From the NCBI RefSeq assembly GCF_001898175.1, contig NZ_MKTH01000004.1, positions 257,534 through 321,533 on the forward strand: 64,000 nucleotides of DNA. The letters run 5' to 3'. Below the pieces are notes generated by a model. That model was not told where the DNA came from. It was given only the letters and a program-made list of their open reading frames with translations, and made no database searches. Of this stretch, positions 1 to 64,000 are shown one piece after another (positions within the stretch are counted from its first letter, which is position 1; each line of letters starts with the position of its first letter). The DNA is from Cellulomonas sp. 73-92 (GTDB taxonomy: Bacteria > Actinomycetota > Actinomycetes > Actinomycetales > Cellulomonadaceae). The translations under genes and the position numbers were made by a program.

Positions 1-88
1 CGTGCTCGAGACCGGGCGGATCGGACGTCGGAAGGGACGGTCTCGGCGACGAGCTGGGCGCTCGGCGGAGGGGGCCCCCGGACGCAGG

Positions 89-136
89 AGGGCGGCCGGC
101 CCCCGGGGTGGGTAGGACCCGGGGGCCGGCCGCCCT
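89..136. terminator. Strong hairpin downstream of adhE
   Basis: A 19-bp perfect inverted repeat (89-107 with 118-136) with a 10-nt loop lies 20 nt beyond the adhE stop. There is no clear U-tract on the adhE side, so it is either an intrinsic-like terminator of the kind common in high-GC actinobacteria or an RNA-stabilising 3' hairpin. I see no gene in positions 1-88. Confidence 0.75.
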
Positions 137-155
137 GTGACCGTCGGACCGACGG

Positions 156-2954
156 TCAGCTCTCGGTGGTGACCTTGCGGGCGCGGACCTCGTCGATCGA
201 CGTGCCGTAGTAGGCGGCCGTCATGAGGTCCTTCATGTCCTCGATCATCGGCATGCGCGGGTTGGCCGGGGCGCACTGGTCCTCGTAGGCGCCGTAGGCG
301 ACCTCGTCGAGCCGTCCGATGAACTCCTGCTCGTCGACGCCCTGCGCCTGGAACGAGGCGGGGATGCCGACCTTGGCGCGCAGCGCCTCGATCGCCAGCG
401 CGTAGCTCTCGACACCCTCCTCCGGGGTGGCCGCCGGCAGGCCGAGCATCGCGGCGATCTGCTGGAAGCGCTCGGGGGCGACGTAGTGCTCGTACTTCGG
501 CCAGCTCGTCAGCTTGGTCGGCACCTTGCCGTTGTAGCGGATGACGTGGGGGAGCAGCGTGGCGTTGGTCCGGCCGTGCACCAGGTGGTACGTCGAGCCG
601 ATGACGTGCGCCATCGCGTGGACGATGCCGAGGAAGGCGTTGCCGAACGCCATGCCGGCGATCGTCCCGGCGTTGTGCATCTTCTCCCGCGCGTCCCGCG
701 TCGCCGGGTCCGCCGGGTCGCCGTTCACCGACTGGGCGAGGTTGTCGAAGATCAGGCGGATCGCCTGCAGCGCCATGCCGTCGGTGAAGTCGTTGGCGTA
801 GACGGCGACGAACGCCTCGGTGGCGTGCGTCAGGGCGTCGAAGCCGGAGTCCGCCGCCAGCGAGCGCGGCATCTTCGACGTGAGCACCGGGTCGATGATC
901 GCCACGCTCGGCGTCAGCGCGTAGTCGGCCAGCGGGTACTTCTTGCCGGCGTCCGGGTCGCTGATCACGGCGAACGGCGTCACCTCGGCGCCGGTGCCGC
1001 TCGTCGTCGGGATGCAGACGAGCTTGGCCAGGTCACCGAGCACCGGGAACTTGAACGCCCGCTTGCGGACGTCGAAGAACTTCTGCTTGAGGTCGCTGAA
1101 GACGATCTCCGGGTGCTCGTAGAGCAGCCACATCACCTTGGCGGCGTCCATCGGCGAGCCGCCGCCGAGCGCGATGATCGTGTCCGGCTTGAAGTGGCGC
1201 ATCTGAGCGGCGCCCGCCTGCACCGTGCGGACCGAGGGCTCGGGCTCGACCTGGTCGATGATCTGCAGCGCCACGGTGTTGGAGCGGCGGTTGAGGACGT
1301 CGATCACCTTGTCGACGAAGCCCAGCGTGGTCATCGTCGCGTCGGTGACGATCGTCACGCGCTCGATGCCCGCCATGTCCGCGAGGTAGCGGATTGCGTT
1401 CGGCTCGAAGTACGTCTTGGCCGGGACCTTGAACCACTGCAAGTTGTTGTTCCTCCGGCCGACGCGCTTGACGTTGACGAGGTTGACCGCCGAGACGTTG
1501 TTGGAGACCGAGTTGTGGCCGTAGGAGCCGCAGCCCAGCGTCAGCGAGGGGATGAAGGCGTTGTAGATGTCGCCGATGCCGCCGAGCGAGCTCGGGGCGT
1601 TGGCGATGATCCGGACGGCCTTGACCCGCTTGCCGAACTCGACCGTCAGCGCGTCGTCCTGCGTGTGGATGGCGGCGGAGTGGCCCAGGCCGTCGAACTC
1701 GACCATCTGCTCGGCGAGCGCGATGCCGTGCTCGGTGCTCGTCGCGCGCAGCACCGCGAGGACCGGGCAGAGCTTCTCGCGGGTGAGCGGCTCGTGCGGG
1801 CCGACGCCGGAGACCTCGGCCAGGATGATCGACGTGTCCGCAGGGACGGTGAAGCCGGCCTGCTCGGCGATCCACACCGGGGACTTGCCGACGACGGTCG
1901 GGTTGAGCTTGGCGCCCGCGCAGTTCTCGCCGGCCTCGACGCCGAAGATGAACTTCTCGAGGAGGACCTTCTCGGCGGGCGTGGTGCGGTAGGCGTGCAG
2001 GTGGGCGAACTCCGCCATGGCGGCGTCGTAGATCTCGTCGTCCAGGATGACGGCCTGCTCCGACGCGCAGATCACGCCGTTGTCGAAGGCCTTGGACAGC
2101 ACGACGTCGTTGATGGCGCGCTGCAGCTTGGCCGTCTTCTCGACGTAGGCGGGCACGTTGCCGGCGCCGACGCCGAGGGCCGGCTTGCCGCACGAGTAGG
2201 CGGCCTTGACCATGGCGTTCCCGCCGGTGGCGAGGATGGTGGCAACGCCGGGGTGGTTCATGAGCGCGTTGGTGGCGGCCAGCGACGGCACCTCGACCCA
2301 CTGGATGCAGTGCTCCGGGGCGCCCGCGGCGACGGCGGCGTCGCGGACGACCCGCGCGGCCTCGGCCGACGACCTCTGCGCGTTCGGGTGGAACGCGAAG
2401 ATGATCGGGTTGCGCGTCTTGAGCGCGATGAGCGACTTGAAGATCGCGGTCGACGTCGGGTTCGTCACGGGCGTGATGCCGGCGATGACGCCGACCGGCT
2501 CGGCGATCTCGGTGATGCCGTTGAGCTCGTCCACGTGGATGACGCCGACCGTCTTGAGGTTGGCCATCGAGTTGGTCACGTGCTCGCACGCGAAGATGTT
2601 CTTGACCGCCTTGTCCTCGAAGACGCCGCGGCCGGTCTCGTCGACGGCCAGGCGGGCGAGGTGCCCGTGCTTGTCGAGCGCGGCGACCGCGCCCTTCTTC
2701 ACCAGGCGGTCGACGTCCTGCTGGGTGAACGTCGCGTACTCGGCCAGGGCCTTGGTGGCGTTGGCGACGAGCTCGTCGACCATCGCCGCGACGGTGGCCT
2801 CCTCGAGGGCGGCGGCGGCCGCCTTCTCGGCGGCGGTGACCTCGGCCGAGACCTCGGCGCTCGGCTCGGTGGCCGGTGTCGCGGCGGCGGGCGCCGCGGC
2901 CTTCGTCGTGCGCGCCGCAGCGCGGCTGGTGCTGCTCGATGCGGTGATGGTCAC
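156..2954 (-). CDS. adhE: Bifunctional acetaldehyde-CoA/alcohol dehydrogenase AdhE
   Basis: This 932-residue protein reduces acetyl-CoA to acetaldehyde and then to ethanol, regenerating NAD+ in fermentation. The N-terminal half is a CoA-acylating aldehyde dehydrogenase with the catalytic cysteine in GVICASEQ. The C-terminal half is an iron-dependent alcohol dehydrogenase, shown by GGGSPMDAAK, TTSGTGAEVTPF and the metal-binding histidines in HAMAHVIGSTYHLVHG. An Ala-rich extension of about 60 residues precedes the catalytic part and is longer than in E. coli AdhE. The start is a GTG at 2954 with AGGGAGA just upstream. It is a single-gene transcript ending in a strong hairpin at 89-136. A Rex-like palindrome about 75 nt upstream suggests control by the NADH/NAD+ ratio, as is known for adhE in other Gram-positives; here that is inference. 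Confidence 0.96.
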   Translation of the reverse strand: MTITASSSTSRAAARTTKAAAPAAATPATEPSAEVSAEVTAAEKAAAAALEEATVAAMVDELVANATKALAEYATFTQQDVDRLVKKGAVAALDKHGHLARLAVDETGRGVFEDKAVKNIFACEHVTNSMANLKTVGVIHVDELNGITEIAEPVGVIAGITPVTNPTSTAIFKSLIALKTRNPIIFAFHPNAQRSSAEAARVVRDAAVAAGAPEHCIQWVEVPSLAATNALMNHPGVATILATGGNAMVKAAYSCGKPALGVGAGNVPAYVEKTAKLQRAINDVVLSKAFDNGVICASEQAVILDDEIYDAAMAEFAHLHAYRTTPAEKVLLEKFIFGVEAGENCAGAKLNPTVVGKSPVWIAEQAGFTVPADTSIILAEVSGVGPHEPLTREKLCPVLAVLRATSTEHGIALAEQMVEFDGLGHSAAIHTQDDALTVEFGKRVKAVRIIANAPSSLGGIGDIYNAFIPSLTLGCGSYGHNSVSNNVSAVNLVNVKRVGRRNNNLQWFKVPAKTYFEPNAIRYLADMAGIERVTIVTDATMTTLGFVDKVIDVLNRRSNTVALQIIDQVEPEPSVRTVQAGAAQMRHFKPDTIIALGGGSPMDAAKVMWLLYEHPEIVFSDLKQKFFDVRKRAFKFPVLGDLAKLVCIPTTSGTGAEVTPFAVISDPDAGKKYPLADYALTPSVAIIDPVLTSKMPRSLAADSGFDALTHATEAFVAVYANDFTDGMALQAIRLIFDNLAQSVNGDPADPATRDAREKMHNAGTIAGMAFGNAFLGIVHAMAHVIGSTYHLVHGRTNATLLPHVIRYNGKVPTKLTSWPKYEHYVAPERFQQIAAMLGLPAATPEEGVESYALAIEALRAKVGIPASFQAQGVDEQEFIGRLDEVAYGAYEDQCAPANPRMPMIEDMKDLMTAAYYGTSIDEVRARKVTTES

Positions 2955-3024
2955 CGTGTCTCCCTGATGGCTCGGGGTGCCGACCTGCGACGTTGAAGAC
3001 CAGCGGTGCGATGTCCACGAGACT

Positions 3025-3042
3025 ATGTGAAGAATCGCACAA
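3025..3042. promoter_or_regulatory. Candidate Rex operator between adhE and the HAD gene
   Basis: The 18-mer ATGTGAAGAATCGCACAA is close to the Rex consensus TTGTGAA-N4-TTCACAA, with mismatches at the outer left base and at two inner bases of the right arm. It lies 71-88 nt upstream of the adhE start. It also fits a CRP/FNR-like TGTGA-N6-TCACA site with one mismatch. Rex is preferred because adhE is a classical Rex target, but binding is unproven. Confidence 0.5.
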
Positions 3043-3097
3043 GGCCCTGGGCAGTTCGTCCCATCATTTGCCGCGACCTCGCGCGGGGCGCGGGCCG

Positions 3098-3103
3098 TAG
3101 CCT
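3098..3103 (+). promoter_or_regulatory. -10 hexamer TAGCCT giving a leaderless mRNA
   Basis: TAGCCT matches the actinobacterial TANNNT -10 pattern and lies 6 nt before the GTG at 3110. Transcription would therefore start at or within a base of the start codon. No Shine-Dalgarno sequence is visible, which supports a leaderless message. Confidence 0.5.
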
Positions 3104-3109
3104 GCGGGG

Positions 3110-3754
3110 GTGGCGCACCTCGTCTGGGACTGGAACGGCACCCTGCTCGACGACACCGCGCTCGTCGTCGCGGCGACCAACGCGACGCTGGCCGGCCTGG
3201 GTGCTCCCGCCGTCTCGGTCGACGACCACCGCCGGGGCTTCTTCCGCCCCGTGGCCGACTACTACGCGGTGCTCCTCGGGCACCCGGTGCCGCCCGAGGA
3301 CTTCGCGCTGCTCGACGAGACGTTCCACGTCGTGTACCGGGAGGGGCTCGACGGCGCCGGCCTGGCCCCGGACGCCCTCGCGGCGATCGCGGCGTGGCGC
3401 GGCACGCAGTCGCTGCTGTCGATGTTCTTCCACGACGACCTCGTCGCGCTCGTGCGACGGCACGGGCTGGAACCGCTGCTGGACCGCGTCGACGGGCTGC
3501 GCGCGCACGTCGACGGCGGGTCGAAAGCGCCGCACCTCGCGGCGCACCTGGCCGCGCTGCACGTCGATCCGGCCGATGCGGTGCTCATCGCCGACACGGT
3601 CGACGACGCCGATGCCGCCCGCGCCCTCGGCGCGCGGATCGTGCTCTACACGGGCGGTGTCACGGACGAGGACCGGCTCCGGGCGACGGGCGCGCCGCTG
3701 GCAGGCTCGCTGCTGGAGGCGGTGGCGGTCGCGGCGTCGTTGCGCGCCGCGTAG
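3110..3754 (+). CDS. HAD-family phosphatase (phosphoglycolate phosphatase-like)
   Basis: This 214-residue soluble protein is of the haloacid dehalogenase superfamily. Motif I is VWDWNGTLLDD with the nucleophile and acid/base Asp pair near residues 5-7. A conserved Lys follows at SKAPHL, and motif IV is IADTVDDADAA. The helical cap between motifs I and II and the size fit the Gph/PGPase-like subgroup. The substrate cannot be read from the sequence; a small sugar phosphate or 2-phosphoglycolate is plausible. The gene diverges from adhE and is probably translated from a leaderless mRNA starting at the GTG. It is followed by a hairpin separating it from the convergent HAD-IIB gene. Confidence 0.85.
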   Translation: MAHLVWDWNGTLLDDTALVVAATNATLAGLGAPAVSVDDHRRGFFRPVADYYAVLLGHPVPPEDFALLDETFHVVYREGLDGAGLAPDALAAIAAWRGTQSLLSMFFHDDLVALVRRHGLEPLLDRVDGLRAHVDGGSKAPHLAAHLAALHVDPADAVLIADTVDDADAARALGARIVLYTGGVTDEDRLRATGAPLAGSLLEAVAVAASLRAA

Positions 3755-3808
3755 GCCGGACCCGCTCCGCCCGGTCGTCGTGCGCCTCACGCCCCCCCGG
3801 GACGCCGC

Positions 3809-3853
3809 TTTCCTGAGCTTTCGGTCGCGGTTCACGACGCGAAGCTCAGGAAA
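3809..3853. terminator. Bidirectional terminator between convergent HAD genes
   Basis: A 12-bp perfect inverted repeat (TTTCCTGAGCTT at 3809-3820 and its complement at 3842-3853) lies between two convergent genes. The A/T ends of the arms would give short U-runs in either direction. Confidence 0.6.
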
Positions 3854-3901
3854 ATGACGAATGGGGTGGGAGGGGGCGGCTCCGGCGACAGGCTCGAGGG
3901 G

Positions 3902-4660
3902 TCAGGACGCCGGGAAGGCTTCCGGGACCGTCGCCCTGACCTTGGCCGGGGTGTCCTCCCAGCCGGTCACCGCGACGCACGGGACGCCCGTGGCGATCAC
4001 CGGGTAGTCGTTGCCGCCCTCGTCGAGCCGGTCCCCGAAGAAGACTGCCTGCTCGGGGTCGAGCGCGAGGCGGTCGAGCAGCTTGCGCACGCCGTAGGCC
4101 TTGTCGATGCCGGCGCGCGTGATGTCGACCGACGTGGAGCCACCGGAGCGCACCTCGAGGTTCGGCAGCCGCTCGGCCGCGTAGGCGCGCAGCTTCTCCT
4201 TCTTCGACCCGTCGGGGTCCCAGGCCTTCTTGGCGTCGACCGGCGCCTGCTGGCCGAGCGCGGAGAACGTCACCTGCGAGCCGCGGAGCTCGATGCGGTC
4301 GCCCCAGGTCTCCGGCTCCCACAGGCCGAGGGCGCGGGCGCCCTCCTCGAGGACCGCGGCGGCGTGCGCCTGCTCCTCGTCGGTCAGCGGCTCGTTGTAG
4401 ACCTCGACCCAGCCGCGCTCGCCGTGGACCAGGTAGCGCGTGCCGCAGGTCGGCAGCACGTGGACGCGCCCCAGCGCCCTCTCGTCGTCGAAGGAGGACA
4501 GCAGCTGCGTGTCGAACTGCTCGAAGCGCCCGCCGGAGATCACCGCGACGTCGGCGACGGACGTCAGCGAGACGAGGAGGTCGACGATCGTCCGGTCCAC
4601 CTTGCTCTTGGACGGGGCCAGGGTGTCGTCGAGGTCGAAGATCGCGAGCGCGTAGGTCAC
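3902..4660 (-). CDS. HAD-IIB hydrolase resembling eukaryotic-type phosphomannomutase
   Basis: This 252-residue protein has motif I AIFDLDDTLAPSKSK, motif II VISGGRF and the C-terminal metal motif FFGDRLDEGGNDYPV. The last motif, and the DITRAGIDKAYGVRKLL stretch before it, recall the PMM1/PMM2 branch of HAD-IIB. A phosphohexose mutase or phosphatase role is therefore possible, but the specific reaction is unknown. The GTG at 4660 is chosen as start because motif I begins five codons later, as in relatives. An upstream in-frame extension to 4732 is Gly/Ala/Pro-rich and unlikely to be translated. The gene is divergent from murT. Confidence 0.8.
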   Translation of the reverse strand: MTYALAIFDLDDTLAPSKSKVDRTIVDLLVSLTSVADVAVISGGRFEQFDTQLLSSFDDERALGRVHVLPTCGTRYLVHGERGWVEVYNEPLTDEEQAHAAAVLEEGARALGLWEPETWGDRIELRGSQVTFSALGQQAPVDAKKAWDPDGSKKEKLRAYAAERLPNLEVRSGGSTSVDITRAGIDKAYGVRKLLDRLALDPEQAVFFGDRLDEGGNDYPVIATGVPCVAVTGWEDTPAKVRATVPEAFPAS

Positions 4661-4736
4661 GAGGATCCATTGTGGCGGACCGGCGGAGGTGCCCGGCGCG
4701 GCCCTGGCGCCGCGGCCCGTCCCGCTGCTCACCGCC

Positions 4737-4742
4737 TAGTGT
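4737..4742 (+). promoter_or_regulatory. -10 hexamer TAGTGT for murT-gatD (leaderless)
   Basis: TAGTGT fits TANNNT and sits 7 nt before the GTG at 4750. This places the transcription start on the start codon. It favours 4750 over an upstream in-frame start at 4672. Confidence 0.5.
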
Positions 4743-4749
4743 GGGCGGG

Positions 4750-6123
4750 GTGACGTCCCCCGGAGTGATCTCGCGGCCGAACGAGGCGCCCGCCGGGTCG
4801 TCGGCGGCGGCCACCCCGCGCCGCGCGCGCAGGGACGCCCTGCTGGGGACCTGGCTCGGCAAGGCCGTCCGGCTGGCCACGGCCTGGCGCCGCGGCGGCG
4901 GCCACGCGCTCCCGGGCCTCGTCGTCGAGCGGCTGGTCCCGGGCTACCTGGCGGCGCTCATCGGCCAGCTGCCGGAGGGCGTCGCGGTCGTCACGGGCAC
5001 CAACGGCAAGACGACGACGACGAAGATGGTCGTGGAGCTGCTGGAGGCCACGGGCCGCACGGTGGTGACCAACCCGACGGGCAGCAACCTGACCAGGGGC
5101 ATCGTCTCCAGCCTCGTGCGGCAGGCGGACTGGCGCGGCAGGCTGCCCGGCGACGTCGCCGTGTTCGAGGTCGACGAGGCGTACGCCAGCCGGTTCGTGC
5201 GCGTGGTGCGGCCGCAGTGGGTCCTGGCCCTCAACGTCAGCCGCGACCAGCTCGACCGGTTCGGCGAGGTCGACACCGTCGCCCGGCTGGTGGGCGACGC
5301 GATGCGCGCGGCGACGGCGGGTGTCGTCACGAACGCCGACGACCCCCGGCTGCTCGCCCTGGCCAAGGACGTGGCGCGGGCGGGGACGCCGGTCCACTAC
5401 TTCGGCGTCGCCCCCGAGCTGGCGCCCCTCTTCCCGCGCGACGACGAGCTGGTGCAGGTGGGCGTCGCCCCCGTGGCCGCGCCGCCGCGGGACGTCAGCC
5501 CGTCGGTCGAGCTGGCTGAGATCGGCGACCAGGAGGGCACCTACCGGGTGGGCGGCGAGACGTACCGCACGCGGCTGCGGCTCAGCGGCCGGCACAACCT
5601 GCAGAACGCGGCCGCCGCGCTCGCGCTGGTGCGCCGGCTCGCGCCGTCGGCGGGCGACGCCGCGCTCGTCGAGGGGCTCGGCCGCATCGAGCCGGCCTTC
5701 GGCCGTGGCCAGAGCTTCGTCCTCGCCGACGGCAGCGAGCTGCGGCTGGTGCTCGTCAAGAACCCCGCCGGCTTCCGCCAGGGGCTGGCCTCGTACGTGG
5801 GCGACGAGCCCGCGATCATGATCGCCATCAACGACGCCGTCCCCGACGGGCGCGACGTGTCCTGGCTGTGGGACGTCGACGTCTCGGCGCTGGACGGCCG
5901 GACCATCGACCTGACGAGCGGCACCCGCGGTGCCGACATGGCCTTGCGGCTGGGCTACTCCGACGTCACGGTGCGCTCGGTCGAGCCCGACCTGGACCGG
6001 GCGCTGCGACGGCTCGCGGAGATCCCCGGGCGCAAGCTGGTGCTGGCCAACTACACGGCGATGCTCCACCTGCACGCCGCGCTGCGGCCGTACGCGGCCG
6101 CGCCGACGAAGGAGCCGGCATGA
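4750..6123 (+). CDS. murT: Lipid II isoglutaminyl synthase, MurT subunit
   Basis: This 457-residue Mur-ligase-like ATPase activates the alpha-carboxylate of D-Glu in lipid II. GatD then supplies ammonia to give D-isoglutamine in peptidoglycan, on the cytoplasmic side of the membrane. Visible features are the ATP-binding loop VTGTNGKTTTTK, the Mur central-domain LNVSRDQLDRFGE, and a C-terminal DUF1727-type domain with NDAVPDGRDVSWLWDVD. In S. aureus MurT a four-cysteine zinc ribbon is inserted in the central domain. This protein contains no cysteine at all and the ribbon region is replaced by a short Pro/Val-rich stretch. The stop overlaps the gatD start (ATGA), so the two subunits are probably translationally coupled. 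Confidence 0.93.
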   Translation: MTSPGVISRPNEAPAGSSAAATPRRARRDALLGTWLGKAVRLATAWRRGGGHALPGLVVERLVPGYLAALIGQLPEGVAVVTGTNGKTTTTKMVVELLEATGRTVVTNPTGSNLTRGIVSSLVRQADWRGRLPGDVAVFEVDEAYASRFVRVVRPQWVLALNVSRDQLDRFGEVDTVARLVGDAMRAATAGVVTNADDPRLLALAKDVARAGTPVHYFGVAPELAPLFPRDDELVQVGVAPVAAPPRDVSPSVELAEIGDQEGTYRVGGETYRTRLRLSGRHNLQNAAAALALVRRLAPSAGDAALVEGLGRIEPAFGRGQSFVLADGSELRLVLVKNPAGFRQGLASYVGDEPAIMIAINDAVPDGRDVSWLWDVDVSALDGRTIDLTSGTRGADMALRLGYSDVTVRSVEPDLDRALRRLAEIPGRKLVLANYTAMLHLHAALRPYAAAPTKEPA

Positions 6124-6845
6124 GGCCGCTGCACATCCTCCAGCTCTACCTCGAGGAGATGAACACGTACGGCGACCAGGGCAACCTCCTGGTGCTGTCG
6201 GTCCGCGCCCGCCGGCACGGCCTGGTGCCGGTGGTGCACCACCACGGCCCGGGCGGCGAGCTGCCCGACGAGGTCGACGTGGTGCTGGGCGGCGGCGGCC
6301 CGGACGCGGCTCAGGTGGAGGTGCAGCGCGACATCGTGCGCATCGGCGACCGGCTGCGCGCGCTCGTGGACGCCGGGGTGCCCATGCTCGCCGTCTGCGG
6401 CACGTACCAGATGTTCGGCAACGGCTACCGCACCGGCGCCGGGGTCGAGGTCGACGGCATCGGCATCTTCGACGCCGACACCGCGGCACCGGCCCACGGG
6501 GAGCGGCTCATCGGCAACGTCGCGGTCGAGACGACGTTCGCCGGCACCGTGTACGGGTTCGAGAACCACAGCGGTCGCACGGTGCTGGGTGCCGGGCAGG
6601 AGCCGTTCGGCGTCGTCGTGCGCGGCAAGGGCAACAACGGCCGCGACGGCCTGGAGGGTGCGCGCACGCGCAACGCGTTCGGCACCTACCTGCACGGGCC
6701 GGTGCTGCCGACGAACCCGGCGTTCGCCGACCACCTGCTCGCCCTCGCGCTGGCCCGCACGGGCGAGACCCTGGCAGCCGGCGACGTCGACGACGCGCTG
6801 GCCGACGAGGTGCGCCGCGGGGCGGCGCGGCGGGTGCGCCGCTGA
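6120..6845 (+). CDS. gatD: Lipid II isoglutaminyl synthase, glutaminase subunit GatD
   Basis: This 241-residue class I glutamine amidotransferase of the CobB/CobQ-like type hydrolyses glutamine and passes ammonia to MurT. The nucleophile is Cys93 in LAVCGTYQMFG, and the catalytic His is His192 in GTYLHGPVLP. The N-terminal LEEMNTYGDQGN motif is typical of the family. Its ATG overlaps the murT stop by 4 nt. No other gene follows in the operon. Confidence 0.95.
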   Translation: MRPLHILQLYLEEMNTYGDQGNLLVLSVRARRHGLVPVVHHHGPGGELPDEVDVVLGGGGPDAAQVEVQRDIVRIGDRLRALVDAGVPMLAVCGTYQMFGNGYRTGAGVEVDGIGIFDADTAAPAHGERLIGNVAVETTFAGTVYGFENHSGRTVLGAGQEPFGVVVRGKGNNGRDGLEGARTRNAFGTYLHGPVLPTNPAFADHLLALALARTGETLAAGDVDDALADEVRRGAARRVRR

Positions 6846-7031
6846 CGGAAGGCGGGCCGGCCGGGCGGGCCTTTCGCCCGTACCACCGTGGACCGGGTGA
6901 AACTGGACATCACGGGCCGCGTTTCCTGGCCCTCCTGTCACCGTCGGTGTTAGGTGTCCCTGCCGCTACTTCGGGCACGTCGGCCCTGGTCAACGCCATG
7001 GGCGCGTGCGGACGTTCAGGAGAGACTCACC

Positions 7032-9512
7032 ATGCAGCCGGGAACGAACCGTCGTCGTGCCACCGCCCGGGCGGCGCTGACCGCCGCGCTCCTGCTGACG
7101 GGCGTCGGGCTCGCCCCCGCCGGGATGGCCGCCGCGGTCGCCCCGACCCCGATCGTCATCGACGACTTCAGCGGGAACACGGCCGGCGCCCGCACGGTCA
7201 CCACGCTCCCGCTGCCGAACACCTCGACCACGTCCCCCGGCACGTTCACCGAGTCCGGCGGCCAGGCGACCATGACGATGAACGGCAACGGCAACGGGAC
7301 CGGCGGGGTCCAGCTCAGCTACGCGCTGTCGCACCTCGACCTGACGTCGAACGGGAGCAACACCCAGTTCTTCCTCGCGTTCCCGCAGATCACCCGCACG
7401 GGGAACTTCACGACCGCGGCGAACATCTCGATCTCGCTGACGGGCGGCGGCATCACCGGCACCTACGGGACCGGCGTCGGCAACGTGACGAACTTCAACA
7501 TCGTCCTCAACTTCTCCTGCGCGCAGAACCCGGTGTGCTTCAGCCCGCAGCCGAACTTCGCGGACGTGACGAACGTGACGGTGACCATCACGTACCCGCA
7601 GAACCACGACTCCTCCGGCTCGTCGACCACGGTGGTGCTGGACTCCATCAACACCACGCCGACCGGCGGCGCGATCCCCGACCCCGCCACCCCGACGATC
7701 ACCTCGCCGGCCGACCCGACCTACGGGCCCTCCGGCACGACGCTCGCCTTCCCCGTGGAGTTCACGTCGGGCGGCCAGCCCGTCAGCGTCTGGAGCACCG
7801 CGACGGGGAACGCCCTGGGGCACGGCGACGTCACGGTCGGCGGCACGGCGCCGGGGGCCGGGACGTACACAGTGACCGGCAGCGGCTCGAGCTACACGGT
7901 GACGGTGGGTCCGCTGACCGGCGACGGGACTGTGAGCGTGTCGCTGGCCGCCGGCGTGGCCCACGACGCGTGGGCGCAGCCGACCAACGCCAGCGGTACC
8001 ACCACGGTCCACTTCGTCGTGCCCGTGCCGCCCGCCTTCACGGGCGCGCCGCCGGCGGCCACCGCTGGCGTCCCCTACAGCTACTCGTTCACGGCCGGCG
8101 GCAACCCGCCGGCGACGTACAGCTCGTCCGGGTCCCTGCCCTCCGGGCTGTCCCTGGCCTCCGACGGCACGTTCGCCGGAACCCCGGCAGCCGGCAGCGG
8201 CGGCAGCTACCCGCTCGTGGTGACCGCCACCAACGTCGCCGGGACGTCGACCTACACCGCACCCTTCGAGGTCAGGGAGGCGCCGGTGCTGCCCGCCACG
8301 GGGCACGCCACCTTCGTCGTCGGCCAGCCCGGTGCCGTCACCATCGCCACCACCGCCGGCTTCCCGCTTCCCACCTTCCCCTCGGTGACGGGGCTGCCGG
8401 CGGGCCTCACCCTGACGGACAACGGCGACGGCACCGCCACGATCGCCGGGACGCCGACCGCGGCCGCCGCAGGCGTGACGCACGTCAGCGTCGACGCCGT
8501 CAACTGGGCCGTCGCGTCCGAGGCCCTGACGATCGAGGTGGACGCGGCGCCGGCCATCACGAGCGCGTCGGCCGCCACGTTCACCCTGGGGACAGCGGGC
8601 ACGTTCACCGTGACCACCAGCGGGTTCCCCCTGCCGGCCCTCTCGGTCTCGGCGGGCACCCTGCCCGCCGGCCTGACCTTCGTCGACAACGGTGACGGGA
8701 CGGCCACCCTCTCCGGGACTCCCACGGCCGGCGGGCAGGCGGTGCTCACCGTCCAGGCCGCCAACACCGTCGCGACCGCGAGCGCGGGGCTGACGGTCCA
8801 GGTGCAGCAGGCGCCCACGTTCACCAGCGCCCCCTCGGCGATCTTCGTCGTGGGCGCACCCGGGACGTTCACGGTCGCGGCGTCCGGTGCGCCCGCGCCC
8901 GCGCTCACCGCCGGGGGCCCGTTGCCCGCCGGCCTGACCTTCGTCGACAACGGTGACGGGACGGCGACGATCGCCGGTACGCCACAGGCCTCGGCGGCGG
9001 GTGACCACCAGGTCGTGGTGACCGCGACGAGCGGCGCGCTGCCGGGCGTCGACCAGACGCTGACCCTGAAGGTCAAGCAGGTGCCGGCCTTCACCAGCCC
9101 GGCGTCGGCGACCTTCCAGGTGGGCGTCGCCGGGGCGTTCACTGTCACGGCGGTCGGGGTCCCCACCCCGACGCTCGCCCTGACGGGGACGCTGCCGCCC
9201 GGCCTGACGTACGTCGACCACGGCGACGGCACGGCCACGATCGCCGGCACGCCGGCGGCGGGTGCGGCGGGCAGCTACACGGTCAGCATCAACGCGACCA
9301 ACGACCTCACCGACCCGGTGCAGACGATCGTCGTCGTCGTCGCCCCGGCCGCGGCGGTCCCGAGCCCGACGCCCACGACCACGGGGGCGGCCCCCTCGGA
9401 CGGGGTGCTGGCGATCACCGGACTGCCGGCGCTGCCGCTGCTGGCGCTCGCGGTCGTGCTCATCGTCGTGGGTGCGGCGGCCGCGGCCGCGGCGCGTCGT
9501 CGTCGGGCGTGA
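7032..9512 (+). CDS. Secreted Ig-like repeat protein with C-terminal LAxTG sorting signal
   Basis: This 826-residue surface protein has a signal peptide (Arg/Ala-rich n-region, hydrophobic LTAALLLTGVGLAPAG, cleavage near AAAVA). A roughly 200-residue N-terminal domain is followed by at least five putative Ig (He_PIG-like) repeats, each ending in a variant of DNGDGTATIAGTP. The C-terminus has a Pro/Thr linker, LAITG, a hydrophobic segment and RRRRA. That layout matches the LAxTG signal of actinobacterial class E sortases, so the protein is probably cell-wall attached. The ATG at 7032 is preceded by AGGAG at 7018-7022. The ligand or function of the N-terminal domain is not recognisable. No sortase gene is visible in the window. 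Confidence 0.8.
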   Translation: MQPGTNRRRATARAALTAALLLTGVGLAPAGMAAAVAPTPIVIDDFSGNTAGARTVTTLPLPNTSTTSPGTFTESGGQATMTMNGNGNGTGGVQLSYALSHLDLTSNGSNTQFFLAFPQITRTGNFTTAANISISLTGGGITGTYGTGVGNVTNFNIVLNFSCAQNPVCFSPQPNFADVTNVTVTITYPQNHDSSGSSTTVVLDSINTTPTGGAIPDPATPTITSPADPTYGPSGTTLAFPVEFTSGGQPVSVWSTATGNALGHGDVTVGGTAPGAGTYTVTGSGSSYTVTVGPLTGDGTVSVSLAAGVAHDAWAQPTNASGTTTVHFVVPVPPAFTGAPPAATAGVPYSYSFTAGGNPPATYSSSGSLPSGLSLASDGTFAGTPAAGSGGSYPLVVTATNVAGTSTYTAPFEVREAPVLPATGHATFVVGQPGAVTIATTAGFPLPTFPSVTGLPAGLTLTDNGDGTATIAGTPTAAAAGVTHVSVDAVNWAVASEALTIEVDAAPAITSASAATFTLGTAGTFTVTTSGFPLPALSVSAGTLPAGLTFVDNGDGTATLSGTPTAGGQAVLTVQAANTVATASAGLTVQVQQAPTFTSAPSAIFVVGAPGTFTVAASGAPAPALTAGGPLPAGLTFVDNGDGTATIAGTPQASAAGDHQVVVTATSGALPGVDQTLTLKVKQVPAFTSPASATFQVGVAGAFTVTAVGVPTPTLALTGTLPPGLTYVDHGDGTATIAGTPAAGAAGSYTVSINATNDLTDPVQTIVVVVAPAAAVPSPTPTTTGAAPSDGVLAITGLPALPLLALAVVLIVVGAAAAAAARRRRA
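8662..8704 (+). repeat. 43-bp exact direct repeat within the Ig-repeat gene (copy 1)
   Basis: This segment is identical to 8923-8965 and encodes the PAGLTFVDNGDGTA core of two adjacent Ig repeats. Exact identity between otherwise diverged repeats suggests recent duplication or gene conversion and makes repeat-number change possible. Confidence 0.85.
8923..8965 (+). repeat. 43-bp exact direct repeat within the Ig-repeat gene (copy 2)
   Basis: Second copy of the exact repeat at 8662-8704. Confidence 0.85.
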
Positions 9513-9676
9513 CGGCGCCCCGCCGCTGACGAGGTGCGGGCCCGGCCGGGCTGGGTCAGGCTGGACGGAGCACGGGGGGTCCAGGCCTGCGCGCCGGACG
9601 GCGCGGGTGGCGCTGACGGGACCGCGCCGTGCGGCGGAGGAAGCCCGCCGGAACATCGCACGAGACGGGGTACCCC

Positions 9677-9859
9677 ATGGGTGCGGACGACAAGGCGAAG
9701 AACATCGCCGAGAACGCGAAGGGCAAGGTCAAGGAGACCGCCGGGCACGTGACGGACGACGACAAGCTCGTCGCCAAGGGCAAGGCCGAGCAGGCCAAGG
9801 CGCACGTCAAGGACGCGGTCGAGGACGTGAAGGACGCCGGGGACATCTACCGGCGCTGA
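9677..9859 (+). CDS. CsbD-family stress protein
   Basis: This 60-residue, highly charged, Lys/Asp/Ala-rich protein opens with MGADDKAKNIAENAKGKVKE and continues with GHVTDDDKLVAKGKAEQAK and a VKDAVEDVKD tail. That is the canonical CsbD layout. CsbD proteins are general-stress proteins of unknown biochemical function, SigB-dependent in Bacillus. The ATG at 9677 is chosen because it starts the family's usual N-terminus; an in-frame extension upstream to 9629 is Arg-rich and unlikely. A strong hairpin follows at 9872-9908. A 5'-truncated second csbD lies at 13602-13733. Confidence 0.88.
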   Translation: MGADDKAKNIAENAKGKVKETAGHVTDDDKLVAKGKAEQAKAHVKDAVEDVKDAGDIYRR

Positions 9860-9871
9860 GCAGGGCATCAC

Positions 9872-9908
9872 CGGCGCGGCCGGGGCGGACGTCGCCCCGG
9901 CCGCGCCG
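9872..9908. terminator. Hairpin terminator after csbD
   Basis: A perfect 16-bp GC stem (9872-9887 with 9893-9908) with a 5-nt loop starts 13 nt after the csbD stop. No U-tract is visible. Confidence 0.65.
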
Positions 9909-9970
9909 TCGCGCGTGAGCGTGTGACGGACGAGACACCGGTCGGCTCGGCGATCCCCCGGACGCAGGCG

Positions 9971-9976
9971 TAGGCT
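9971..9976 (+). promoter_or_regulatory. -10 hexamer TAGGCT of the YhgE/Pip operon
   Basis: TAGGCT fits TANNNT. The expected transcription start, about 7 nt downstream, falls just before the 9986-9999 palindrome, so a bound repressor would block initiation or escape. No convincing -35 is seen. Confidence 0.4.
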
Positions 9977-9985
9977 GGTCCTTGT

Positions 9986-9999
9986 ACTGACCGGTCAGT
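9986..9999. promoter_or_regulatory. TetR-type operator
   Basis: ACTGACCGGTCAGT is a perfect 14-bp palindrome of the kind bound by TetR-family repressors. It lies 20 nt upstream of the ATPase gene, whose operon ends in a tetR gene (13058-13600). Autoregulation by that TetR is the simplest inference. Confidence 0.7.
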
Positions 10000-10018
10000 C
10001 CTGAGAAGAAGGTTCGAC

Positions 10019-10771
10019 GTGACCAGCGACACCAGCACCGCGACGCTCCACCGGGGTGGGCTCGGCGACACCTCCGGCCTCGCCATCAGCGCGCGCGGCC
10101 TCCGCCTCCGCGGTGGCCGCGGCGAGGTCTACGGGCCGGTGGACGTCGAGGTGCCCGCCGGCGAGCTGGTCGTCGTGCAGGGGCCGCAGGGCGCCGGGCG
10201 CTCGAGCCTGCTGCTGACCCTCGCCGGCCGGATGGTGCCGGACCGGGGCGGCGAGCTCGTCGTGCTCGGCGAACCGCTGCCCGCCCGGCGGCGCGCCGTC
10301 CAGGCGAGGGCCGCCGTGGCGGGCTTCGCGGGCATCGACGAGCTCGACGAGAGCATCACCGTCGGCGCCGCCCTGCGCGAGCGGCTCGCGTGGACCTCAC
10401 CCTGGTGGGCACGGGTGCCGAGGATCGACCAGCGCACGTTCGCCCGGCACGTGGGCCCGGTGTTCGGCCCGCGGCCGCTGCCGCGCGTGGGCACGGTCGC
10501 CTGGGACCTGGACGAGGTCGACGCGATGCTGCTCCGGATCGCGTTGGCGACCGTCCGCGGCCCCGAGCTGCTCGTCGTCGACGACGTCGACCACGTGCAC
10601 GACGACGCGCGCCGCCAGATGGTGTGGGCCGCGCTGGAACGGCTGAGGGCCGGTGGCGTCGCCGTCGTCGCCGCGGTCGCCTCGCTCGACGAGGTGCGGC
10701 GCATGGACTGGGAGCGCACGCCCCAGACCCTCAACCTCGCCACCGGGCCGCACGCGGTCCCGGCCGCCTGA
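10019..10771 (+). CDS. Degenerate ABC-type ATP-binding protein of a YhgE/Pip cassette
   Basis: This 250-residue protein resembles an ABC ATPase but lacks key residues. The P-loop reads GPQGAGRSS, with Arg in place of the Walker A Lys. No LSGGQ signature is visible before the Walker B-like ELLVVDDVD, which has Asp where the catalytic Glu is expected. Such proteins are paired with YhgE/Pip membrane proteins in actinobacteria, possibly as structural or regulatory partners. It starts with GTG preceded by AAGAAGG. It is the first gene of a three-gene operon with the membrane protein (26-nt gap) and tetR. ATP hydrolysis is doubtful on sequence grounds. Confidence 0.75.
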   Translation: MTSDTSTATLHRGGLGDTSGLAISARGLRLRGGRGEVYGPVDVEVPAGELVVVQGPQGAGRSSLLLTLAGRMVPDRGGELVVLGEPLPARRRAVQARAAVAGFAGIDELDESITVGAALRERLAWTSPWWARVPRIDQRTFARHVGPVFGPRPLPRVGTVAWDLDEVDAMLLRIALATVRGPELLVVDDVDHVHDDARRQMVWAALERLRAGGVAVVAAVASLDEVRRMDWERTPQTLNLATGPHAVPAA

Positions 10772-10797
10772 TCCCCTCGACCCGCGAAGGCCTCACC

Positions 10798-13053
10798 ATG
10801 CTCTCCGTCATCTCCACCGGCTCCGAGCTGCGCCGGTTCCGCCGGGGCCGCCTGCCGCGGCTTGCCGTCGCCGCGATGATCCTCGTCCCGCTCCTGTACG
10901 GCGCCCTGTACCTGTGGGCGTTCTGGGACCCGACCGGCAACCTCGACAGGCTCCCGGTCGCGTTGGTGAACGCCGACGCCGGGGCGACGCTCGACGGCAC
11001 GCCCGAGCACGCGGGCGCGGACGTCGTCGACAGGCTCACGGCGTCGAAGGACCTCGACTGGCACGTGACCGACGCGGCCACCGCCGAGCGCGGCGTTCGC
11101 GACGGCACGTACTACTTCGCCGTGACGATCCCGGCGGGCTTCTCCGCGGACCTCGTCTCCGCCGCCGGCCCGGCGCCCACCAGCGCGACGATCCACGTCA
11201 CCTACAACGACGCCAACTCCTTCCTGGCGACCACCCTCGGCCGCACCGCGATGCTGCGGGTGGAGCAGGCGGTCTCGTCGGCCGCGGGGGAGCAGGCGGT
11301 CTCCCGGATGCTCGTCGGGCTCGGCTCGGCGCGCGACGGGTTCGCCACGGCCTCCGACGGCGCGCTCACCCTCGAGGCGGCGGCGGGCGACCTGGCGACC
11401 GGGGCGGACCAGGTGGCCGCCGGCGCGTCCTCGGCCGCCTCGGGCGCCACCACCGTGGCCGCCGGCGCGCGCCGGCTGCTGACCGGTGCCGACGGCGCGG
11501 CCGCCGGCTCGTCGTCGCTGGCGGCCGGGGCGACGAGCCTCGCCACGGGCAGCGCGCAGGTGTCCTCGGGCGCTTCCGCGCTCGCCTCCGGCGCGGACAC
11601 CCTCGCCTCGGGCGCCGCCACGCTCGAGGCCGGCACCGCGCAGGTGGCTGCCGGGGCGTCGCAGCTCGCCGTGGGTGTCTCGGGCGCCGTCCCGGGGGCC
11701 GACGACCTCAAGGCCGGCGCCGCCGCCGTCAGCGCGGGCGTCGACCAGACCGTCAGCGGCGTCACCGCCCTGTCGACGAGGCTCGGCTCGTTGAGCTCCG
11801 TCGCCGCCTACCTCGCCTCGCAGGCGTACGACGCCCAGGGGAACGTGGTCGACCCGGCCGCCGCGCAGCAGCTGGCGACCCTGGGCTCGGCGCTGCCGAG
11901 TGCCTCGGACACCGCGGCGATGGCGCAGCAGCTGGCCACCCTGCAGGCCGGCGCCCACCAGGTCGCCACCGGCGCGGCCGACCTCGACACCGGCCTCGGC
12001 ACGCTCGCCACCTCGACCCGCCAGCTGAGCGCGGGGGCGGCGAGCGCCGCGACGGGCGCCGCGGGCGTCGCGGACGGCGCCGCGTCGCTGGCGACCGGGG
12101 CCGCGCAGCTGGCCTCGGGTGCGGCCTCGGCCGCGCAGGGCGCCGCCGCGGTGGCCGGCGGCAGCAGCACGCTCGCGACCGGCGTCGCCCAGCTGGACCA
12201 GGGCGCGAGCACGCTGTCCTCCGGCGCGGACACCCTGGCCGGCGGCGCGACCAGCCTGGCCACGGGTGCCACCGCCGTCGCGCACGGCGCCGGCCAGGTG
12301 ACCGACGGCACCGGGCAGCTGTCGACCGCGCTCGCGGGCGGGGCCGCCGCCATCCCGGCCGACGACGCCGCGCACCAGACCGCCCGCGCCACCGCGATCG
12401 CCACCCCGGTGACCCTCTCGGACACCGACCTGCAGCAGGCGCAGGGCTTCGGCGAGGGGTTCGCGCCGTTCTTCATCCCGCTGGCGCTCTTCGTCGGCTC
12501 GCTCATCACCTGGTTGCTGCTGCGCCCGCTGCCGTCGCGGGCGCTGGCCGCCGCCGTCCCGGGCTGGCGCACGACGATCGCGGGCTACCTGCCCGCTCTG
12601 CTGCTCGGCCTCGCCCAGGTCGCCGTCATGCTCGGCGTCATCCACTACGGCGTGGGCCTGCACCTGGCGAACGCCGCCGGCACGGTCGCGTTCACGGTGC
12701 TCGTCGTGGCGACGTTCCTCGCGCTGCAGCAGGCGCTCATCGCGGTGCTCGGGCCGGCCGCCGGCAAGGTCGCCGTCCTGGCGCTGCTCATGCTCCAGCT
12801 CGCCTCCTCGGGCGGCACCTACCCCGTGGACACCACCCCGGCGTTCTTCCGCGCGATCCACCCCTGGATGCCGATGAGCTACGCCGTCACCGGCCTGCGG
12901 ATGCTCATCACCGGGGGCTCCGACGGCCGCCTGGTGGTCTCGGTCGCGGTGCTCGTCGGGACCCTCATCGCCTCGCTGGCCGTCTCGTCGTGGCGCGCCG
13001 GCCGGATGCGGACCTGGACGGTGTCACGCCTGCACCCGGCCCTGTCGATCTGA
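10798..13053 (+). CDS. YhgE/Pip-domain membrane protein, ABC-2-type exporter
   Basis: This 751-residue integral membrane protein has one N-terminal membrane segment (LAVAAMILVPLLYGALYLWAF) followed by the YhgE/Pip motif PVALVNADAGA. A long extracytoplasmic region of about 400 residues consists of 11-to-14-residue ATGA/LASGA-type repeats, predicted helical or coiled-coil. At least five C-terminal membrane segments begin near residue 560. Relatives include phage-infection protein Pip and the type VII secretion-associated YueB/EsaA group, and many act in export of toxic compounds or large substrates. The substrate here is unknown. The start is the ATG at 10798. The tetR gene begins 4 nt after its stop. 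Confidence 0.85.
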   Translation: MLSVISTGSELRRFRRGRLPRLAVAAMILVPLLYGALYLWAFWDPTGNLDRLPVALVNADAGATLDGTPEHAGADVVDRLTASKDLDWHVTDAATAERGVRDGTYYFAVTIPAGFSADLVSAAGPAPTSATIHVTYNDANSFLATTLGRTAMLRVEQAVSSAAGEQAVSRMLVGLGSARDGFATASDGALTLEAAAGDLATGADQVAAGASSAASGATTVAAGARRLLTGADGAAAGSSSLAAGATSLATGSAQVSSGASALASGADTLASGAATLEAGTAQVAAGASQLAVGVSGAVPGADDLKAGAAAVSAGVDQTVSGVTALSTRLGSLSSVAAYLASQAYDAQGNVVDPAAAQQLATLGSALPSASDTAAMAQQLATLQAGAHQVATGAADLDTGLGTLATSTRQLSAGAASAATGAAGVADGAASLATGAAQLASGAASAAQGAAAVAGGSSTLATGVAQLDQGASTLSSGADTLAGGATSLATGATAVAHGAGQVTDGTGQLSTALAGGAAAIPADDAAHQTARATAIATPVTLSDTDLQQAQGFGEGFAPFFIPLALFVGSLITWLLLRPLPSRALAAAVPGWRTTIAGYLPALLLGLAQVAVMLGVIHYGVGLHLANAAGTVAFTVLVVATFLALQQALIAVLGPAAGKVAVLALLMLQLASSGGTYPVDTTPAFFRAIHPWMPMSYAVTGLRMLITGGSDGRLVVSVAVLVGTLIASLAVSSWRAGRMRTWTVSRLHPALSI

Positions 13054-13057
13054 CAGG

Positions 13058-13600
13058 GTGGGCGCCGTGACCTCGGTGCGGCAGCAGATCGTCGACGCGG
13101 CGCTCGCGCTCGTCGCGGACCGCGGCATCGCGGCGACGTCGGTGGACGACATCGCCGCGGCCGCCGGGGTCGCCAAGGGGTCGGTGTTCTACAACTTCGG
13201 CTCGAAGTCGGGCCTGTTCGCCGGGATCATCGGCGACGGCGTCGCCCGGCTGACCGAGGCGCTGCGCGCGGCCGCCGAGGGGCGCAGCGGCGCCGAGGCG
13301 ATCGACGCCCTGGTCACGGAGCTGCTGACGCAGATCCGCGACCACCCGGACTTCGCCAAGCTCGTCGCGACGGAGATCTTCCGGCGGGGCCGCGACTGGC
13401 AGGAGTCGATCGGCACCATCCGCCGCGACGCGATGGGCGTGTTCGCCGCGGCCGTCGCTCAGGTCCGCCCGGACAGCGATGCCGCGCTGGCCGGGGCCGC
13501 CCTCTTCGGCGCGACGCTCGTCGCGGGGCTCGACTGGCTCGTCTTCCAGCCCGAGCGGACGCTCGACGACGTGCGGCGGGCGGTCATCGCGGCCTGGTGA
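13058..13600 (+). CDS. TetR-family repressor of the YhgE/Pip operon
   Basis: This 180-residue protein has an N-terminal TetR HTH (ALVADRGIAATSVDDIAAAAG followed by SVFYNFGSKSGLFAG) and a helical ligand-binding domain ending in a TetR_C_11-like region. The start is GTG at 13058, or in frame at 13067. It is the last gene of the export operon and probably represses it through the palindrome at 9986-9999. The ligand is unknown. Its stop codon is immediately joined to a 5'-truncated csbD sequence, so the extreme C-terminus may have been altered by a deletion. Confidence 0.85.
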   Translation: MGAVTSVRQQIVDAALALVADRGIAATSVDDIAAAAGVAKGSVFYNFGSKSGLFAGIIGDGVARLTEALRAAAEGRSGAEAIDALVTELLTQIRDHPDFAKLVATEIFRRGRDWQESIGTIRRDAMGVFAAAVAQVRPDSDAALAGAALFGATLVAGLDWLVFQPERTLDDVRRAVIAAW

Positions 13601-13601
13601 G

Positions 13602-13733
13602 GGCCAGATCAAGGAAGCCGCCGGCCACGCGACCGATGACGAGAAGCTCGTCGCCGAGGGCAAGACCGACCAGGCGAAGGCGAGCCTCAAGGACCAGGTG
13701 GAGGACGTCAAGGACGTGTTCCACAACGACTGA
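13602..13733 (+). pseudogene. 5'-truncated csbD remnant
   Basis: The frame encodes GQIKEAAGHATDDEKLVAEG and continues to VKDVFHND, clearly the last ~43 residues of a CsbD protein. The first ~16 residues and any start codon or RBS are missing: the reading frame begins inside the last codons of tetR. The likely cause is a deletion that fused the end of tetR to a csbD copy. Translation from an internal start cannot be excluded. Confidence 0.7.
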
Positions 13734-13748
13734 CCAGGCGTTTCGCAC

Positions 13749-13795
13749 GACGACAGAGGGGGCCGTCCCCGTGGGAGCCGGCCCCTTCCGTCGTC
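13749..13795. terminator. Bidirectional hairpin between csbD remnant and histidine kinase gene
   Basis: An imperfect inverted repeat pairs GACGAC and GGGGCC blocks at 13749-13764 with GGCCCC and GTCGTC at 13780-13795. It sits between convergent transcription units and overlaps the last codons of the kinase gene. Confidence 0.5.
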
Positions 13796-15152
13796 AGTCG
13801 GCGTCGGGGGGCGCCGGGAGCGAGAGCACGAGGCGAGTGCCGCCCGCGTCCGAGGAGGCCGTCGCGGCGCCGCCGTGTGCCGCGGCCACTGCCGCCACGA
13901 TGGCGAGCCCGAGCCCTGACCCGGGCTTCGGCCGGGCCTCGGGGGAGCGGTAGAAGCGCTCGAAGACGTGCGGCAGGTCGTGCGCAGGGATCCCCGGGCC
14001 CTCGTCGGTCACCGCCACCCATGCGTGGCCGTCGGCGTGCCCGCTCTCGATCGTGACCGTCCCGCCCGGCGGGCTCCAGGCGACCGCGTTGTCGACGAGG
14101 TTGGCGATCGCTCGGCTCACGGCGTCCTCGTCGGCCACCAACGGGCAGGGGACCGTGCGGACGGCGAACCGCACGGAGTCGGCGCGCGCCGCCGCCTGGG
14201 TGGCGACCCGCCGGGCGAGCAGGTCCAGGCGCGTCGGGACCAGCGTGGGCGCGACGTGCCCCTGCCGCGCCAGGTCGATGACGTCGTCGACGATGCGTCG
14301 CAGCTGGCCGGCCTGCTCGCGGGCTCTGTCGACGTAGAGCGGTGCTTTCGGGTCGGCCAGGCCGGGTTGCTCGTCGAGCAGGTCGAGGTTGGTCAAGACG
14401 CTGGTCAGCGGTGTGCGGAGCTCATGGGAGGCGTCCGCGACCAGCTGCTTCTGCGCCAGCGTCGAGGCCTCCAGGGCCGCGAGCATCTCGTTCATGGCGC
14501 GGGACATCTCCGCGACCTCGTCGGACCCCGAAACCGCGAGCCGCTCGTCGAGCCGGCCGGTGCGCCGGACCCGGTCGAAGGCCGCGGTGACGCGCGCAAC
14601 GGGTGCCAGCGTGCGGCCTGCCAGCGCCCGCCCGAGGAGACCCGTGCCGACGCCGAGGAGCACGGCCAGTGCGGCGCACGCCGACACCAGCCGCCGCCGG
14701 TCGGCCGTGATCGTCGCGTAGGGGTACGCGGCGCGCACCAGGCCGTGGTCGGTCCCGGTCATCTTCGTGGTGAAGGCCCGGAAGGAGCGGCCGTCGATGG
14801 TGACGTCCGAGAAGTAGGGATCCTTGCGGGCCTCGGCCACGGCGACGTCCGCGTCGGTCATCGTGCCTACCGTGGTGCCGGCGCCCGCCGTGACGCCGTC
14901 GGGGAACAGCTGCAGCTCGGCGTCGCGCAGCGACACCGGTGCGGAGAACACCGGTTGACCTGCCTGGTCTGCGACCTTGGACTTGATCGCCTGGGCGATC
15001 GCGCCCGACTGCGCTGCCGCGCGCACCAGCGTCCCATCCACGGTCGCCGCCTGCTGGGAGACGAACAGCGCGCACACGCCCACCCCGATGGCCGCCGCGA
15101 TGACACTGGCCGCCACCCCCGCCAGGACGCCGACGCGCCCGCGGAGGGTCAT
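13794..15152 (-). CDS. Sensor histidine kinase (MprB-like)
   Basis: This 452-residue membrane kinase has TM1 at about residues 10-32, an extracytoplasmic sensor of about 125 residues and TM2 at about 158-178. A HAMP domain, the H-box DASHELRTPLTSV near residue 243 and a HATPase with N-box NLVDNAVAWSP, G1 DEGPGIP and G2 GSGLGLAIV follow. The layout is that of the MprB/BaeS-type kinases that sense envelope stress in actinobacteria; the actual stimulus is unknown. Its ATG overlaps the response-regulator stop by 4 nt (ATGA), so the pair is coupled. Confidence 0.92.
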   Translation of the reverse strand: MTLRGRVGVLAGVAASVIAAAIGVGVCALFVSQQAATVDGTLVRAAAQSGAIAQAIKSKVADQAGQPVFSAPVSLRDAELQLFPDGVTAGAGTTVGTMTDADVAVAEARKDPYFSDVTIDGRSFRAFTTKMTGTDHGLVRAAYPYATITADRRRLVSACAALAVLLGVGTGLLGRALAGRTLAPVARVTAAFDRVRRTGRLDERLAVSGSDEVAEMSRAMNEMLAALEASTLAQKQLVADASHELRTPLTSVLTNLDLLDEQPGLADPKAPLYVDRAREQAGQLRRIVDDVIDLARQGHVAPTLVPTRLDLLARRVATQAAARADSVRFAVRTVPCPLVADEDAVSRAIANLVDNAVAWSPPGGTVTIESGHADGHAWVAVTDEGPGIPAHDLPHVFERFYRSPEARPKPGSGLGLAIVAAVAAAHGGAATASSDAGGTRLVLSLPAPPDAD

Positions 15153-15820
15153 GGTTCCTCGCGCAGCACGTAGCCCAGGCCGCGCACGGTCTGGATCAGC
15201 CGGGGCGCACCGCCGTCCTCGAGCTTGGCGCGCAGCGAACTGATGTGGACCCACAGGGACGTCGCCGAGGCGTCGAACTCGTAGCCCCACACGGTGGACG
15301 TGATCACCTCGCGGGTCAGCACCCGGTGGGGCCGGCGCAGGAACATCTCGAGGAGCAGGAACTCGGTGCGGGTGAGCGTCAGGCGCTCGTCGCCCCGCCA
15401 CGCCACGGCAGCACCGGGGTCCAGCCGGACGTCGGCGAAGCGCAGCATCTCGGCACCCGAACCCGTGCGGCGCAGCAGCGCGCGGACCCGCGCCCGCAGC
15501 TCGGGCAGGGCGAACGGCTTGGTGAGGTAGTCGTCCGCTCCGGCGTCGAGGCCTGCCACGCGGTCGTCGATGAGGTCGCGGGCCGTGAGCATGAGGATCG
15601 GGGTCTCGTCGTGCCCGGCTCGCACCCGCCGGCACACCTGCAGCCCGTCGAGCCCGGGCATGAGCACGTCGAGGATCAGCAGGTCCGCGCCCCGCGCCGC
15701 GAGGGCGTCCAGCGCCGACAGGCCGTCGCTGACCACGTCGATGTCGTACCCGTCCCGGCCCAGGGCGCGCGACAGCGAGTCGGCGACCGCCGCGTCGTCC
15801 TCGGCCAGCAGGATCCGCAT
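15149..15820 (-). CDS. OmpR-family response regulator
   Basis: This 223-residue protein has a receiver domain with acidic residues Asp8/Asp9, phospho-acceptor Asp51 in LILDVLMPG and the conserved Lys in DDYLTKPF. A winged-helix Trans_reg_C domain follows, containing TRTEFLLLEMFLRRP and the final LIQTVRGLGYVL. It is the cognate partner of the kinase at 13794-15152, encoded immediately downstream with overlap. It likely regulates the exported-protein gene 24 nt upstream and unknown distant targets. Confidence 0.94.
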   Translation of the reverse strand: MRILLAEDDAAVADSLSRALGRDGYDIDVVSDGLSALDALAARGADLLILDVLMPGLDGLQVCRRVRAGHDETPILMLTARDLIDDRVAGLDAGADDYLTKPFALPELRARVRALLRRTGSGAEMLRFADVRLDPGAAVAWRGDERLTLTRTEFLLLEMFLRRPHRVLTREVITSTVWGYEFDASATSLWVHISSLRAKLEDGGAPRLIQTVRGLGYVLREEP

Positions 15821-15844
15821 GGCGCGATTGTGGTCCTTCTCGGT

Positions 15845-16288
15845 TCAGCCAAGCCCACGCTTGAGGTCGTCGATCGCCTGCGCCAGCCGTTCCGGCGTGA
15901 CGCCGAGGCCGGTCGCGACCGCGCGGAAGCCGTCGCCGTGCGGGTCGAGGCCTCCCTTGGCGCCGGACAGCGGGATGAGCTGGGTCAGGGCCGCCTCGGC
16001 GGCGTCGTGCGAGACACCAAGGCTGCTCGCCACCAGGCCGGCCGCTCGCTCGTCGGCCAGGATCCCGCCGGACGGCCGCGCGGACTCTGCCGGTCGCGGC
16101 TTCTGAAGGTCCGCCATCTTCTGGGCGCGGAGCGCTTGGTCGTCGACCGACACGGACGACGAGGCCGTGGGGCTGGGCCCCTTGTCGCCGTTCCCGCCTG
16201 CCACCCAGGCGGCTCCCGCCGATGCGACCGCCACCGCCGCCACGCCCGCGGCGGCCGCCACTCGTCGAACGAGCTTCGTCATGACCAT
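15845..16288 (-). CDS. Small exported or membrane-anchored protein in the two-component operon
   Basis: This 147-residue protein has a basic start (MVMTKLVRRV) and one hydrophobic segment (VAAAAGVAAVAVASAGAAWV). A low-complexity Ser/Thr linker and a helical domain with two related segments, AAGLVASSLGVSHDAAEAAL and FRAVATGLGVTPERLAQAID, follow. I recognise no named family. A perfect AGGAGG at 16295-16300 supports the ATG at 16288. It lies 24 nt upstream of the response regulator in the same direction. It may be a sensor accessory or a target of the system; this is inference only. Confidence 0.7.
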   Translation of the reverse strand: MVMTKLVRRVAAAAGVAAVAVASAGAAWVAGGNGDKGPSPTASSSVSVDDQALRAQKMADLQKPRPAESARPSGGILADERAAGLVASSLGVSHDAAEAALTQLIPLSGAKGGLDPHGDGFRAVATGLGVTPERLAQAIDDLKRGLG

Positions 16289-16386
16289 GACACGCCTCCT
16301 CAGCACCGCGCGTGGCCATCGCCGCGCGCGGCACCCAGTCGACCGCAGCGGCCTTTCGCCGGCCGCAGGCCGACCTGAAGAGTTCC

Positions 16387-17526
16387 TCAAGATGTGCGGG
16401 ACGCCAGGATCTGCGCCTTGACGAGCAGCTCGTCGTACTCCGCGTCCGCGATGGAGTCCCAGGTGATGCCGCCGCCGGCCCCGTAGAGGCCGGTGCCGCT
16501 GTCGCGGTCGATCAGCAGCGTGCGGATAGGGACGTTGAATCGCGTCACCTCGCCGCGCGGCCCGACGAGGCCGACCGCGCCGCAGTAGACGCCCCGAGGT
16601 TCCGCCTCGAGCTCCCGGATGATCTGCATCGTCCGGTGCTTGGGTGCGCCGGTGACCGAGCCGTTCGGGAACACCGCGCGGAAGACGTCGACCAGGCCGA
16701 TCCCTTCGCGGGTGCCGGCCACCACCTCGGAGACGAGCTGGTGGACGGTCGGGTACGTCTCGACGGCGCAGAGGCTGGTCACCCTCGGCGCGTGCGCGGC
16801 GATGCGCGCCAGGTCGTTGCGGACCAGGTCGACGATCATGACGTTCTCGGCGCGCTCCTTCGGGGAGTTCCGCAGCTCGTCGGCCGCCCGCCGGTCCTCG
16901 GCGGGGGTGGCGCCGCGGGGCGCGGTGCCCTTCATCGGGCGCATCGTCACCTCGCCGGCGCCCCAGGTGAAGAACAGCTCGGGGCTGGCGCCCGCGACCG
17001 CGAACCGCCCCGTGTCGAGGTACGCGTGGTGCGCGCCGCCCTGGGCGGCGGCCAGGTCCGCGTACAGCGCGGCGGCGTCCCCGGCCACCGGCCCGGTGAG
17101 CGTCGTCGTCAGGTTGACCTGGTACGTGTCGCCCGCCGCGATGCGGGCGCGGACGGCCTCGACCGCCGCCGCGTGGCGCTCGCGGCTCCACCCGCAGGTC
17201 CAAGGCCCCGCCGAGTACCCCGCGCCGTCGGACGGGGTGATCGGCGGCACGACGAGGCGCTCGTCGGCCACCCCGAACCAGGCCAGCGGCAGCCCGGCCG
17301 TCCCGGCGTGCGTCGCGAGCGCGGGGTCGAGGGCCGGTGCCGCCTCGTAGGCGACGAAGCCGAAGGCCCAGCGTCCCTCGTCGGCCGCCGCCTGCGCCGC
17401 GCGCAGCACGGGCTCGACCTCGTCGAGGGTGTCGGCCCGCAGGATCCCGTGGTCCGCCCGCAGCAGGGACGACGAGCCGGCCCGCAGGTCGTCGAACCGC
17501 GCCCAGGGGACCGGCTCAGAGGTCAC
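16387..17526 (-). CDS. pabB: Aminodeoxychorismate synthase component I
   Basis: This 379-residue chorismate-binding enzyme converts chorismate and ammonia to 4-amino-4-deoxychorismate for folate synthesis. Family marks are FVAYEAAPALDP near the N-terminus, MRPMKGTAPRGATPAED and the ENVMIVDLVRNDLARIA motif. GSVTGAPKHRTMQII and GGGITWDS follow in the C-terminal chorismate-binding domain. No aminase (pabA) or lyase (pabC) gene is adjacent. Its start region overlaps the 3' end of a small upstream gene by 11 nt, suggesting coupling. Confidence 0.9.
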   Translation of the reverse strand: MTSEPVPWARFDDLRAGSSSLLRADHGILRADTLDEVEPVLRAAQAAADEGRWAFGFVAYEAAPALDPALATHAGTAGLPLAWFGVADERLVVPPITPSDGAGYSAGPWTCGWSRERHAAAVEAVRARIAAGDTYQVNLTTTLTGPVAGDAAALYADLAAAQGGAHHAYLDTGRFAVAGASPELFFTWGAGEVTMRPMKGTAPRGATPAEDRRAADELRNSPKERAENVMIVDLVRNDLARIAAHAPRVTSLCAVETYPTVHQLVSEVVAGTREGIGLVDVFRAVFPNGSVTGAPKHRTMQIIRELEAEPRGVYCGAVGLVGPRGEVTRFNVPIRTLLIDRDSGTGLYGAGGGITWDSIADAEYDELLVKAQILASRTS

Positions 17527-17698
17527 ACTGGCAGACGGTGTTGAGCTCGACGACCTCGTCGCCCTCCTCCGGGCGGGCCCACGCCTGCGCCTCCGCGCGG
17601 TTCGCGAACCGGCGCGGTGCCAGGCGGCCGTTGGCCAGCACGACGCCGACGTCGGTCAGCTCGCGCGGGTCGCTCCACGGCAGGGTCTCGATGGTCAT
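17516..17698 (-). CDS. 60-residue hypothetical protein upstream of pabB
   Basis: This is a small soluble acidic protein beginning MTIETLPWSDPRELTD and ending NTVCQCDL. GGAGAAG lies upstream of the ATG at 17698 with good spacing, and its 3' end overlaps pabB by 11 nt; both support translation. I do not recognise the family. The C-terminal CxC could bind a metal, but nothing else indicates a function. Confidence 0.6.
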   Translation of the reverse strand: MTIETLPWSDPRELTDVGVVLANGRLAPRRFANRAEAQAWARPEEGDEVVELNTVCQCDL

Positions 17699-17725
17699 GG
17701 CTGTCTTCTCCGATCCGGCCGGCGC

Positions 17726-18646
17726 TCAGGCCAGCGTGACGACGAGCTTGCCGTGCACGTGGCCGGCGCGCTGGCGCTCGACGGCCTCGCGCACCCGCTC
17801 CAGCGGGTAGGTGGCGGCGATCGGCACGGTCAGCCGGCCCGCGGCGACGAGCTCGGCCACCCGCTCGAGCGCACCCGGCGACGCCTCCACGCCTCCCGTG
17901 CGCCGCACCCCGGCCGGCGGGTCCGCGGCGGCGATCGTCGCCACCCGGTCGGCCGGCACGCCGAGCTCGATCGCGGCCTGCGCGGTCTCGACGCCGACGA
18001 GATCGGCCGCGGCCGTGACGCCACCCGGCGCCAGGGCCTTGACGCGCTCGACGAGCCCGTCGCCGTACGTCACCGGCTCGGCACCGAGCTCCCGCAGGAA
18101 GTCGGCGCTCGACGCGCTACCGGTGCCGATGACACGTGCACCGGCCAGCACCGCGAGCTGCACGACGAAGACGCCGACGCCGCCGCCCGCGCCTCCGACG
18201 AGGACCGTGTCACCGGCCCGCACGCCGATGGCCGCCAGCACCGCGTCGGCGGTCGTCACCGCGACGGCCAGCGCGGACGCCACGACGTCGTCGAGGCCGT
18301 CGGGGGTGTGGGCCACCCTGTCGGCTCCCGGGGTGAGCACCGCGAGCTCGGCGACCGCCCGGCCGGGCGCGCCGCCGTAGACGCGGTCGCCGACCGCGAA
18401 GCCCGTCACCCCGTCGCCCACCTCGTCGACGGTGCCGGCCAGGTCGTAGCCGAAGCCCGTCGGCAGGGTCAGCCCGCGCGCCGCCGCGGCGGACGCGGCG
18501 CCGATGCGCTTCCAGTCGCTCGGGTTCAGCCCGGCCGCACTCACGCGGACCCGGACCTGGCCCGGCCCCGCGTGCGGTTCTGCCACCTCCCGGACCTCGA
18601 GGACCTCCGGACCACCGAACTGCTCGACCACGACCGCTCTGCTCAT
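17726..18646 (-). CDS. NAD(P)-dependent zinc-less alcohol dehydrogenase / quinone oxidoreductase
   Basis: This 306-residue MDR-superfamily protein has an N-terminal GroES-like domain (VRVSAAGLNPSDWKRIG and FGYDLAGTVDEVGDGVTGF). A Rossmann domain with the nucleotide loop VLVGGAGGGVGVFVVQLA follows. It lacks the zinc ligands of classical ADHs and resembles QorA-like enzymes that reduce quinones or enones. The ATG at 18646 is chosen over one eight codons upstream because relatives start close to the first beta-strand. It lies 66 nt downstream of the sucrose phosphorylase gene, same strand. Confidence 0.85.
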   Translation of the reverse strand: MSRAVVVEQFGGPEVLEVREVAEPHAGPGQVRVRVSAAGLNPSDWKRIGAASAAAARGLTLPTGFGYDLAGTVDEVGDGVTGFAVGDRVYGGAPGRAVAELAVLTPGADRVAHTPDGLDDVVASALAVAVTTADAVLAAIGVRAGDTVLVGGAGGGVGVFVVQLAVLAGARVIGTGSASSADFLRELGAEPVTYGDGLVERVKALAPGGVTAAADLVGVETAQAAIELGVPADRVATIAAADPPAGVRRTGGVEASPGALERVAELVAAGRLTVPIAATYPLERVREAVERQRAGHVHGKLVVTLA

Positions 18647-18712
18647 GCCTGCGACAACGCGGCCGGGCACCGAGCATTCCGGGCGGTCAGCACGTGGGAC
18701 GCCCGCGCCCGG

Positions 18713-20194
18713 TCAGAGGGCCGCCGAGGCCAGGACAGGGCGCGGCGCGCCGTCGACGGTCGCGGTGACGGTGAACGCGGCGTCCGCGACGTCGAACGCG
18801 ATCGTGGCCTCGTCGTCACCGTGACGCCAGCGCAGCTCGCCCGCGCTGCCGCGCAGCTCGCTGGAGAACGTGCCGGCGAAGGCCGGATGCTCCCGCCGGA
18901 GCCGCAGCGCAGCGAGCGTTGCCGCGACGACCGGCCGTGCCAGCGCGGCCTGCGCCTGGTCCGCCGTGTAGCGGTGCCGGTTGACGTCGCGGCCGACGCC
19001 GGTCGCCGCCAGCCGCTCGACGTCGTTGTCCCCGGCGAGCAGCCCCACGTAGTACACCTGCGGGATGCCGGGCACGAAGAGCTGGATCAGGCGGGCGAGC
19101 AGGTGGCGCCGGTCGTCCCGGCCGAGGGCGTCGTAGAGCGTGCAGTTCACCTGGTAGAGGTCGAGGTTGGAGGCAGCGGCGCCGGTGGCGGCGCGGCTGG
19201 TGCCGCCGCTGTTGGCGTGGATCCGCTCGACGAGCGCGTCGATCTGGTCGGGGCCGAGCAGCCCCGGCTCGCCCGGACGCAGGTCGCTGACGCCGACGTC
19301 GACGATGCCGATGCCGTCGTGGGTGTCCAGCACGGTGACGGTGTTCCGCGGCCGGATCGCCAGCCAGTGCGCGAGCGGCTCGAGGTCGGCCGCGGTGAGT
19401 GCGTGCAGCACCAGCGGTGGCAGGGCGAAGTCGTAGACGTAGTCGACGGTCTGCGCGATCTCGATCTGCTGGCGGTAGTGCCCGTGCACCTCGACGAGCA
19501 CGTGCGCGCCTCGCTCGTGCGCGTAGCGCACGATCCGCTCGGTGAGCGCGCGCGTGGTGCCCGTCATGAAGCAGTTGGTGCCCGCCTCCTTGCCGGCGTA
19601 GCCCAGCGCGTCGAGGCGCAGCATGCGGATCCCGGCGTCCGTGAGGGTGTCGATCACCGTGGTGAGGTAGTCCCACGTCTGCGGGCTGCGCACGTCGAGG
19701 TCCACCTGCGCCGGCGTGAAGGTGGTCCACACCAGGCGGCGGCGACCGCCGAGCGTCATCGCCGTGAACGGCAGCCCGGGGCGGGGCCGGTAGATCCGCG
19801 TCAGGTCGTCCTCCGTGGCGCCCTCGGGGAACACCGACGACAAGGTGAGGAACATCCCGGACCACGGCGACCGGTCGCCGTTCGCCACGACGTCGGCGAA
19901 CTGGCGCGACCCCGACGACATGTGGTTGACGATGACGTCCGCCATGACCAGGCGGCCCTGCGCCAGCCGGCGCATGTCATCCCACGTGCCCAGCCGGGGG
20001 TCGATGGCCGTGTGGTCCTGCGGGTCGAAACCGGCGTCCGCGCCGTCGTAGGGCAGGTAGAACGGGAGCACATGGACGCCGTCGAAGGCGCCCGCCAGCG
20101 GCCCCTCCAGGAGGGCCCGCACCCCGGCGACATCACCGCCCCACCGGTCCGCGTAGGTGATGAGCTGTGGTCCGGTCGGCATCGGATCAACCAC
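18713..20194 (-). CDS. Sucrose phosphorylase (GH13_18)
   Basis: This 493-residue cytoplasmic enzyme is expected to convert sucrose and phosphate to alpha-glucose-1-phosphate and fructose. It matches Bifidobacterium sucrose phosphorylase closely at the catalytic elements. These are nucleophile Asp195 in RLDALGYAGKEAGTNCFM, acid/base Glu235 in VLVEVHGHY and Asp293 in DTHDGIGIVDVG. The family blocks ATGAAASNLDLYQVN and PGIPQVYYVGLLAG are also present. A related subgroup prefers glucosylglycerate or sucrose 6-phosphate, so the acceptor should be tested. It starts with GTG at 20194, with GAGGAGG about 6 nt upstream. No sugar transporter is adjacent. Confidence 0.88.
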   Translation of the reverse strand: MVDPMPTGPQLITYADRWGGDVAGVRALLEGPLAGAFDGVHVLPFYLPYDGADAGFDPQDHTAIDPRLGTWDDMRRLAQGRLVMADVIVNHMSSGSRQFADVVANGDRSPWSGMFLTLSSVFPEGATEDDLTRIYRPRPGLPFTAMTLGGRRRLVWTTFTPAQVDLDVRSPQTWDYLTTVIDTLTDAGIRMLRLDALGYAGKEAGTNCFMTGTTRALTERIVRYAHERGAHVLVEVHGHYRQQIEIAQTVDYVYDFALPPLVLHALTAADLEPLAHWLAIRPRNTVTVLDTHDGIGIVDVGVSDLRPGEPGLLGPDQIDALVERIHANSGGTSRAATGAAASNLDLYQVNCTLYDALGRDDRRHLLARLIQLFVPGIPQVYYVGLLAGDNDVERLAATGVGRDVNRHRYTADQAQAALARPVVAATLAALRLRREHPAFAGTFSSELRGSAGELRWRHGDDEATIAFDVADAAFTVTATVDGAPRPVLASAAL

Positions 20195-20365
20195 GGGAAC
20201 CCTCCTCGGTCCCTACCCCGCACGCTGCTGTCGTGAGGCCCGGGCCCATGATCCCGCCTCGAGGTCGCAGCAGGCGAGCGAGCCGGCGTCGGCGAGTTCG
20301 TGCGGTGTCGTCGGCTGGGTCCGACGGCCCCACCGGTGACTGACCGTGGGGACGAGGATTCACCC

Positions 20366-22051
20366 ATGACGAGCACCGACCGGCCGTGGGTCGCCAACTA
20401 CCAGCCGGGTGTCCCGGCGGAGATCGAGCTCCCCACCGAGTCGCTGGTCGCGATGTTCGAGCGATCCGTGGCCGAGGCCGGTTCCTGCCCGGCGACGGAG
20501 TTCTTCGGCCGTCGCACGACCTACGCCGAGCTGGGCGAGCAGGTCGACCGGGTGGCGGAAGGCCTGCACCGGCTGGGAGTCCGGGCCGGCGACCGGGTGG
20601 CGCTGATCCTCCCGAACTGTCCCCAGCACGTCGTCGCCTTCTACGCGGTGCTGCGCCTGGGCGCCGTCGTCGTCGAGCACAACCCGCTGTACACGTCCCG
20701 CGAGCTGCGTCACCAGTTCGAGAGCCATCAGGCCCGCGTCGTGATCGCCTGGGACGTGGCGGTCCCCGCCGTCCGCGCCTTCCCGGCCGACATCGAGATC
20801 GACCACGTCGTAGCGGTGAACCTGCTCCACGCGTTCCCGGCCGCCAAGCGGCTCGCCCTGCGGCTGCCGGTGCCGAGCCTGCGCCGGTCCCGCGCCGCAC
20901 TGACCAGCCGGGCGCCGGGAACGATCCCGTGGGAGGCGTTGGCCGGTCACGGTCGCCTAGACCCGGCCCATCCGCGTCCGAGTGTCGACGACCTGGCCGT
21001 GATCCAGTACACCTCGGGCACGACCGGGCGCCCCAAGGGGGCGATGCTCACCCACCTCAACCTGCATGCCAACGCCCTGCAGGGCGAGGCATGGATGTAC
21101 GGCGCGCAGTACCGCAAGGAGGTCTTCTACGCGATCCTGCCGATGTTCCACTCCTTCGGCATGACGCTGTACCTGACGTACGGCGTGCGCAAGCAGGCTC
21201 TGCTGGTCCTCTTCCCCAAGTTCGACCCGGACCTGATCCTCACGGCGATGCGGAGGTCGCCCGCGACCGTCTACTGCGCGGTCCCTCCGATCTACGAACG
21301 CACGGCGATGGCGGCGAAGGCACGCGGGGTCTCGCTGCGCTCGTGCCGGTTCTGCATCTCCGGCGCGATGAACCTCCCCGAACAGACCGTGGAGCTGTGG
21401 GAGTCGATGTCCGGCGGGCTCCTCGTCGAGGGCTACGGCCTGACCGAGTCGTCCCCGGTCGCGCTGGGCAACCCGTTCCACCCGACCCGGCGCGCCGGCA
21501 CCATCGGCGTGCCGTTCCCCTCGACCCTGATGAAGGTCGTCGACCTGCAGGACCCGGGCATCGAGGTGCCCCAGGGGCAGCCGGGTGAGCTGCTGCTGAA
21601 GGGGCCGCAGGTGTTCCAGGGCTACTGGAACGAGCCCGAGGAGACCGCGCAGTCCCTGCTGCCGGACGGCTGGCTGCGCACCGGCGACGTCGTGACGGTG
21701 GACGGGGACGGCTTCACCACGATCGTGGACCGCGCCAAGGAGCTCGTCATCACGGGTGGCTTCAACGTCTCGCCCTCGGAGGTCGAGGCGGTCCTGCGCC
21801 TGCACCCGACCGTCGTCGACGCCGCCGTGTTCGGCAAGCCGCTCGAGCGGGGCGGGGAGATGGTCGTGGCCGCGGTCGAGCTCGAGCCGGGCGCCGAGCT
21901 CGACGAGGCGGCGCTGCGAGCCCACTGCCGTGAGCACCTCGCCGCCTACAAGGTGCCCCGGAGGGTGGTCCGGATCCAGGAGACGCCTCGTTCGGCGCTC
22001 GGCAAGGTCCTGCGCAAGCAGGTGCGCGAGCAGGTCCTGCCGCGCCTGTGA
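20366..22051 (+). CDS. Long-chain fatty acid-CoA ligase / acyl-CoA synthetase
   Basis: This 561-residue ANL-superfamily enzyme activates a carboxylate via an acyl-AMP to its CoA thioester. Marks are the P-loop-like IQYTSGTTGRPKGAMLTH, the ATP/Mg motif VEGYGLTESSPV and GWLRTGDVVTVDGDGF. The C-terminal catalytic Lys lies in RSALGKVLRKQ. The sequence is FadD-like, but chain-length preference is unknown. The ATG at 20366 has GAGG upstream. A short hairpin (22052-22069) directly follows the stop. This is the last chromosomal gene before the integrated element. Confidence 0.9.
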   Translation: MTSTDRPWVANYQPGVPAEIELPTESLVAMFERSVAEAGSCPATEFFGRRTTYAELGEQVDRVAEGLHRLGVRAGDRVALILPNCPQHVVAFYAVLRLGAVVVEHNPLYTSRELRHQFESHQARVVIAWDVAVPAVRAFPADIEIDHVVAVNLLHAFPAAKRLALRLPVPSLRRSRAALTSRAPGTIPWEALAGHGRLDPAHPRPSVDDLAVIQYTSGTTGRPKGAMLTHLNLHANALQGEAWMYGAQYRKEVFYAILPMFHSFGMTLYLTYGVRKQALLVLFPKFDPDLILTAMRRSPATVYCAVPPIYERTAMAAKARGVSLRSCRFCISGAMNLPEQTVELWESMSGGLLVEGYGLTESSPVALGNPFHPTRRAGTIGVPFPSTLMKVVDLQDPGIEVPQGQPGELLLKGPQVFQGYWNEPEETAQSLLPDGWLRTGDVVTVDGDGFTTIVDRAKELVITGGFNVSPSEVEAVLRLHPTVVDAAVFGKPLERGGEMVVAAVELEPGAELDEAALRAHCREHLAAYKVPRRVVRIQETPRSALGKVLRKQVREQVLPRL

Positions 22052-22069
22052 CGGCGCCGCGGGGCGCCG
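22052..22069 (+). terminator. Hairpin directly after the acyl-CoA ligase stop
   Basis: CGGCGCC and GGCGCCG form a 7-bp stem with a 4-nt loop immediately after the stop codon. Confidence 0.45.
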
Positions 22070-22107
22070 CGACCTCATCGTCGAGGTTGTGAATTGCATC
22101 GTGAGGG

Positions 22108-22136
22108 GTGCGCCCGACTGGACTCGAAACAGCGGC
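22108..22136. repeat. attL: displaced tRNA-Arg 3' end
   Basis: The sequence matches 47354-47382 over 29 bp with one mismatch (position 22129, A instead of C). It corresponds to the T-arm and 3' acceptor strand of the tRNA, but no tRNA body is attached on this side. Confidence 0.9.
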
Positions 22137-22175
22137 TCTCGCGGAATACCGAGGAACCGTGCGGAACCGATATCA

Positions 22176-22188
22176 GCTCTGACCTGCA
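22176..22188 (+). repeat. Arm-type repeat near attL
   Basis: GCTCTGACCTGCA is found identically at 47334-47346. It lies outside the core on both sides and is a candidate integrase or excisionase arm-binding site. Confidence 0.6.
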
Positions 22189-22238
22189 GTGACGCTTGTC
22201 GAGACGGTATCGCGCGGAACGGGTTGTGAGATGCTTAA

Positions 22239-22255
22239 TGCACGATAGATGCACG
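22239..22255 (+). repeat. Pair of TGCACG motifs near the integrase start
   Basis: TGCACG occurs at 22239-22244 and 22250-22255, spaced 11 bp (one helical turn). The same doublet with the same 11-bp spacing occurs at the right end (47303-47308 and 47314-47319). These are candidate arm-binding sites for the recombinase complex. Confidence 0.6.
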
Positions 22256-22292
22256 AAGCATGCGTGCGCATGAACCGTCGAAGGTGGGTGCG

Positions 22293-23408
22293 ATGGCCGG
22301 ACGGCGTGGCTTCGGAGGCGTGCGCAAGCTCCCGTCGGGGCGGTACCAGGCCTACTTCGGGGTGCCTGGCTCGGGGCAGGAGCGGGTCAACGCCCCGACG
22401 ACGTTCGCCACCAAGAAGGCGGCCGACGTCTGGCTCGCCGAGCAGCAGACCCTCATCGAGCACCGCAAGATCAACCCCGAGGCGCGGCTGATCCCGTTCG
22501 AGGACTACGCCCGCCGGTGGCTGCGGCAGCGCCGGCTGAAGATTCGCACGCGCTCGGACTACGCGAACAAGATCGAGCACGTGCTGATCCCGCACTGGGG
22601 CACGACCGCGCTGGGCGCCATCCAGCCGGAGGCGGTGCGCTCCTGGTACTCGATGCTGGCGCCGGATGCCCCGACGCAGCGTGCGCGGATCTACGCGCTG
22701 TTCCGCACCATCCTGGCGACAGCGGTCGACGACGGGCTCCTGGACGGCAACCCGTGCCGCGTGAAGGGCGCCGGTCAGTCGCCGAAGCCGAAGCACGCCG
22801 TCGTGATCGCCACCCCGTCGGAACTGGCGACGATCGAGCAGGAGATGCCCGAGGGTTACCGGCTGATGGTGACCCTGGCTGCGTGGTGCTCGCTGCGGTT
22901 CGCCGAGCTGGACGCCCTGCGCCGCAAGGACATCCAGCTGTGGGACGACCTGGTGGACGGCCGGTCCGTGCGGCGCTGCAAGGTCCTCGTCGTCCGCAAC
23001 GCCAACTGGGACCACGGCAGAGTCCACTTCGAGACGCCGAAGACGGATGCCGGCACCCGGGAGGTGACCGTGCCCCCGCACGTCATCCCCGCGATCGAGG
23101 CGCACCTCGAGCGGATCGGTTCGAGCCCGGACGCGCTGTTGTTCGCCCGGCCGGACGGTCTGCCGGTCTCGCGGGAGAGCCTGCGGAACGTCTTCGAGAA
23201 GGCCCGCGTGGCCGCAGGCCGGCCCGACCTGCGGTTCTACGACCTGCGGCACACGGGCAACACGTACGCCGCCGTGGCCGGGGCCACGCTGAAGGAGCTC
23301 ATGGAACGGGCCGGGCACACCACGGCGGCGATGGCGATGCGCTACCAGCACGTGGCCGAGGGGCGCGACATCGCCCTGGCCGAGCGGATGTCCGGGCTGG
23401 TGCTGTAG
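22293..23408 (+). CDS. int: Tyrosine-family site-specific integrase
   Basis: This 371-residue phage-type recombinase probably inserts and excises the element at tRNA-Arg. It has an AP2-like arm-binding N-terminus (GGVRKLPSGRYQAYF...NAPTTFATKKAADVWL) and a SAM-like core-binding domain near residues 70-150. The catalytic domain has Arg in CSLRFAELDAL, HxxR-region DLRHTGNTYAAVAG, GHTTAAMAMRYQH and the nucleophile Tyr in RYQH. The start is ATG at 22293; an in-frame ATG at 22260 overlaps putative arm sites and lacks an RBS. It is encoded just inside attL and runs convergent with the AbiE-like toxin gene. Confidence 0.93.
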   Translation: MAGRRGFGGVRKLPSGRYQAYFGVPGSGQERVNAPTTFATKKAADVWLAEQQTLIEHRKINPEARLIPFEDYARRWLRQRRLKIRTRSDYANKIEHVLIPHWGTTALGAIQPEAVRSWYSMLAPDAPTQRARIYALFRTILATAVDDGLLDGNPCRVKGAGQSPKPKHAVVIATPSELATIEQEMPEGYRLMVTLAAWCSLRFAELDALRRKDIQLWDDLVDGRSVRRCKVLVVRNANWDHGRVHFETPKTDAGTREVTVPPHVIPAIEAHLERIGSSPDALLFARPDGLPVSRESLRNVFEKARVAAGRPDLRFYDLRHTGNTYAAVAGATLKELMERAGHTTAAMAMRYQHVAEGRDIALAERMSGLVL

Positions 23409-23427
23409 CGCGCCACGGCTGCGGTCC

Positions 23428-24207
23428 TCAGCCGCCGCTCGGCTGGACGTCGGGCACGAGCCTCATCATCAACAGACGGATCCGCGCCTGGTCGACGGGA
23501 CGGCGCGAGGCCGTGGCAGCGCCGGCGCCGCCCGGCTGCCCGAAGAAGGACCACAGGTGGGCGGCGGCCGTCCGCGCTCCGGCCGCGGCGGGCCAGTCGT
23601 CAGCCGTGAGGCCGGCACCGTCCGCGGCCTCGAGGAGGCGCCAGACATCGCGGGCATCGTTGGCTGCAAAGCGCAGCCGGTACGCGAACGCCTTCATGAC
23701 GAGCGCGGCACGTACGTCGGTGACGTCGAGCGTCATCGCCAACCGAGTGCCGTCGCGCAGGTAGGCATCGACCTCGACCTCGGTGGCCGGCAGCATCATC
23801 GCCACGTGCATGCCGGGGATGGCGTCGACCGTCAGGTCACCGAACGTCTCGGACTCGACCTGACGGTCCCGCTGGGAGACGGTCAGCACGTCGATCACCG
23901 CGTTGTGCCCGTCGGTGCGCCGGAACCGGTTGCCCGCCTCCTGCTCGTACCTCAGCTCACGGAGCGCGCCGACGAGGTCGGTGTCCGCGAGGACCTGCCG
24001 TGGCACACCCATGTCGGCGTCGGCGGTCTCGCGTTCCGGCACGCGGTCCTCGACGCCGTGGACGTGTGTCAGCAGCGTGACGGCGATCCCGCCGACGAGC
24101 CGGTACGTGATTCCGAGCCGTCGGGCGAGCTCGGCCACGTCCGACGCGGCTGCCCATGCGGCGTCGGTGGCCGCCGACGCCGACCACAGGTCGAGTCGCA
24201 CCGTCAC
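23428..24207 (-). CDS. AbiEii-like nucleotidyltransferase toxin
   Basis: This 259-residue protein has a polymerase-beta-type nucleotidyltransferase fold. The glycine pair is in YRLVGGIAVTLL and the metal-binding acidic pair in ETADADMGVP. A helical C-terminal region follows. It is encoded directly after an AbiEi-like protein with a GTGA overlap, the arrangement of type IV AbiE toxin-antitoxin systems. Such toxins (AbiEii, MenT) transfer nucleotides to tRNA or other targets and cause growth arrest on phage infection. The target here is unknown. The family assignment rests on motifs and gene pairing. Confidence 0.75.
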   Translation of the reverse strand: MTVRLDLWSASAATDAAWAAASDVAELARRLGITYRLVGGIAVTLLTHVHGVEDRVPERETADADMGVPRQVLADTDLVGALRELRYEQEAGNRFRRTDGHNAVIDVLTVSQRDRQVESETFGDLTVDAIPGMHVAMMLPATEVEVDAYLRDGTRLAMTLDVTDVRAALVMKAFAYRLRFAANDARDVWRLLEAADGAGLTADDWPAAAGARTAAAHLWSFFGQPGGAGAATASRRPVDQARIRLLMMRLVPDVQPSGG

Positions 24208-25229
24208 CGGATCCTCCCGGCGACGAGCCCGTCGGCAAGGGCATCGGCCGCGTCGTCGCGCCCCTGATGCACCAGGTCGACCCAGACACGCCAGCCCGGC
24301 AGCTGCGGCATGCCGTCGGCCGCCGGACGCGCGGAGCTCAACAGGTGTGGGTCCTCGGACACCGCCAGGGTGAGGGTGGCCGCGTCCGCCGGCGCGGGCG
24401 TCAGCCCTGCAGGCTGGAGGTCTGCGGGTGCTGCGACCCAGATCCAGGCGGTCGCCGGCCGGGCCCAGGGTGCGATCCGGTCGGCAGCGACCTCGCCGGA
24501 CACGGCGTGCCGCACGCCGATCTCGTCGAGACGCCGGCTGGCGGTCTCGGCTGCGCGCACCGGCGGCTCAAGCGTCGCCCACGTGGTCGCCAGCAGTGGT
24601 TCCTTGGGGTAGCGCTCGACGAGCCAGGCGGCGAGCGCCCGAGGATCCCTGACGGCCCACTCGGCGTTGCTGTGTACGACGAACTCGCCGAGCTGCGTCA
24701 GCACCTGCGAGACCCTCGGCCGGCCGATGCCTGCCCGGGCGGCAAGCTCTGACTGGTCTCGGACCGACCCCTCGAGCAGTGTGAACGCGACGGCATACGT
24801 TCCCCATGGAACGCGACCCCGAGCGCGGACCTGAGCCGGGCTCTGGGTCGGCGACTCCAGGCGCACGACGCCAGCCACGGTGCAGAGGAACCCTTCCGTT
24901 TGCGTCCCCTCCTGCACCGTGATCAGTGAGACTCCGACCTCCTCGGCGACACGGCGTGCCTCGGGGGAGGCGCCCGGGGCGATGACGAGCAGGCGCACGT
25001 CGGACTTGCCGCTGTCCGCCGCCACAGCGGCCAGGCGCCGCGCGGCGCTCGGTTGCACGGGACGGGTGAACCGCTTGATCGCGAACGCGGTCCGGGCCAG
25101 GTTCGGACCCGAGAGGACTACGTCAGCACGGGCATCGGGGCCGGGGAAGTCCGCAACGATACCGTACGCGGTCGCCAGGTCGGCCCACACGCCAGCCACC
25201 AGACGCTCCGAGTCCTGCACCGTTAGCAT
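24204..25229 (-). CDS. AbiEi-like antitoxin / transcriptional regulator
   Basis: This 341-residue protein, longer than typical AbiEi, contains a winged-helix/HTH element around residues 145-165 (RDQSELAARAGIGRPRVSQV). An N-terminal restriction-enzyme-like or helical region and a C-terminal AbiEi_4-like domain flank it. It precedes the nucleotidyltransferase toxin with a 4-nt overlap. The ATG at 25229 has a perfect AGGAGG at 25236-25241. A 10-bp inverted repeat, one arm of which contains the start codon, suggests negative autoregulation as known for AbiEi. Confidence 0.72.
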   Translation of the reverse strand: MLTVQDSERLVAGVWADLATAYGIVADFPGPDARADVVLSGPNLARTAFAIKRFTRPVQPSAARRLAAVAADSGKSDVRLLVIAPGASPEARRVAEEVGVSLITVQEGTQTEGFLCTVAGVVRLESPTQSPAQVRARGRVPWGTYAVAFTLLEGSVRDQSELAARAGIGRPRVSQVLTQLGEFVVHSNAEWAVRDPRALAAWLVERYPKEPLLATTWATLEPPVRAAETASRRLDEIGVRHAVSGEVAADRIAPWARPATAWIWVAAPADLQPAGLTPAPADAATLTLAVSEDPHLLSSARPAADGMPQLPGWRVWVDLVHQGRDDAADALADGLVAGRIR

Positions 25230-25257
25230 TATTCGCCTCCTGTGAACAATGCTAACG
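25221..25257. promoter_or_regulatory. Inverted repeat operator over the AbiEi start
   Basis: CGTTAGCATT (25221-25230) and its exact complement (25248-25257) are separated by 17 bp. One arm covers the start codon and the RBS lies between the arms. Binding of the AbiEi-like protein here would block both transcription and translation start. Confidence 0.65.
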
Positions 25258-25537
25258 CTAGGAGCTCGCCGGCAGACGAGTTGTGTCAGCTGTCGCCGAG
25301 TCGCCGAGTCCCGGTCGGCCCGCGCGACCTCGCCCAACGCCGACATCCGCCACCACGCCCCGCCAGTCCCCACCGAGCCTTCCCAGCCGCTCCCACCGGC
25401 CCCTCGCTCACCTACCCTCCCCACGCCCCGAACACCCCACCCCCATCGCCCCCAACGACCACCACATTCAGCACTCTTCTTGCATCTCTGCGATGCTCGC
25501 GGTGCCCGCGGTCGCTGCAGCACGCAGTCGAGTCCTT
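25258..25537. other. G-rich gap between mcrC and the AbiE operon, with G-quadruplex motif
   Basis: I see no gene here. On the minus strand, the transcript strand, six runs of 3-5 G fall within 39 nt (25415-25453) with loops of 1-5 nt, which is a strong G-quadruplex pattern. The surrounding plus strand is strikingly C-rich and G-poor. It may act as an RNA roadblock or terminator downstream of mcrC, and it must also hold the AbiE promoter. Confidence 0.55.
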
Positions 25538-26731
25538 TCAGACTCCGCGAAGGGCGAGGCTCGCGAGTTGCTCGACGTCGCGCAGCAACTCGCTGGGCTT
25601 TCTCGATACGTCGAGCGGCCACTGGACGATGTCGATCTCGGTGTTCCGGATCCGGTGGCGGGATGGCGCCGCACCCTCAGCGCGAGAACCGGCGTAGACG
25701 AGCCAACCGCGTCGCAGGCCGAGAGCCGTGCAGTACGCATGGACCTGGTAGAGGTCCGCCTCGGGGTACCTGCCGTCTGCGGTGCCGAGCTTGTACTTCG
25801 CATCAAGGACGATCACGGGAATGCGGTCGATCGTGTGCACGACGTCCGGCCGGATCGGAACGCGTCTGGCCGTATCGAGGAACGTGCGGAACTGTGACTC
25901 GGTGTGCCCGCCTGGGTTCAGGTGGGCTAGGGCTTCGCGCAGCGCCACCGTCACGAAGTCCTCGAAGACCGTGGCCATGTTGACGACGAACGCTGCAACC
26001 GACGCGTCACCGGCGTTCGTTGACAACCCGACGTGGCGCAACACCAGCTCGGACAGCCGAAGCACTGGCTGATAGCGCTCGTTGAGCCGGGACGGACGCC
26101 ACTCGGGCAGCGGCGCGCCAGGCACCAGCACTCGCACGCCATCAAGTCGCGCTGCGAGGTGACCGAGGCGCCGGTGGAGCCCGAGAGGGAGCCGCGGCAC
26201 CTGCGTCATGCGGACGAGTGCAGAACGCAGGATCCGGTTCTCGGCGATGTCGCCCTGGTACTCGTCGTACGTCACATCGAGCGGCACGAGGATGCCGGGA
26301 CGACGGGCGATCTGGTCGGTCATGCGGATGCGCCCACGGACCACGGCAAGCGAGTCCTCACGCGTGACATAGCCCTGGAGAACGCCGCGACCGAGGGCTC
26401 GCTCGGCGAGCCGAGCGAGTGTCTCGGCTACCGCCGGCCAGAGTCCCTCATCGGCCAGCCCTGCGATCTCCCCGAGCACGAAGCCGGGGTCCTTCGCGTA
26501 GCCGAGCATGAAGAGCACCGACGAGAAGCTGGCCTTCGGACGCACGACCAGGTCGAGGTCGCCGACGCGGACGGCACCAACGGTGTTGGCCACCGGCAGC
26601 AGACGCCAGACGCCAGGGCGCTCGGGTCGTACTTCGACGATCGAGAGAGCCGCGAGTGTCGCGGCCTTCAAGTCGTCGAGCTCGACGAGCGTTCCGGCGC
26701 GGTCGTTCTCTGCCAGTTCGACGCGGCTCAC
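25538..26731 (-). CDS. mcrC: McrC-type nuclease subunit of a modification-dependent restriction system
   Basis: This 397-residue protein carries the McrC core. A PD-(D/E)xK nuclease site near residues 300-320 reads RPDVVHTIDRIPVIVLDAKYK, with the catalytic Asp and DxK. The preceding DEYQGDIAENRILRSAL block is typical of McrC/DUF2357-like proteins. It partners with McrB, encoded just upstream with a GTGA overlap, to cut DNA containing modified bases. It is the last gene of the nine-frame defence operon. The GTG start at 26731 is fixed by the overlap. Confidence 0.88.
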   Translation of the reverse strand: MSRVELAENDRAGTLVELDDLKAATLAALSIVEVRPERPGVWRLLPVANTVGAVRVGDLDLVVRPKASFSSVLFMLGYAKDPGFVLGEIAGLADEGLWPAVAETLARLAERALGRGVLQGYVTREDSLAVVRGRIRMTDQIARRPGILVPLDVTYDEYQGDIAENRILRSALVRMTQVPRLPLGLHRRLGHLAARLDGVRVLVPGAPLPEWRPSRLNERYQPVLRLSELVLRHVGLSTNAGDASVAAFVVNMATVFEDFVTVALREALAHLNPGGHTESQFRTFLDTARRVPIRPDVVHTIDRIPVIVLDAKYKLGTADGRYPEADLYQVHAYCTALGLRRGWLVYAGSRAEGAAPSRHRIRNTEIDIVQWPLDVSRKPSELLRDVEQLASLALRGV

Positions 26732-29292
26732 GGCAGGTCGACGTCACCCTCGCCGCCGGGCAGCGCGTTCTGAACCGGTCCAGCACCACGTGTCTCGACG
26801 ACCATGGTGGTGGTCAGACGTGAGCGCAGCCTCGCGAGGCCGAACCGTTCGCGTACCTGGGCTCGGTCGAGCCGGCCGTAGTAGTGCTCTTCGAGCAGGG
26901 GGAGGATGTCGTAGTCCCAGATCCGTTCGAGGCCCTGTTCGGTGTCGGCGTCGTCGCGCATGAGGTACGACGGTCCGATCTGGAAGTCGCGGTCGTCGGT
27001 GCCGATCTGGGCGTTGAGGGCTCGCAGCAGGTCGGCACGCCCACCGTCGCGGTGGTTGGCCGCCAGCCAGTTGTCGAGCAGGCTCGCGACGGGCTCACTG
27101 TCCGGGTGCATCTCGATGAACGAGAACCGGCGACGGATCGCGGCATCGACCAACGCGATGGAGCGGTCGGCCGTGTTCATCGTCCCGATGATGAAGAGGT
27201 TCTTGGGAAGTCGGAACTCGGCCTCGGGCGAGTACTGGAGTCCGACGTACTCGTCCCGGTACTCCAGGAGGAAGTACAGCTCGCCGAACACCTTTGCGAT
27301 GTTGCTGCGGTTGATCTCGTCGATGATCAGCACGTACGGGACGCCGGGATCCAGGCTGGCGGCGGACGCGATACGACGAAGGGGGCCCGGCTGAAGCTCG
27401 AACGCGAGCCCCGTCTCGCCTTGCACCCGCGGCCGGAACCCTTCGAAGAAGTCCTCGTACGCGTACGACGGATGGAACTGGACCAGCCGCACGGCGTCGT
27501 CGCTCGCGACGTAGCGAGCGACCTTCCGGGCCAGGTACGTCTTCCCGGTCCCTGGCGGGCCGTAGACGATCACCTGTTGGCGGCTCTCAAGGACGCCGAT
27601 GAAGTCGTCGAGCCACTGCCTGTCGAGATGGAGGGAAGCGGCGAATTCGCTGGTGGCGCCCTTCAGCGGCGGCGTCGAGCTCGTGGGCAGCACAACCGGC
27701 TCCGGCGTCGACTGCAGTGTCGTGACGGTGGAGACGGGGAAGAGCTTTTCGAGCGCACCGCGTCCCTCGGTGAGGTCAATGACCGTTCGCGACGTGGCCC
27801 CCAGTAGTCCGAGAACTGGCAGCGGAAGTGTGGCGACGGCGATGGGATCCGGCAGCCAGTCGACAGAGCGACGCAGCCGAGGTTCGTCCGGGCAGAACTC
27901 GGGATCACCAGTGATGCGGCCGAGCCACGCCTGCTCGTCGTGGCGGGCGACGACGACATCGTCGACCTGCATGCGGGACAGGAAGGCGAAGTAGTCATCG
28001 GTCAGGTACAGGCGTTGCGCGTAGTCGACATGCTCGTATCCAGCGTCGACGGAAACGCGGACGGTCTCGCGTGGAGCTCCGGCGGTCAGCGGAGCCAGGT
28101 GACTCGCAGCGAGTGAGACGAATCCCTCGTTGCGCCAGCGCTCGATGAGCTCGATGCCCGCGGGTTTCGTTCGCACGGCCCAGGCGCGGTCGCCGGCGTC
28201 CTTCGGTGGGTTCCACGACGCATACCACGGGTCGGTGTACCAGTCGACGGACTCGTTCCCAACCGGGTCGCTCTCCAATCGGGAACGGATTGCGAACAGG
28301 TCGCGGTCAACTGACTCGAGACTGGTTCCGCTCGGAGCCCCGATGACGTGCGCAAACGCGTCACGAATCCGACGCTTGTGGTCGTCGTTGACGATGTTCT
28401 CGAAGACGTCAGGGAACGCCATGAAGACGAAGGCGTTCCGCATCATCGGCAGGTAGTACTCGACGCGGCCTGCAACGTCACGGAACGCCCACGGATCCCG
28501 ACGAGCCGATTCGCGCTCCGCGCCGGTGAGTCCGTTCCACGTGACTGTGAAGTCACACAGCCAGACGATCTGCTGCCACGCCGCGCCGTGCCATCCACGT
28601 CCCCCGTTGAAGACGCCGTGTGACGTCAGCCCCTCGCTGATTGGCGCCGGGATGGAGACAGGCTCCTGCATCAACGTGAGGACCATCTCGACGTACTGGC
28701 GCCGCGTGTCGGGTCGGAGGTCGGCGACTGGGATGGATCGCAGGTACACGGCCTCGGCGGCGAGCAGCAGCACATCCCTCGGCGCGCCAGTGAGCTGAGA
28801 TCGGAATCGGTCCCACCACGCACCCTTGCCCGTGTCACCTTCTCCGAAGATCGCGTTCCGGAGCGCGGTGGCGTTCTCCGCGGTCCAGATGCGGCGCGAA
28901 GGATCGAGCGTGGACAGACCATCACCCAGGAGGTGCGCCAGCACCACGCGAGCGGCGGCGGCTACTGCGGCAACCTCCTCCTGCCGGCGACGGGGCTGGA
29001 CGGAGGGGATCGGGTTCACGGGCAACCGTAGGCAGTTGGGGCACCACCGGGGGTCGACGGGCTCGTCGGGCGCCTGTCGCCACGCTTCGATGACCTCGTC
29101 CCGTGTGCGCGGCTCGACACCGACCCGCGGCTCGTGGAGGCAGTCGGCGGCGTGCATCAGGTGCGAGTCCCGCTTGTAGACGTACCCGGCCGGTGAGTCC
29201 GCAAGCTGGTATTCGGCGCCGCCGAACAGACGTTCCGTGCCCGGGATCGGCAGGTATGCGCGGTGGCCGGCCGTCGGCGCGTCGGAGCTCAT
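26728..29292 (-). CDS. mcrB: McrB-type AAA+ GTPase with extended sensor N-terminus
   Basis: This 854-residue protein has an AAA+ motor at about residues 560-800. Walker A is YGPPGTGKTYLARKV (near 574), Walker B is LIIDEINRSNIAKV, and the McrB signature is GTMNTADRSIALVD near 704. The N-terminal 550 residues are unusual. Residues 30-80 contain histidines and cysteines with a CPNC pair. A segment near residues 420-480 (DDYFAFLSRMQVDDVVVARHD...WLGRITGD) resembles PUA/EVE-like modified-base readers. It would power cleavage by McrC at modified phage DNA. The ATG overlaps the darG stop (ATGA). Confidence 0.87.
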   Translation of the reverse strand: MSSDAPTAGHRAYLPIPGTERLFGGAEYQLADSPAGYVYKRDSHLMHAADCLHEPRVGVEPRTRDEVIEAWRQAPDEPVDPRWCPNCLRLPVNPIPSVQPRRRQEEVAAVAAAARVVLAHLLGDGLSTLDPSRRIWTAENATALRNAIFGEGDTGKGAWWDRFRSQLTGAPRDVLLLAAEAVYLRSIPVADLRPDTRRQYVEMVLTLMQEPVSIPAPISEGLTSHGVFNGGRGWHGAAWQQIVWLCDFTVTWNGLTGAERESARRDPWAFRDVAGRVEYYLPMMRNAFVFMAFPDVFENIVNDDHKRRIRDAFAHVIGAPSGTSLESVDRDLFAIRSRLESDPVGNESVDWYTDPWYASWNPPKDAGDRAWAVRTKPAGIELIERWRNEGFVSLAASHLAPLTAGAPRETVRVSVDAGYEHVDYAQRLYLTDDYFAFLSRMQVDDVVVARHDEQAWLGRITGDPEFCPDEPRLRRSVDWLPDPIAVATLPLPVLGLLGATSRTVIDLTEGRGALEKLFPVSTVTTLQSTPEPVVLPTSSTPPLKGATSEFAASLHLDRQWLDDFIGVLESRQQVIVYGPPGTGKTYLARKVARYVASDDAVRLVQFHPSYAYEDFFEGFRPRVQGETGLAFELQPGPLRRIASAASLDPGVPYVLIIDEINRSNIAKVFGELYFLLEYRDEYVGLQYSPEAEFRLPKNLFIIGTMNTADRSIALVDAAIRRRFSFIEMHPDSEPVASLLDNWLAANHRDGGRADLLRALNAQIGTDDRDFQIGPSYLMRDDADTEQGLERIWDYDILPLLEEHYYGRLDRAQVRERFGLARLRSRLTTTMVVETRGAGPVQNALPGGEGDVDLP

Positions 29293-30353
29293 GCCGCCAC
29301 CCACCGCTCGTCGCGCAGCTGGTCCCACGCGATCTCGATATGACCGTCCGTGAACAGCTCCCGCTTGCGGCGCGACCATTTTTGGACCCGTCGACGGACG
29401 TCGGCCAGGTCAGCCGGCGCGGGGGACTCGTGTGTGGCCACCCAGTGCACTGTCGCGAGGAGTTCGGTTCCGTACATCGAGTCGAAGCCGTCGACGAGCT
29501 CGAGGACACGCGCCATGCGCGCCTGGGTATCGGGGTGCTCTGCGAGCACCGCTTCGGCTTCCTCTGCGGCTCCGGGGAGGAGAGTGATCGGCTCGGCGTC
29601 GATCACCTTCGCACTGGCGTCGCCGTAGCCGGTCAGGTACGAACCCTCGAGCTCGCGCAGCACGTGTCGCAGGTTGTCTGCGTACGGGCCGTAGTGGTGT
29701 CGCTGGTACTGCAGTCGCAGCGGCTCGCCGGCCTCTTGGAGAAAGTACATGAGCTTCTGAACCTCGATGAGCGAGGCACCGACCGCGGTTGTGAGGTAAC
29801 GCGCCAGAAGCCCGACGAGGGCGGCACGCTGCGGTGTCAGCGGCTTGCGCTCGGCCGGCCGCGCCATGTCCGCCGCGGCAGGCGCACCGTTCGGCTCGTA
29901 AAGCAGCACCCGCACGTCCGCCACCTCGTCGAGAGCGGCGACGATCCGCGGCTTGACGAGCCGCCAATCCAGGCCGCCGCTGCCGGCACCGAGCGGAGGA
30001 ATGGCGATCGACGAGATCTCGCGCTCGCGGATCACGCGGACGAGGTCGACGAGCCCGGCGTCGACGAACTCCAGCCGCGACGGGGCACGCCAGTGCCGCT
30101 TGGTCGGGAAGTTGATGACGTACCTCGGCCCGGACATCGACCCCGTGGGCCACACGTGCATCCGGCCGACCTCGACCTCGCCGGCTTTGCAGGCAGCAAC
30201 GTACGACTCGAACATCGCCGGGTACGCGCGGCGGAACTGCAGGGCGATGCCCTTGCCCATGACACCGACGGTGTTGACGGTGTTGACGAGCGCATCGACG
30301 TCTGCGGCGAGCAGGTTGCCGCGAGCCTCCTCGATCATGGTCTGCCCGATCAC
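29289..30353 (-). CDS. darG: DarG: macrodomain DNA ADP-ribosylglycohydrolase antitoxin
   Basis: This 354-residue protein has an N-terminal macrodomain (EARGNLLAADVDALVNTVNT, GVMGKGIALQF, and PPLGAGSGGLDWRLVKP with the catalytic Lys). A C-terminal DarG-specific domain near residues 175-260 (LIEVQKLMYFLQEAGEPLRL followed by HHYGPYADNLRHVL) neutralises DarT by direct contact in known systems. The macrodomain removes ADP-ribose from thymidine in DNA. It follows darT with a 3-nt gap. The start is GTG at 30353, or ATG at 30338. Confidence 0.93.
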   Translation of the reverse strand: MIGQTMIEEARGNLLAADVDALVNTVNTVGVMGKGIALQFRRAYPAMFESYVAACKAGEVEVGRMHVWPTGSMSGPRYVINFPTKRHWRAPSRLEFVDAGLVDLVRVIREREISSIAIPPLGAGSGGLDWRLVKPRIVAALDEVADVRVLLYEPNGAPAAADMARPAERKPLTPQRAALVGLLARYLTTAVGASLIEVQKLMYFLQEAGEPLRLQYQRHHYGPYADNLRHVLRELEGSYLTGYGDASAKVIDAEPITLLPGAAEEAEAVLAEHPDTQARMARVLELVDGFDSMYGTELLATVHWVATHESPAPADLADVRRRVQKWSRRKRELFTDGHIEIAWDQLRDERWVAA

Positions 30354-30356
30354 CCC

Positions 30357-31001
30357 TCAGAAGTACCAGCTACGTCTGACATGGACGGGCGGGACATGCG
30401 CGGCGCCGACGAGGACTTGTTCAACGAGGTCCTTGCGTTGCGCGTCGAACACACCCACGGTCAGTATGGCGTTCCAGGGCACGCCCCGATGGACGAGGCA
30501 CTCCGCCATGCGGCGCTCCTTGCGATCGGGGTACTCCGCCGTGTTGTTCCAGTAGGTCTCGCGCATCAGGCCCCAGTCGATGAAGCCGCCGGCCGTCCAC
30601 ACGGTCCGGTCCGCCGTGAACTCGGTGTAGCCGAGCACGGCGTTGCGGTCCGTGAACACGAGGTCGGCGCCGAAGTCCTCGAGAAGCTCCACCGTGGTGC
30701 CCAAGTAGACGAGGTCGCTGGTCCGTCCTTGGAAGGTCAGGACGTTTCCGTGCGAGATCGAGTAGAGCATGGGACTGCGTGGTGCGAAGTAGAACGGCAC
30801 GTAGTCGCCAACGGTGCCCCGTGGGCCCACGGAGACGGCCCGCCTCCGCCTCCGCCCCTTGATCTCGCGGTCCCCAGCCTCCCGCACGACGAGCCCGCGG
30901 GCTTGCACTTCGGTATCCGCGATGAGGCCTTCGCGCACGATCGACGGCAGGTGGTCGAGGTGCGTGAAGTGGTAGAGCCACGTCGGTGTTGGCGGGGGCA
31001 T
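30357..31001 (-). CDS. darT: DarT: DNA thymidine ADP-ribosyltransferase toxin
   Basis: This 214-residue DUF4433 protein uses NAD+ to ADP-ribosylate thymidines in single-stranded DNA, blocking replication of host or phage. Signatures are [19 protein letters not shown] (NAD site), [17 protein letters not shown] and the catalytic Glu167 in [14 protein letters not shown]. All key residues look intact, so an active toxin is expected. It is encoded before its antitoxin darG, in the order seen in known DarTG loci. Its start lies 7 nt after the second methylase C-terminal cassette, so it belongs to the large defence operon. DarTG pairs also act as abortive anti-phage systems. Confidence 0.94.
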
Positions 31002-31008
31002 CGTGGGG

Positions 31009-31881
31009 TCAGCTCGACTCGCGCGCGGGGTGGCGGGGACCCAGGCCCGGGGGCGGGTTGAGGATCGTCTGATACGCCGTGCCGGTGTCGATCGCGCGCT
31101 GCATGGCGTCGTGGACCTCGAGGATCACGCGCTTGGTGCGGTACTCGCCGTGCGCCACCTCGTCCTTGCGCCGGACGATCGGGAACGTCTCCATGATGTA
31201 GTCGACGTCGTCGCGCGCCACGCCATATAGGTGGAAGAAGGCGGCATCGAGTTCGGCGCGGATCAGGCCTCGGCGTTCAATGTCCCACCGGAATGGTTCG
31301 CCTTGGTCGCCCAGAAGTCTTGCGGCCGGCGCCAGCCTCTCCGACGTGTAGAGCAGCTCGCAAAGCCGGGATCCGAACCAAGCCGTCCCCGACTCACGCG
31401 TCCACGAGATGAGTCCAGTGATCTCGCGAGGCTCGGGTGCCACCAGTTGCGCCATGACAGAGAACTGAAGGTGCATTCCCGTGAGTTTCTGTCGTACGAC
31501 GTAGTCGAAGACGAATGAGTTGAGGAAGCCTGTGGCGATGAGCGAATTTAACCCGGAGTTGCCTGCCAGGAAGTAGTCGTAGTTTCCACCGCCCGCGATT
31601 CCGTCCGTTGCTGTCGCGATCGCGGTGCGGATGTCCGTGGAGCGTGCGATACCACGCCAGACCGTAGCCCACGCTTCATTCCATCTGCCATTCAGCGTGT
31701 CCGCAGCGCTTGACTCGGGAACCCAATACCGAGGCTCTACCTCGAAGCGAGGGTCATCCTTCTCCTCGTCGGTTGCGTCACGAGTCGAGCCATCAGATTC
31801 ATATGTCGCCCACCGGTGATCGAACTGATGGAGGAGTTTTGATTCGTAGAGCGGGAGCATGCGCTCGGGGGCTTCCGTCAT
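31009..31881 (-). CDS. Second copy of the methylase C-terminal (recognition) module
   Basis: This 290-residue protein is homologous along its whole length to the 274-residue module encoded just upstream. Conserved ends are [20 protein letters not shown] and [11 protein letters not shown]...[10 protein letters not shown]...[11 protein letters not shown]; the middle is divergent. It corresponds to the C-terminal domain of Eco57I/PglX-like methylases, which in characterised relatives carries target recognition. Its ATG overlaps the upstream stop (ATGA), so it can be translated as a free subunit. It lacks any methylase motif. It could be a stand-alone specificity subunit or a donor cassette for recombination. 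Base composition is visibly less GC-rich than flanking genes. Confidence 0.75.
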
Positions 31882-32702
31882 GCGGGGATCCTCCTCGGCC
31901 GCGGGGCGTGGCGGGGGCCAGCACCCGGGGCGGGATCGAGCGACGACTGGAAACGAGTGCCGGTGGCGATGGCGGTCGACATCGCGTCGTACGACTCGAG
32001 GATCAGGCGCTTGGTGCGGTACTCGCCGTACGCGGCCTCGTCCTTTCGGCAGACGATCGGGAACGTCTGCATCACGTAGTCGACCTCGTCGCGCGGCAGG
32101 CCGTACAGGTGGAAGAACGCCGCGTCGAGCTCGGTCCGCAGCATCGCGCGCCGCTCCTCGTCCCACACGAACGGCTCACCGTCGTCGCTGAGGTCTTCGG
32201 CCAGTCCCCGCATGTCGTAGGCGGTGTAGCTGAGCTCGAGCACGTACGTCAGGATCCACTCCCGAGGCGTCGCGGGGAGCCATGCGACGGGACGCTCCAA
32301 GAGCCCCGCGTTGAGCGTTGCGATCTGCTTGACGATGAAGAAGTTGAGGCTGGTCGCGCTGACCGACTGGCGGGCCACGTAGTCCGTGGCGAAGGAGTTC
32401 AGGATGGCGGCGAGGACAGGACCGCCGACGGTGAGCATCAGCGGGACTTTGTTGCCTACCGCGCTCATCGGAAAGAGCGGCGCGATCAACGTCCGCTCGT
32501 CAGTGGCGCGCGCGATGTCGCGCCAGCCGAGGAGCCAGGGCTTGTCCCAGCGGTTTCCGAGGGACTTGGTGACCTCGTCGGCGTGGACCCAGTAGCGGGG
32601 GAGGACGACGAATGACGGGTCCACTTTCTCGGCGGGCGTCGCGTCGCGGACCGAGCCGTCGCGCTCGTACGTTGCCCAGCGGTGGTCAAACTGATGCATC
32701 AT
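31878..32702 (-). CDS. C-terminal domain of the methylase, separated by the G-tract frame
   Basis: This 274-residue frame begins [20 protein letters not shown] and ends with the family's conserved C-terminal block (TFPIVCRKDEAAYGEYRTKR). The part just upstream in the same frame (HASFLPLYEAK) runs back through the G-tract in the methylase coding sequence. With 11 or 14 G it would be the natural C-terminus of that protein. At the present 13 G, its ATG (32702-32700) overlaps the methylase stop TGA (32701-32699). Reinitiation could therefore make it as a separate chain. Confidence 0.85.
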   Translation of the reverse strand: MMHQFDHRWATYERDGSVRDATPAEKVDPSFVVLPRYWVHADEVTKSLGNRWDKPWLLGWRDIARATDERTLIAPLFPMSAVGNKVPLMLTVGGPVLAAILNSFATDYVARQSVSATSLNFFIVKQIATLNAGLLERPVAWLPATPREWILTYVLELSYTAYDMRGLAEDLSDDGEPFVWDEERRAMLRTELDAAFFHLYGLPRDEVDYVMQTFPIVCRKDEAAYGEYRTKRLILESYDAMSTAIATGTRFQSSLDPAPGAGPRHAPRPRRIPA

Positions 32703-35700
32703 CTTGGCCTCGTAGAGCGGGAGGAACGAGGCGTGCCCCCCCCCCCCCGCTCATTTGCGCTGTTCGTCGGCCGGACGAAGACGTTGCCTTCCAGCACCCA
32801 GCCCTCGGCCTCGAGCTCGTCGCGCGTGTGGAACAGGTGCGAATCCGACGTCATGTTGAAGAGTCCCTGCATGAAGGAGACGCCCCATGGGTTCCCCGCC
32901 GGGTCGCCGGCGGCGACGAGGCGCTCATTGATGAGAACGGGGACACGTCGGTAGATGCCGAGTGTGATCTCGGCGTCGCGGCGGGTGCGGAATATGGGCA
33001 GTGTTCCGGTATTCGGGTTGAGAAGCGTGATCTCCTCGGGCGTCATCGTGAAGCGAGACGACGGGATCTCGCTGGCGTCGTGGAGGAAGAACGCGAACTG
33101 CGCGACCTTCGTCCTGCGGGCCGAACCGCCCAGTGTGAGCAGGCAGAACTTGTACCGTGAATCGACTGCCTGGAAGATTGGCGCACGGTTCTCGAAGTCG
33201 TAGAGAGCTCGGACGCTCGAATTCTCGACGAGGTCCCGGAAGAAGTACTGGGTGGTCGCGTCGGTGGCAATCCCGGTCGGCACGATCACGCCGGTCTGGC
33301 CCGACGCGGCAGTCAGCGTCCGGAACAGCTCGGCGAAGAGGGGGTCCGTCTTGACCCGGCCGCGACCGGTCAACGGGTAGACGCCAGACTCTGCGGCGAA
33401 GTGCCGCACGCAGTCGATGTGCCTCTTGTCGGCGGTGTACTGCGCGTACAACTGCGGGTCGTCGTGCTCCAGAGCCTCGATCAGGCGTTTCCGGCGGGCC
33501 CCCGCGGCGGAAGCAATCTCTGGATCTTTGGACGCGAAGTACTCCTGCTCCTTGAGCTCGATGTGCTCCCATGGCGGGTTGCCGAGCACCGCGTCGAAGC
33601 CGCCGATCCAGCCTGCCGGGCCTTCGGGACCTGAGGGCCGGTCGAATACCTCGGGGAACTCCAGGTGCCAGTGGAAGAACCGGTATTCATTGGCCAGCCG
33701 CTCCACCTCGTTGCGGGTGGCTTCCAGGCTCGCCGCGTCGGGATCGGTCTCGAACCGGCGGACGATCGCGGTGGTCGGCGGCTGGGTGACGTGCACGCTG
33801 CTGGCCGTGGCTTGGCCGAGCGGCCAGACGAAGGCGGCGACCCACGCGTCGGCGTGGACCTTGTGGTGCAGGTACTCCGGTGACCGCTCGTACTCGTGCC
33901 AACGACGCGCCTGGGTCCGAACGGACGCGGCGTCGTCGAACACCGCGAGGAACTCCGCGCGCGCGTCGCGGAACGGGCGCGCCCTGGCCGAGCCGAAGTC
34001 GAGCTCGAGGACGTCCTGACCGCCACCGTCTCGGCCGCGCTCGGCCTGGTTGCGGCGCTTCACCGCGGTTGCGACCTTCTTGTCGTCGCCCTCCAGGGGT
34101 GTGAAGGCCTCGTCGGGAACGCCGGCGGCCAGCAGCGCGGGCGTGGTGCCCAGCAGCGAGTTGCCGACGCGGATGCGCGCGTCGAGGAAGCCCAGCGCCT
34201 TGCCGGGTTCGACGGCCTCGAGCCAGAGTGAGACCTTCGCCAGCTCGGCGGCGAGCGGGTTGACGTCGACGCCGTACACGCAGCGGGCGACGACGTCCCG
34301 CAGCGCGTGACGAACGTCGTTCGGCGTGGGCTCGTCCTCGCCGGAACGGATCGCCGCGAGGCGGCGCGCGATGCGGCGAGCGGCGGCGACGAGGAAGTGG
34401 CCGGAGCCGCAGGCGGGATCGCAGACGCGCAGGTTGAGGAGTTGGCGCTCGGCATCGGCACCGTCGGTTGCCGCCGCTACGGCGTCATCTATGACTGGAT
34501 CCAACGCGGAGTCCAGCAGCGCCGAGACAAGGGCCGGGGGCGTGTAGTAAGAGCCGGTCGTCTTGCGCTCGTTGCCGCTCAGGCGCTCGTACTCGAACCG
34601 GTGCTCCGTGACCGAGACTCGCGGGACCAGCTCGAGCAGCGCCTCGTACACACCGCCGAGCTCCTCGGACCCGAGGTTGCGGTAGTCGACCTGCTGGAGC
34701 CGCTGCTCGCCGGTGGGCAGCCAGGCGAGGTCGCGGATCGCCTGGAGCATGTCGTCGTTGGCGAGTTCAGCGTCGAGGAGCGGCTCGCCGAGGCCATCCT
34801 CGGGGTCGAAGAGGCCGCCGAGGGCCGGGAGTCCGAGCGCCGGCTCACCGTCACCGCCGAGCGCGCGCAGCACCAGCCGCTGGCCGCGCCACAGGTCGGC
34901 GTAGGCGGCCGAGCCGTGGCGTTCGCGCGCCTGGCGGCGCAGCCGCTGCGTGCCCAGGAAGTCCGTGTAGTGCTGCCGGGCCAGCGGGCCAGCGTTTGGG
35001 TCGAGCAGCACGTCGCGGTCCTCGGTGACGAAGAGGAAGAGCAACCGGTACACGAGGCGCAGCAGCTGGCGGTGGTAGTCCTCGCGTCGCAGCTTGCCGG
35101 TGGCGAGCAGCTCGCGAAGGTGGGTGTTCTCCGGGTGGGCGATAAAGCCGGTGCCCAGATGCTGCAGGGCGTTCTCGACGCCGTCGCGGAGCCGTTCCAG
35201 CGCACGAGCGCCGGCGTTGACCGAGTCGGAGCGCCAGGCCTCGAGCCAGCAGTCGCTCGCCGTCGCCGAGCTGCCTTCGGCGGTGGGACGGATCTCGAGC
35301 CGGGACTGGTGGCACGTCTCCCACAGGAGGAGGAACTCTGCGAAAAGCTCGCCGTCGAAGATCGCCTCGAGGTCGAACTCGACGAACGCCGAGCCAGCCA
35401 GCGCGGTGGAGTCTCGGAGCAGGCGCAGCCTCAGGCCGTTGGAGACGATCGCCCACAGGTGCTCGTCGGTCCGGTTGAGCAGCTCCTGGACCATCGCCTG
35501 GGGTGCGCGGGTGGCTCCGGCGACGCCGGCGTGGCGCCGGTCGAGGTCGACGCCGGGACCAAGCAGGTGGATCGGGATGTGCTCCCAGACGTGGGAGATG
35601 GGGTACGTCTGCTCGCCCACCGTGATCCCGCCGGTGCGAACCGGGACTCGGCCGTAGCCGAGCTCCTGGAGCAGCACAAGGAGCCAGCGCTCGCGGACCA

Positions 35701-35944
35701 GTGCAGCACCGGTGCCGGCGAAGCCGCCCGGCTCCTTCGCCTGGGAATCGCGCCACGCCTCCCAGGCGCCGACAAGGTAGGTCCATGACCGGTTCGCAGC
35801 GTCGCGGATGCTCTCGCGGCCGGGCAGGTGGTAGGAGGCCGGGGAGCGCGACTCGGTCGTGCCGATGTCATCGCTGGCGATGCGCTGGAGGAATGTCGCC
35901 GGGACGATGCCGCCCTCGACGTGGATCGCCTGGAACGCCGTCAC
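32699..35944 (-). CDS. Eco57I/PglX-like DNA adenine-N6 methyltransferase (DrmMI-like), frame ends after G-tract
   Basis: In the given frame this protein has 1081 residues. Motif I DPACGSGHFL is near residue 510, followed by YGVDVNPLAAELAKVSLWLE. Catalytic motif IV GNPPWEH is near residue 788. The N-terminal ~450 residues are helical, as in PglX and DrmMI. No N-terminal nuclease motif is evident, so it is probably a methylase rather than a type IIG enzyme. After the G13 tract it reads eleven unrelated residues and stops at 32699, lacking the C-terminal recognition domain encoded next. With one more G it would be 1355 residues. It likely marks host DNA for the helicase-based system. Its GTG start overlaps the SNF2 stop (GTGA). 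Confidence 0.9.
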   Translation of the reverse strand: MTAFQAIHVEGGIVPATFLQRIASDDIGTTESRSPASYHLPGRESIRDAANRSWTYLVGAWEAWRDSQAKEPGGFAGTGAALVRERWLLVLLQELGYGRVPVRTGGITVGEQTYPISHVWEHIPIHLLGPGVDLDRRHAGVAGATRAPQAMVQELLNRTDEHLWAIVSNGLRLRLLRDSTALAGSAFVEFDLEAIFDGELFAEFLLLWETCHQSRLEIRPTAEGSSATASDCWLEAWRSDSVNAGARALERLRDGVENALQHLGTGFIAHPENTHLRELLATGKLRREDYHRQLLRLVYRLLFLFVTEDRDVLLDPNAGPLARQHYTDFLGTQRLRRQARERHGSAAYADLWRGQRLVLRALGGDGEPALGLPALGGLFDPEDGLGEPLLDAELANDDMLQAIRDLAWLPTGEQRLQQVDYRNLGSEELGGVYEALLELVPRVSVTEHRFEYERLSGNERKTTGSYYTPPALVSALLDSALDPVIDDAVAAATDGADAERQLLNLRVCDPACGSGHFLVAAARRIARRLAAIRSGEDEPTPNDVRHALRDVVARCVYGVDVNPLAAELAKVSLWLEAVEPGKALGFLDARIRVGNSLLGTTPALLAAGVPDEAFTPLEGDDKKVATAVKRRNQAERGRDGGGQDVLELDFGSARARPFRDARAEFLAVFDDAASVRTQARRWHEYERSPEYLHHKVHADAWVAAFVWPLGQATASSVHVTQPPTTAIVRRFETDPDAASLEATRNEVERLANEYRFFHWHLEFPEVFDRPSGPEGPAGWIGGFDAVLGNPPWEHIELKEQEYFASKDPEIASAAGARRKRLIEALEHDDPQLYAQYTADKRHIDCVRHFAAESGVYPLTGRGRVKTDPLFAELFRTLTAASGQTGVIVPTGIATDATTQYFFRDLVENSSVRALYDFENRAPIFQAVDSRYKFCLLTLGGSARRTKVAQFAFFLHDASEIPSSRFTMTPEEITLLNPNTGTLPIFRTRRDAEITLGIYRRVPVLINERLVAAGDPAGNPWGVSFMQGLFNMTSDSHLFHTRDELEAEGWVLEGNVFVRPTNSANERGGGGTPRSSRSTRPR
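32736..32748 (-). repeat. Homopolymeric tract of 13 G in the methylase gene (phase-variation candidate)
   Basis: Thirteen consecutive C on the plus strand (G on the coding strand) lie near the 3' end of the 1081-residue methylase frame. Tract lengths of 11 or 14 restore an open frame into the downstream C-terminal module. A length of 12 leads to an early stop without the ATGA overlap. Homopolymer miscounting in the assembly is a possible artefact. Confidence 0.9.
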
Positions 35945-38790
35945 GCAGCACCGCCGGGCAGGTACACGTAGACGCCGAGCAGGTCGACGGGGAGCTGGGG
36001 GCTGACGTCGAGGCCGCGGATGCCCAAGCCGCCCGCGACGTCGCGGCCGCGCGCGGCCTGGCGCACCCGGGTGTGCGCATCGCGCAACTCGTCGGCCGCT
36101 CGCTGTGCCTCGGCGTCGAGGGCCGGAGTGAGCTGCGGCAGTGCGCGGAGTACCCCTTCGATGAGGCTGCGGGCGCGGTCCGGGGGTGTGTTGGCGGACG
36201 GTTGGGCGGTGAGCAGGGCATCGAGCTCGTCCGGCTCGAGCCACACCGGCCTTGTCGGGGAACCGCGGAACGCGAGCGTCCGCGCCTCCTCAGCGACCTC
36301 CGTGCGGGTGCCGTGGCGGCCAGGGAGGGTCACGTGCACCCGGAACCGGGCGAGCAGCAGCACCGTGAGTGCGTCGACGGCGTTCGTTGTCATGACGCCG
36401 GCGCGCCGCGCCGGGCGTAGTCGCTCCTCGAGGCGCTTGTCGAGGGCGCCGTCAAGGATGAAGCGAGCCAGGGCGCCGACCCGCTCGTCCGTGCGCACGG
36501 TGACGGCTGCGCCGCGCGGGGCCGGCAGGTCGCGGGCCCACAGGAGCGTGCCGTCCGAGCCGTTGAGGTGCAGCGCGTCGCGCAGCCCGACCGGGATCGA
36601 GTGGGCCTCCAGCACCAGGCCGGACGGGTCGTCGCGGATGGCGCCGTCGACCTCGGCCAGCGCGGTGCGGACGAAGCGCGCGACATCCTCCGGACGGCCC
36701 AGGCGGGAGCGGGCGGCGTCCACCTCACGCGCGACCTCGTCGGGCCGGATCGTTGCTTGGGCGTAGCGCGTGCGCGAGAGGCGCTCGGTCTCGGCTGCCG
36801 ACGTCCACGCGTCGTCGAGCTGCTTGACCACCGGGAATAGCTCGAGCTCGAGCTGTTCGCCTGAACCGCCGCGCAGCAGAACGCCTTCGAGGAGGGCCTG
36901 GAGCACGCGGTCGTTCGTGTCGTTGGGGACCGGGACGCTGATGCCGAGGTCCTTGCGGATCTGTGCGTGCTTGCGCAGCAGCGCGTTGAGCACGATCCCG
37001 TCGATGCCGTTGTCCTCGCCGTAGATTGTCACCGCCCGCACGATGTCCGCAGTCTGGCCGAAGCGGTCGACGCGGCCCTCGCGCTGCTCGTGGCGCGTGG
37101 GGTTCCACGCGAGGTCGTAGTGGATCACGGCCTGGAAGCCGTCCTGGAGGTTGACGCCCTCGGAGAGGCAGTCGGTGGCGACGAGCACGCGGCCGGAGTC
37201 GGCCGGTTGGTCGAGCAGGCCGTGCACGCGGGCGGAACGGTCGTCCGGGGCCAGCTCACCCGTAACGACCTCGACCGGAACGTTGCGCATCACCGAGCGA
37301 ATGTGCTCGGCGAGGTAGTGGGCCGTGGGGATGAAGCGGCAGAAGACGATTGGCGACACGCCTTCCCTCAGCAGGCCCCGCACCTGCGTGACCAGGGCGG
37401 CCAACTTGGCGTCGTCGTCGACGCGGAGGCCTTGGGCCTGGACCGCCAGGTCGCGGAGGATGCGGGCCTCCGGCGAGGAGTTGTCACCCAGGGTGGGGAT
37501 CGCGCCGGGAGCGGTGTCGTCGGCGTCGGTGGAGTCGTCCTCCACCTGGTCGAAGACGAGGGCGCGCCCGACGGCGTCGGCGGCCTCTCCGGACTCGGCC
37601 GCCGCGGCGGCCGAGCGGGCCACGAGGGTCGCGGCGGCGGCGGCCGGCGACGAGGCGATCGAGCGCAGCAGCGACAGGACCGACCACCATCGGACACGCT
37701 GTTGCAGAGTTGTGCCCGACCGGTCCCGGACCTGCCCGCGCGCGTAGGCGACGGCGTCGTCGAAGAACGTTCGGAACGAGGGGGACAGGCGGTACGGAAC
37801 CTCGCGCGTCTGGCGGTCGCTCGGGAACTTCGTGTCCTCGTGCAGGTAGGTGCGGATGTCCGCGCGGCGGCGCTGAACGAGGTGGGCGGCCAGTCGCTGC
37901 CGTGCCTCCTCCGCGCCGAGGTCCACGTCGCGCAGCGCGGGATCGAGGAGGCCGACGAGGTTGCGGAATGCGCCCTCGTTCCCCGAGTGGGGCGTTGCGG
38001 TGACCAGGACGAGGTGGCGGTTCTCGTCCTCGGCGAGGTCCTGGAGCAACCTGTAGCGCTGCGTGCGCCCGCGGCCGCCGGCTCCGGCGTCGTCGACAAC
38101 GCACGTGTGGGCCTCATCGACGACCACGAGGTCCGGGGCCGTGCGGAGGAACTCGTCGCGGCGGCGGTCGCTCTTGATGTAGTCGGTGGACACGACCGTG
38201 ACCGGGTAACGGTCGAAGATCGACTCGTCGTGCGTCAGGCCGCGCTGAAGCCGGCCGACGGTCGAGGCAAGGACGAGTTCCGCCTCCAGGGCGAACTTCT
38301 CGCGGAGCTCATCCCGCCACTGCTCGGCGAGCGCCGGCGGACACAGCACGGCCAGCCCCTTCGCCTCGCCCTGGGCCAGTAGCTCCCCGGCGACGAGGCC
38401 GGCCTCGATCGTCTTGCCGATACCGACGTCGTCGGCGATGAGCAGACGCGTGGTCTCCTGACGCAGCGCCATGAGGAGGGGGACGTACTGGTACGGGCGC
38501 GGGTCGACGGCCAGTGACGCGAGGGAGCGGAAGGGGCCGCCCGTCGAACGGAAGCCGATCCGGAGGGCGTCGCGGAGCAGTGCGGCCGAGCGGGCGTCGC
38601 CAAGGTCGTCCGGACCGGGAGTCGGGAACGTGGCGGACTCGACGGCTTCGAGCGCTGGCAGGACCCCGGCGCGGTCGGTGTCGCCGCCCGCCAGGGGGCG
38701 CAGGACGAGGAAGTCGTCGGCGCTCTCCGGCAGAACCACCCACTCCCGCCCGCGTGCGCGGACGAGCGTTCCCGGAGCGTAGGTGGGCAC
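35941..38790 (-). CDS. SNF2-family helicase (DISARM DrmD-like)
   Basis: This 949-residue SF2 ATPase has Walker A-type LLIADDVGIGKTIEAGL near residue 118 and DEAH-type LVVVDEAHTC near 220. Motif III is VTATPHSGNEGAF. The helicase C-terminal half carries FCRFIPTAHYLAEHIR, VLVATDCLSEGVNLQ and the arginine-finger motif NPTRHEQREGRVDRFGQ. A C-terminal region of about 300 residues has no recognisable motif. The family translocates on duplex DNA. In class 1 DISARM a protein of this type accompanies an adenine methylase. It starts with GTG, overlapping the preceding stop by 1 nt, and its stop overlaps the methylase start. Confidence 0.88.
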   Translation of the reverse strand: MPTYAPGTLVRARGREWVVLPESADDFLVLRPLAGGDTDRAGVLPALEAVESATFPTPGPDDLGDARSAALLRDALRIGFRSTGGPFRSLASLAVDPRPYQYVPLLMALRQETTRLLIADDVGIGKTIEAGLVAGELLAQGEAKGLAVLCPPALAEQWRDELREKFALEAELVLASTVGRLQRGLTHDESIFDRYPVTVVSTDYIKSDRRRDEFLRTAPDLVVVDEAHTCVVDDAGAGGRGRTQRYRLLQDLAEDENRHLVLVTATPHSGNEGAFRNLVGLLDPALRDVDLGAEEARQRLAAHLVQRRRADIRTYLHEDTKFPSDRQTREVPYRLSPSFRTFFDDAVAYARGQVRDRSGTTLQQRVRWWSVLSLLRSIASSPAAAAATLVARSAAAAAESGEAADAVGRALVFDQVEDDSTDADDTAPGAIPTLGDNSSPEARILRDLAVQAQGLRVDDDAKLAALVTQVRGLLREGVSPIVFCRFIPTAHYLAEHIRSVMRNVPVEVVTGELAPDDRSARVHGLLDQPADSGRVLVATDCLSEGVNLQDGFQAVIHYDLAWNPTRHEQREGRVDRFGQTADIVRAVTIYGEDNGIDGIVLNALLRKHAQIRKDLGISVPVPNDTNDRVLQALLEGVLLRGGSGEQLELELFPVVKQLDDAWTSAAETERLSRTRYAQATIRPDEVAREVDAARSRLGRPEDVARFVRTALAEVDGAIRDDPSGLVLEAHSIPVGLRDALHLNGSDGTLLWARDLPAPRGAAVTVRTDERVGALARFILDGALDKRLEERLRPARRAGVMTTNAVDALTVLLLARFRVHVTLPGRHGTRTEVAEEARTLAFRGSPTRPVWLEPDELDALLTAQPSANTPPDRARSLIEGVLRALPQLTPALDAEAQRAADELRDAHTRVRQAARGRDVAGGLGIRGLDVSPQLPVDLLGVYVYLPGGAA

Positions 38791-41700
38791 TAGGCCATCC
38801 TGCCGAAGGCGCTCGGGTTCGCGGCCACCAGCGCGCCGAGATCATCGCCGTCCCGCAGGTGAATCACCTGCCAGCCGGCGGCCAGCAGCGGCCACTCGTC
38901 CGGCTGGTGGCGCGAGAGGTCCTCGACGATCACCACGGCGTGGGTGCGGGGGAAGGCGAGGTCGACGGTGATGCCTTCGATCGCGACGTCCGCGGAGTCA
39001 GGCAGTGCCAGGCCCCGCAGCCCGAGCAGACGAACGAGTTCGGCGGCGCGGCCGGACAGCGGGGTCGGGGTGCGCGCCGGGGCGGCGGGAGCAGGATCGG
39101 CGCTTCCATCCCCTGCGGGGTGCGGGTCGTCGGGAGAGTCGGTGACCGTCGTCGCACGTGCGAGACGGAGCAGGGTCGGCACCGCCGACTGACGGTTGAT
39201 CGACTCGTGGTCTGACTGGTTGGAGTACGAGAGGAGGCACCGGTAGCAGCCACGGACGCAGGCATCGTCGTGCTCCCGGCCCGTGTCCGGATCGACGTGC
39301 ATGATCCGCAGCGCCTCCTGCGCCACCCGCGCCAGAGCGTCGGGCTCGCCGTGAAGCCGGCGCAGCACGCCAGCGCCGCCCTCTGCGGCCTCGACGAGGA
39401 GGAACCGCCCACGGTGGTCGTCGTCGGCGAGGATCTCGCTCGTCAGCTCGGAGTCCTCGAGCTGGAACACCGCCTCGATGCCCCGCTCGAGGGCGTACAT
39501 CAGCGTCTTCGCCTCGGACTCGTCGCGTTGGTCCTCCCACCGCAGCACCGCGATGTTGCGGCGGTCCTCGACGTACGGGATGACCCGCGCCTTGCGCTGG
39601 ACGTCGGCGGCGACCGGGGTGTCGTCATCGCCCTCAGGCGCGTCGATCGCCGCGGCTCTGGTGTCCGAGAGCCAGGTCCCCCTGACGGTGTCGATCCAGA
39701 AGCCGGGGGCGGTGCCGGGAGCGCGCCGCTTGGGGCCGGTGTTCGTCACGCGAAGCTCCGCGGCGTCACCGTATCGGAGGTCGAGCATCGGGACTCCGCC
39801 CTCCTGCGCCATCGCGTGGAGCACGCCCGATGAGCGCCCCTTCGGCTGGAACCGGTAGGACGTGACGAGGTCGAACCCCAGCCGCTGGCGTTCCTCCTCG
39901 TCGGCGGAGATGCGGTCGCGGCGGCGGGTGATGACGGTCTGCATTGCCAGCAGGTTCCGTGTCGGCTCGGCCAGCCGGGCGCCGCAGTTCTCGCAGACGT
40001 CTGTGCCCACCTGGCGGTCGTGGTGATAGTTGCAGCTCGCGCAGATGCGGGCCTCGGAGAGCGTGACGTTGCCGGCATTCGGAGCCTTGCCGTCAGCTGG
40101 CTCGTCCGATCGCGGCAGGTTGACGCGAATCACCTGGTAGCGGGCGCCTTCGTGGTAGACGAGCGCGTTCGGCCCGAACTCGCGCAGGGCCAGGAACCGG
40201 GGACGCTGCAACCACGTGGCGCCGGCACCCCGTTGCCCCGGCACGTAGGCGGCCAGAGGCAGGCGTGGGAACGAGTAGCCGGGGAGGAACCCCTCGGAGC
40301 CGAAGTAGCGGTATGGGTAGTAGTCACCCTGACCCATGGCCGACGACGAGTCGCTCTCGTTGAGGAGCAGGTCGCGCTGGCGCCGGGCCTCACGCTGGCG
40401 GTCCTCGGCCTGCTGGCGTTCCTTCTTGGGTAGGCTGGCGTCGGCGGACTGGCGATACGCGAGATCCATCTCCACCCGGACCGTCCGGTCGAGCGTCCGC
40501 CACCTCTCGCACGCGAGATCGAATGCGTGGGGTGCATCGGCCACGACGTCGTCGACCCAGACGGCGGACCACCACTGGGTGCGCTCGAGGTCCTCCCGGA
40601 GGGGGTCGAGGACGGCATGGGCGGCCGCAGTTGCGCGTGCGGCGAGGTCGGGCACCGCGAACGCCGCCTTGATGTCGGCATTGACGGGGTACCCGGGTTG
40701 GTCGATCTCGACGACGTGCTTCATCGACTGCCGCAGGTCAACGGGGGTGCAAGCTAGCCAGATGGCATGGACGTGTGAGCGGACGAGGTCCTCGTTCGCC
40801 AGGTCGAGACGGGGTGGCAGGACGCGGCCCGCGACCATCTGGTTGCTGCGCGCGAAGTAGTAGGAGTCGTGGGCGTTGCCGCTGGAGCAGTAGGTGACGA
40901 CGATTGCCGGCTGTCCCGACCGGCCAGCACGACCGGAACGCTGCGCATAGTTCGCGGGCGTCGGCGGCACGTTGCGCATCGCCACCGCGTCGAGCGAACG
41001 GATGTCGATGCCGAGCTCCATCGTCGGCGAGCAGTACAGGAGCTTCAGCTCTCCGCTGCGGAACTGGTTCTCGCGCTCCTCGCGGATCTCGGGGGGCACC
41101 TGGGCGGTGTGCTCGCGGGCGACGATGCCCGCCAACTTGGTGCCCGCCTCCCGGTACAGGTCGCGGAAGTAGGGGAGGACTCGCGGCGCTTTCTCTTTGT
41201 CGAGCGTGCGCCGCACGGGGTCGGGGGCACCGTGGTTGCCGTCGCCGGCCATCAGCCGGATCTGATGCGCTTTGAGGCGATAGCCGTGCAGCTGTCCGTC
41301 ACGGACGTCGGCCAGGAATCCGTTGGCGGCGAGCAACTTGACGAGCGAGTCGAGGACGTCGTTCGTCGTGACCCGGTCGATTCTCGGGTGCGCCGGATCG
41401 ACCGTGCGCGACAGCCATCGGCCATACGCGCCCTGGGCGGTCAGCGCGAGCACGTTGCGCGGACCACCTTGCGGTTGCGCTGCGAGGACGACGGTCCCCA
41501 GGTAGGGCACCTGCTCGGTGTCGCCGACTGTCCACACACCGACGAGGTGCTCGCGGCTGAGGATGCGCAGCTTGTCGATGTGCTCCTGCGAGAAGACGTC
41601 GGTGTCGATCGCGAGTACCCGCCGAAACTCGTCGAGGAGCACCTCGATGATCTCGTACCGCAGGTCGGGATCCGCGGCCCGCAGCAAGACGTGCGCGCTT

Positions 41701-43955
41701 GCCCAGTGCTCCACCGAACCGCAGAACGCCTTGGCGATGGGGTACCGGACGCGAATGAGGCCAGTCTGTTCCAGGTTCGGTAGCGTGAACCGCCAGCCCC
41801 GCCTCAGGTCCTGCATCGCGCGGAGAGCGACGACCTTGCGGAGCGCTGCATCCGCCTGGGACGTGTCGAAGGCACGCGGATTCTGGGCGTAGTGCTTCCT
41901 GTCGAGGTTGAGCACCCTGGGGAGGGTCGACTCGAAGTCGATTGGGTCGAGGCCCTCGTCACCGGATGCCTTGGCCGCGGCGAAGACCGCCGACCGCAGT
42001 TGGCTGACCAGCGCGAAGTCATTGACGTGACCCGCCTGCAGTGACGCGTCTTGGCGGTTATCGACGAACGTGAGCAGCTTGCGCACCTCGTCGGGCAAGT
42101 CCTTGTCCTGGCTGAGCGACCGGATGATGCTCGTCGATAGGACAGTCGTTGCGCTGGACCGGCCCTCTTGATCGAGGGTCACGACCTTCGACAGCTCGCT
42201 GAGGCGCGCGGTCTCGTACGTGACGCCGCAGCGAAGACAGAAGAGCATCGAACCGGGGATCCATGCGGCGGACACGCTCGGCGACGGGTCGCTGCTGCCT
42301 GGAGTCGAGTACTCGCCCATGAGTCCGACGACGACGGCCTGCGGAACGTGAGGTCGGCGCGATTGCTGGACGCGGGGGCCGGACGGGGTGTCGTCGATCC
42401 ACGACTGGGGCAGGCGCTCGATCGGGTCGGCCGGCCACGGGTCCTTGGTGTCGACGTACAGGTAGCCGTCGTCAGGGCCGGAGAGGGCAATCTGAGTACG
42501 CGCGACGAACTGTGCCTCATTCCGGTCCTGCCTGACCATGAGGTACTCCTGGCCGCATTCCCGACAGAAGGCCAGGGGATACAGGCGCCGCTCAGGGGCA
42601 GATACAACGACCTGGTACTCGTGCTCGACAGGGCGTACAGCTTCAGCCTCGGCGGTGACATAGACAGAGGCGCCCTTGGACATGAACTGGTGGAGGCGGA
42701 AGGCGAACAGTGGTCGGCCTGCCGTCCCGTCGACAGTGCGCGAGCCCGCCAGGAGGGTGGCTCTGATCGCCGTCTCACAGGCACCGGCGCCGCGCCCGGT
42801 GATCTCGGCCAGCGTCTTACCGGCTCCCTGAACCGTCTGTGGTTCGGTGCGCACGAGGACCGCGGTGTCGGGTTCGGTCGTCAGCCCGAATGTGTCCTCG
42901 ATCCATGACGCGAGCGGGTCCGTTCGAAGAGCGTCATAGCCGGCCGCCAACGTTCGGTCGACGGACTCTGCTTCACCGCGTGCGTCGACGGCAGCCGCCA
43001 GCTGATCGGCCGACGGGGCGCGCTCAGTCGTGGCTCGCACGAGCGATTCGGTGATGACGTTGTCGGCGGTGACCTCAGTGCCGAAGATGCGACTGGCAAC
43101 GGCGGCGACTTCCCGGCGCTGATCGTCCTGGGTGCGGGCGGTCGACATCGTCGCGGAGGTACCCACGCACTGCAGGGCGCTGGCAGTGCCGGTCGCCTGC
43201 CTCACGCGTCGCACCAGCATCGACACGTCGGCACCCTGGCGACCGCGGTAGGTGTGGAGTTCGTCGAGCACGAGGAAGCGCAGTCCCTGCGCCGCCGAGA
43301 CGAGCTTCTCCCGTTCCCGGGGCCGTACCAGGACGTAGTCGAGCATCACGTAGTTGGTCAGCAGGATGTCCGGCGGGTTCGCCAAGATCTCCAGACGCTC
43401 GTCCTCAGACTCCTGGCCTGTGTAGCGCCGGAACGTGACTGGCTCGTTGCCGGCGCCGAAGCCGCCCCGGAGGAACTTGCCCAACTCCTCGACCTGGCTG
43501 TTGGCCAACGCGTTCATCGGATATACGACGATCGCCTGCACGCCGCGCCCGGAGCCGCGTCGCAGGACGTGGTCGACAATGGGCACGATGTAGGCGAGGG
43601 ACTTGCCCGAGCCAGTGCCCGTTGTCAGGACGTATGAGGCACCGGTTCGCGCCGCTCGGATCGCATCGGCCTGGTGCTTGTGGAAAACGAGCGGCTGGCC
43701 CGGCCCCTTGTCCTTCCCGACCCGGAAGATCGCCTTGGCCTCGGGACGCAGCAGCCCCTCGGCGACGAGGTCGTCGACCGAGCCGCCCGTTGCGAAAGAC
43801 GGGTTCAGCGACAACCACGGATCCGGCCACTGCGCGCCAGCCGCGGCCTGCGCCTCGACGGACGCCTTGACCCGCTCGTCGCGGATATCGACGAACCCTT
43901 CGGTGAACTTCTTGTAGTCCTCAATGAGGTTGCGGTGAACCTTGAACGCGTCCAT
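38790..43955 (-). CDS. Giant DExH helicase fused to DUF1998 (DrmA/DrmB- or DruE-like)
   Basis: This 1721-residue protein has an N-terminal SF2 helicase with Walker A TGTGSGKS at 112-119, VYPMNALANSQVEEL, and DExH box VLDELHTYRG near 230. A helicase C region includes SPTMELGIDIRSLDAVAMRNV and PANYAQRSGRAGRSGQP. The C-terminal half carries Cys pairs (CASC...CENC) and the DUF1998 hallmark ALRIMHVDPDTGREHDDACV followed by GCYRCLLSYSNQ. The last ~80 residues (VDLAFPRTHAVVIVEDLSRH and LAAGWQVIHL) resemble a degenerate Vsr-like nuclease fold. In DISARM helicase and DUF1998 are separate (DrmA, DrmB), while Druantia DruE fuses them. It is the first gene of the defence operon; an in-frame stop lies just upstream of the ATG. 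Confidence 0.87.
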   Translation of the reverse strand: MDAFKVHRNLIEDYKKFTEGFVDIRDERVKASVEAQAAAGAQWPDPWLSLNPSFATGGSVDDLVAEGLLRPEAKAIFRVGKDKGPGQPLVFHKHQADAIRAARTGASYVLTTGTGSGKSLAYIVPIVDHVLRRGSGRGVQAIVVYPMNALANSQVEELGKFLRGGFGAGNEPVTFRRYTGQESEDERLEILANPPDILLTNYVMLDYVLVRPREREKLVSAAQGLRFLVLDELHTYRGRQGADVSMLVRRVRQATGTASALQCVGTSATMSTARTQDDQRREVAAVASRIFGTEVTADNVITESLVRATTERAPSADQLAAAVDARGEAESVDRTLAAGYDALRTDPLASWIEDTFGLTTEPDTAVLVRTEPQTVQGAGKTLAEITGRGAGACETAIRATLLAGSRTVDGTAGRPLFAFRLHQFMSKGASVYVTAEAEAVRPVEHEYQVVVSAPERRLYPLAFCRECGQEYLMVRQDRNEAQFVARTQIALSGPDDGYLYVDTKDPWPADPIERLPQSWIDDTPSGPRVQQSRRPHVPQAVVVGLMGEYSTPGSSDPSPSVSAAWIPGSMLFCLRCGVTYETARLSELSKVVTLDQEGRSSATTVLSTSIIRSLSQDKDLPDEVRKLLTFVDNRQDASLQAGHVNDFALVSQLRSAVFAAAKASGDEGLDPIDFESTLPRVLNLDRKHYAQNPRAFDTSQADAALRKVVALRAMQDLRRGWRFTLPNLEQTGLIRVRYPIAKAFCGSVEHWASAHVLLRAADPDLRYEIIEVLLDEFRRVLAIDTDVFSQEHIDKLRILSREHLVGVWTVGDTEQVPYLGTVVLAAQPQGGPRNVLALTAQGAYGRWLSRTVDPAHPRIDRVTTNDVLDSLVKLLAANGFLADVRDGQLHGYRLKAHQIRLMAGDGNHGAPDPVRRTLDKEKAPRVLPYFRDLYREAGTKLAGIVAREHTAQVPPEIREERENQFRSGELKLLYCSPTMELGIDIRSLDAVAMRNVPPTPANYAQRSGRAGRSGQPAIVVTYCSSGNAHDSYYFARSNQMVAGRVLPPRLDLANEDLVRSHVHAIWLACTPVDLRQSMKHVVEIDQPGYPVNADIKAAFAVPDLAARATAAAHAVLDPLREDLERTQWWSAVWVDDVVADAPHAFDLACERWRTLDRTVRVEMDLAYRQSADASLPKKERQQAEDRQREARRQRDLLLNESDSSSAMGQGDYYPYRYFGSEGFLPGYSFPRLPLAAYVPGQRGAGATWLQRPRFLALREFGPNALVYHEGARYQVIRVNLPRSDEPADGKAPNAGNVTLSEARICASCNYHHDRQVGTDVCENCGARLAEPTRNLLAMQTVITRRRDRISADEEERQRLGFDLVTSYRFQPKGRSSGVLHAMAQEGGVPMLDLRYGDAAELRVTNTGPKRRAPGTAPGFWIDTVRGTWLSDTRAAAIDAPEGDDDTPVAADVQRKARVIPYVEDRRNIAVLRWEDQRDESEAKTLMYALERGIEAVFQLEDSELTSEILADDDHRGRFLLVEAAEGGAGVLRRLHGEPDALARVAQEALRIMHVDPDTGREHDDACVRGCYRCLLSYSNQSDHESINRQSAVPTLLRLARATTVTDSPDDPHPAGDGSADPAPAAPARTPTPLSGRAAELVRLLGLRGLALPDSADVAIEGITVDLAFPRTHAVVIVEDLSRHQPDEWPLLAAGWQVIHLRDGDDLGALVAANPSAFGRMA

Positions 43956-44260
43956 GGCCTCGCTGCGCTGCCCGTCTCATGGATCTCCTGACGGCGCGCC
44001 GCCCGCGACCCCCGTGCGTCGAACGTACCAACGCCGAGCCGCTGAGCGTCGCAGAAGAGTGGGCGAATCGACGTAGGACGTGGCCAGTTGCGTTCTTCGA
44101 GGGGTCCGATCGCACCCGTGCCGTCGCGTGTTCGACGGCCGCTGCACACCTGTTCTGAGGAGGGGTGTGCGGTTCAGCTCGGTGTGACCGCTCGCAATGC
44201 CGCGCACCCGCTCGCGGGGGCAGGAGCGTTCGCTCACCTCCCTGGGGCGAGGAGGGCGTC
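43956..44260. other. 305-bp divergent intergenic region between helicase and relaxase genes
   Basis: No gene is visible. It must hold the promoter of the whole minus-strand defence operon; a weak TACGTT -10 candidate lies at 44022-44027 on the minus strand. It also holds the relaxase promoter and probably the element's oriT, since MobF relaxases usually act next to their own gene. A 7-bp inverted repeat GCACACC/GGTGTGC (44144-44150 and 44164-44170, 13-bp spacing) is a candidate nic-adjacent hairpin. Confidence 0.45.
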
Positions 44261-47071
44261 GTGCTGTCGATGCACAAGATGGTCGCGGGGCTCGGGTACC
44301 GGTATCTGACTAGGCATGTCGCGGTGAACGACGGCGCTGCGGTGACGGGTCAGTCGGTGACGGACTACTACGCGGCGACCGGCAACCCGCCGGGTTGCTG
44401 GCTCGGGCACGGCCTGGACGCCCTCGGCCGCATCGACCATCGGATCAGGCCGGGCTCGCGGCTCGACGAAGGCGAGCTCGCGGCTGTGTTCCGTGACGGC
44501 TGTGATCCGGTCACCGGCGACCCGATCGGCCGGCACCTGAAGGTCGCCGGCTATGACCTGACCTTCACGGTCCCGAAGTCGGCGTCGGTGTTGTGGGCGC
44601 TGAGCGACGAGCCGACCAGGCGCGCCGTCGAGGCGGCGCACGGGGCGGCGGTGGCCCAGGCGCTGGGATTTGTCGAGCAGTCGGTGCTGCGGACCAGGGT
44701 CGGGGCCGGGGGAGCGCGGCAGATCCGCACCCGCGGCATGGTGGCGGCGGGATTCGACCATTGGGACTCCCGGGCCGGGGACCCGAACCTGCACACCCAC
44801 GTGGTCGTGGCCAACCGGGTGCAGGGCATCGACGGGGTCTGGCGTTCGGTTGACGGCACGACGATCCACGCGGCGGCGGTGGCGGTCTCCGAGCTGTATG
44901 ACGCGTTGCTGTCGGACGAGGTCGTCCGTCGTCTGCCGGTGTCCTGGTCCTGGCGGCAGCGGGGCGAGTCCCGCAACCCGGCGCTGGAGATCGACGGGCT
45001 GAACGATGAGCTGCTGGCCGCGTTCTCCTCCCGCTCCCGGACGATCGGCGCGGCGCAGGAACAGTGGGCGATCGACCATCTTGCCCGCACCGGTCGGAGC
45101 CCGTCGCGGGTGGAGACGACACAGGCCCGGGAGCACCTGACCCGCGCGACTCGGCCGCGCAAGGTGGTTCGGTCGTTGCGGGAGCTGATGACCGAGTGGG
45201 CCAACCGGGCCCGCGCCCTGACCGGCCGTGAACCGCAGGACCTGGCCGCCGTGGCGCTGGCGGGCGGCTACGGGCGGGTGTTGCACGCCCACGACGTCGG
45301 CCCGCAGATACGTGAGCAGATCGTGGCGATCGCGGTAGCCGACGCCTCGACGCGTCGGTCGGTGTGGTCGACGTGGAACCTGGCCGCCAGCGTGCTGCGT
45401 GCTTCGGCGGACCTGCCGATGGCCTCGCCGAAGGACCGGTTCCATCTCACCGACCAGCTGCTGGCGCAGGCCTCCGACGGATGCATCCGTCTCGATGTCC
45501 CCGACCCGGAGCGCCCGGTGCGCCGTGGCCAGGAGCGGTACACCACCGCCGAACTGCTCGGCGCCGAAGCGCTGCTGCTGGCGGCGGCCACGCCGACCGG
45601 TACCCGCCGCCAGCACCTGCCGCTGAACCCGGTCGCGGCCGAGCACCTGGCCGGGCTGGACGACGATCAGGCAGACGCCGTCGCCGACGTGCTGGCTTCT
45701 TTGACCGTGCTGGACGTGTTGGTCGGTCCGGCCGGGGCGGGCAAGACGACCACTCTGGCCGCCTTGGCCCACGCCTGGCAGGCATCACGCGGCGGTGAGG
45801 TGATCGCGCTGGCACCTTCGGCGACCGCCGCCCACGTCCTGGGCACCGCGCTCCGGGTGCGGGCCGAGACCACCGCCAAGTGGCTGCACGAGTCCGTCGG
45901 CCCCGGCGCGCTCGCTCGCACCCAGGCGCAGGCCACCCCCGGGTTCAGCGGCGGCAACCCGCTGGCCATCCGGGACCGGGTCGAGCGGCTGTCCGAGGAG
46001 CAGGACCGTTGGCGGCTTCACCCCGGCGCCCTGCTCCTGCTCGACGAAGCCTCTCTGGCCGACACCCGCACCCTGGCCCACCTCACCGGCCAGGTTGAAG
46101 CGGTCGCCGGGGCGAAGATCCTGCTCGTCGGCGACCCCGCCCAGCGCGGCGCGATCGGGGCCGGTGGGGCGTTCGCCATGCTCGTCAACCGCGGCCCCAC
46201 CGCCCAGCTGCGCACCCTGCGCCGCTTCACCCAGCCCTGGGAAGCCCGCGCCGTCCTCGCGCTGCGACACGGGTCGACCAGCGTCATCGACACCTACGCC
46301 GAGCATCGGCGCCTGCACGCCGGAACCTATGACGAGCTCGTCGAGCAGGTCGCCCAGGCGGCCACCGCCGCGCTGGGAGTAGGGGAACGGGTGCTGGCCC
46401 AGGCCGTCGACAGCGCCACCGTCAGCGACCTCAACCAGCGCATCCACCTGCTGCTGCAGGACGTCGGACTCGTCGGTGCCAACGCGGTGACACTCGCCGA
46501 CCACCTGAGTGCCGGGGTCGGTGACCGGGTCGTCTCGCGCCGCAACGACCGGCGCCTGACCTACGGGGACGACCGCTGGGTCCGCAACGGCACCTTGTGG
46601 ACCGTCGCCGCCGTAAGGCCGGACGGATCCCTGGACGTCACCGACCCCGACGGCGCCCGAGCGCTCTTACCGGCCGCCTACGTGACCCGGCACGTCGAGC
46701 TCGGCTACGCGACCACCACCGCCCGATCCCAGGGCGTCACCGCGGACGTCACCCACAACCTCATCGGCCCGGGCACCGCCCGCGAGGACCTGTACGTCGC
46801 GATGAGCCGCGGCCGCGCGGCCAACCACCTGTACGTCGCGGTCGACGGCCCCGGCACCGAGTGCCTGCCTGGGGAGCAGGTCGGTGACCCGATGGAAATC
46901 CTCACCACCGTCCTCAAGACGACGCGACTCGAGACGTCGGCCACCGACACCTGGGACCAGCACCACCCCGACCGACCCCTCGTCGTGCCCCTTCCACCCC
47001 GACCCAGCCAGCCGACCCACGCGATCCCGACACCCGCCACCACGCCGGCCCCACAGGTCCTCAGCCGCTGA
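44261..47071 (+). CDS. MobF-family conjugative relaxase (TraA/TrwC-like)
   Basis: This 936-residue protein would nick oriT and lead transfer of the element. The N-terminal relaxase domain has a catalytic Tyr pair in TDYYAATG, an early DLTFTVPKSASVLWAL block and the metal-binding histidines in GDPNLHTHVVVANRV. The C-terminal RecD-like helicase has Walker A VGPAGAGKTTTLAALAHAW near 520, Walker B LLLLDEASLAD and YVAMSRGRAANHLYV. The C-terminus is Pro-rich and shorter than in many TraA proteins, but no break is evident. GAGGAGGG at 44249-44256 supports the GTG at 44261. It is followed by the excisionase-like gene in the same direction. No coupling or secretion genes are nearby, so a helper is needed. 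Confidence 0.9.
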   Translation: MLSMHKMVAGLGYRYLTRHVAVNDGAAVTGQSVTDYYAATGNPPGCWLGHGLDALGRIDHRIRPGSRLDEGELAAVFRDGCDPVTGDPIGRHLKVAGYDLTFTVPKSASVLWALSDEPTRRAVEAAHGAAVAQALGFVEQSVLRTRVGAGGARQIRTRGMVAAGFDHWDSRAGDPNLHTHVVVANRVQGIDGVWRSVDGTTIHAAAVAVSELYDALLSDEVVRRLPVSWSWRQRGESRNPALEIDGLNDELLAAFSSRSRTIGAAQEQWAIDHLARTGRSPSRVETTQAREHLTRATRPRKVVRSLRELMTEWANRARALTGREPQDLAAVALAGGYGRVLHAHDVGPQIREQIVAIAVADASTRRSVWSTWNLAASVLRASADLPMASPKDRFHLTDQLLAQASDGCIRLDVPDPERPVRRGQERYTTAELLGAEALLLAAATPTGTRRQHLPLNPVAAEHLAGLDDDQADAVADVLASLTVLDVLVGPAGAGKTTTLAALAHAWQASRGGEVIALAPSATAAHVLGTALRVRAETTAKWLHESVGPGALARTQAQATPGFSGGNPLAIRDRVERLSEEQDRWRLHPGALLLLDEASLADTRTLAHLTGQVEAVAGAKILLVGDPAQRGAIGAGGAFAMLVNRGPTAQLRTLRRFTQPWEARAVLALRHGSTSVIDTYAEHRRLHAGTYDELVEQVAQAATAALGVGERVLAQAVDSATVSDLNQRIHLLLQDVGLVGANAVTLADHLSAGVGDRVVSRRNDRRLTYGDDRWVRNGTLWTVAAVRPDGSLDVTDPDGARALLPAAYVTRHVELGYATTTARSQGVTADVTHNLIGPGTAREDLYVAMSRGRAANHLYVAVDGPGTECLPGEQVGDPMEILTTVLKTTRLETSATDTWDQHHPDRPLVVPLPPRPSQPTHAIPTPATTPAPQVLSR

Positions 47072-47100
47072 CCCCAGCGCCCGACGAAGGAGAAGAGACA

Positions 47101-47286
47101 ATGACCATCAGCACCGACCACGAGCTGCTCACCGTCGCCGAAGCCGCCGAGCGGCTGCGCGTCACTACAAGGTTCATCCGCATGCTCATCGCCGACGGAA
47201 CCCTGCCCGCCCTGCGCCTGGGCCGTCGCGCCATCCGGCTGCGCAAGGACGATGTCGACCATGTGCTGCGCCCGATCGGCAGGTGA
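47101..47286 (+). CDS. xis: Excisionase-like small HTH protein
   Basis: This 61-residue helix-turn-helix protein of the MerR-like/HTH_17 type (LLTVAEAAERLRVTTRFIRMLIADGTLPALRLG, then LRKDDVDHVL) is the form usual for actinobacterial excisionases. AAGGAGA lies just upstream of the ATG. It is encoded 29 nt after the relaxase and immediately inside attR. In the circular form it would directly face the integrase across attP. It is expected to direct excision and perhaps to act as a regulator. Confidence 0.82.
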   Translation: MTISTDHELLTVAEAAERLRVTTRFIRMLIADGTLPALRLGRRAIRLRKDDVDHVLRPIGR

Positions 47287-47298
47287 ATCGGCGGAGGC

Positions 47299-47346
47299 TA
47301 GATGCACGGAGAGTGCACGGCCTCATCTTCGAGGCTCTGACCTGCA
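47299..47346 (+). repeat. Arm-type repeats near attR
   Basis: This segment contains TAGATGCACG (47299-47308, also at 22246-22255), a second TGCACG 11 bp further on (47314-47319), and GCTCTGACCTGCA (47334-47346, identical to 22176-22188). These mirror the motifs at the left end and probably bind the recombination proteins. Confidence 0.6.
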
Positions 47347-47353
47347 ACTTTAC

Positions 47354-47382
47354 GTGCGCCCGACTGGACTCGAACCAGCGGC
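47354..47382. repeat. attR: core overlapping the 3' end of tRNA-Arg
   Basis: This copy of the 29-bp core forms the T-arm and acceptor 3' strand of the functional tRNA, so integration keeps the tRNA intact. Confidence 0.9.
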
Positions 47383-47427
47383 CTTCTGCTCCGGAGGCAG
47401 ACGCTCTATCCACTGAGCTACGGGCGC
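47355..47427 (-). tRNA. tRNA-Arg (anticodon CCG)
   Basis: The 73-nt cloverleaf has acceptor arms GCGCCCG/CGGGCGC and discriminator A. The anticodon stem-loop is TCTGC-CTCCGGA-GCAGA with anticodon CCG (reads CGG), and the T-loop is TTCGAGT. CCA is not encoded. Its 3' part is the integration site of the 25-kb element. Confidence 0.95.
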
Positions 47428-47497
47428 ATTGTCGTCGGGCTGCGAAGGGACCGGCCCGAGGACGACGACCGAGACTACCAGCCCGCGCGGGCCGGGC

Positions 47498-48151
47498 TCA
47501 CGCCTCGGGGACCAGGCCGGACAGGTACTCTGTGGTCTCCTCGACGGCGCGGCGGTCGTTGCCGGCGACGATCGCCTCGATGAGCACGTCGTGCGCGTCG
47601 GCGCCGTGCGTGTCGGTGACGAAGTTGAAGCGGATGTTCTCGCCGATGGCGTCGATGAGGTTCTCGTAGAGCGAGAGCAGCACGGGGTTGGCGGCGGTCT
47701 TGACGATCGCGCGGTGCAGCGCGAGGTCGGTGTCGACCATCCGCTCGATGATGCCCTCGTGGTAGGCCATCGCGCGGGCGTCGCGGACGGCCATCAGCGA
47801 GGCGGCGTCGGTGGCGGTGCGGCGGCGGGCGGCCAGCCGGGCCGCCTCCACCTCGAGCGCACGACGAACCTCGACGACGTCGCGCTGACGCGCGGCCGCG
47901 ATCTCGCGGCCGATGGTCACGGCCAGCTCGGAGTTGGACACGACGTAGGTGCCGGACCCCTGGCGCCGCTCCAGCAGGCCGCCGTGGACCAGCGACTGCA
48001 CGGCCTCGCGCACGGTGTTGCGGCCCACGCCCAGGAGCTCGACGAGCGACGGCTCCGGCGGGATCCGCGAGCCGACGGCCCACTCGCCGGAGGCGATCCG
48101 GGAGCTCAACGCCTCCACCGCGGAGTCGATGAGTCCGGTACGTCTGGACAT
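47498..48151 (-). CDS. GntR/FadR-family transcriptional regulator (FCD domain)
   Basis: This 217-residue protein has an N-terminal GntR winged helix (GEWAVGSRIPPEPSLVELLGVGRNTVREAVQSL, then GGLLERRQGSGTYV). A C-terminal all-helical FCD domain carries metal/ligand histidines (DTDLALHRAIVKTAANP). FCD regulators respond to small organic acids. The target genes are unknown; it diverges from argS and may autoregulate. GGAGG lies 8 nt upstream of the ATG. Confidence 0.92.
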   Translation of the reverse strand: MSRRTGLIDSAVEALSSRIASGEWAVGSRIPPEPSLVELLGVGRNTVREAVQSLVHGGLLERRQGSGTYVVSNSELAVTIGREIAAARQRDVVEVRRALEVEAARLAARRRTATDAASLMAVRDARAMAYHEGIIERMVDTDLALHRAIVKTAANPVLLSLYENLIDAIGENIRFNFVTDTHGADAHDVLIEAIVAGNDRRAVEETTEYLSGLVPEA

Positions 48152-48235
48152 GGGATGCCTCCTGCTCGTCGTGCGCCGTAGTCAACACCGTCCGGTATAG
48201 CGGCTGCCAGCCCGAAGGGGGGATGACTCGCTGGC

Positions 48236-48241
48236 TAGGCT
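48236..48241 (+). promoter_or_regulatory. -10 hexamer TAGGCT of argS (leaderless)
   Basis: TAGGCT lies 6 nt before the GTG at 48248, placing transcription start at that codon. This supports GTG 48248 over the in-frame TTG at 48242. Confidence 0.55.
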
Positions 48242-48247
48242 TTGCGG

Positions 48248-49927
48248 GTGACCCCCGCCCAGCTCGCCGAAGCGGTCCGCGCCGCCCTCGCCCATGCCGT
48301 CGCCGACGGCGCCCTGCCGCTCGACCCGGCCGACGTGCCCGCGAGCGTGCACCTGGAGCGGCCGCGGCAGCGCGAGCACGGCGACTGGTCGACGAACGTG
48401 GCCATGCAGCTGGCGAAGAAGGCGGGCGTCGCCCCGCGCAGGCTGGCCGACGAGCTGGCGCGCCGGCTCTCGGCGACACCGGGCGTCGCGGCGGTGGACG
48501 TGGCCGGGCCCGGGTTCCTCAACATCCGGCTCGACGCGGCGGCTGCGGGCGAGCTCGCCCGGACCATCGTCGAGTCCGGCTCGTCGTACGGCGAGAACGA
48601 GGACTTCGCCGGCCTGACGGTCAACCTCGAGTTCGTCTCCGCCAACCCGACCGGACCGCTGCACATCGGCGGGGTGCGCTGGGCCGCGGTCGGGGACAGC
48701 CTGGCGCGCGTGCTGGAGGCGTCCGGCGCCGTCGTCGTGCGGGAGTACTACTTCAACGACCACGGCGCGCAGATCGACCGGTTCGCCCGCTCGCTCGTCG
48801 CCCGCGCCCGTGGGCTCGAGGCGCCCGAGGACGGCTACGGCGGGCAGTACATCGCCGACATCGCCGAGCAGGTGGTGGCCGACGCGCTCGCGGCGGGCGA
48901 GCCGGACCCGACGACGCTGCCCGACGAGCAGGCGGAGGAGACGTTCCGCTCGCGCGGCGTCGGCCTGATGTTCGACGAGATCAAGCAGTCGCTGCGCGAC
49001 TTCGGGGTCGAGTTCGACGTCTACTTCCACGAGGACTCGCTGCACGAGTCCGGCGAGGTGGACCGCGCCATCGCCCGCCTGCGGGAGCTGGGCCACGTCT
49101 ACGAGAAGGACGGCGCGGTCTGGCTGCGGACCACGACGTTCGGCGACGACAAGGACCGCGTCGTCATCAAGAGCGACGGCGAGGCCGCCTACATCGCCGG
49201 CGACATCGCCTACTACCTGGACAAGCGCGAGCGGGGTGCCGACCGGGTCGTCATCATGCTCGGCGCGGACCACCACGGGTACATCGGCCGGATGATGGCG
49301 GTCTGCGCGGCGTTCGGGGACACCCCGCACGTCAACCTCGAGATCCTCATCGGGCAGCTGGTCAACCTCGTCAAGGACGGGGAGCCGGTACGGATGAGCA
49401 AGCGCGCGGGGACGGTCGTCACCATCGACGACCTCGTCGACGCGGTCGGCGTGGACGCGGCGCGGTACGCGCTCGCCCGCTCGTCGACCGACACCGCGAT
49501 CGACCTGGACCTCGACCTGCTGGCCAAGGCGACCAACGAGAACCCCGTGTTCTACGTGCAGTACGCCCACGCGCGGACGGTCAACGTGGCGCGCAACGCC
49601 GCCGAGGCCGGCGTCCGCCGCGAGGACGGCTTCGACGCCTCCGTGCTCGACCACGAGACCGAGGCGGTGCTGCTTGGCCACCTCGCGGAGCTGCCGCGCG
49701 TCGTCGCGCAGGCGGCGCAGATGCGCGAGCCGCACCGGGTGGCGCGCTACCTGGAGGAGCTCGCAGGGGCGTACCACAAGTGGTACGACGTGCGCCGCGT
49801 GGCGCCCTTCGGCGACGAGGACGTCTCGGACGTGCACCGCACGCGGCTGTGGCTCAACGACGCCACCCGCCAGGTGCTGGCCAACGGCCTGGCGATGCTC
49901 GGCGTCAGCGCGCCGGAGCGCATGTGA
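48248..49927 (+). CDS. argS: Arginyl-tRNA synthetase
   Basis: This 559-residue class I synthetase charges tRNA-Arg. The HIGH motif is in [18 protein letters not shown], and a KMSKS-type motif is in [12 protein letters not shown]. The N-terminal ArgRS-specific domain ([20 protein letters not shown]) and the C-terminal DALR anticodon-binding domain are both complete. The GTG start fits a leaderless mRNA. It begins the conserved argS-lysA-hom-thrC-thrB-rho chromosomal segment. Confidence 0.97.
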
Positions 49928-49959
49928 GCCTCCGCCCGGCGCCGGTTCCAGCGGACAGC

Positions 49960-50047
49960 CCCTCGCCGGCTCGTCGGGCCGACGCCGGTACGTCGGTTCG
50001 CACCGACGTCGTGGCGTCGAACCGACGAGCCCGCCGGCGGGCGAGGG
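49960..50047. other. Large nested stem-loop between argS and lysA
   Basis: Four perfectly complementary arm pairs nest within 88 nt: 49960-49967/50040-50047, 49968-49977/50022-50031, 49980-49986/50013-50019 and 49990-49997/50002-50009, closing on a TCGC tetraloop. This is far more structured than an ordinary terminator. It may be a structured terminator/attenuator ahead of lysA, a cis RNA element, or a small palindromic repeat element. Its arms contain the CCGACGAGC motif seen elsewhere nearby. Confidence 0.7.
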
Positions 50048-50062
50048 TGGCAGGCCCACGCG

Positions 50063-51430
50063 ATGAGTGAGCAGCCGGGAGCGGTGGGTTCGCCCTGGTC
50101 GGCGGGGGTCGAGCGGGTGGCGGACGGGTCGGTGGCGGTGGCTGGCGTCCGCGTCGCAGAGCTCGCCGTCCGGTTCGGCACCCCGCTCTACGTGCTCGAC
50201 GAGGCCGACCTGCGCGGGCGGGCCCGCTCCTACCGGGAGGCCTTCGAGGCGGCGTTCGCCCAGGTCGGCGCCGAGGTGGACGTCTACTACGCGGGCAAGG
50301 CCTTCCTCTCGATCGCCGTGGCCCGGTGGGTGCACGACGAGGGCCTCGCGGTCGACACCGCGACCGGCGGCGAGCTGGCGGTGGCGCTCGCCGCGGGCGT
50401 CCCCGGGGACCGGATCGGCCTGCACGGCAACAACAAGTCCGACGACGAGATCGCGGCGGCCATCGACGCGGGCGTCGGCCGGATCGTCGCCGACTCGCTC
50501 GTCGAGATCGCCCGGCTCTCCGCCGCCGCCACGACGCGCGGCGCCGAGGTCCCGGTGATGGTGCGCGTCACCACCGGCGTCCACGCCGGCGGCCACGAGC
50601 ACATCGCCACGGCCCACGAGGACCAGAAGTTCGGCCTGTCCCTGGCGCACGACGACGACGCGGACTCCCCGGCCATGACCGGCCTGCTGGCGGTGCTGGC
50701 CGCGCCCGGGCTGCGCCTGGTGGGCATCCACTCGCACATCGGCTCGCAGATCCTCGAGCCCGACGGCTTCGTCGTCGCCGCGCGCCGCGTGCTGGCCCTG
50801 CGCGCCGAGCTGGCGGAGCGCACGGGCGTCCTGGTCGACGAGGTGGACCTCGGCGGCGGCTACGGCGCGGCCTACCTGCCGGGCGAGGTGCCGCTCGACC
50901 CCGACCGCATCGCCAAGGAGATCGCGCAGGGCGTCGACGCCGCGGCCCACGAGCTGGGCACCCCGCTGCCGCGGTTCTCGATCGAGCCGGGCCGCTCGAT
51001 CGTCGGGCCGGCGGGCCTGACCCTGTACACGGTCGGCACGGTCAAGCCGGTGCGCCTCGACGGCGGGTTCGTCCGCACCTACGTCTCGGTCGACGGCGGG
51101 ATGAGCGACAACATCCGGCCGGCGCTCTACGGCGCGCGGTACCACGCGGAGGTCGTCGGCCGCTCGTCGTCGGCCGCCATGGTGCCGGCGCGCGTGGTCG
51201 GCAAGCACTGCGAGAGCGGCGACATCGTGGTGCACGACGTGGCGCTGCCCGCCGACGTCGCGGCCGGCGACCTGCTGGCGGTCCCCGTCACCGGCGCCTA
51301 CGGCCGCTCGATGGCGTCGACCTACAACCTCGTGCCGCGCCCGGCGGTGGTCGCCGTCCGTGACGGGCAGGCGCGCGTCCTCGTCCGCCGCGACACGATC
51401 GCCGACCTGCTCGCCCTCGACCAGGGCTGA
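50063..51430 (+). CDS. lysA: Diaminopimelate decarboxylase
   Basis: This 455-residue PLP enzyme of the alanine-racemase-fold group III decarboxylases converts meso-diaminopimelate to lysine. The PLP-binding Lys lies in [11 protein letters not shown] near residue 78. Other marks are HSHIGSQI, the phosphate-binding [12 protein letters not shown], the substrate-binding [11 protein letters not shown] and the C-terminal KHCESGDIV. It starts at ATG 50063, 15 nt after the nested hairpin. It is followed by the threonine branch (hom-thrC-thrB), consistent with aspartate-family clustering. Confidence 0.97.
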
Positions 51431-51514
51431 CCCGGGGACGGACCGTCCCACCGTGGCTTCGCGGGAGGGTCGCCACCTGCTGGATGCCCCCGATCTCGCC
51501 AGGTGGCCTGCCCG

Positions 51515-51520
51515 TAGGCT
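51515..51520 (+). promoter_or_regulatory. -10 hexamer TAGGCT upstream of hom
   Basis: TAGGCT lies about 34 nt before the hom GTG, leaving a short leader with a clear AGGGAGGG RBS. A preceding hairpin (51472-51479 with 51500-51507) may terminate lysA transcripts. Confidence 0.4.
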
Positions 51521-51553
51521 GTGCGGCAGACAGCCGAGCGAGGGAGGGCGCAG

Positions 51554-52852
51554 GTGGGCGAGCGGTTGCGGGTGGCCGTGCTGGGCGCCGGCACCGTCGG
51601 CACCGAGGTGATCCGGCTCCTGACCACGCAGGCCGACGACCTCGCAGCGCGCGTCGGCGCGAGGCTCGAGCTGGTCGGCGTGGCCGTGCGCAACCGCCAC
51701 GCCGAGCGCGACCCGGCCGTCCCCGTGGAGCTGCTCACGGAGGACGCCCGCGCCCTCGTCGACAAGGCCGACGTCGTCGTCGAGGTGATGGGCGGCATCG
51801 AGCCGGCGCGCGAGCTGATCCTGCGGGCGATCCGCCACGGTGCGGCGGTGGTGACGGCCAACAAGGCCCTGCTCGCCGAGGACGGCCCCACGCTGTACGC
51901 CGCCGCGGACGCCGCGGGCGTCGACCTCTACTTCGAGGCCGCCGTGGCCGGAGGGATCCCCGTGGTCCGGGCGGTGCGCGAGTCGCTGGCGGGCGACCAG
52001 GTGCGCCGCGTGCTCGGCATCGTCAACGGCACCACCAACTACGTGCTCGACAAGATGGCCACGGAGGGCGTCGAGCTCGAGCAGGCCGTCAAGGAGGCGC
52101 AGGCGCTCGGCTACGCCGAGGCCGACCCGACGGCCGACGTCGAGGGCTACGACGCCGCTGCCAAGGCCGCCATCCTCGCCTCGCTCGCGTTCCACACCAG
52201 GGTCCCGCTCGACGCCGTCGGCCGCACCGGGATCACCGGGCTGACCAGCACCGACGTCATGTGGGCCGAGCGCACCGGGCACGTGCTCAAGCTGCTGGCG
52301 GTCGCGGAGCGGGCGCACGACGAGGACACCGGCGTCGACGGCGTGCTCGTCGGAGTGCACCCGGCGCTCGTGCCGGAGCACCACCCGCTGGCGAAGGTCA
52401 GCGGCTCGTACAACGCCGTGTTCGTCGAGACCGCGTCGGCCGGCGAGCTGATGTTCCTCGGGCGGGGCGCCGGTGGCGCGCCCACCGCGTCCGCGGTCAT
52501 GGGCGACGTGGTCTCCGTCGCCCGGCACCGCGTCGTCGGGGGCCGCGGGCCGGTGGAGTCGTCGTACGCCGACCTGCCGGTGCTCCCGCCGGACGCGGCC
52601 CGCGCGCGGTTCCAGCTGCGGCTCGACGTCGCGGACCGGCCCGGCGTGCTCGCCCAGGTGGCCGCGGCCCATGCGGAGCACGGCGTGTCGATCGAGGCGG
52701 TGCGCCAGTCGCCGGGCGACGCCGCGGTGGCGCACCTCGTCATCACCACGCACACCACGTCCGAGCGCGCGCTGCGCGCCACCGCCGACGCGGTCGCCGC
52801 CCTGCCGTCCGTGCGCCGCGTCGTGTCCGTCCTGCGAGTCGAGGGAGCCTGA
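51554..52852 (+). CDS. hom: Homoserine dehydrogenase
   Basis: This 432-residue enzyme reduces aspartate semialdehyde to homoserine. It has an N-terminal Rossmann motif [14 protein letters not shown] and NKALLAEDG, then the catalytic domain with [30 protein letters not shown] and [20 protein letters not shown]-terminal ACT domain begins near residue 350 ([25 protein letters not shown]) and usually confers threonine feedback inhibition. GTG 51554 is preferred over an upstream in-frame start because AGGGAGGG precedes it. Its stop overlaps the thrC ATG. Confidence 0.97.
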
Positions 52853-53943
52853 TGGCCCACCAGTGGCGCGGCGTCATCGCCGAGTACGCCGACCGCCTGC
52901 CGTCGCACCTCACGCGGACACCGGTCACCCTCCTCGAGGGCGGCACGCCCCTGGTCCCCGCGCCCGGGCTCAGCGCCCGCGTGGGGGCCGAGGTGTGGCT
53001 CAAGGTCGAGGGGACGAACCCGACCGGGTCGTTCAAGGACCGCGGCATGACCACCGCGATCTCGGCTGCCGCCGACAAGGGCGCCCGGGCCGTGGTCTGC
53101 GCCTCCACGGGCAACACCTCCGCGAGCGCCGCCGCCTACGCGGCCCGCGCCGGGATGGTCTGCGCGGTGCTGGTCCCGGACGGCAAGATCGCGATGGGCA
53201 AGCTGAGCCAGGCGGTGGCGCACGGCGCGCGGCTGCTGCAGGTCGACGGCAACTTCGACGACTGCCTCGTCGCCGCCCGCAAGCTCGCCGAGGCGTACCC
53301 CGTCGAGCTGGTGAACTCGGTGAACCCCGACCGCATCCAGGGCCAGAAGACGGCGGCGTTCGAGGTGGTCGACACCCTCGGTGACGCCCCCGACATCCAC
53401 GTGCTGCCGGTGGGGAACGCGGGGAACATCACCGCGTACTGGAAGGGGTACCGCGAGTACGCGGGGCACGACGACGGCGCGGGGCTGGCGCCGGTCGCCA
53501 CGCGCACGCCGGCCATGTGGGGCTTCCAGGCCGCCGGCGCCGCGCCGATCGTGCTCGGCCACCCGGTCGACGAGCCCGAGACCATCGCCACCGCGATCCG
53601 CATCGGCAACCCCGCGTCGTGGGACAAGGCGGTCGCAGCGCGCGACACCTCGGGGGGGCTCATCGAGTCGGTCACCGACGAGCAGATCCTCGCCGCGCAC
53701 CGCGTGCTGTCCGCCGGCGAGGGCGTCTTCGTCGAGCCCGCGTCGGCGGCCGGGGTCGCCGGCCTGCTCAAGCTGCACGGCGAGGGCCGCGTGCCCGCCG
53801 GCGCGCGCATCGCCATCACGGTGACCGGCCACGGGCTCAAGGACCCGTCGTGGGCGCTGCGGACGCCGGACGGCACCGAGGTGGCACCTGTCCGGGTGAG
53901 CGCCGACGTGGTGGCCATCGCCGCCGCGCTCGGCCTCGACTAG
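52852..53943 (+). CDS. thrC: Threonine synthase
   Basis: This 363-residue fold-type II PLP enzyme converts O-phosphohomoserine to threonine. The PLP Lys lies in [15 protein letters not shown] near residue 63. The phosphate-binding glycine loop is [16 protein letters not shown], and [19 protein letters not shown] is present. Its ATG shares one base with the hom stop (TGATG), indicating coupling. thrB follows after a 20-nt gap. Confidence 0.97.
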
Positions 53944-53963
53944 CAGGAGAGCAGGCATCGCCC

Positions 53964-54914
53964 ATGCGTCTGGCAGCCGACCACGTCCGCGTGCGCGTGC
54001 CTGCGACCAGCGCGAACCTCGGCCCGGGCTTCGACGCGCTCGGTGTGGCCCTCGCGCTGCACGACGTCGTCGAGGTGCGCGCGGTCTCGACGCCCGGAGC
54101 CGTCGTCGACGTCGTCGGCGAGGGCGCCGGGGGAGTGCCGACCGACGACGAGCACCTCGTCGTGCGCGCCATCCGGGAAGGCCTGGACCACGCCGGTGCC
54201 TCGCAGGTGGGTCTCCGCCTGGAGTGCACCAACGCGATCCCGCACGGCCGCGGCCTGGGTTCGTCGGCCGCCGCGGTGGTCGCCGGGCTGCTCGTCGCGC
54301 GCGCCCTGGTCGCCGACCCGGAGGCGCTCGACGACGCCGCGGTGCTCGCCCTCGCGACGGCGATGGAGGGTCACCCCGACAACGCGGCGCCCGCGCTCCT
54401 CGGCGGCGTGACGGTGGCGTGGACGGACGACGCCGTCCGTGCCGCGCGCCTGCCGGTGCACCCGGACGTGCTGCCGGTCGCGATCGTGCCGCCGTACCAC
54501 CTGTCGACGCGCCGCGCGCGCGGGGTGCTGCCGGCGCAGGTGCCCCACGCCGACGCCGCCTTCCAGGCCGGCCGCGCCGCGCTCCTGGTCGAGGCCCTGT
54601 CCCGGCGGCCGGAGCTCCTGTTCCCCGCCACCGAGGACCGGCTGCACCAGGAGTACCGCCGCTCCGTGATGCCCGACTCGCTCGCCCTCGTCGGCGTGCT
54701 CCGTGCGCACGGGGTGGCCGCCGTGGTCTCGGGCGCGGGGCCGACCGTGCTCGCGCTGGCCCGCCGCGTCCCGGGTCCCGAGGGACTGCCGTCGACCGAC
54801 GCCGACGGGGCGATCGCGGCGGCGTTCGGCGGCGTCATGGCTGGCTGGCGCGTGCTGCCGCTGCCGATCGACGCCGACGGCGCCGTGGTCGAGCGGGGCG
54901 CCCCCGGTCGCTGA
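53964..54914 (+). CDS. thrB: Homoserine kinase
   Basis: This 316-residue GHMP-family kinase phosphorylates homoserine. The N-terminal [21 protein letters not shown], the ATP-binding [17 protein letters not shown] and the C-terminal [11 protein letters not shown] are all intact. It is the last gene of the hom-thrC-thrB operon. The rho leader begins directly downstream. Confidence 0.97.
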
Positions 54915-54956
54915 CGCGCCGCAACATCACCCGTCGGGAGGGTCCCGCCCCGGTGT

Positions 54957-54962
54957 TACGAT
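54957..54962 (+). promoter_or_regulatory. Candidate -10 of rho and long leader (to 55161)
   Basis: TACGAT fits TANNNT and would give a rho leader of about 190 nt. Long leaders are typical of rho genes, which autoregulate by premature termination. No clear -35 is visible. Confidence 0.4.
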
Positions 54963-55161
54963 GGGCGCGTTCCCCGAACCTCCTCGTGGCCCCGCGCCGG
55001 TCGATGTGACCCGCGGTCAGAGCGAGTCGACGAACGGGAACGGCCGCTTCCGTCACGCACCGGTGCACGGCACCGCGGCCTCACACACGTCAGGTCTGAA
55101 CTCGGCCTGGCCCCGGCCTTCCCGCGCAGAGCGGGTGGCCCGACGAGGGGAAGGATCCTTC

Positions 55162-57210
55162 GTGACCGACACCATCGACACCGCCCGCACCGGCTCGCTG
55201 ACCGCACTGCGGTTGCCCGAGCTGCAGGCGCTCGCCGCGGAGCGGGGCGTCAAGGGCGCCTCGAAGATGCGCAAGGCGGACCTGCTCGCGGCGCTCGGCG
55301 GCCCGGCCCCGGCCGCCGCCGCACCCGCGCAGGTAAACGGCAGCTCCCGCCGCAACGGCGCGCCGGCACAGGCCGCGGCGCCGGCGGCGCAGCAGCCGGA
55401 GCAGCGCCCTGCCCCGATCGACGAGCGCCCGGCACCGGCGGAGCACGCGGCCGACGAGCGTCCGGCGCAGCGTGGCGAGCGGGTGGCCCGGAACACCCGG
55501 CGCCCGGTGGCTACCGACGAGCGTCCGGCCGGTTCCGACGAGCGTCCGGCCCGGACCGACGAGCGTTCGGCCCGGACCGACGAGCGCCCGGCCCGCACCG
55601 AGGGCGACGAGGCTCCCACCGGTGGCCGCGACGTGCTCGCCGGCCTCGAGGCCGCGCTCGACGCCAAGCTCACCGCGCACGAGGAGCGCGACGCCCATGC
55701 CGGCGACCGCCGTCCGCGCCGCGCCGGCCGTGGCACCGGGGCTCCGGTCCGCGCCGACGGCGGCGAGGGCCAGCGCGCGGACGGGGCCGGCCAGGCCGTC
55801 ACCGGCCCGCGCGAGCAGCAGCCGCGCCAGCTGCCCGAGCGCCAGAACGACAACCGCCCGTACGGCGCCGACAACCGTCAGCCGACCCAGGGTGTCGACG
55901 ACGAGATGGGTGGCCGGCGCCGCCGGTCCCGCGACCGCTACCGGGACCGTGACCGCAAGCGCGGCCGCGGCGGACGCCCCGGCATGCCGGACCTGACCGG
56001 CCTCGACGAGATCGAGGTGACCGAGGACGACGTGCTGCTGCCCGTCGCGGGGATCCTCGACGTCCTCGACTCCTACGCGTTCGTGCGGACCTCCGGCTAC
56101 CTGCCCGGGCCCAACGACGTCTACGTCTCGCTCGGCCAGGTCAAGCGCGCCGGGCTGCGTCGCGGTGACGCGGTCACGGGCGCGGTCCGCGCCCCCCGCG
56201 AGGGCGAGCAGCAGCCGCAGCAGGGCAACCGGCCGAACAAGTTCAACGCGCTGGTGCGCCTCGACACGGTCAACGGCATGACGCCGGAGCAGGCCCGCAA
56301 CCGGCCCGAGTTCGCCAAGCTCACGCCGCTGTACCCGCAGGAGCGGCTGCGCCTGGAGACCGAGGCGACCCGGCTGTCCAGCCGCGTCATCGACATCGTC
56401 GCGCCGATCGGCAAGGGCCAGCGCGGCCTCATCGTCTCGCCGCCGAAGGCCGGCAAGACGCTGATCATGCAGCAGATCGCCAACGCCATCACGACGAACA
56501 ACCCCGAGGTCCACCTCATGGTGGTGCTCGTCGACGAGCGTCCCGAGGAGGTCACGGACTTCCAGCGCTCGACGAAGGGCGAGGTCATCTCCTCGACCTT
56601 CGACCGGCCGGCGAGCGACCACACGATCGTCGCGGAGCTGGCGATCGAGCGGGCCAAGCGCCTGGTGGAGATGGGCCGCGACGTCGTCATCCTGCTGGAC
56701 GGCATCACGCGCCTCGGCCGGGCGTACAACCTGGCCGCCCCGGCGTCCGGCCGCATCCTCTCCGGTGGCGTGGACGCCGCGGCGCTCTACCCGCCGAAGA
56801 AGTTCTTCGGCGCGGCCCGCAACATCGAGAACGGCGGCTCGCTGACCATCCTCGCCACGGCGCTCGTCGAGACCGGCTCCAAGATGGACGAGGTCATCTT
56901 CGAGGAGTTCAAGGGCACCGGGAACATGGAGCTCCGGCTCAACCGGTCCCTCGCCGACAAGCGCATCTTCCCGGCGGTGGACGTCAACGCGTCCGGCACC
57001 CGCCGCGAGGAGATCCTCATGGCGCGCGACGAGATGGCGATCGTCTACAAGCTGCGCCGGGTGCTTGGCGCCCTCGACACGCAGCAGGCGATCGAGCTGC
57101 TGCTGGGCAAGCTGCGCGACACCAAGACCAACGTGGAGTTCCTGCTCCAGGTGCAGAAGACGACGCCCGGCGGCGTCTTCGACGAGAAGGAGATCGGCCG
57201 CACGGTCTGA
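55162..57210 (+). CDS. rho: Transcription termination factor Rho with long insertion domain
   Basis: This 682-residue hexameric RNA helicase terminates transcription. An N-terminal Rho_N/SAP-like segment ([20 protein letters not shown]) is followed by a low-complexity region of about 250 residues rich in Asp, Glu, Arg, Ala and Pro, with DERPA/TDERPAR repeats and a basic [20 protein letters not shown] stretch. The RNA-binding CSD then begins ([24 protein letters not shown]), and the ATPase has Walker [12 protein letters not shown] and [13 protein letters not shown]. Such insertions occur in high-GC actinobacteria and strengthen RNA binding in M. tuberculosis and M. luteus. GTG 55162 has GGGGAAGG upstream. 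A terminator follows at 57226. Confidence 0.96.
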
Positions 57211-57225
57211 CCGTCACCTGCCGCG

Positions 57226-57261
57226 ACGAGGCCCGGGGAGCAGCAGCTCTCCGGGCCTCGT
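57226..57261. terminator. Terminator between rho and the convergent glycosyltransferase gene
   Basis: An 11-bp perfect stem (57226-57236 with 57251-57261), extended inward by GGAGC/GCTCT, lies between convergent genes. Confidence 0.7.
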
Positions 57262-57289
57262 GCGTCAGGGGGCCCTCGCGCGTCGGGCG

Positions 57290-58561
57290 TCAGCGCCGCC
57301 GGGTCGCCACGGCCCGGCGGTAGGTCGCCTCGATCTCGTCGACCACGGTGTGGACGTCGAAGCGGCGGGCGGCGACCCGCTGCCGCTCCGTGGCGCGGGC
57401 GCGCGCGTCGTCGTCCAGCAGCCAGCGGGCGAGGGCCTGGCCGAAGGCGACGCGGTCCCGCGGCGCGACGAGCTGCTCCTCGAGGCCCGCCATCGTCGAG
57501 CGGTAGCCCGGGTTGTCACCGGCGAGCACCGGTCCGCCGCCGCCGGCCATCGCCTCGACGACGGAGATGCCGAAGCTCTCCCCGCCCGTCGAGGGGAGCA
57601 CGACGAGGTCCGCGTCCGCCAGCAGCGCCGCCTTGGCGGCCTCGGTGACGAAGCCCGGCATGTCGACCCGGTCGGTCAGGCCCTCGAAGGCCACCTTGGT
57701 GCGCAGCTCGTCGTCCAGCGGGCCGCTGCCCGCCAGGGTCAGGGTCCACGGCCGCCCGACGAGGCGGTGGTCGACGACGTACGCCGCGGCGTCCACCAGC
57801 TCGCGGGGACCCTTGCGGGGCACGAACCTGCCGAGGAAGACCACGCGCAGCGGCCGCTCGTCGTGCGCGGCGCTCGCCGGCTCTGGGTGGGCGTCGCGCG
57901 GGAGATCGTCGTGGTCGGCGCTCGCTGGCTCGTCGTGCGCCTGGTCGTGGGGACCGGGGCCGGGCCTGTCGGCCTCGCCGGGCGCCGCGACCGTTGAGAA
58001 CCTGCCCAGATCGACCGGGATCGTGACGACCCTCGGCGTGACGCCGAACGACGTCCGCGCGAACTCGGCGGCCGGCGCCGAGACCGCCATCACCTCGTCG
58101 AACCGCCGCAGCGTGCGGCGCTCCACGAGCCCGAGCCCCCGCGTTCCCATGGCCACCAGCCGCGACTCCGGGAGGATGTGGAAGGTGCCGACGACCGCGA
58201 CGTCGTCGGGCACGCGGCGCACCAGCCGGCCGGCGAGGAACGGCGAGTGCGGCAGCTGGACGTGGAGCACGTCGAAGCGGACCTCGCGGAGAAGCGTGTC
58301 AAGGTCGCGGGCGCGCGCCGGCAGCGGCGACGACAGCACGTTCCCGTTGAAGCGCACTCGCAGGTTGCGGCCCAGCACGTGCAGCCGCTCGAGGTCGGTG
58401 CGCGACGTGGTCGAGGCGACGAGGTGGACCACGTGGCCGCGGGCCTGCAGCTCGCGCGCCACCGTCAGCACGTACTGCTGCACGCCGTCGGGAGCGTCGA
58501 GGCCGTCGTCCAGCACCAGCCCGATGGTCAGGGACTTCGTCTCGGGCGTCGACGGCGGCAC
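57290..58561 (-). CDS. GT4-family glycosyltransferase
   Basis: This 423-residue retaining glycosyltransferase with GT-B fold has an N-terminal acceptor domain (IGLVLDDGLDAPDGVQQYV and FDVLHVQLPHSPFLAGRLV). The C-terminal donor domain has VVFLGRFVPRKGPRELVDAA and LVVLPSTGGESFGISVVEAMA with the GT4 ExxxxxxxE element. It lies in the cytosol or at the membrane and probably adds a sugar to a lipid or surface glycan; donor and acceptor are unknown. A Pro/His/Asp/Glu-rich linker (near residues 215-250) with DEPAS-like repeats separates the domains. GTG 58561 is the start; the HEAT-like gene diverges only 18 nt away. Confidence 0.85.
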   Translation of the reverse strand: MPPSTPETKSLTIGLVLDDGLDAPDGVQQYVLTVARELQARGHVVHLVASTTSRTDLERLHVLGRNLRVRFNGNVLSSPLPARARDLDTLLREVRFDVLHVQLPHSPFLAGRLVRRVPDDVAVVGTFHILPESRLVAMGTRGLGLVERRTLRRFDEVMAVSAPAAEFARTSFGVTPRVVTIPVDLGRFSTVAAPGEADRPGPGPHDQAHDEPASADHDDLPRDAHPEPASAAHDERPLRVVFLGRFVPRKGPRELVDAAAYVVDHRLVGRPWTLTLAGSGPLDDELRTKVAFEGLTDRVDMPGFVTEAAKAALLADADLVVLPSTGGESFGISVVEAMAGGGGPVLAGDNPGYRSTMAGLEEQLVAPRDRVAFGQALARWLLDDDARARATERQRVAARRFDVHTVVDEIEATYRRAVATRRR

Positions 58562-58579
58562 GCCGCCAGGATAGGGGCC

Positions 58580-59395
58580 GTGACGGCACGCCAGCGCTAC
58601 GCGGAGGAGCTCGCGGCCCTCGCCGACGAGGAGGCCCCGGCCTACCTCACGAAGCGCTCCGGCCTGCCGGGCCCGCGCGCCAACCTCGAGCTGCTGGCGG
58701 CGTTCGGGGACGCCGCGCCGGCGTCGCTCGTCGTGCGCCTGGCCGACGACGTGGACGAGTACCTGCGCTGCTGCGGCACGGCCGCGCTGGGCCGACTGTG
58801 GCTCGAGGCCCCCGACGAGCCGACCGCGCACGGACCCGACGAGCCGGCCGCCGGGCTGGGACCTGACGAGCCGGCCGCCGCCCGGCTGTCCGGCGGTTCC
58901 GTCCGCGCCATGTGGTCCGGTGCAGCTGTGCGGCAGCGCCTCGAGGCGACCCTGACCGACCGCGCCCGTGACCCGTCGTGGCGCGTGCGCGAGGGTGCCG
59001 CGATGGCCGCGCAACGGATCGGCGCCGCCTCGCCGGAGGGGCTGGCGGGGCTCGTCGGGCGCTGGCTGCGCACCGGCGAGCCGCTCGTCGCGCGCGCCGC
59101 GATCGCCGCGGTGTGCGAGCCGCCGATCCTGCGCCCGTCGCCCCTGCTGCGTGCCGCCGCCCTGGACGCCTGCGCCGGTGCGACCGCCATCCTTCGGTCG
59201 GTGCCGGTGCCGCAGCGGCGCGACCCGGACGTCCGCACGCTGCGACAGGGCCTGGCGTACTGCTGGAGCGTCGCCGTCGCTGCGTCGCCCGCGAACGGCC
59301 TGCCACGCTTCCTCTCCCTCGGGACGGACGACCCGGACGTCGCCTGGCTGGTGGCGCAGAACCGCACGAAGGCCCGCCTGGCGAAGCTGCTCTGA
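58580..59395 (+). CDS. HEAT-like repeat protein of unknown function
   Basis: This 271-residue Ala/Arg/Leu-rich helical protein has repeats suggestive of HEAT/ARM units, for example PSWRVREGAAMAAQRIGAAS and EPLVARAAIAAVCEPPIL. A linker near residues 75-100 carries three DEP(A/T)A units encoded by near-identical DNA. The GTG start at 58580 has no Shine-Dalgarno sequence and lies 18 nt from the divergent glycosyltransferase start, so leaderless expression is likely. I do not recognise a specific family; DNA-alkylation-repair-like HEAT proteins are a distant possibility. Confidence 0.65.
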   Translation: MTARQRYAEELAALADEEAPAYLTKRSGLPGPRANLELLAAFGDAAPASLVVRLADDVDEYLRCCGTAALGRLWLEAPDEPTAHGPDEPAAGLGPDEPAAARLSGGSVRAMWSGAAVRQRLEATLTDRARDPSWRVREGAAMAAQRIGAASPEGLAGLVGRWLRTGEPLVARAAIAAVCEPPILRPSPLLRAAALDACAGATAILRSVPVPQRRDPDVRTLRQGLAYCWSVAVAASPANGLPRFLSLGTDDPDVAWLVAQNRTKARLAKLL

Positions 59396-59412
59396 CGCCG
59401 AGCCCCAGACTT

Positions 59413-59462
59413 CGAGCGCCGCAGCTGTTGACCGAATGCCGGCGTAATTCCTGCGGCGCTCG
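59413..59462. terminator. Inverted repeat after the HEAT-like gene
   Basis: CGAGCGCCGCAG (59413-59424) and its exact complement (59451-59462) form a 12-bp stem with a 26-nt loop. This is a likely terminator or processing site before the rpmE promoter region. Confidence 0.5.
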
Positions 59463-59609
59463 GTCGACGTGTACGGCACTCGGCGAAGAGGGGGCGGTCG
59501 GGACGATTTCGGGGGGCGTCGGTGTTCTGGCATCATTGTTCGTCGGTCTGCCGGTTCACCGGCGCGTCGCGCGCCCGGACCCGGCGACATCCCCACCAAG
59601 GAGAATCCC

Positions 59610-59831
59610 GTGAAGTCTGGTATCCACCCGAACTACGTGGCCACCCAGGTGATCTGCACCTGCGGCAACACGTTCGTCACCCGGTCCACCGTGGCCAGCG
59701 GCGTCATCCACGCCGACGTCTGCAGCGCCTGCCACCCGTTCTACACGGGCAAGCAGAAGATCCTCGACACCGGCGGCCGAGTCGCCAAGTTCGAGGCGCG
59801 CTACGGCAAGCGCCCGGCCGCGGCCAAGTAG
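59610..59831 (+). CDS. rpmE: 50S ribosomal protein L31 (zinc-binding C+ form)
   Basis: This 73-residue protein of the large subunit retains Cys16, Cys18, Cys38 and Cys41 ([14 protein letters not shown]), so it is the zinc-containing C+ form. Its absence of a Zur-type C- signature suggests it is the zinc-replete isoform. AAGGAGA at 59598-59604 supports GTG 59610. It is monocistronic with a strong terminator at 59840-59885. Confidence 0.96.
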
Positions 59832-59839
59832 CTTCCCGG

Positions 59840-59885
59840 CAGCGCCGGTGCCGGCGGGACCACCCGCTGCACCGGCGCTGTTTCC
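59840..59885 (+). terminator. Rho-independent terminator of rpmE
   Basis: CAGCGCCGGTG (59840-59850) pairs perfectly with 59870-59880, and TTTCC follows. It starts 9 nt after the stop codon. Confidence 0.75.
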
Positions 59886-59923
59886 GTGTCTGAGGACGGA
59901 CAGACGGAGAGTCCCGCCCCACC

Positions 59924-60016
59924 GGTGGAGCGACCCGCGCCTCGGTGGAGCCGGATGACCGTGACACGCCGCGCGCGGACGTCAGTTGGCTCCACCGCTC
60001 GTCGAGCGGCTCCACC
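59924..60016. repeat. Four GGTGGAGC motifs arranged as nested inverted repeats before prfA
   Basis: GGTGGAGC occurs at 59924-59931 and 59944-59951. Its complement GCTCCACC occurs at 59989-59996 and 60009-60016, with matching flanks (CCGG outside, C/G inside). The block ends about 19 nt before the prfA ATG. It could form alternative hairpins or serve as paired operators. Confidence 0.6.
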
Positions 60017-60034
60017 GGAACGGAAGGGCGAGGC

Positions 60035-61135
60035 ATGAGCGAGGCGTTCGAGGCCGTGGCACCGCTGCTCGGCGAGCACGCGGACATCGAGGCGCGCCTG
60101 GCGGACCCGGCGGTGCACGCCGACCAGGGGCTCGCCCGCCGGCTGGGCCGCCGGTACGCCGAGCTCGGCCGCGTGGTGGCGGCGTACCGGGGCTGGAAGG
60201 CCGCGTCCGACGACGCCCGCGCCGCCGCCGAGCTCGTCGAGCTCGCGGAGGGCGACGAGGCGGCCGAGCTCGCCGCCGAGCTGCCCGGGCTGCGGGCGGC
60301 CGCCGACGAGGCCGCCGAGCACCTGCGCCGCGTGCTCGTGCCGCGCGACCCCGACGACGCCCGCGACGCCATCCTCGAGATCAAGGCCGGCGAGGGCGGC
60401 GAGGAGTCGGCGCTGTTCGCCGGCGACCTGCTGCGCATGTACACGCGGTACGCCGAGCGGCAGGGCTGGGCCGTCCAGGTGCTCGACGCCACCGACTCAG
60501 ACCTCGGCGGCATCAAGGACGCCCACGTGGCGATCAAGGCCCGCGGGTCGGCGACGCCCGAGGACGGCGTGTGGGCGCACCTGAAGTACGAGGGCGGCGT
60601 CCACCGGGTGCAGCGCGTCCCGGTCACCGAGTCGCAGGGGCGCATCCACACCTCGGCGGCCGGTGTGCTCGTCTTCCCCGAGGCGGACGACGAGGGCGAG
60701 ATCGAGATCGACCCGAACGACCTGCGCGTCGACGTGTTCCGCTCGTCGGGCCCCGGCGGGCAGTCGGTCAACACCACCGACTCGGCGGTGCGCCTGACGC
60801 ACCTGCCGACCGGCATCGTCGTGTCGATGCAGAACGAGAAGAGCCAGCTGCAGAACAAGGAGGCGGCGCTGCGCGTGCTGCGCGCCCGGCTGCTGGCGGC
60901 GCGGCAGGAGGAGGCCGAGGCGGCGGCGAGCGCGGCCCGACGATCCCAGGTCCGCACCGTCGACCGCTCCGAGCGGATCCGCACGTACAACTTCCCGGAG
61001 AACCGGATCGCCGACCACCGCACCGGGTACAAGGCGTACAACCTCGACCAGGTGCTCGACGGCGACCTCGGGCCGGTGATCCAGTCCGCGATCGACGCCG
61101 ACGAGGCGGCCCGCCTCGCGGCGGCCGCCGGGTGA
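60035..61135 (+). CDS. prfA: Peptide chain release factor 1
   Basis: This 366-residue protein terminates translation at UAG/UAA. It carries the GGQ motif ([20 protein letters not shown] near residue 240) for peptidyl-tRNA hydrolysis. The RF1 domain order is intact, ending in [18 protein letters not shown]. Its stop overlaps the GTG of prmC, the methylase that modifies its GGQ glutamine. Confidence 0.97.
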
Positions 61136-62004
61136 CACCGGTCGGGCTGCGGGCGCTCGTCGACGGGGCGACCCGGCTGCTCGACGAGGCCGGCGTGGCG
61201 TCCCCGCGGCACGACGCCCTCGCGCTGGCGGCGTTCGCGCTCGGGCTCGAGCGGGTGGACCTCGTGCTGCCGCCGGCCCTGCCCGACGGGTTCCCCGCCG
61301 CGTACGCCGGGCTCGTCGACCGGCGCGCGCGGCGCGAGCCGCTGCAGCACATCGTCGGCAGCACCGGGTTCCGCTACCTGACGCTGGCGGTGGAGAAGGG
61401 CGTGTTCGTGCCCCGGCCGGAGACGGAGGTGGTCGCCGGCCTGGCCGTCGACGAGGCCGCCGCGCGGGTCGCGGCCGGTGCGAACCCCCTGGTCGTCGAC
61501 CTGTGCACCGGTTCGGGTGCCATCGCCGTCGCGGTGGCGACCGAGGTGCCCGCCGCGCGCGTCGTCGCGGTCGACGTGTCGTCGCCGGCCGTCGACCTGG
61601 CGACGCGGAACGCCACCGCCGCGGGTGCGCGCGTCACGGTGCTCCTCGGTGACGTCGCCGACCCCGACCTGCTGGCGGAGCTGGCCGGGCAGGTCGACGT
61701 CGTCGTCTCCAACCCGCCCTACATCCCGCCCGACGCCGTGCCGACGGACCCCGAGGTGCGCCTGCACGACCCCGACGTCGCCCTGTACGGCGGCGGCGCC
61801 GACGGCCTGGACACCCCTCGCGCGGTGCTCGCCGCCGCGTCGCGGCTGCTGCGACCCGGCGGCCTCCTCGTCGTCGAGCACGCCGAGGTGCAGGCGGAGG
61901 CCCTGCGCGCGGCGGCGGTGGCGACGGGGGTGTTCGAGGAGCCCGGCACGGTGCCCGACCTGACCGGACGGCCCCGGGCGCTCCTGGCGCGGCGATCGGC
62001 GTGA
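61132..62004 (+). CDS. prmC: Release factor glutamine N5-methyltransferase
   Basis: This 290-residue SAM-dependent enzyme methylates the Gln of the GGQ motif in RF1 and RF2. An N-terminal helical domain ([18 protein letters not shown]) binds the release factor. SAM motif I is [16 protein letters not shown] and the catalytic motif is [14 protein letters not shown] overlaps on both sides show coupled translation with prfA and tsaC. Confidence 0.96.
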
Positions 62005-62765
62005 CCTCATCGGGTGACGTGGAAGACTCACCCGACGTGAGCCCCATCCTCGACGCCATCGACCCGCACGCCTGGGGCCCGGCGCTCGACGAGGCGGTCA
62101 ACGCCGTCTCGCGCGGCCAGGTGATCGTGCTGCCGACGGACACCGTGTACGGCGTCGGCGCGGACGCGTTCGACGCGCGCGCCGTCCAGGCCCTGCTTGA
62201 CGCGAAGGGCCGCGGCCGCCAGATGCCGCCGCCGGTGCTCATCCCGGACGCGCGCACCCTCGACGGGCTGGCCACCGAGGTCCCCGGCGCCGTCCGGTCG
62301 CTCGCGGCGGCGTTCTGGCCGGGCGCCCTGACGCTCATCGTCAAGGCGCAGCCGACGCTGACGTGGGACCTGGGCGAGACCCGGGGCACGGTCGCGCTGC
62401 GCGTCCCCGACCACCCGCTCGCGCTCGCCCTGCTGCGCCGCACGGGCCCGCTCGCGGTGTCCAGCGCGAACCGGACCGGCCGGCCCGCCGCGACGACGGC
62501 GGCCGACGCCGCCGAGCAGCTGGGCGAGGCGATCGCCGTGGTGCTCGACGGCGGCCCGACACCCGGCAACGCGCCGTCGACGATCGTCGACGCCACGGGT
62601 GACCGGCTGCGCGTGATCCGCCTCGGCGCGATCCCCCTCGCGGAGCTGCGCGCCGTGGCCGACGTCCTCGGGCCGGACGAGCCGCGCGAGCCGGCGCACG
62701 ACGAGCCCGCGGCGGGGTCCGCGGAGGCGACGGGCGGTGCCGACGCGCCGGGCGACGGCCGGTGA
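62001..62765 (+). CDS. tsaC: L-threonylcarbamoyladenylate synthase (YrdC/Sua5)
   Basis: This 254-residue protein makes threonylcarbamoyl-AMP from Thr, bicarbonate and ATP, the first step of tRNA t6A37 synthesis. YrdC marks are VIVLPTDTVYGVGADAF, the KGRGRQMPPPVLI binding segment and SANRTGRPA. It lacks the C-terminal Sua5 domain, having instead a short Asp/Glu/Pro/Ala tail with DEPRE and DEPAA units. Start 62001 overlaps prmC; GTG 62037 is an alternative. Confidence 0.93.
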   Translation: MTSSGDVEDSPDVSPILDAIDPHAWGPALDEAVNAVSRGQVIVLPTDTVYGVGADAFDARAVQALLDAKGRGRQMPPPVLIPDARTLDGLATEVPGAVRSLAAAFWPGALTLIVKAQPTLTWDLGETRGTVALRVPDHPLALALLRRTGPLAVSSANRTGRPAATTAADAAEQLGEAIAVVLDGGPTPGNAPSTIVDATGDRLRVIRLGAIPLAELRAVADVLGPDEPREPAHDEPAAGSAEATGGADAPGDGR

Positions 62766-63871
62766 GGGCGTACATCCTGCTGCTCGTCGTCGCCGCGGCG
62801 GCGACGTACCTGCTGACGCCGGTCGCCCGGCGGCTTGCGTTCTCCTGGGGCGCGATCACCGCCGTCCGGGCCCGTGACGTCCACCACGAGCCGACGCCCC
62901 GCCTCGGGGGGCTGGCGATGTTCCTCGGGCTGCTCGTCGGCACGCTGCTGGCCAGCCGGCTGGGCTTCCTGCACTCGGTGTTCGACAACCCGCACCCGGT
63001 GATCGGCATCGTCGGCGGTGCCGCGATCGTGTGCGCGCTCGGGGTCGCCGACGACATCTGGGACCTCGACTGGCTGACGAAGCTCATGGGCCAGGTGCTG
63101 GCCGCGGTGTTCCTCGCCTGGCAGGGCGTGCTGCTCTACCAGATGCCCCTGCTCGGCGTCGTCGCGTGGTCCGGCCGGGTGTCGACGTTCGTCACGGTGC
63201 TGTCCGTCGTCGTCGCGATGAACGCGGTGAACTTCGTCGACGGCCTCGACGGGCTGGCCGCCGGCATGGTGGCGATCGGCGGCTCCGCCTTCATGGCGTA
63301 CAGCTACCTGCTGACCGTCTCGACGAGCGAGAACGACTACGCCAGCCTGGCGACGCTCGTGCTGGCGCTGCTCGTGGGCATCTGCGTCGGCTTCCTGCCG
63401 CACAACTTCTACCCCGCACGGATCTTCATGGGCGACTCGGGCGCGCTGCTGCTGGGGTTCGTCATCGCGGCCGCCGGCATCGTCGTCACCGGTCAGATCG
63501 ACCCCGGCTCGGTCACCACGCGCGTCTCGTTCCCCGCGTTCCTGCCGATGCTGCTGCCGCTGGCGGTGCTCGTCCTGCCGCTGCTCGACATGGCGATGGC
63601 CGTCGTGCGCCGCGTCGGCGCCGGCCACTCGCCGTTCCACCCCGACGCCCGCCACCTGCACCACCGGCTGCTGGCGCTCGGGCACTCGCACCGGCGCGCG
63701 GTGGCGATCATGTACCTGTGGACGGCGCTGTTCGCCTTCGGGGCGGCGGCGCTCGTGCGCTGGTCGACGACGACCGTGCTCATCGCGATGGCGGTCGGCG
63801 TCGTCGTCGCCACCCTGCTGACCCTCGGCCCGCTGCGCGGCCGGTCCCTGCGACGCCAGGAGGCGCCATGA
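62762..63871 (+). CDS. UDP-GlcNAc/MurNAc-pentapeptide-type undecaprenyl-phosphate sugar-1-phosphate transferase (WecA/TagO-like)
   Basis: This 369-residue polytopic membrane enzyme (about 11 segments) transfers a sugar phosphate, usually GlcNAc-1-P, to undecaprenyl phosphate to start wall polymer synthesis. Signatures are HHEPTPRLGG, VADDIWDLDWLTKL, NAVNFVDGLDGLAAG, the catalytic-loop FMGDSGALLLGF and HLHHRLLALGHSHR. It is the usual neighbour of the ATP synthase operon in actinobacteria. GTGA and ATGA overlaps couple it to tsaC and atpI. Confidence 0.93.
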   Translation: MRAYILLLVVAAAATYLLTPVARRLAFSWGAITAVRARDVHHEPTPRLGGLAMFLGLLVGTLLASRLGFLHSVFDNPHPVIGIVGGAAIVCALGVADDIWDLDWLTKLMGQVLAAVFLAWQGVLLYQMPLLGVVAWSGRVSTFVTVLSVVVAMNAVNFVDGLDGLAAGMVAIGGSAFMAYSYLLTVSTSENDYASLATLVLALLVGICVGFLPHNFYPARIFMGDSGALLLGFVIAAAGIVVTGQIDPGSVTTRVSFPAFLPMLLPLAVLVLPLLDMAMAVVRRVGAGHSPFHPDARHLHHRLLALGHSHRRAVAIMYLWTALFAFGAAALVRWSTTTVLIAMAVGVVVATLLTLGPLRGRSLRRQEAP

Positions 63872-64000
63872 CCCAGCAGCCCGACGCCAGGCGCGGGAAC
63901 CCGACGCCGGCCGAGGCGGTGTTCCGGCGCGCGCTGCGCGACGTGGCGATCCTGCTCGCCGTGCTGCTCGTCCTCGGGCTCGTCGTCGGCGGGCTGGTCG
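63868..64000 (+). CDS. atpI: AtpI-like small membrane protein (partial, runs off the window)
   Basis: Only 44 residues are visible: a hydrophilic start (MTQQPDARRGNPTPAEAVFR) and the beginning of a membrane segment (VAILLAVLLVLGLVVGGLV). Position and overlap (ATGA with the WecA-like gene) match the actinobacterial atpI gene that precedes atpB. The assignment is by context. Confidence 0.6.
   Translation, partial: MTQQPDARRGNPTPAEAVFRRALRDVAILLAVLLVLGLVVGGLV

Follow-up and report, generated by a model that had tools for sequence, protein, structure and literature searches.

Frameshifting at simple repeats is known both to silence and to respecify DNA methylases. In the accessible parts of the respective reports, a G tract in pglX of Streptomyces coelicolor is described as turning resistance on or off with a change from 8 to 7 G (PMC4365076), while a homopolymer frameshift in the Type IIG enzyme JHP1272 / HP1353-HP1354 of Helicobacter pylori alters the specificity of an N6-adenine methylase via its TRD-like C-terminal part (PMC3936762). 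In the Type I system NgoAV of Neisseria gonorrhoeae, a poly-G tract in the specificity gene toggles the product between a truncated and a fused form, each recognising a different sequence (PMC9577141), and in the BcgI-like systems of H. pylori recognition is provided in trans, one methylase being served by two alternative S subunits (PMC3936762). ARMADA Type I defence systems comprise a YprA-like helicase, a BrxHII/RapA-like helicase and a PglX-like methylase in that order; ARMADA islands often lie within elements at tRNA genes, phage protection was tested for Escherichia coli Type II systems, and the accessible portion of the text describes no regulation of ARMADA (Bell et al. 2025 preprint, PMC12458937).

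The window (the whole 64-kb stretch of actinomycete DNA analysed here) carries a minus-strand operon encoding, in order, a YprA-like helicase, an SNF2 helicase, a PglX-like methylase core, two recognition modules (module 1 and module 2), DarT, DarG, McrB and McrC (Table 1). Around this operon lie an integrase, a TrwC relaxase and a tRNA-Arg, together with a 67-nt stretch that imperfectly repeats the tRNA region; because of them the stretch 22070-47427 looks like an integrated mobilisable element. The source is judged a Cellulomonas relative: within the same genus, genome G034 carries the locus of C. triticagri, L007 and L104 being identical.

Table 1. Features of the window, with positions counted from its first nucleotide
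Feature	Positions	Strand	Remarks
Copy of sequence around tRNA-Arg	22070-22136		67 nt, 80.6% identity
Tyrosine integrase	22260-23408		
McrC	25538-26731	minus	
McrB-like AAA protein	26728-29379	minus	listed ORF; later true start possible
DarG antitoxin	29289-30353	minus	
DarT, DNA ADP-ribosyltransferase	30357-31001	minus	starts 7 nt past module-2 stop
Module 2, free-standing second recognition module	31009-31881	minus	290 aa, intact
ATGA overlap	31878-31881	minus	module-1 stop / module-2 start
Ribosome-binding site of module 2	31890-31895	minus	AGGAGG, 8 nt before its ATG
Module 1, C-terminal target-recognition module	31878-32735	minus	out of frame with core at G13
G13 tract	32736-32748	minus	core/module-1 junction
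PglX-like N6-adenine methylase core	32699-35944	minus	1081 aa at G13; GTG start at 35944 overlaps helicase stop as GTGA
BrxHII/RapA/DrmD-like SNF2 helicase	35941-38790	minus	949 aa
YprA-like (DruE-like) DEAD/DEAH helicase with MrfA Zn-binding domain	38790-43955	minus	1721 aa
TrwC relaxase	44165-47071		
tRNA-Arg	47354-47427		

The order YprA, BrxHII, PglX runs through overlapping genes from 43955 down to 31009, and by gene set and order the operon fits ARMADA Type I, not the DISARM-like locus proposed in the initial annotation. The YprA-family helicase was most Druantia-like (best PADLOC match DruE, 6e-96; DrmA, 1.3e-14; Pfam MZB, 3e-9), the SNF2 helicase matched the DpdE, DrmD and BrxH models of PADLOC and, below cut-offs, DrmD and RapA of NCBIfam, and the methylase core matched DrmMI (5e-64), PglX (8e-15) and Pfam Eco57I (3.5e-16). 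The DrmA match was weak, the Zn-binding MZB domain is fused within the 1721-aa helicase, and neither DrmB nor DrmC appeared among the matches listed for 10 window proteins, where the separate DrmA, DrmB and DrmC of DISARM Class 1 were accordingly not found. DISARM, Dpd and Druantia were each ruled out as the system by a gene set and order matching ARMADA Type I. The PADLOC model PDLC02853 ('DpdE') covers the SNF2 helicase over its full length with 957 bits, and automatic Dpd calls may thus mislead.

The run of 13 G on the coding strand, already noticed ahead of the C-terminal module in the initial annotation, sets the methylase core and module 1 in different frames. The core frame stops at a TGA (32701-32699) overlapping an ATG (32702-32700), and the 274-aa frame that follows ends at 31878. 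Alteration of the tract length by script gave single frames of 1355 aa at G14 and 1354 aa at G11, while the stop lay 50 nt past the tract at G12 versus 37 nt at G13; the earlier prediction of frames of 1081 and 274 aa, joined at G14 or G11 and with a slightly later stop at G12, was thereby reproduced, as was the view of a phase-variable-looking tract at the C-terminal module boundary of a PglX-like defence methylase. The tract is the sole G/C run of at least 12 in the 3,706,680-base genome, in which runs of at least 9 occur at two places only, and its rarity exceeds chance; less striking are the matches to 9 G within the 64-kb window alone, where all five overlapping matches fall within G13 and 6 of 100 shuffles also reached five.

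The decisive feature, absent from the initial annotation, is that the module occurs a second time immediately downstream. In the window, module 2 is 49% identical to module 1, and a 289-nt repeat at 75% identity is present. The conserved PLYE motif lies 27 nt past the start of module 2, and in module 1 a distance of 28 nt separates the start of the tract from PLYE; module 2 thus starts at the point in the protein where the G tract interrupts module 1. The 4-nt overlap of module-1 stop and module-2 start was found by pattern at 13 loci, and additionally at L050, L056 and L223. Module 2 belongs to a family of modules fused elsewhere to methylase cores, and is under purifying selection as judged by low dN/dS ratios, which are rough since several dS values exceed 1. 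Its predicted fold is that of a target-recognition domain by itself, like those of M.BseCI, PglX/BrxX and CamA, and would correspond to the recognition part of an N6-adenine methylase, as in a TRD or specificity subunit. A model of the fused relative L051, of only fair quality (pLDDT 72.7, pTM 0.58) and used for junction place and fold only, located the junction at a turn linking two strands, and gave a predicted fold like M.TaqI, CamA and BrxX. When solved structures were searched by sequence, the modules gave no match at an E value of 1 or better, and fused relatives matched MmeI alone (3e-4).

Relatives were drawn from genome contigs scanned with the core (433 relatives, the best 80 being kept), from module-based searches covering 396, 397, 293 and 394 genomes with some overlap, and from a core search covering 98 genomes, the window's own included, at one genome per species. 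A uniform script then scored 156 rows, all placed by BLAST of the modules, comprising 20 two-module loci (window included), 133 single-module loci (124 distinct, nine duplicates) and three unscorable rows at contig ends (L036, L077 and L086). Repeats were sought over the 180 nt preceding module 1 and its first 60 nt, with thresholds of 7 for runs and 10 nt for dinucleotide repeats, plus longer units, and second modules were sought in flanks of up to 8 kb for contig loci or 1.5 kb behind the match for genome-search loci. Scoring left out nine module-search matches without a locus, each within an open frame exceeding 1300 aa, together with the more distant matches L010-L034 and L124-L137 apart from L136; nor was G224 counted, a detached second module whose contig starts inside module 1.

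A simple repeat of G, C, CA, GA or ACAG units lay at the core/module-1 junction in all 20 two-module loci and in none of the 124 distinct single-module loci. The sole repeat in the scanned stretch among the 124 was a G8 in L112, located inside the core 109 nt upstream of the module; with L112 counted as a repeat, and relatedness ignored, Fisher's exact test gave P = 1.4e-23. The association of repeat and second module is firm. The rule was suggested by the first 11 loci, and the nine later two-module loci (eight from one order), picked by module number and not by repeat, all followed it. The genome of L053 also holds a single-module copy without a repeat (outside the 124), and the plasmid relatives L115, L116 and L119 have a single module and no repeat. 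Homologues with an uninterrupted gene and no repeat had been named beforehand as grounds for refutation: the 124 single-module loci are such homologues, but the second module is absent from them, so that they delimit the switch and do not refute it.

Both helicases were present in 17 of the 19 other two-module loci, the remaining two (L049 and L214) lying on short contigs. Genes for DarT and DarG are likewise found behind module 2 in L053, L056 and L062, and one for DarG in L043, while DarG occurs in only one of 70 other loci from genome contigs (three of the 70 being unscorable for modules). McrB matches were recorded at 17 of the 19 other two-module loci (absent from L053 and L056) versus 33 of 70 other contig loci, the flank lengths differing. 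In L139, L221 and L222, a gene that we take to be DUF1016/YhcG-like separates module 1 from a detached module 2. A 31-nt CT repeat lies at the junction in the last 60 nt of L077, whose contig breaks off within module 1; L215, on a different contig of that genome, carries a YprA-like N-terminus with a module fragment after it and then frames that by eye are DarT- and DarG-like. L112 is a Streptomonospora gene (G8 at about 11039) in a genome that seemingly holds a second full copy some 15 kb away. In the Deinococcus radiodurans plasmid relatives L117 and L118, two methylase CDS are annotated, split mid-gene and not at the junction, and an IS630 transposase follows.

As in simple-repeat contingency loci, the repeat lies within the frame and the alleles occupy different phases, 10 of the 20 two-module loci being in frame and 10 out of frame. 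The in-frame loci comprise L049, L065 and L223 (each G10), L051 and L214 (G9), L219 (G7), L056 (C10), L043 (CA), L221 (AG) and L222 (ACAG, 94 nt), and the out-of-frame loci the window (G13), L035 (G15), L062 and L218 (G11), L224 (G10), L057 (G8), L050 and L217 (C11), and L053 and L220 (GA). Module 1 is intact in nine of the 10 out-of-frame loci, L224 having an extra frameshift there, and the core of L220 is open for just 417 aa ahead of the repeat. A tree built from 93 cores requires six to seven changes of the two-module state, of which supported branches force at least five; among the 20 loci the repeat unit changes eight times (GA and AG taken as one). With only four supported independent pairs, all concordant, a sign test could not reach 0.05; judged from the tree, the swap of repeat kinds at one unchanging position carries more weight. 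One Brooklawnia metagenome-assembled genome holds two two-module loci, L057 and L214, out of frame and in frame respectively. Their recognition parts differ in both modules, nucleotide identity along the module (first end, middle, second end) being 96, 66 and 95% for module 1 and 99, 50 and 83% for module 2.

The reading favoured, and considered rather probable, is a phase-variable specificity switch of the ARMADA Type I defence methylase, with module 1 acting in cis and module 2 in trans. From the repeat, its phases, the two modules of one family and the start of module 2, we infer that the repeat slips and that core and module 2 can assemble in trans. With the repeat in frame, core and module 1 would form one chain and module 1 would set the recognised sequence; with the repeat out of frame, the core would end near the module boundary, and the free module 2, translated from a separate start at that same boundary, would dock on the truncated core and confer a second specificity. 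Slippage would then swap the sequence used for methylation, and for defence, the helicases never being left without an active partner, and the window at G13 would represent the module-2 state. That such a two-state switch, keeping defence active in either state, arose or arose again on several occasions within ARMADA Type I, with unrelated repeats at one fixed site, seems to us slightly better than an even call.

A plain on/off switch, in which the out-of-frame methylase is dead and module 2 is unrelated or serves the in-frame enzyme only, has a precedent in the G tract of S. coelicolor pglX (PMC4365076) and would agree with the models, in which truncation takes away most of the recognition domain. 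It is nevertheless unlikely, given that on/off control would be equally useful in the 124 single-module loci that have no junction repeat, and that the repeat sits at the module boundary and not in the catalytic part. The cis/trans switch is preferred to it because no single-module locus was found to have a junction repeat and because module 2 begins where the out-of-frame core ends; the initial suggestion of something more than on/off switching is probably right. Quite unlikely is the use of module 2 as a donor cassette recombined into module 1, with the repeat as a mere gate or boundary mark: the conserved ends and exchanged middles of modules such as those of Brooklawnia, and the 289-nt repeat in the window, would suit it, but a silent donor needs neither its own start, nor purifying selection, nor the mostly good Shine-Dalgarno (SD) pairing found for module 2 (weak, at -6.1 to -7.0, in L035, L049, L062 and L065), and the differing repeat units speak against a recombination scar. 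Long G runs are slippery, and slippage in transcription or translation would give both products in each cell from unchanged DNA; CA, GA and ACAG repeats, however, are DNA-slippage repeats and not slippery sites of that kind, and their occurrence at the same place makes this reading very unlikely. Homopolymers are prone to error, and further breaks occur in L224 and L220, yet assembly error or pseudogene decay is extremely unlikely in view of five repeat kinds in 20 of 20 loci, the intact module 1 in nine of the 10 out-of-frame loci and the low dN/dS.

The split/fused switch proposed in the initial annotation, with module 1 restarting at the overlapping ATG and working with the core as a separate chain, appears distinctly unlikely. 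It draws on the ATGA overlap in the window and on stop/start overlaps just before PLYE in L053, L057, L062 and L220. In 16 of 19 first modules (not those of the window, L035 and L043) PLYE is closely preceded by an ATG, and G or GA tracts upstream of such an ATG may pair with the anti-SD sequence at up to -16.1 kcal/mol, equal to or better than normal SD pairing with spacing not weighed; because of this ATG and pairing, a free module 1 could be made and compete with module 2. Against the proposal, the earliest in-frame ATG of module 1 in the window (32702) lies within the conserved PLYEAKM motif, so that a restart there would lose PLYEAK, and SD pairing is weak (-5.9). The overlap claimed as the novelty recurs at the conserved K-M codons, in 16 of the 19 tested first modules with KM, because the motif PLYEAKM[IM] forces it; it is therefore no evidence for a designed restart, and the window ATGA is mostly a by-product of that motif. 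As a conserved device the ATGA restart was ruled out, the core frame ending at that ATG only in the window among the 10 out-of-frame loci. Split and fused forms of one module would, moreover, leave unexplained the constant presence of the second module, since in 20 of 20 loci the repeat goes with a free-standing module that has its own start.

Whereas phase-variable defence genes have mostly been taken as on/off bet-hedging, the repeat and second module of the window point to changed recognition with defence on. If the cis/trans switch is correct, switching would also change genome-wide adenine methylation, amounting to a phasevarion in actinomycetes, and ARMADA would gain a testable way to alter its self/non-self mark. 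The analysis suggests that where recognition-module genes stand free behind such methylases they encode specificity subunits, and predicts that each locus has two methylation motifs, visible by long-read sequencing. That one kind of repeat has given way to another while the site stayed the same would provide natural evidence for selected slippage.

The window resembles ARMADA Type I in having two helicases and then a PglX-like methylase in the same order, while the main text of the ARMADA preprint, as accessible, has no occurrence of 'phase varia', 'homopolymer' or 'slipped' and describes no second recognition module (PMC12458937). S. coelicolor pglX likewise combines a G tract with a PglX-type phage-defence methylase in an actinomycete, but the available text describes no second module (PMC4365076). 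In JHP1272, the first tract acts as an on/off switch and the second adds a small extra domain behind a normal-length protein, according to the portion of the report available (PMC3936762). By way of contrast, the window repeat precedes recognition module 1 and the alternative module is a separate gene with its own start, no second repeat adding an in-frame domain behind a normal-length protein being found there. NgoAV concerns an HsdS subunit, and hsdS2 alone is said, in the accessible text, to encode no active protein (PMC9577141), whereas in the window it is the methylase that is cut, and behind it lies a complete second module equipped with a separate start. The subunits of the H. pylori BcgI-like and two-S systems are, as described in the available text, always separate (PMC3936762); the window instead would make a cis/trans choice by way of a junction repeat. 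No description of the present arrangement, a junction repeat with a second, free-standing module, was found in the open-access literature searched. Frameshift-driven change of specificity is already known, and the alternation of a cis module with a spare trans module in ARMADA Type I would be a further form of it.
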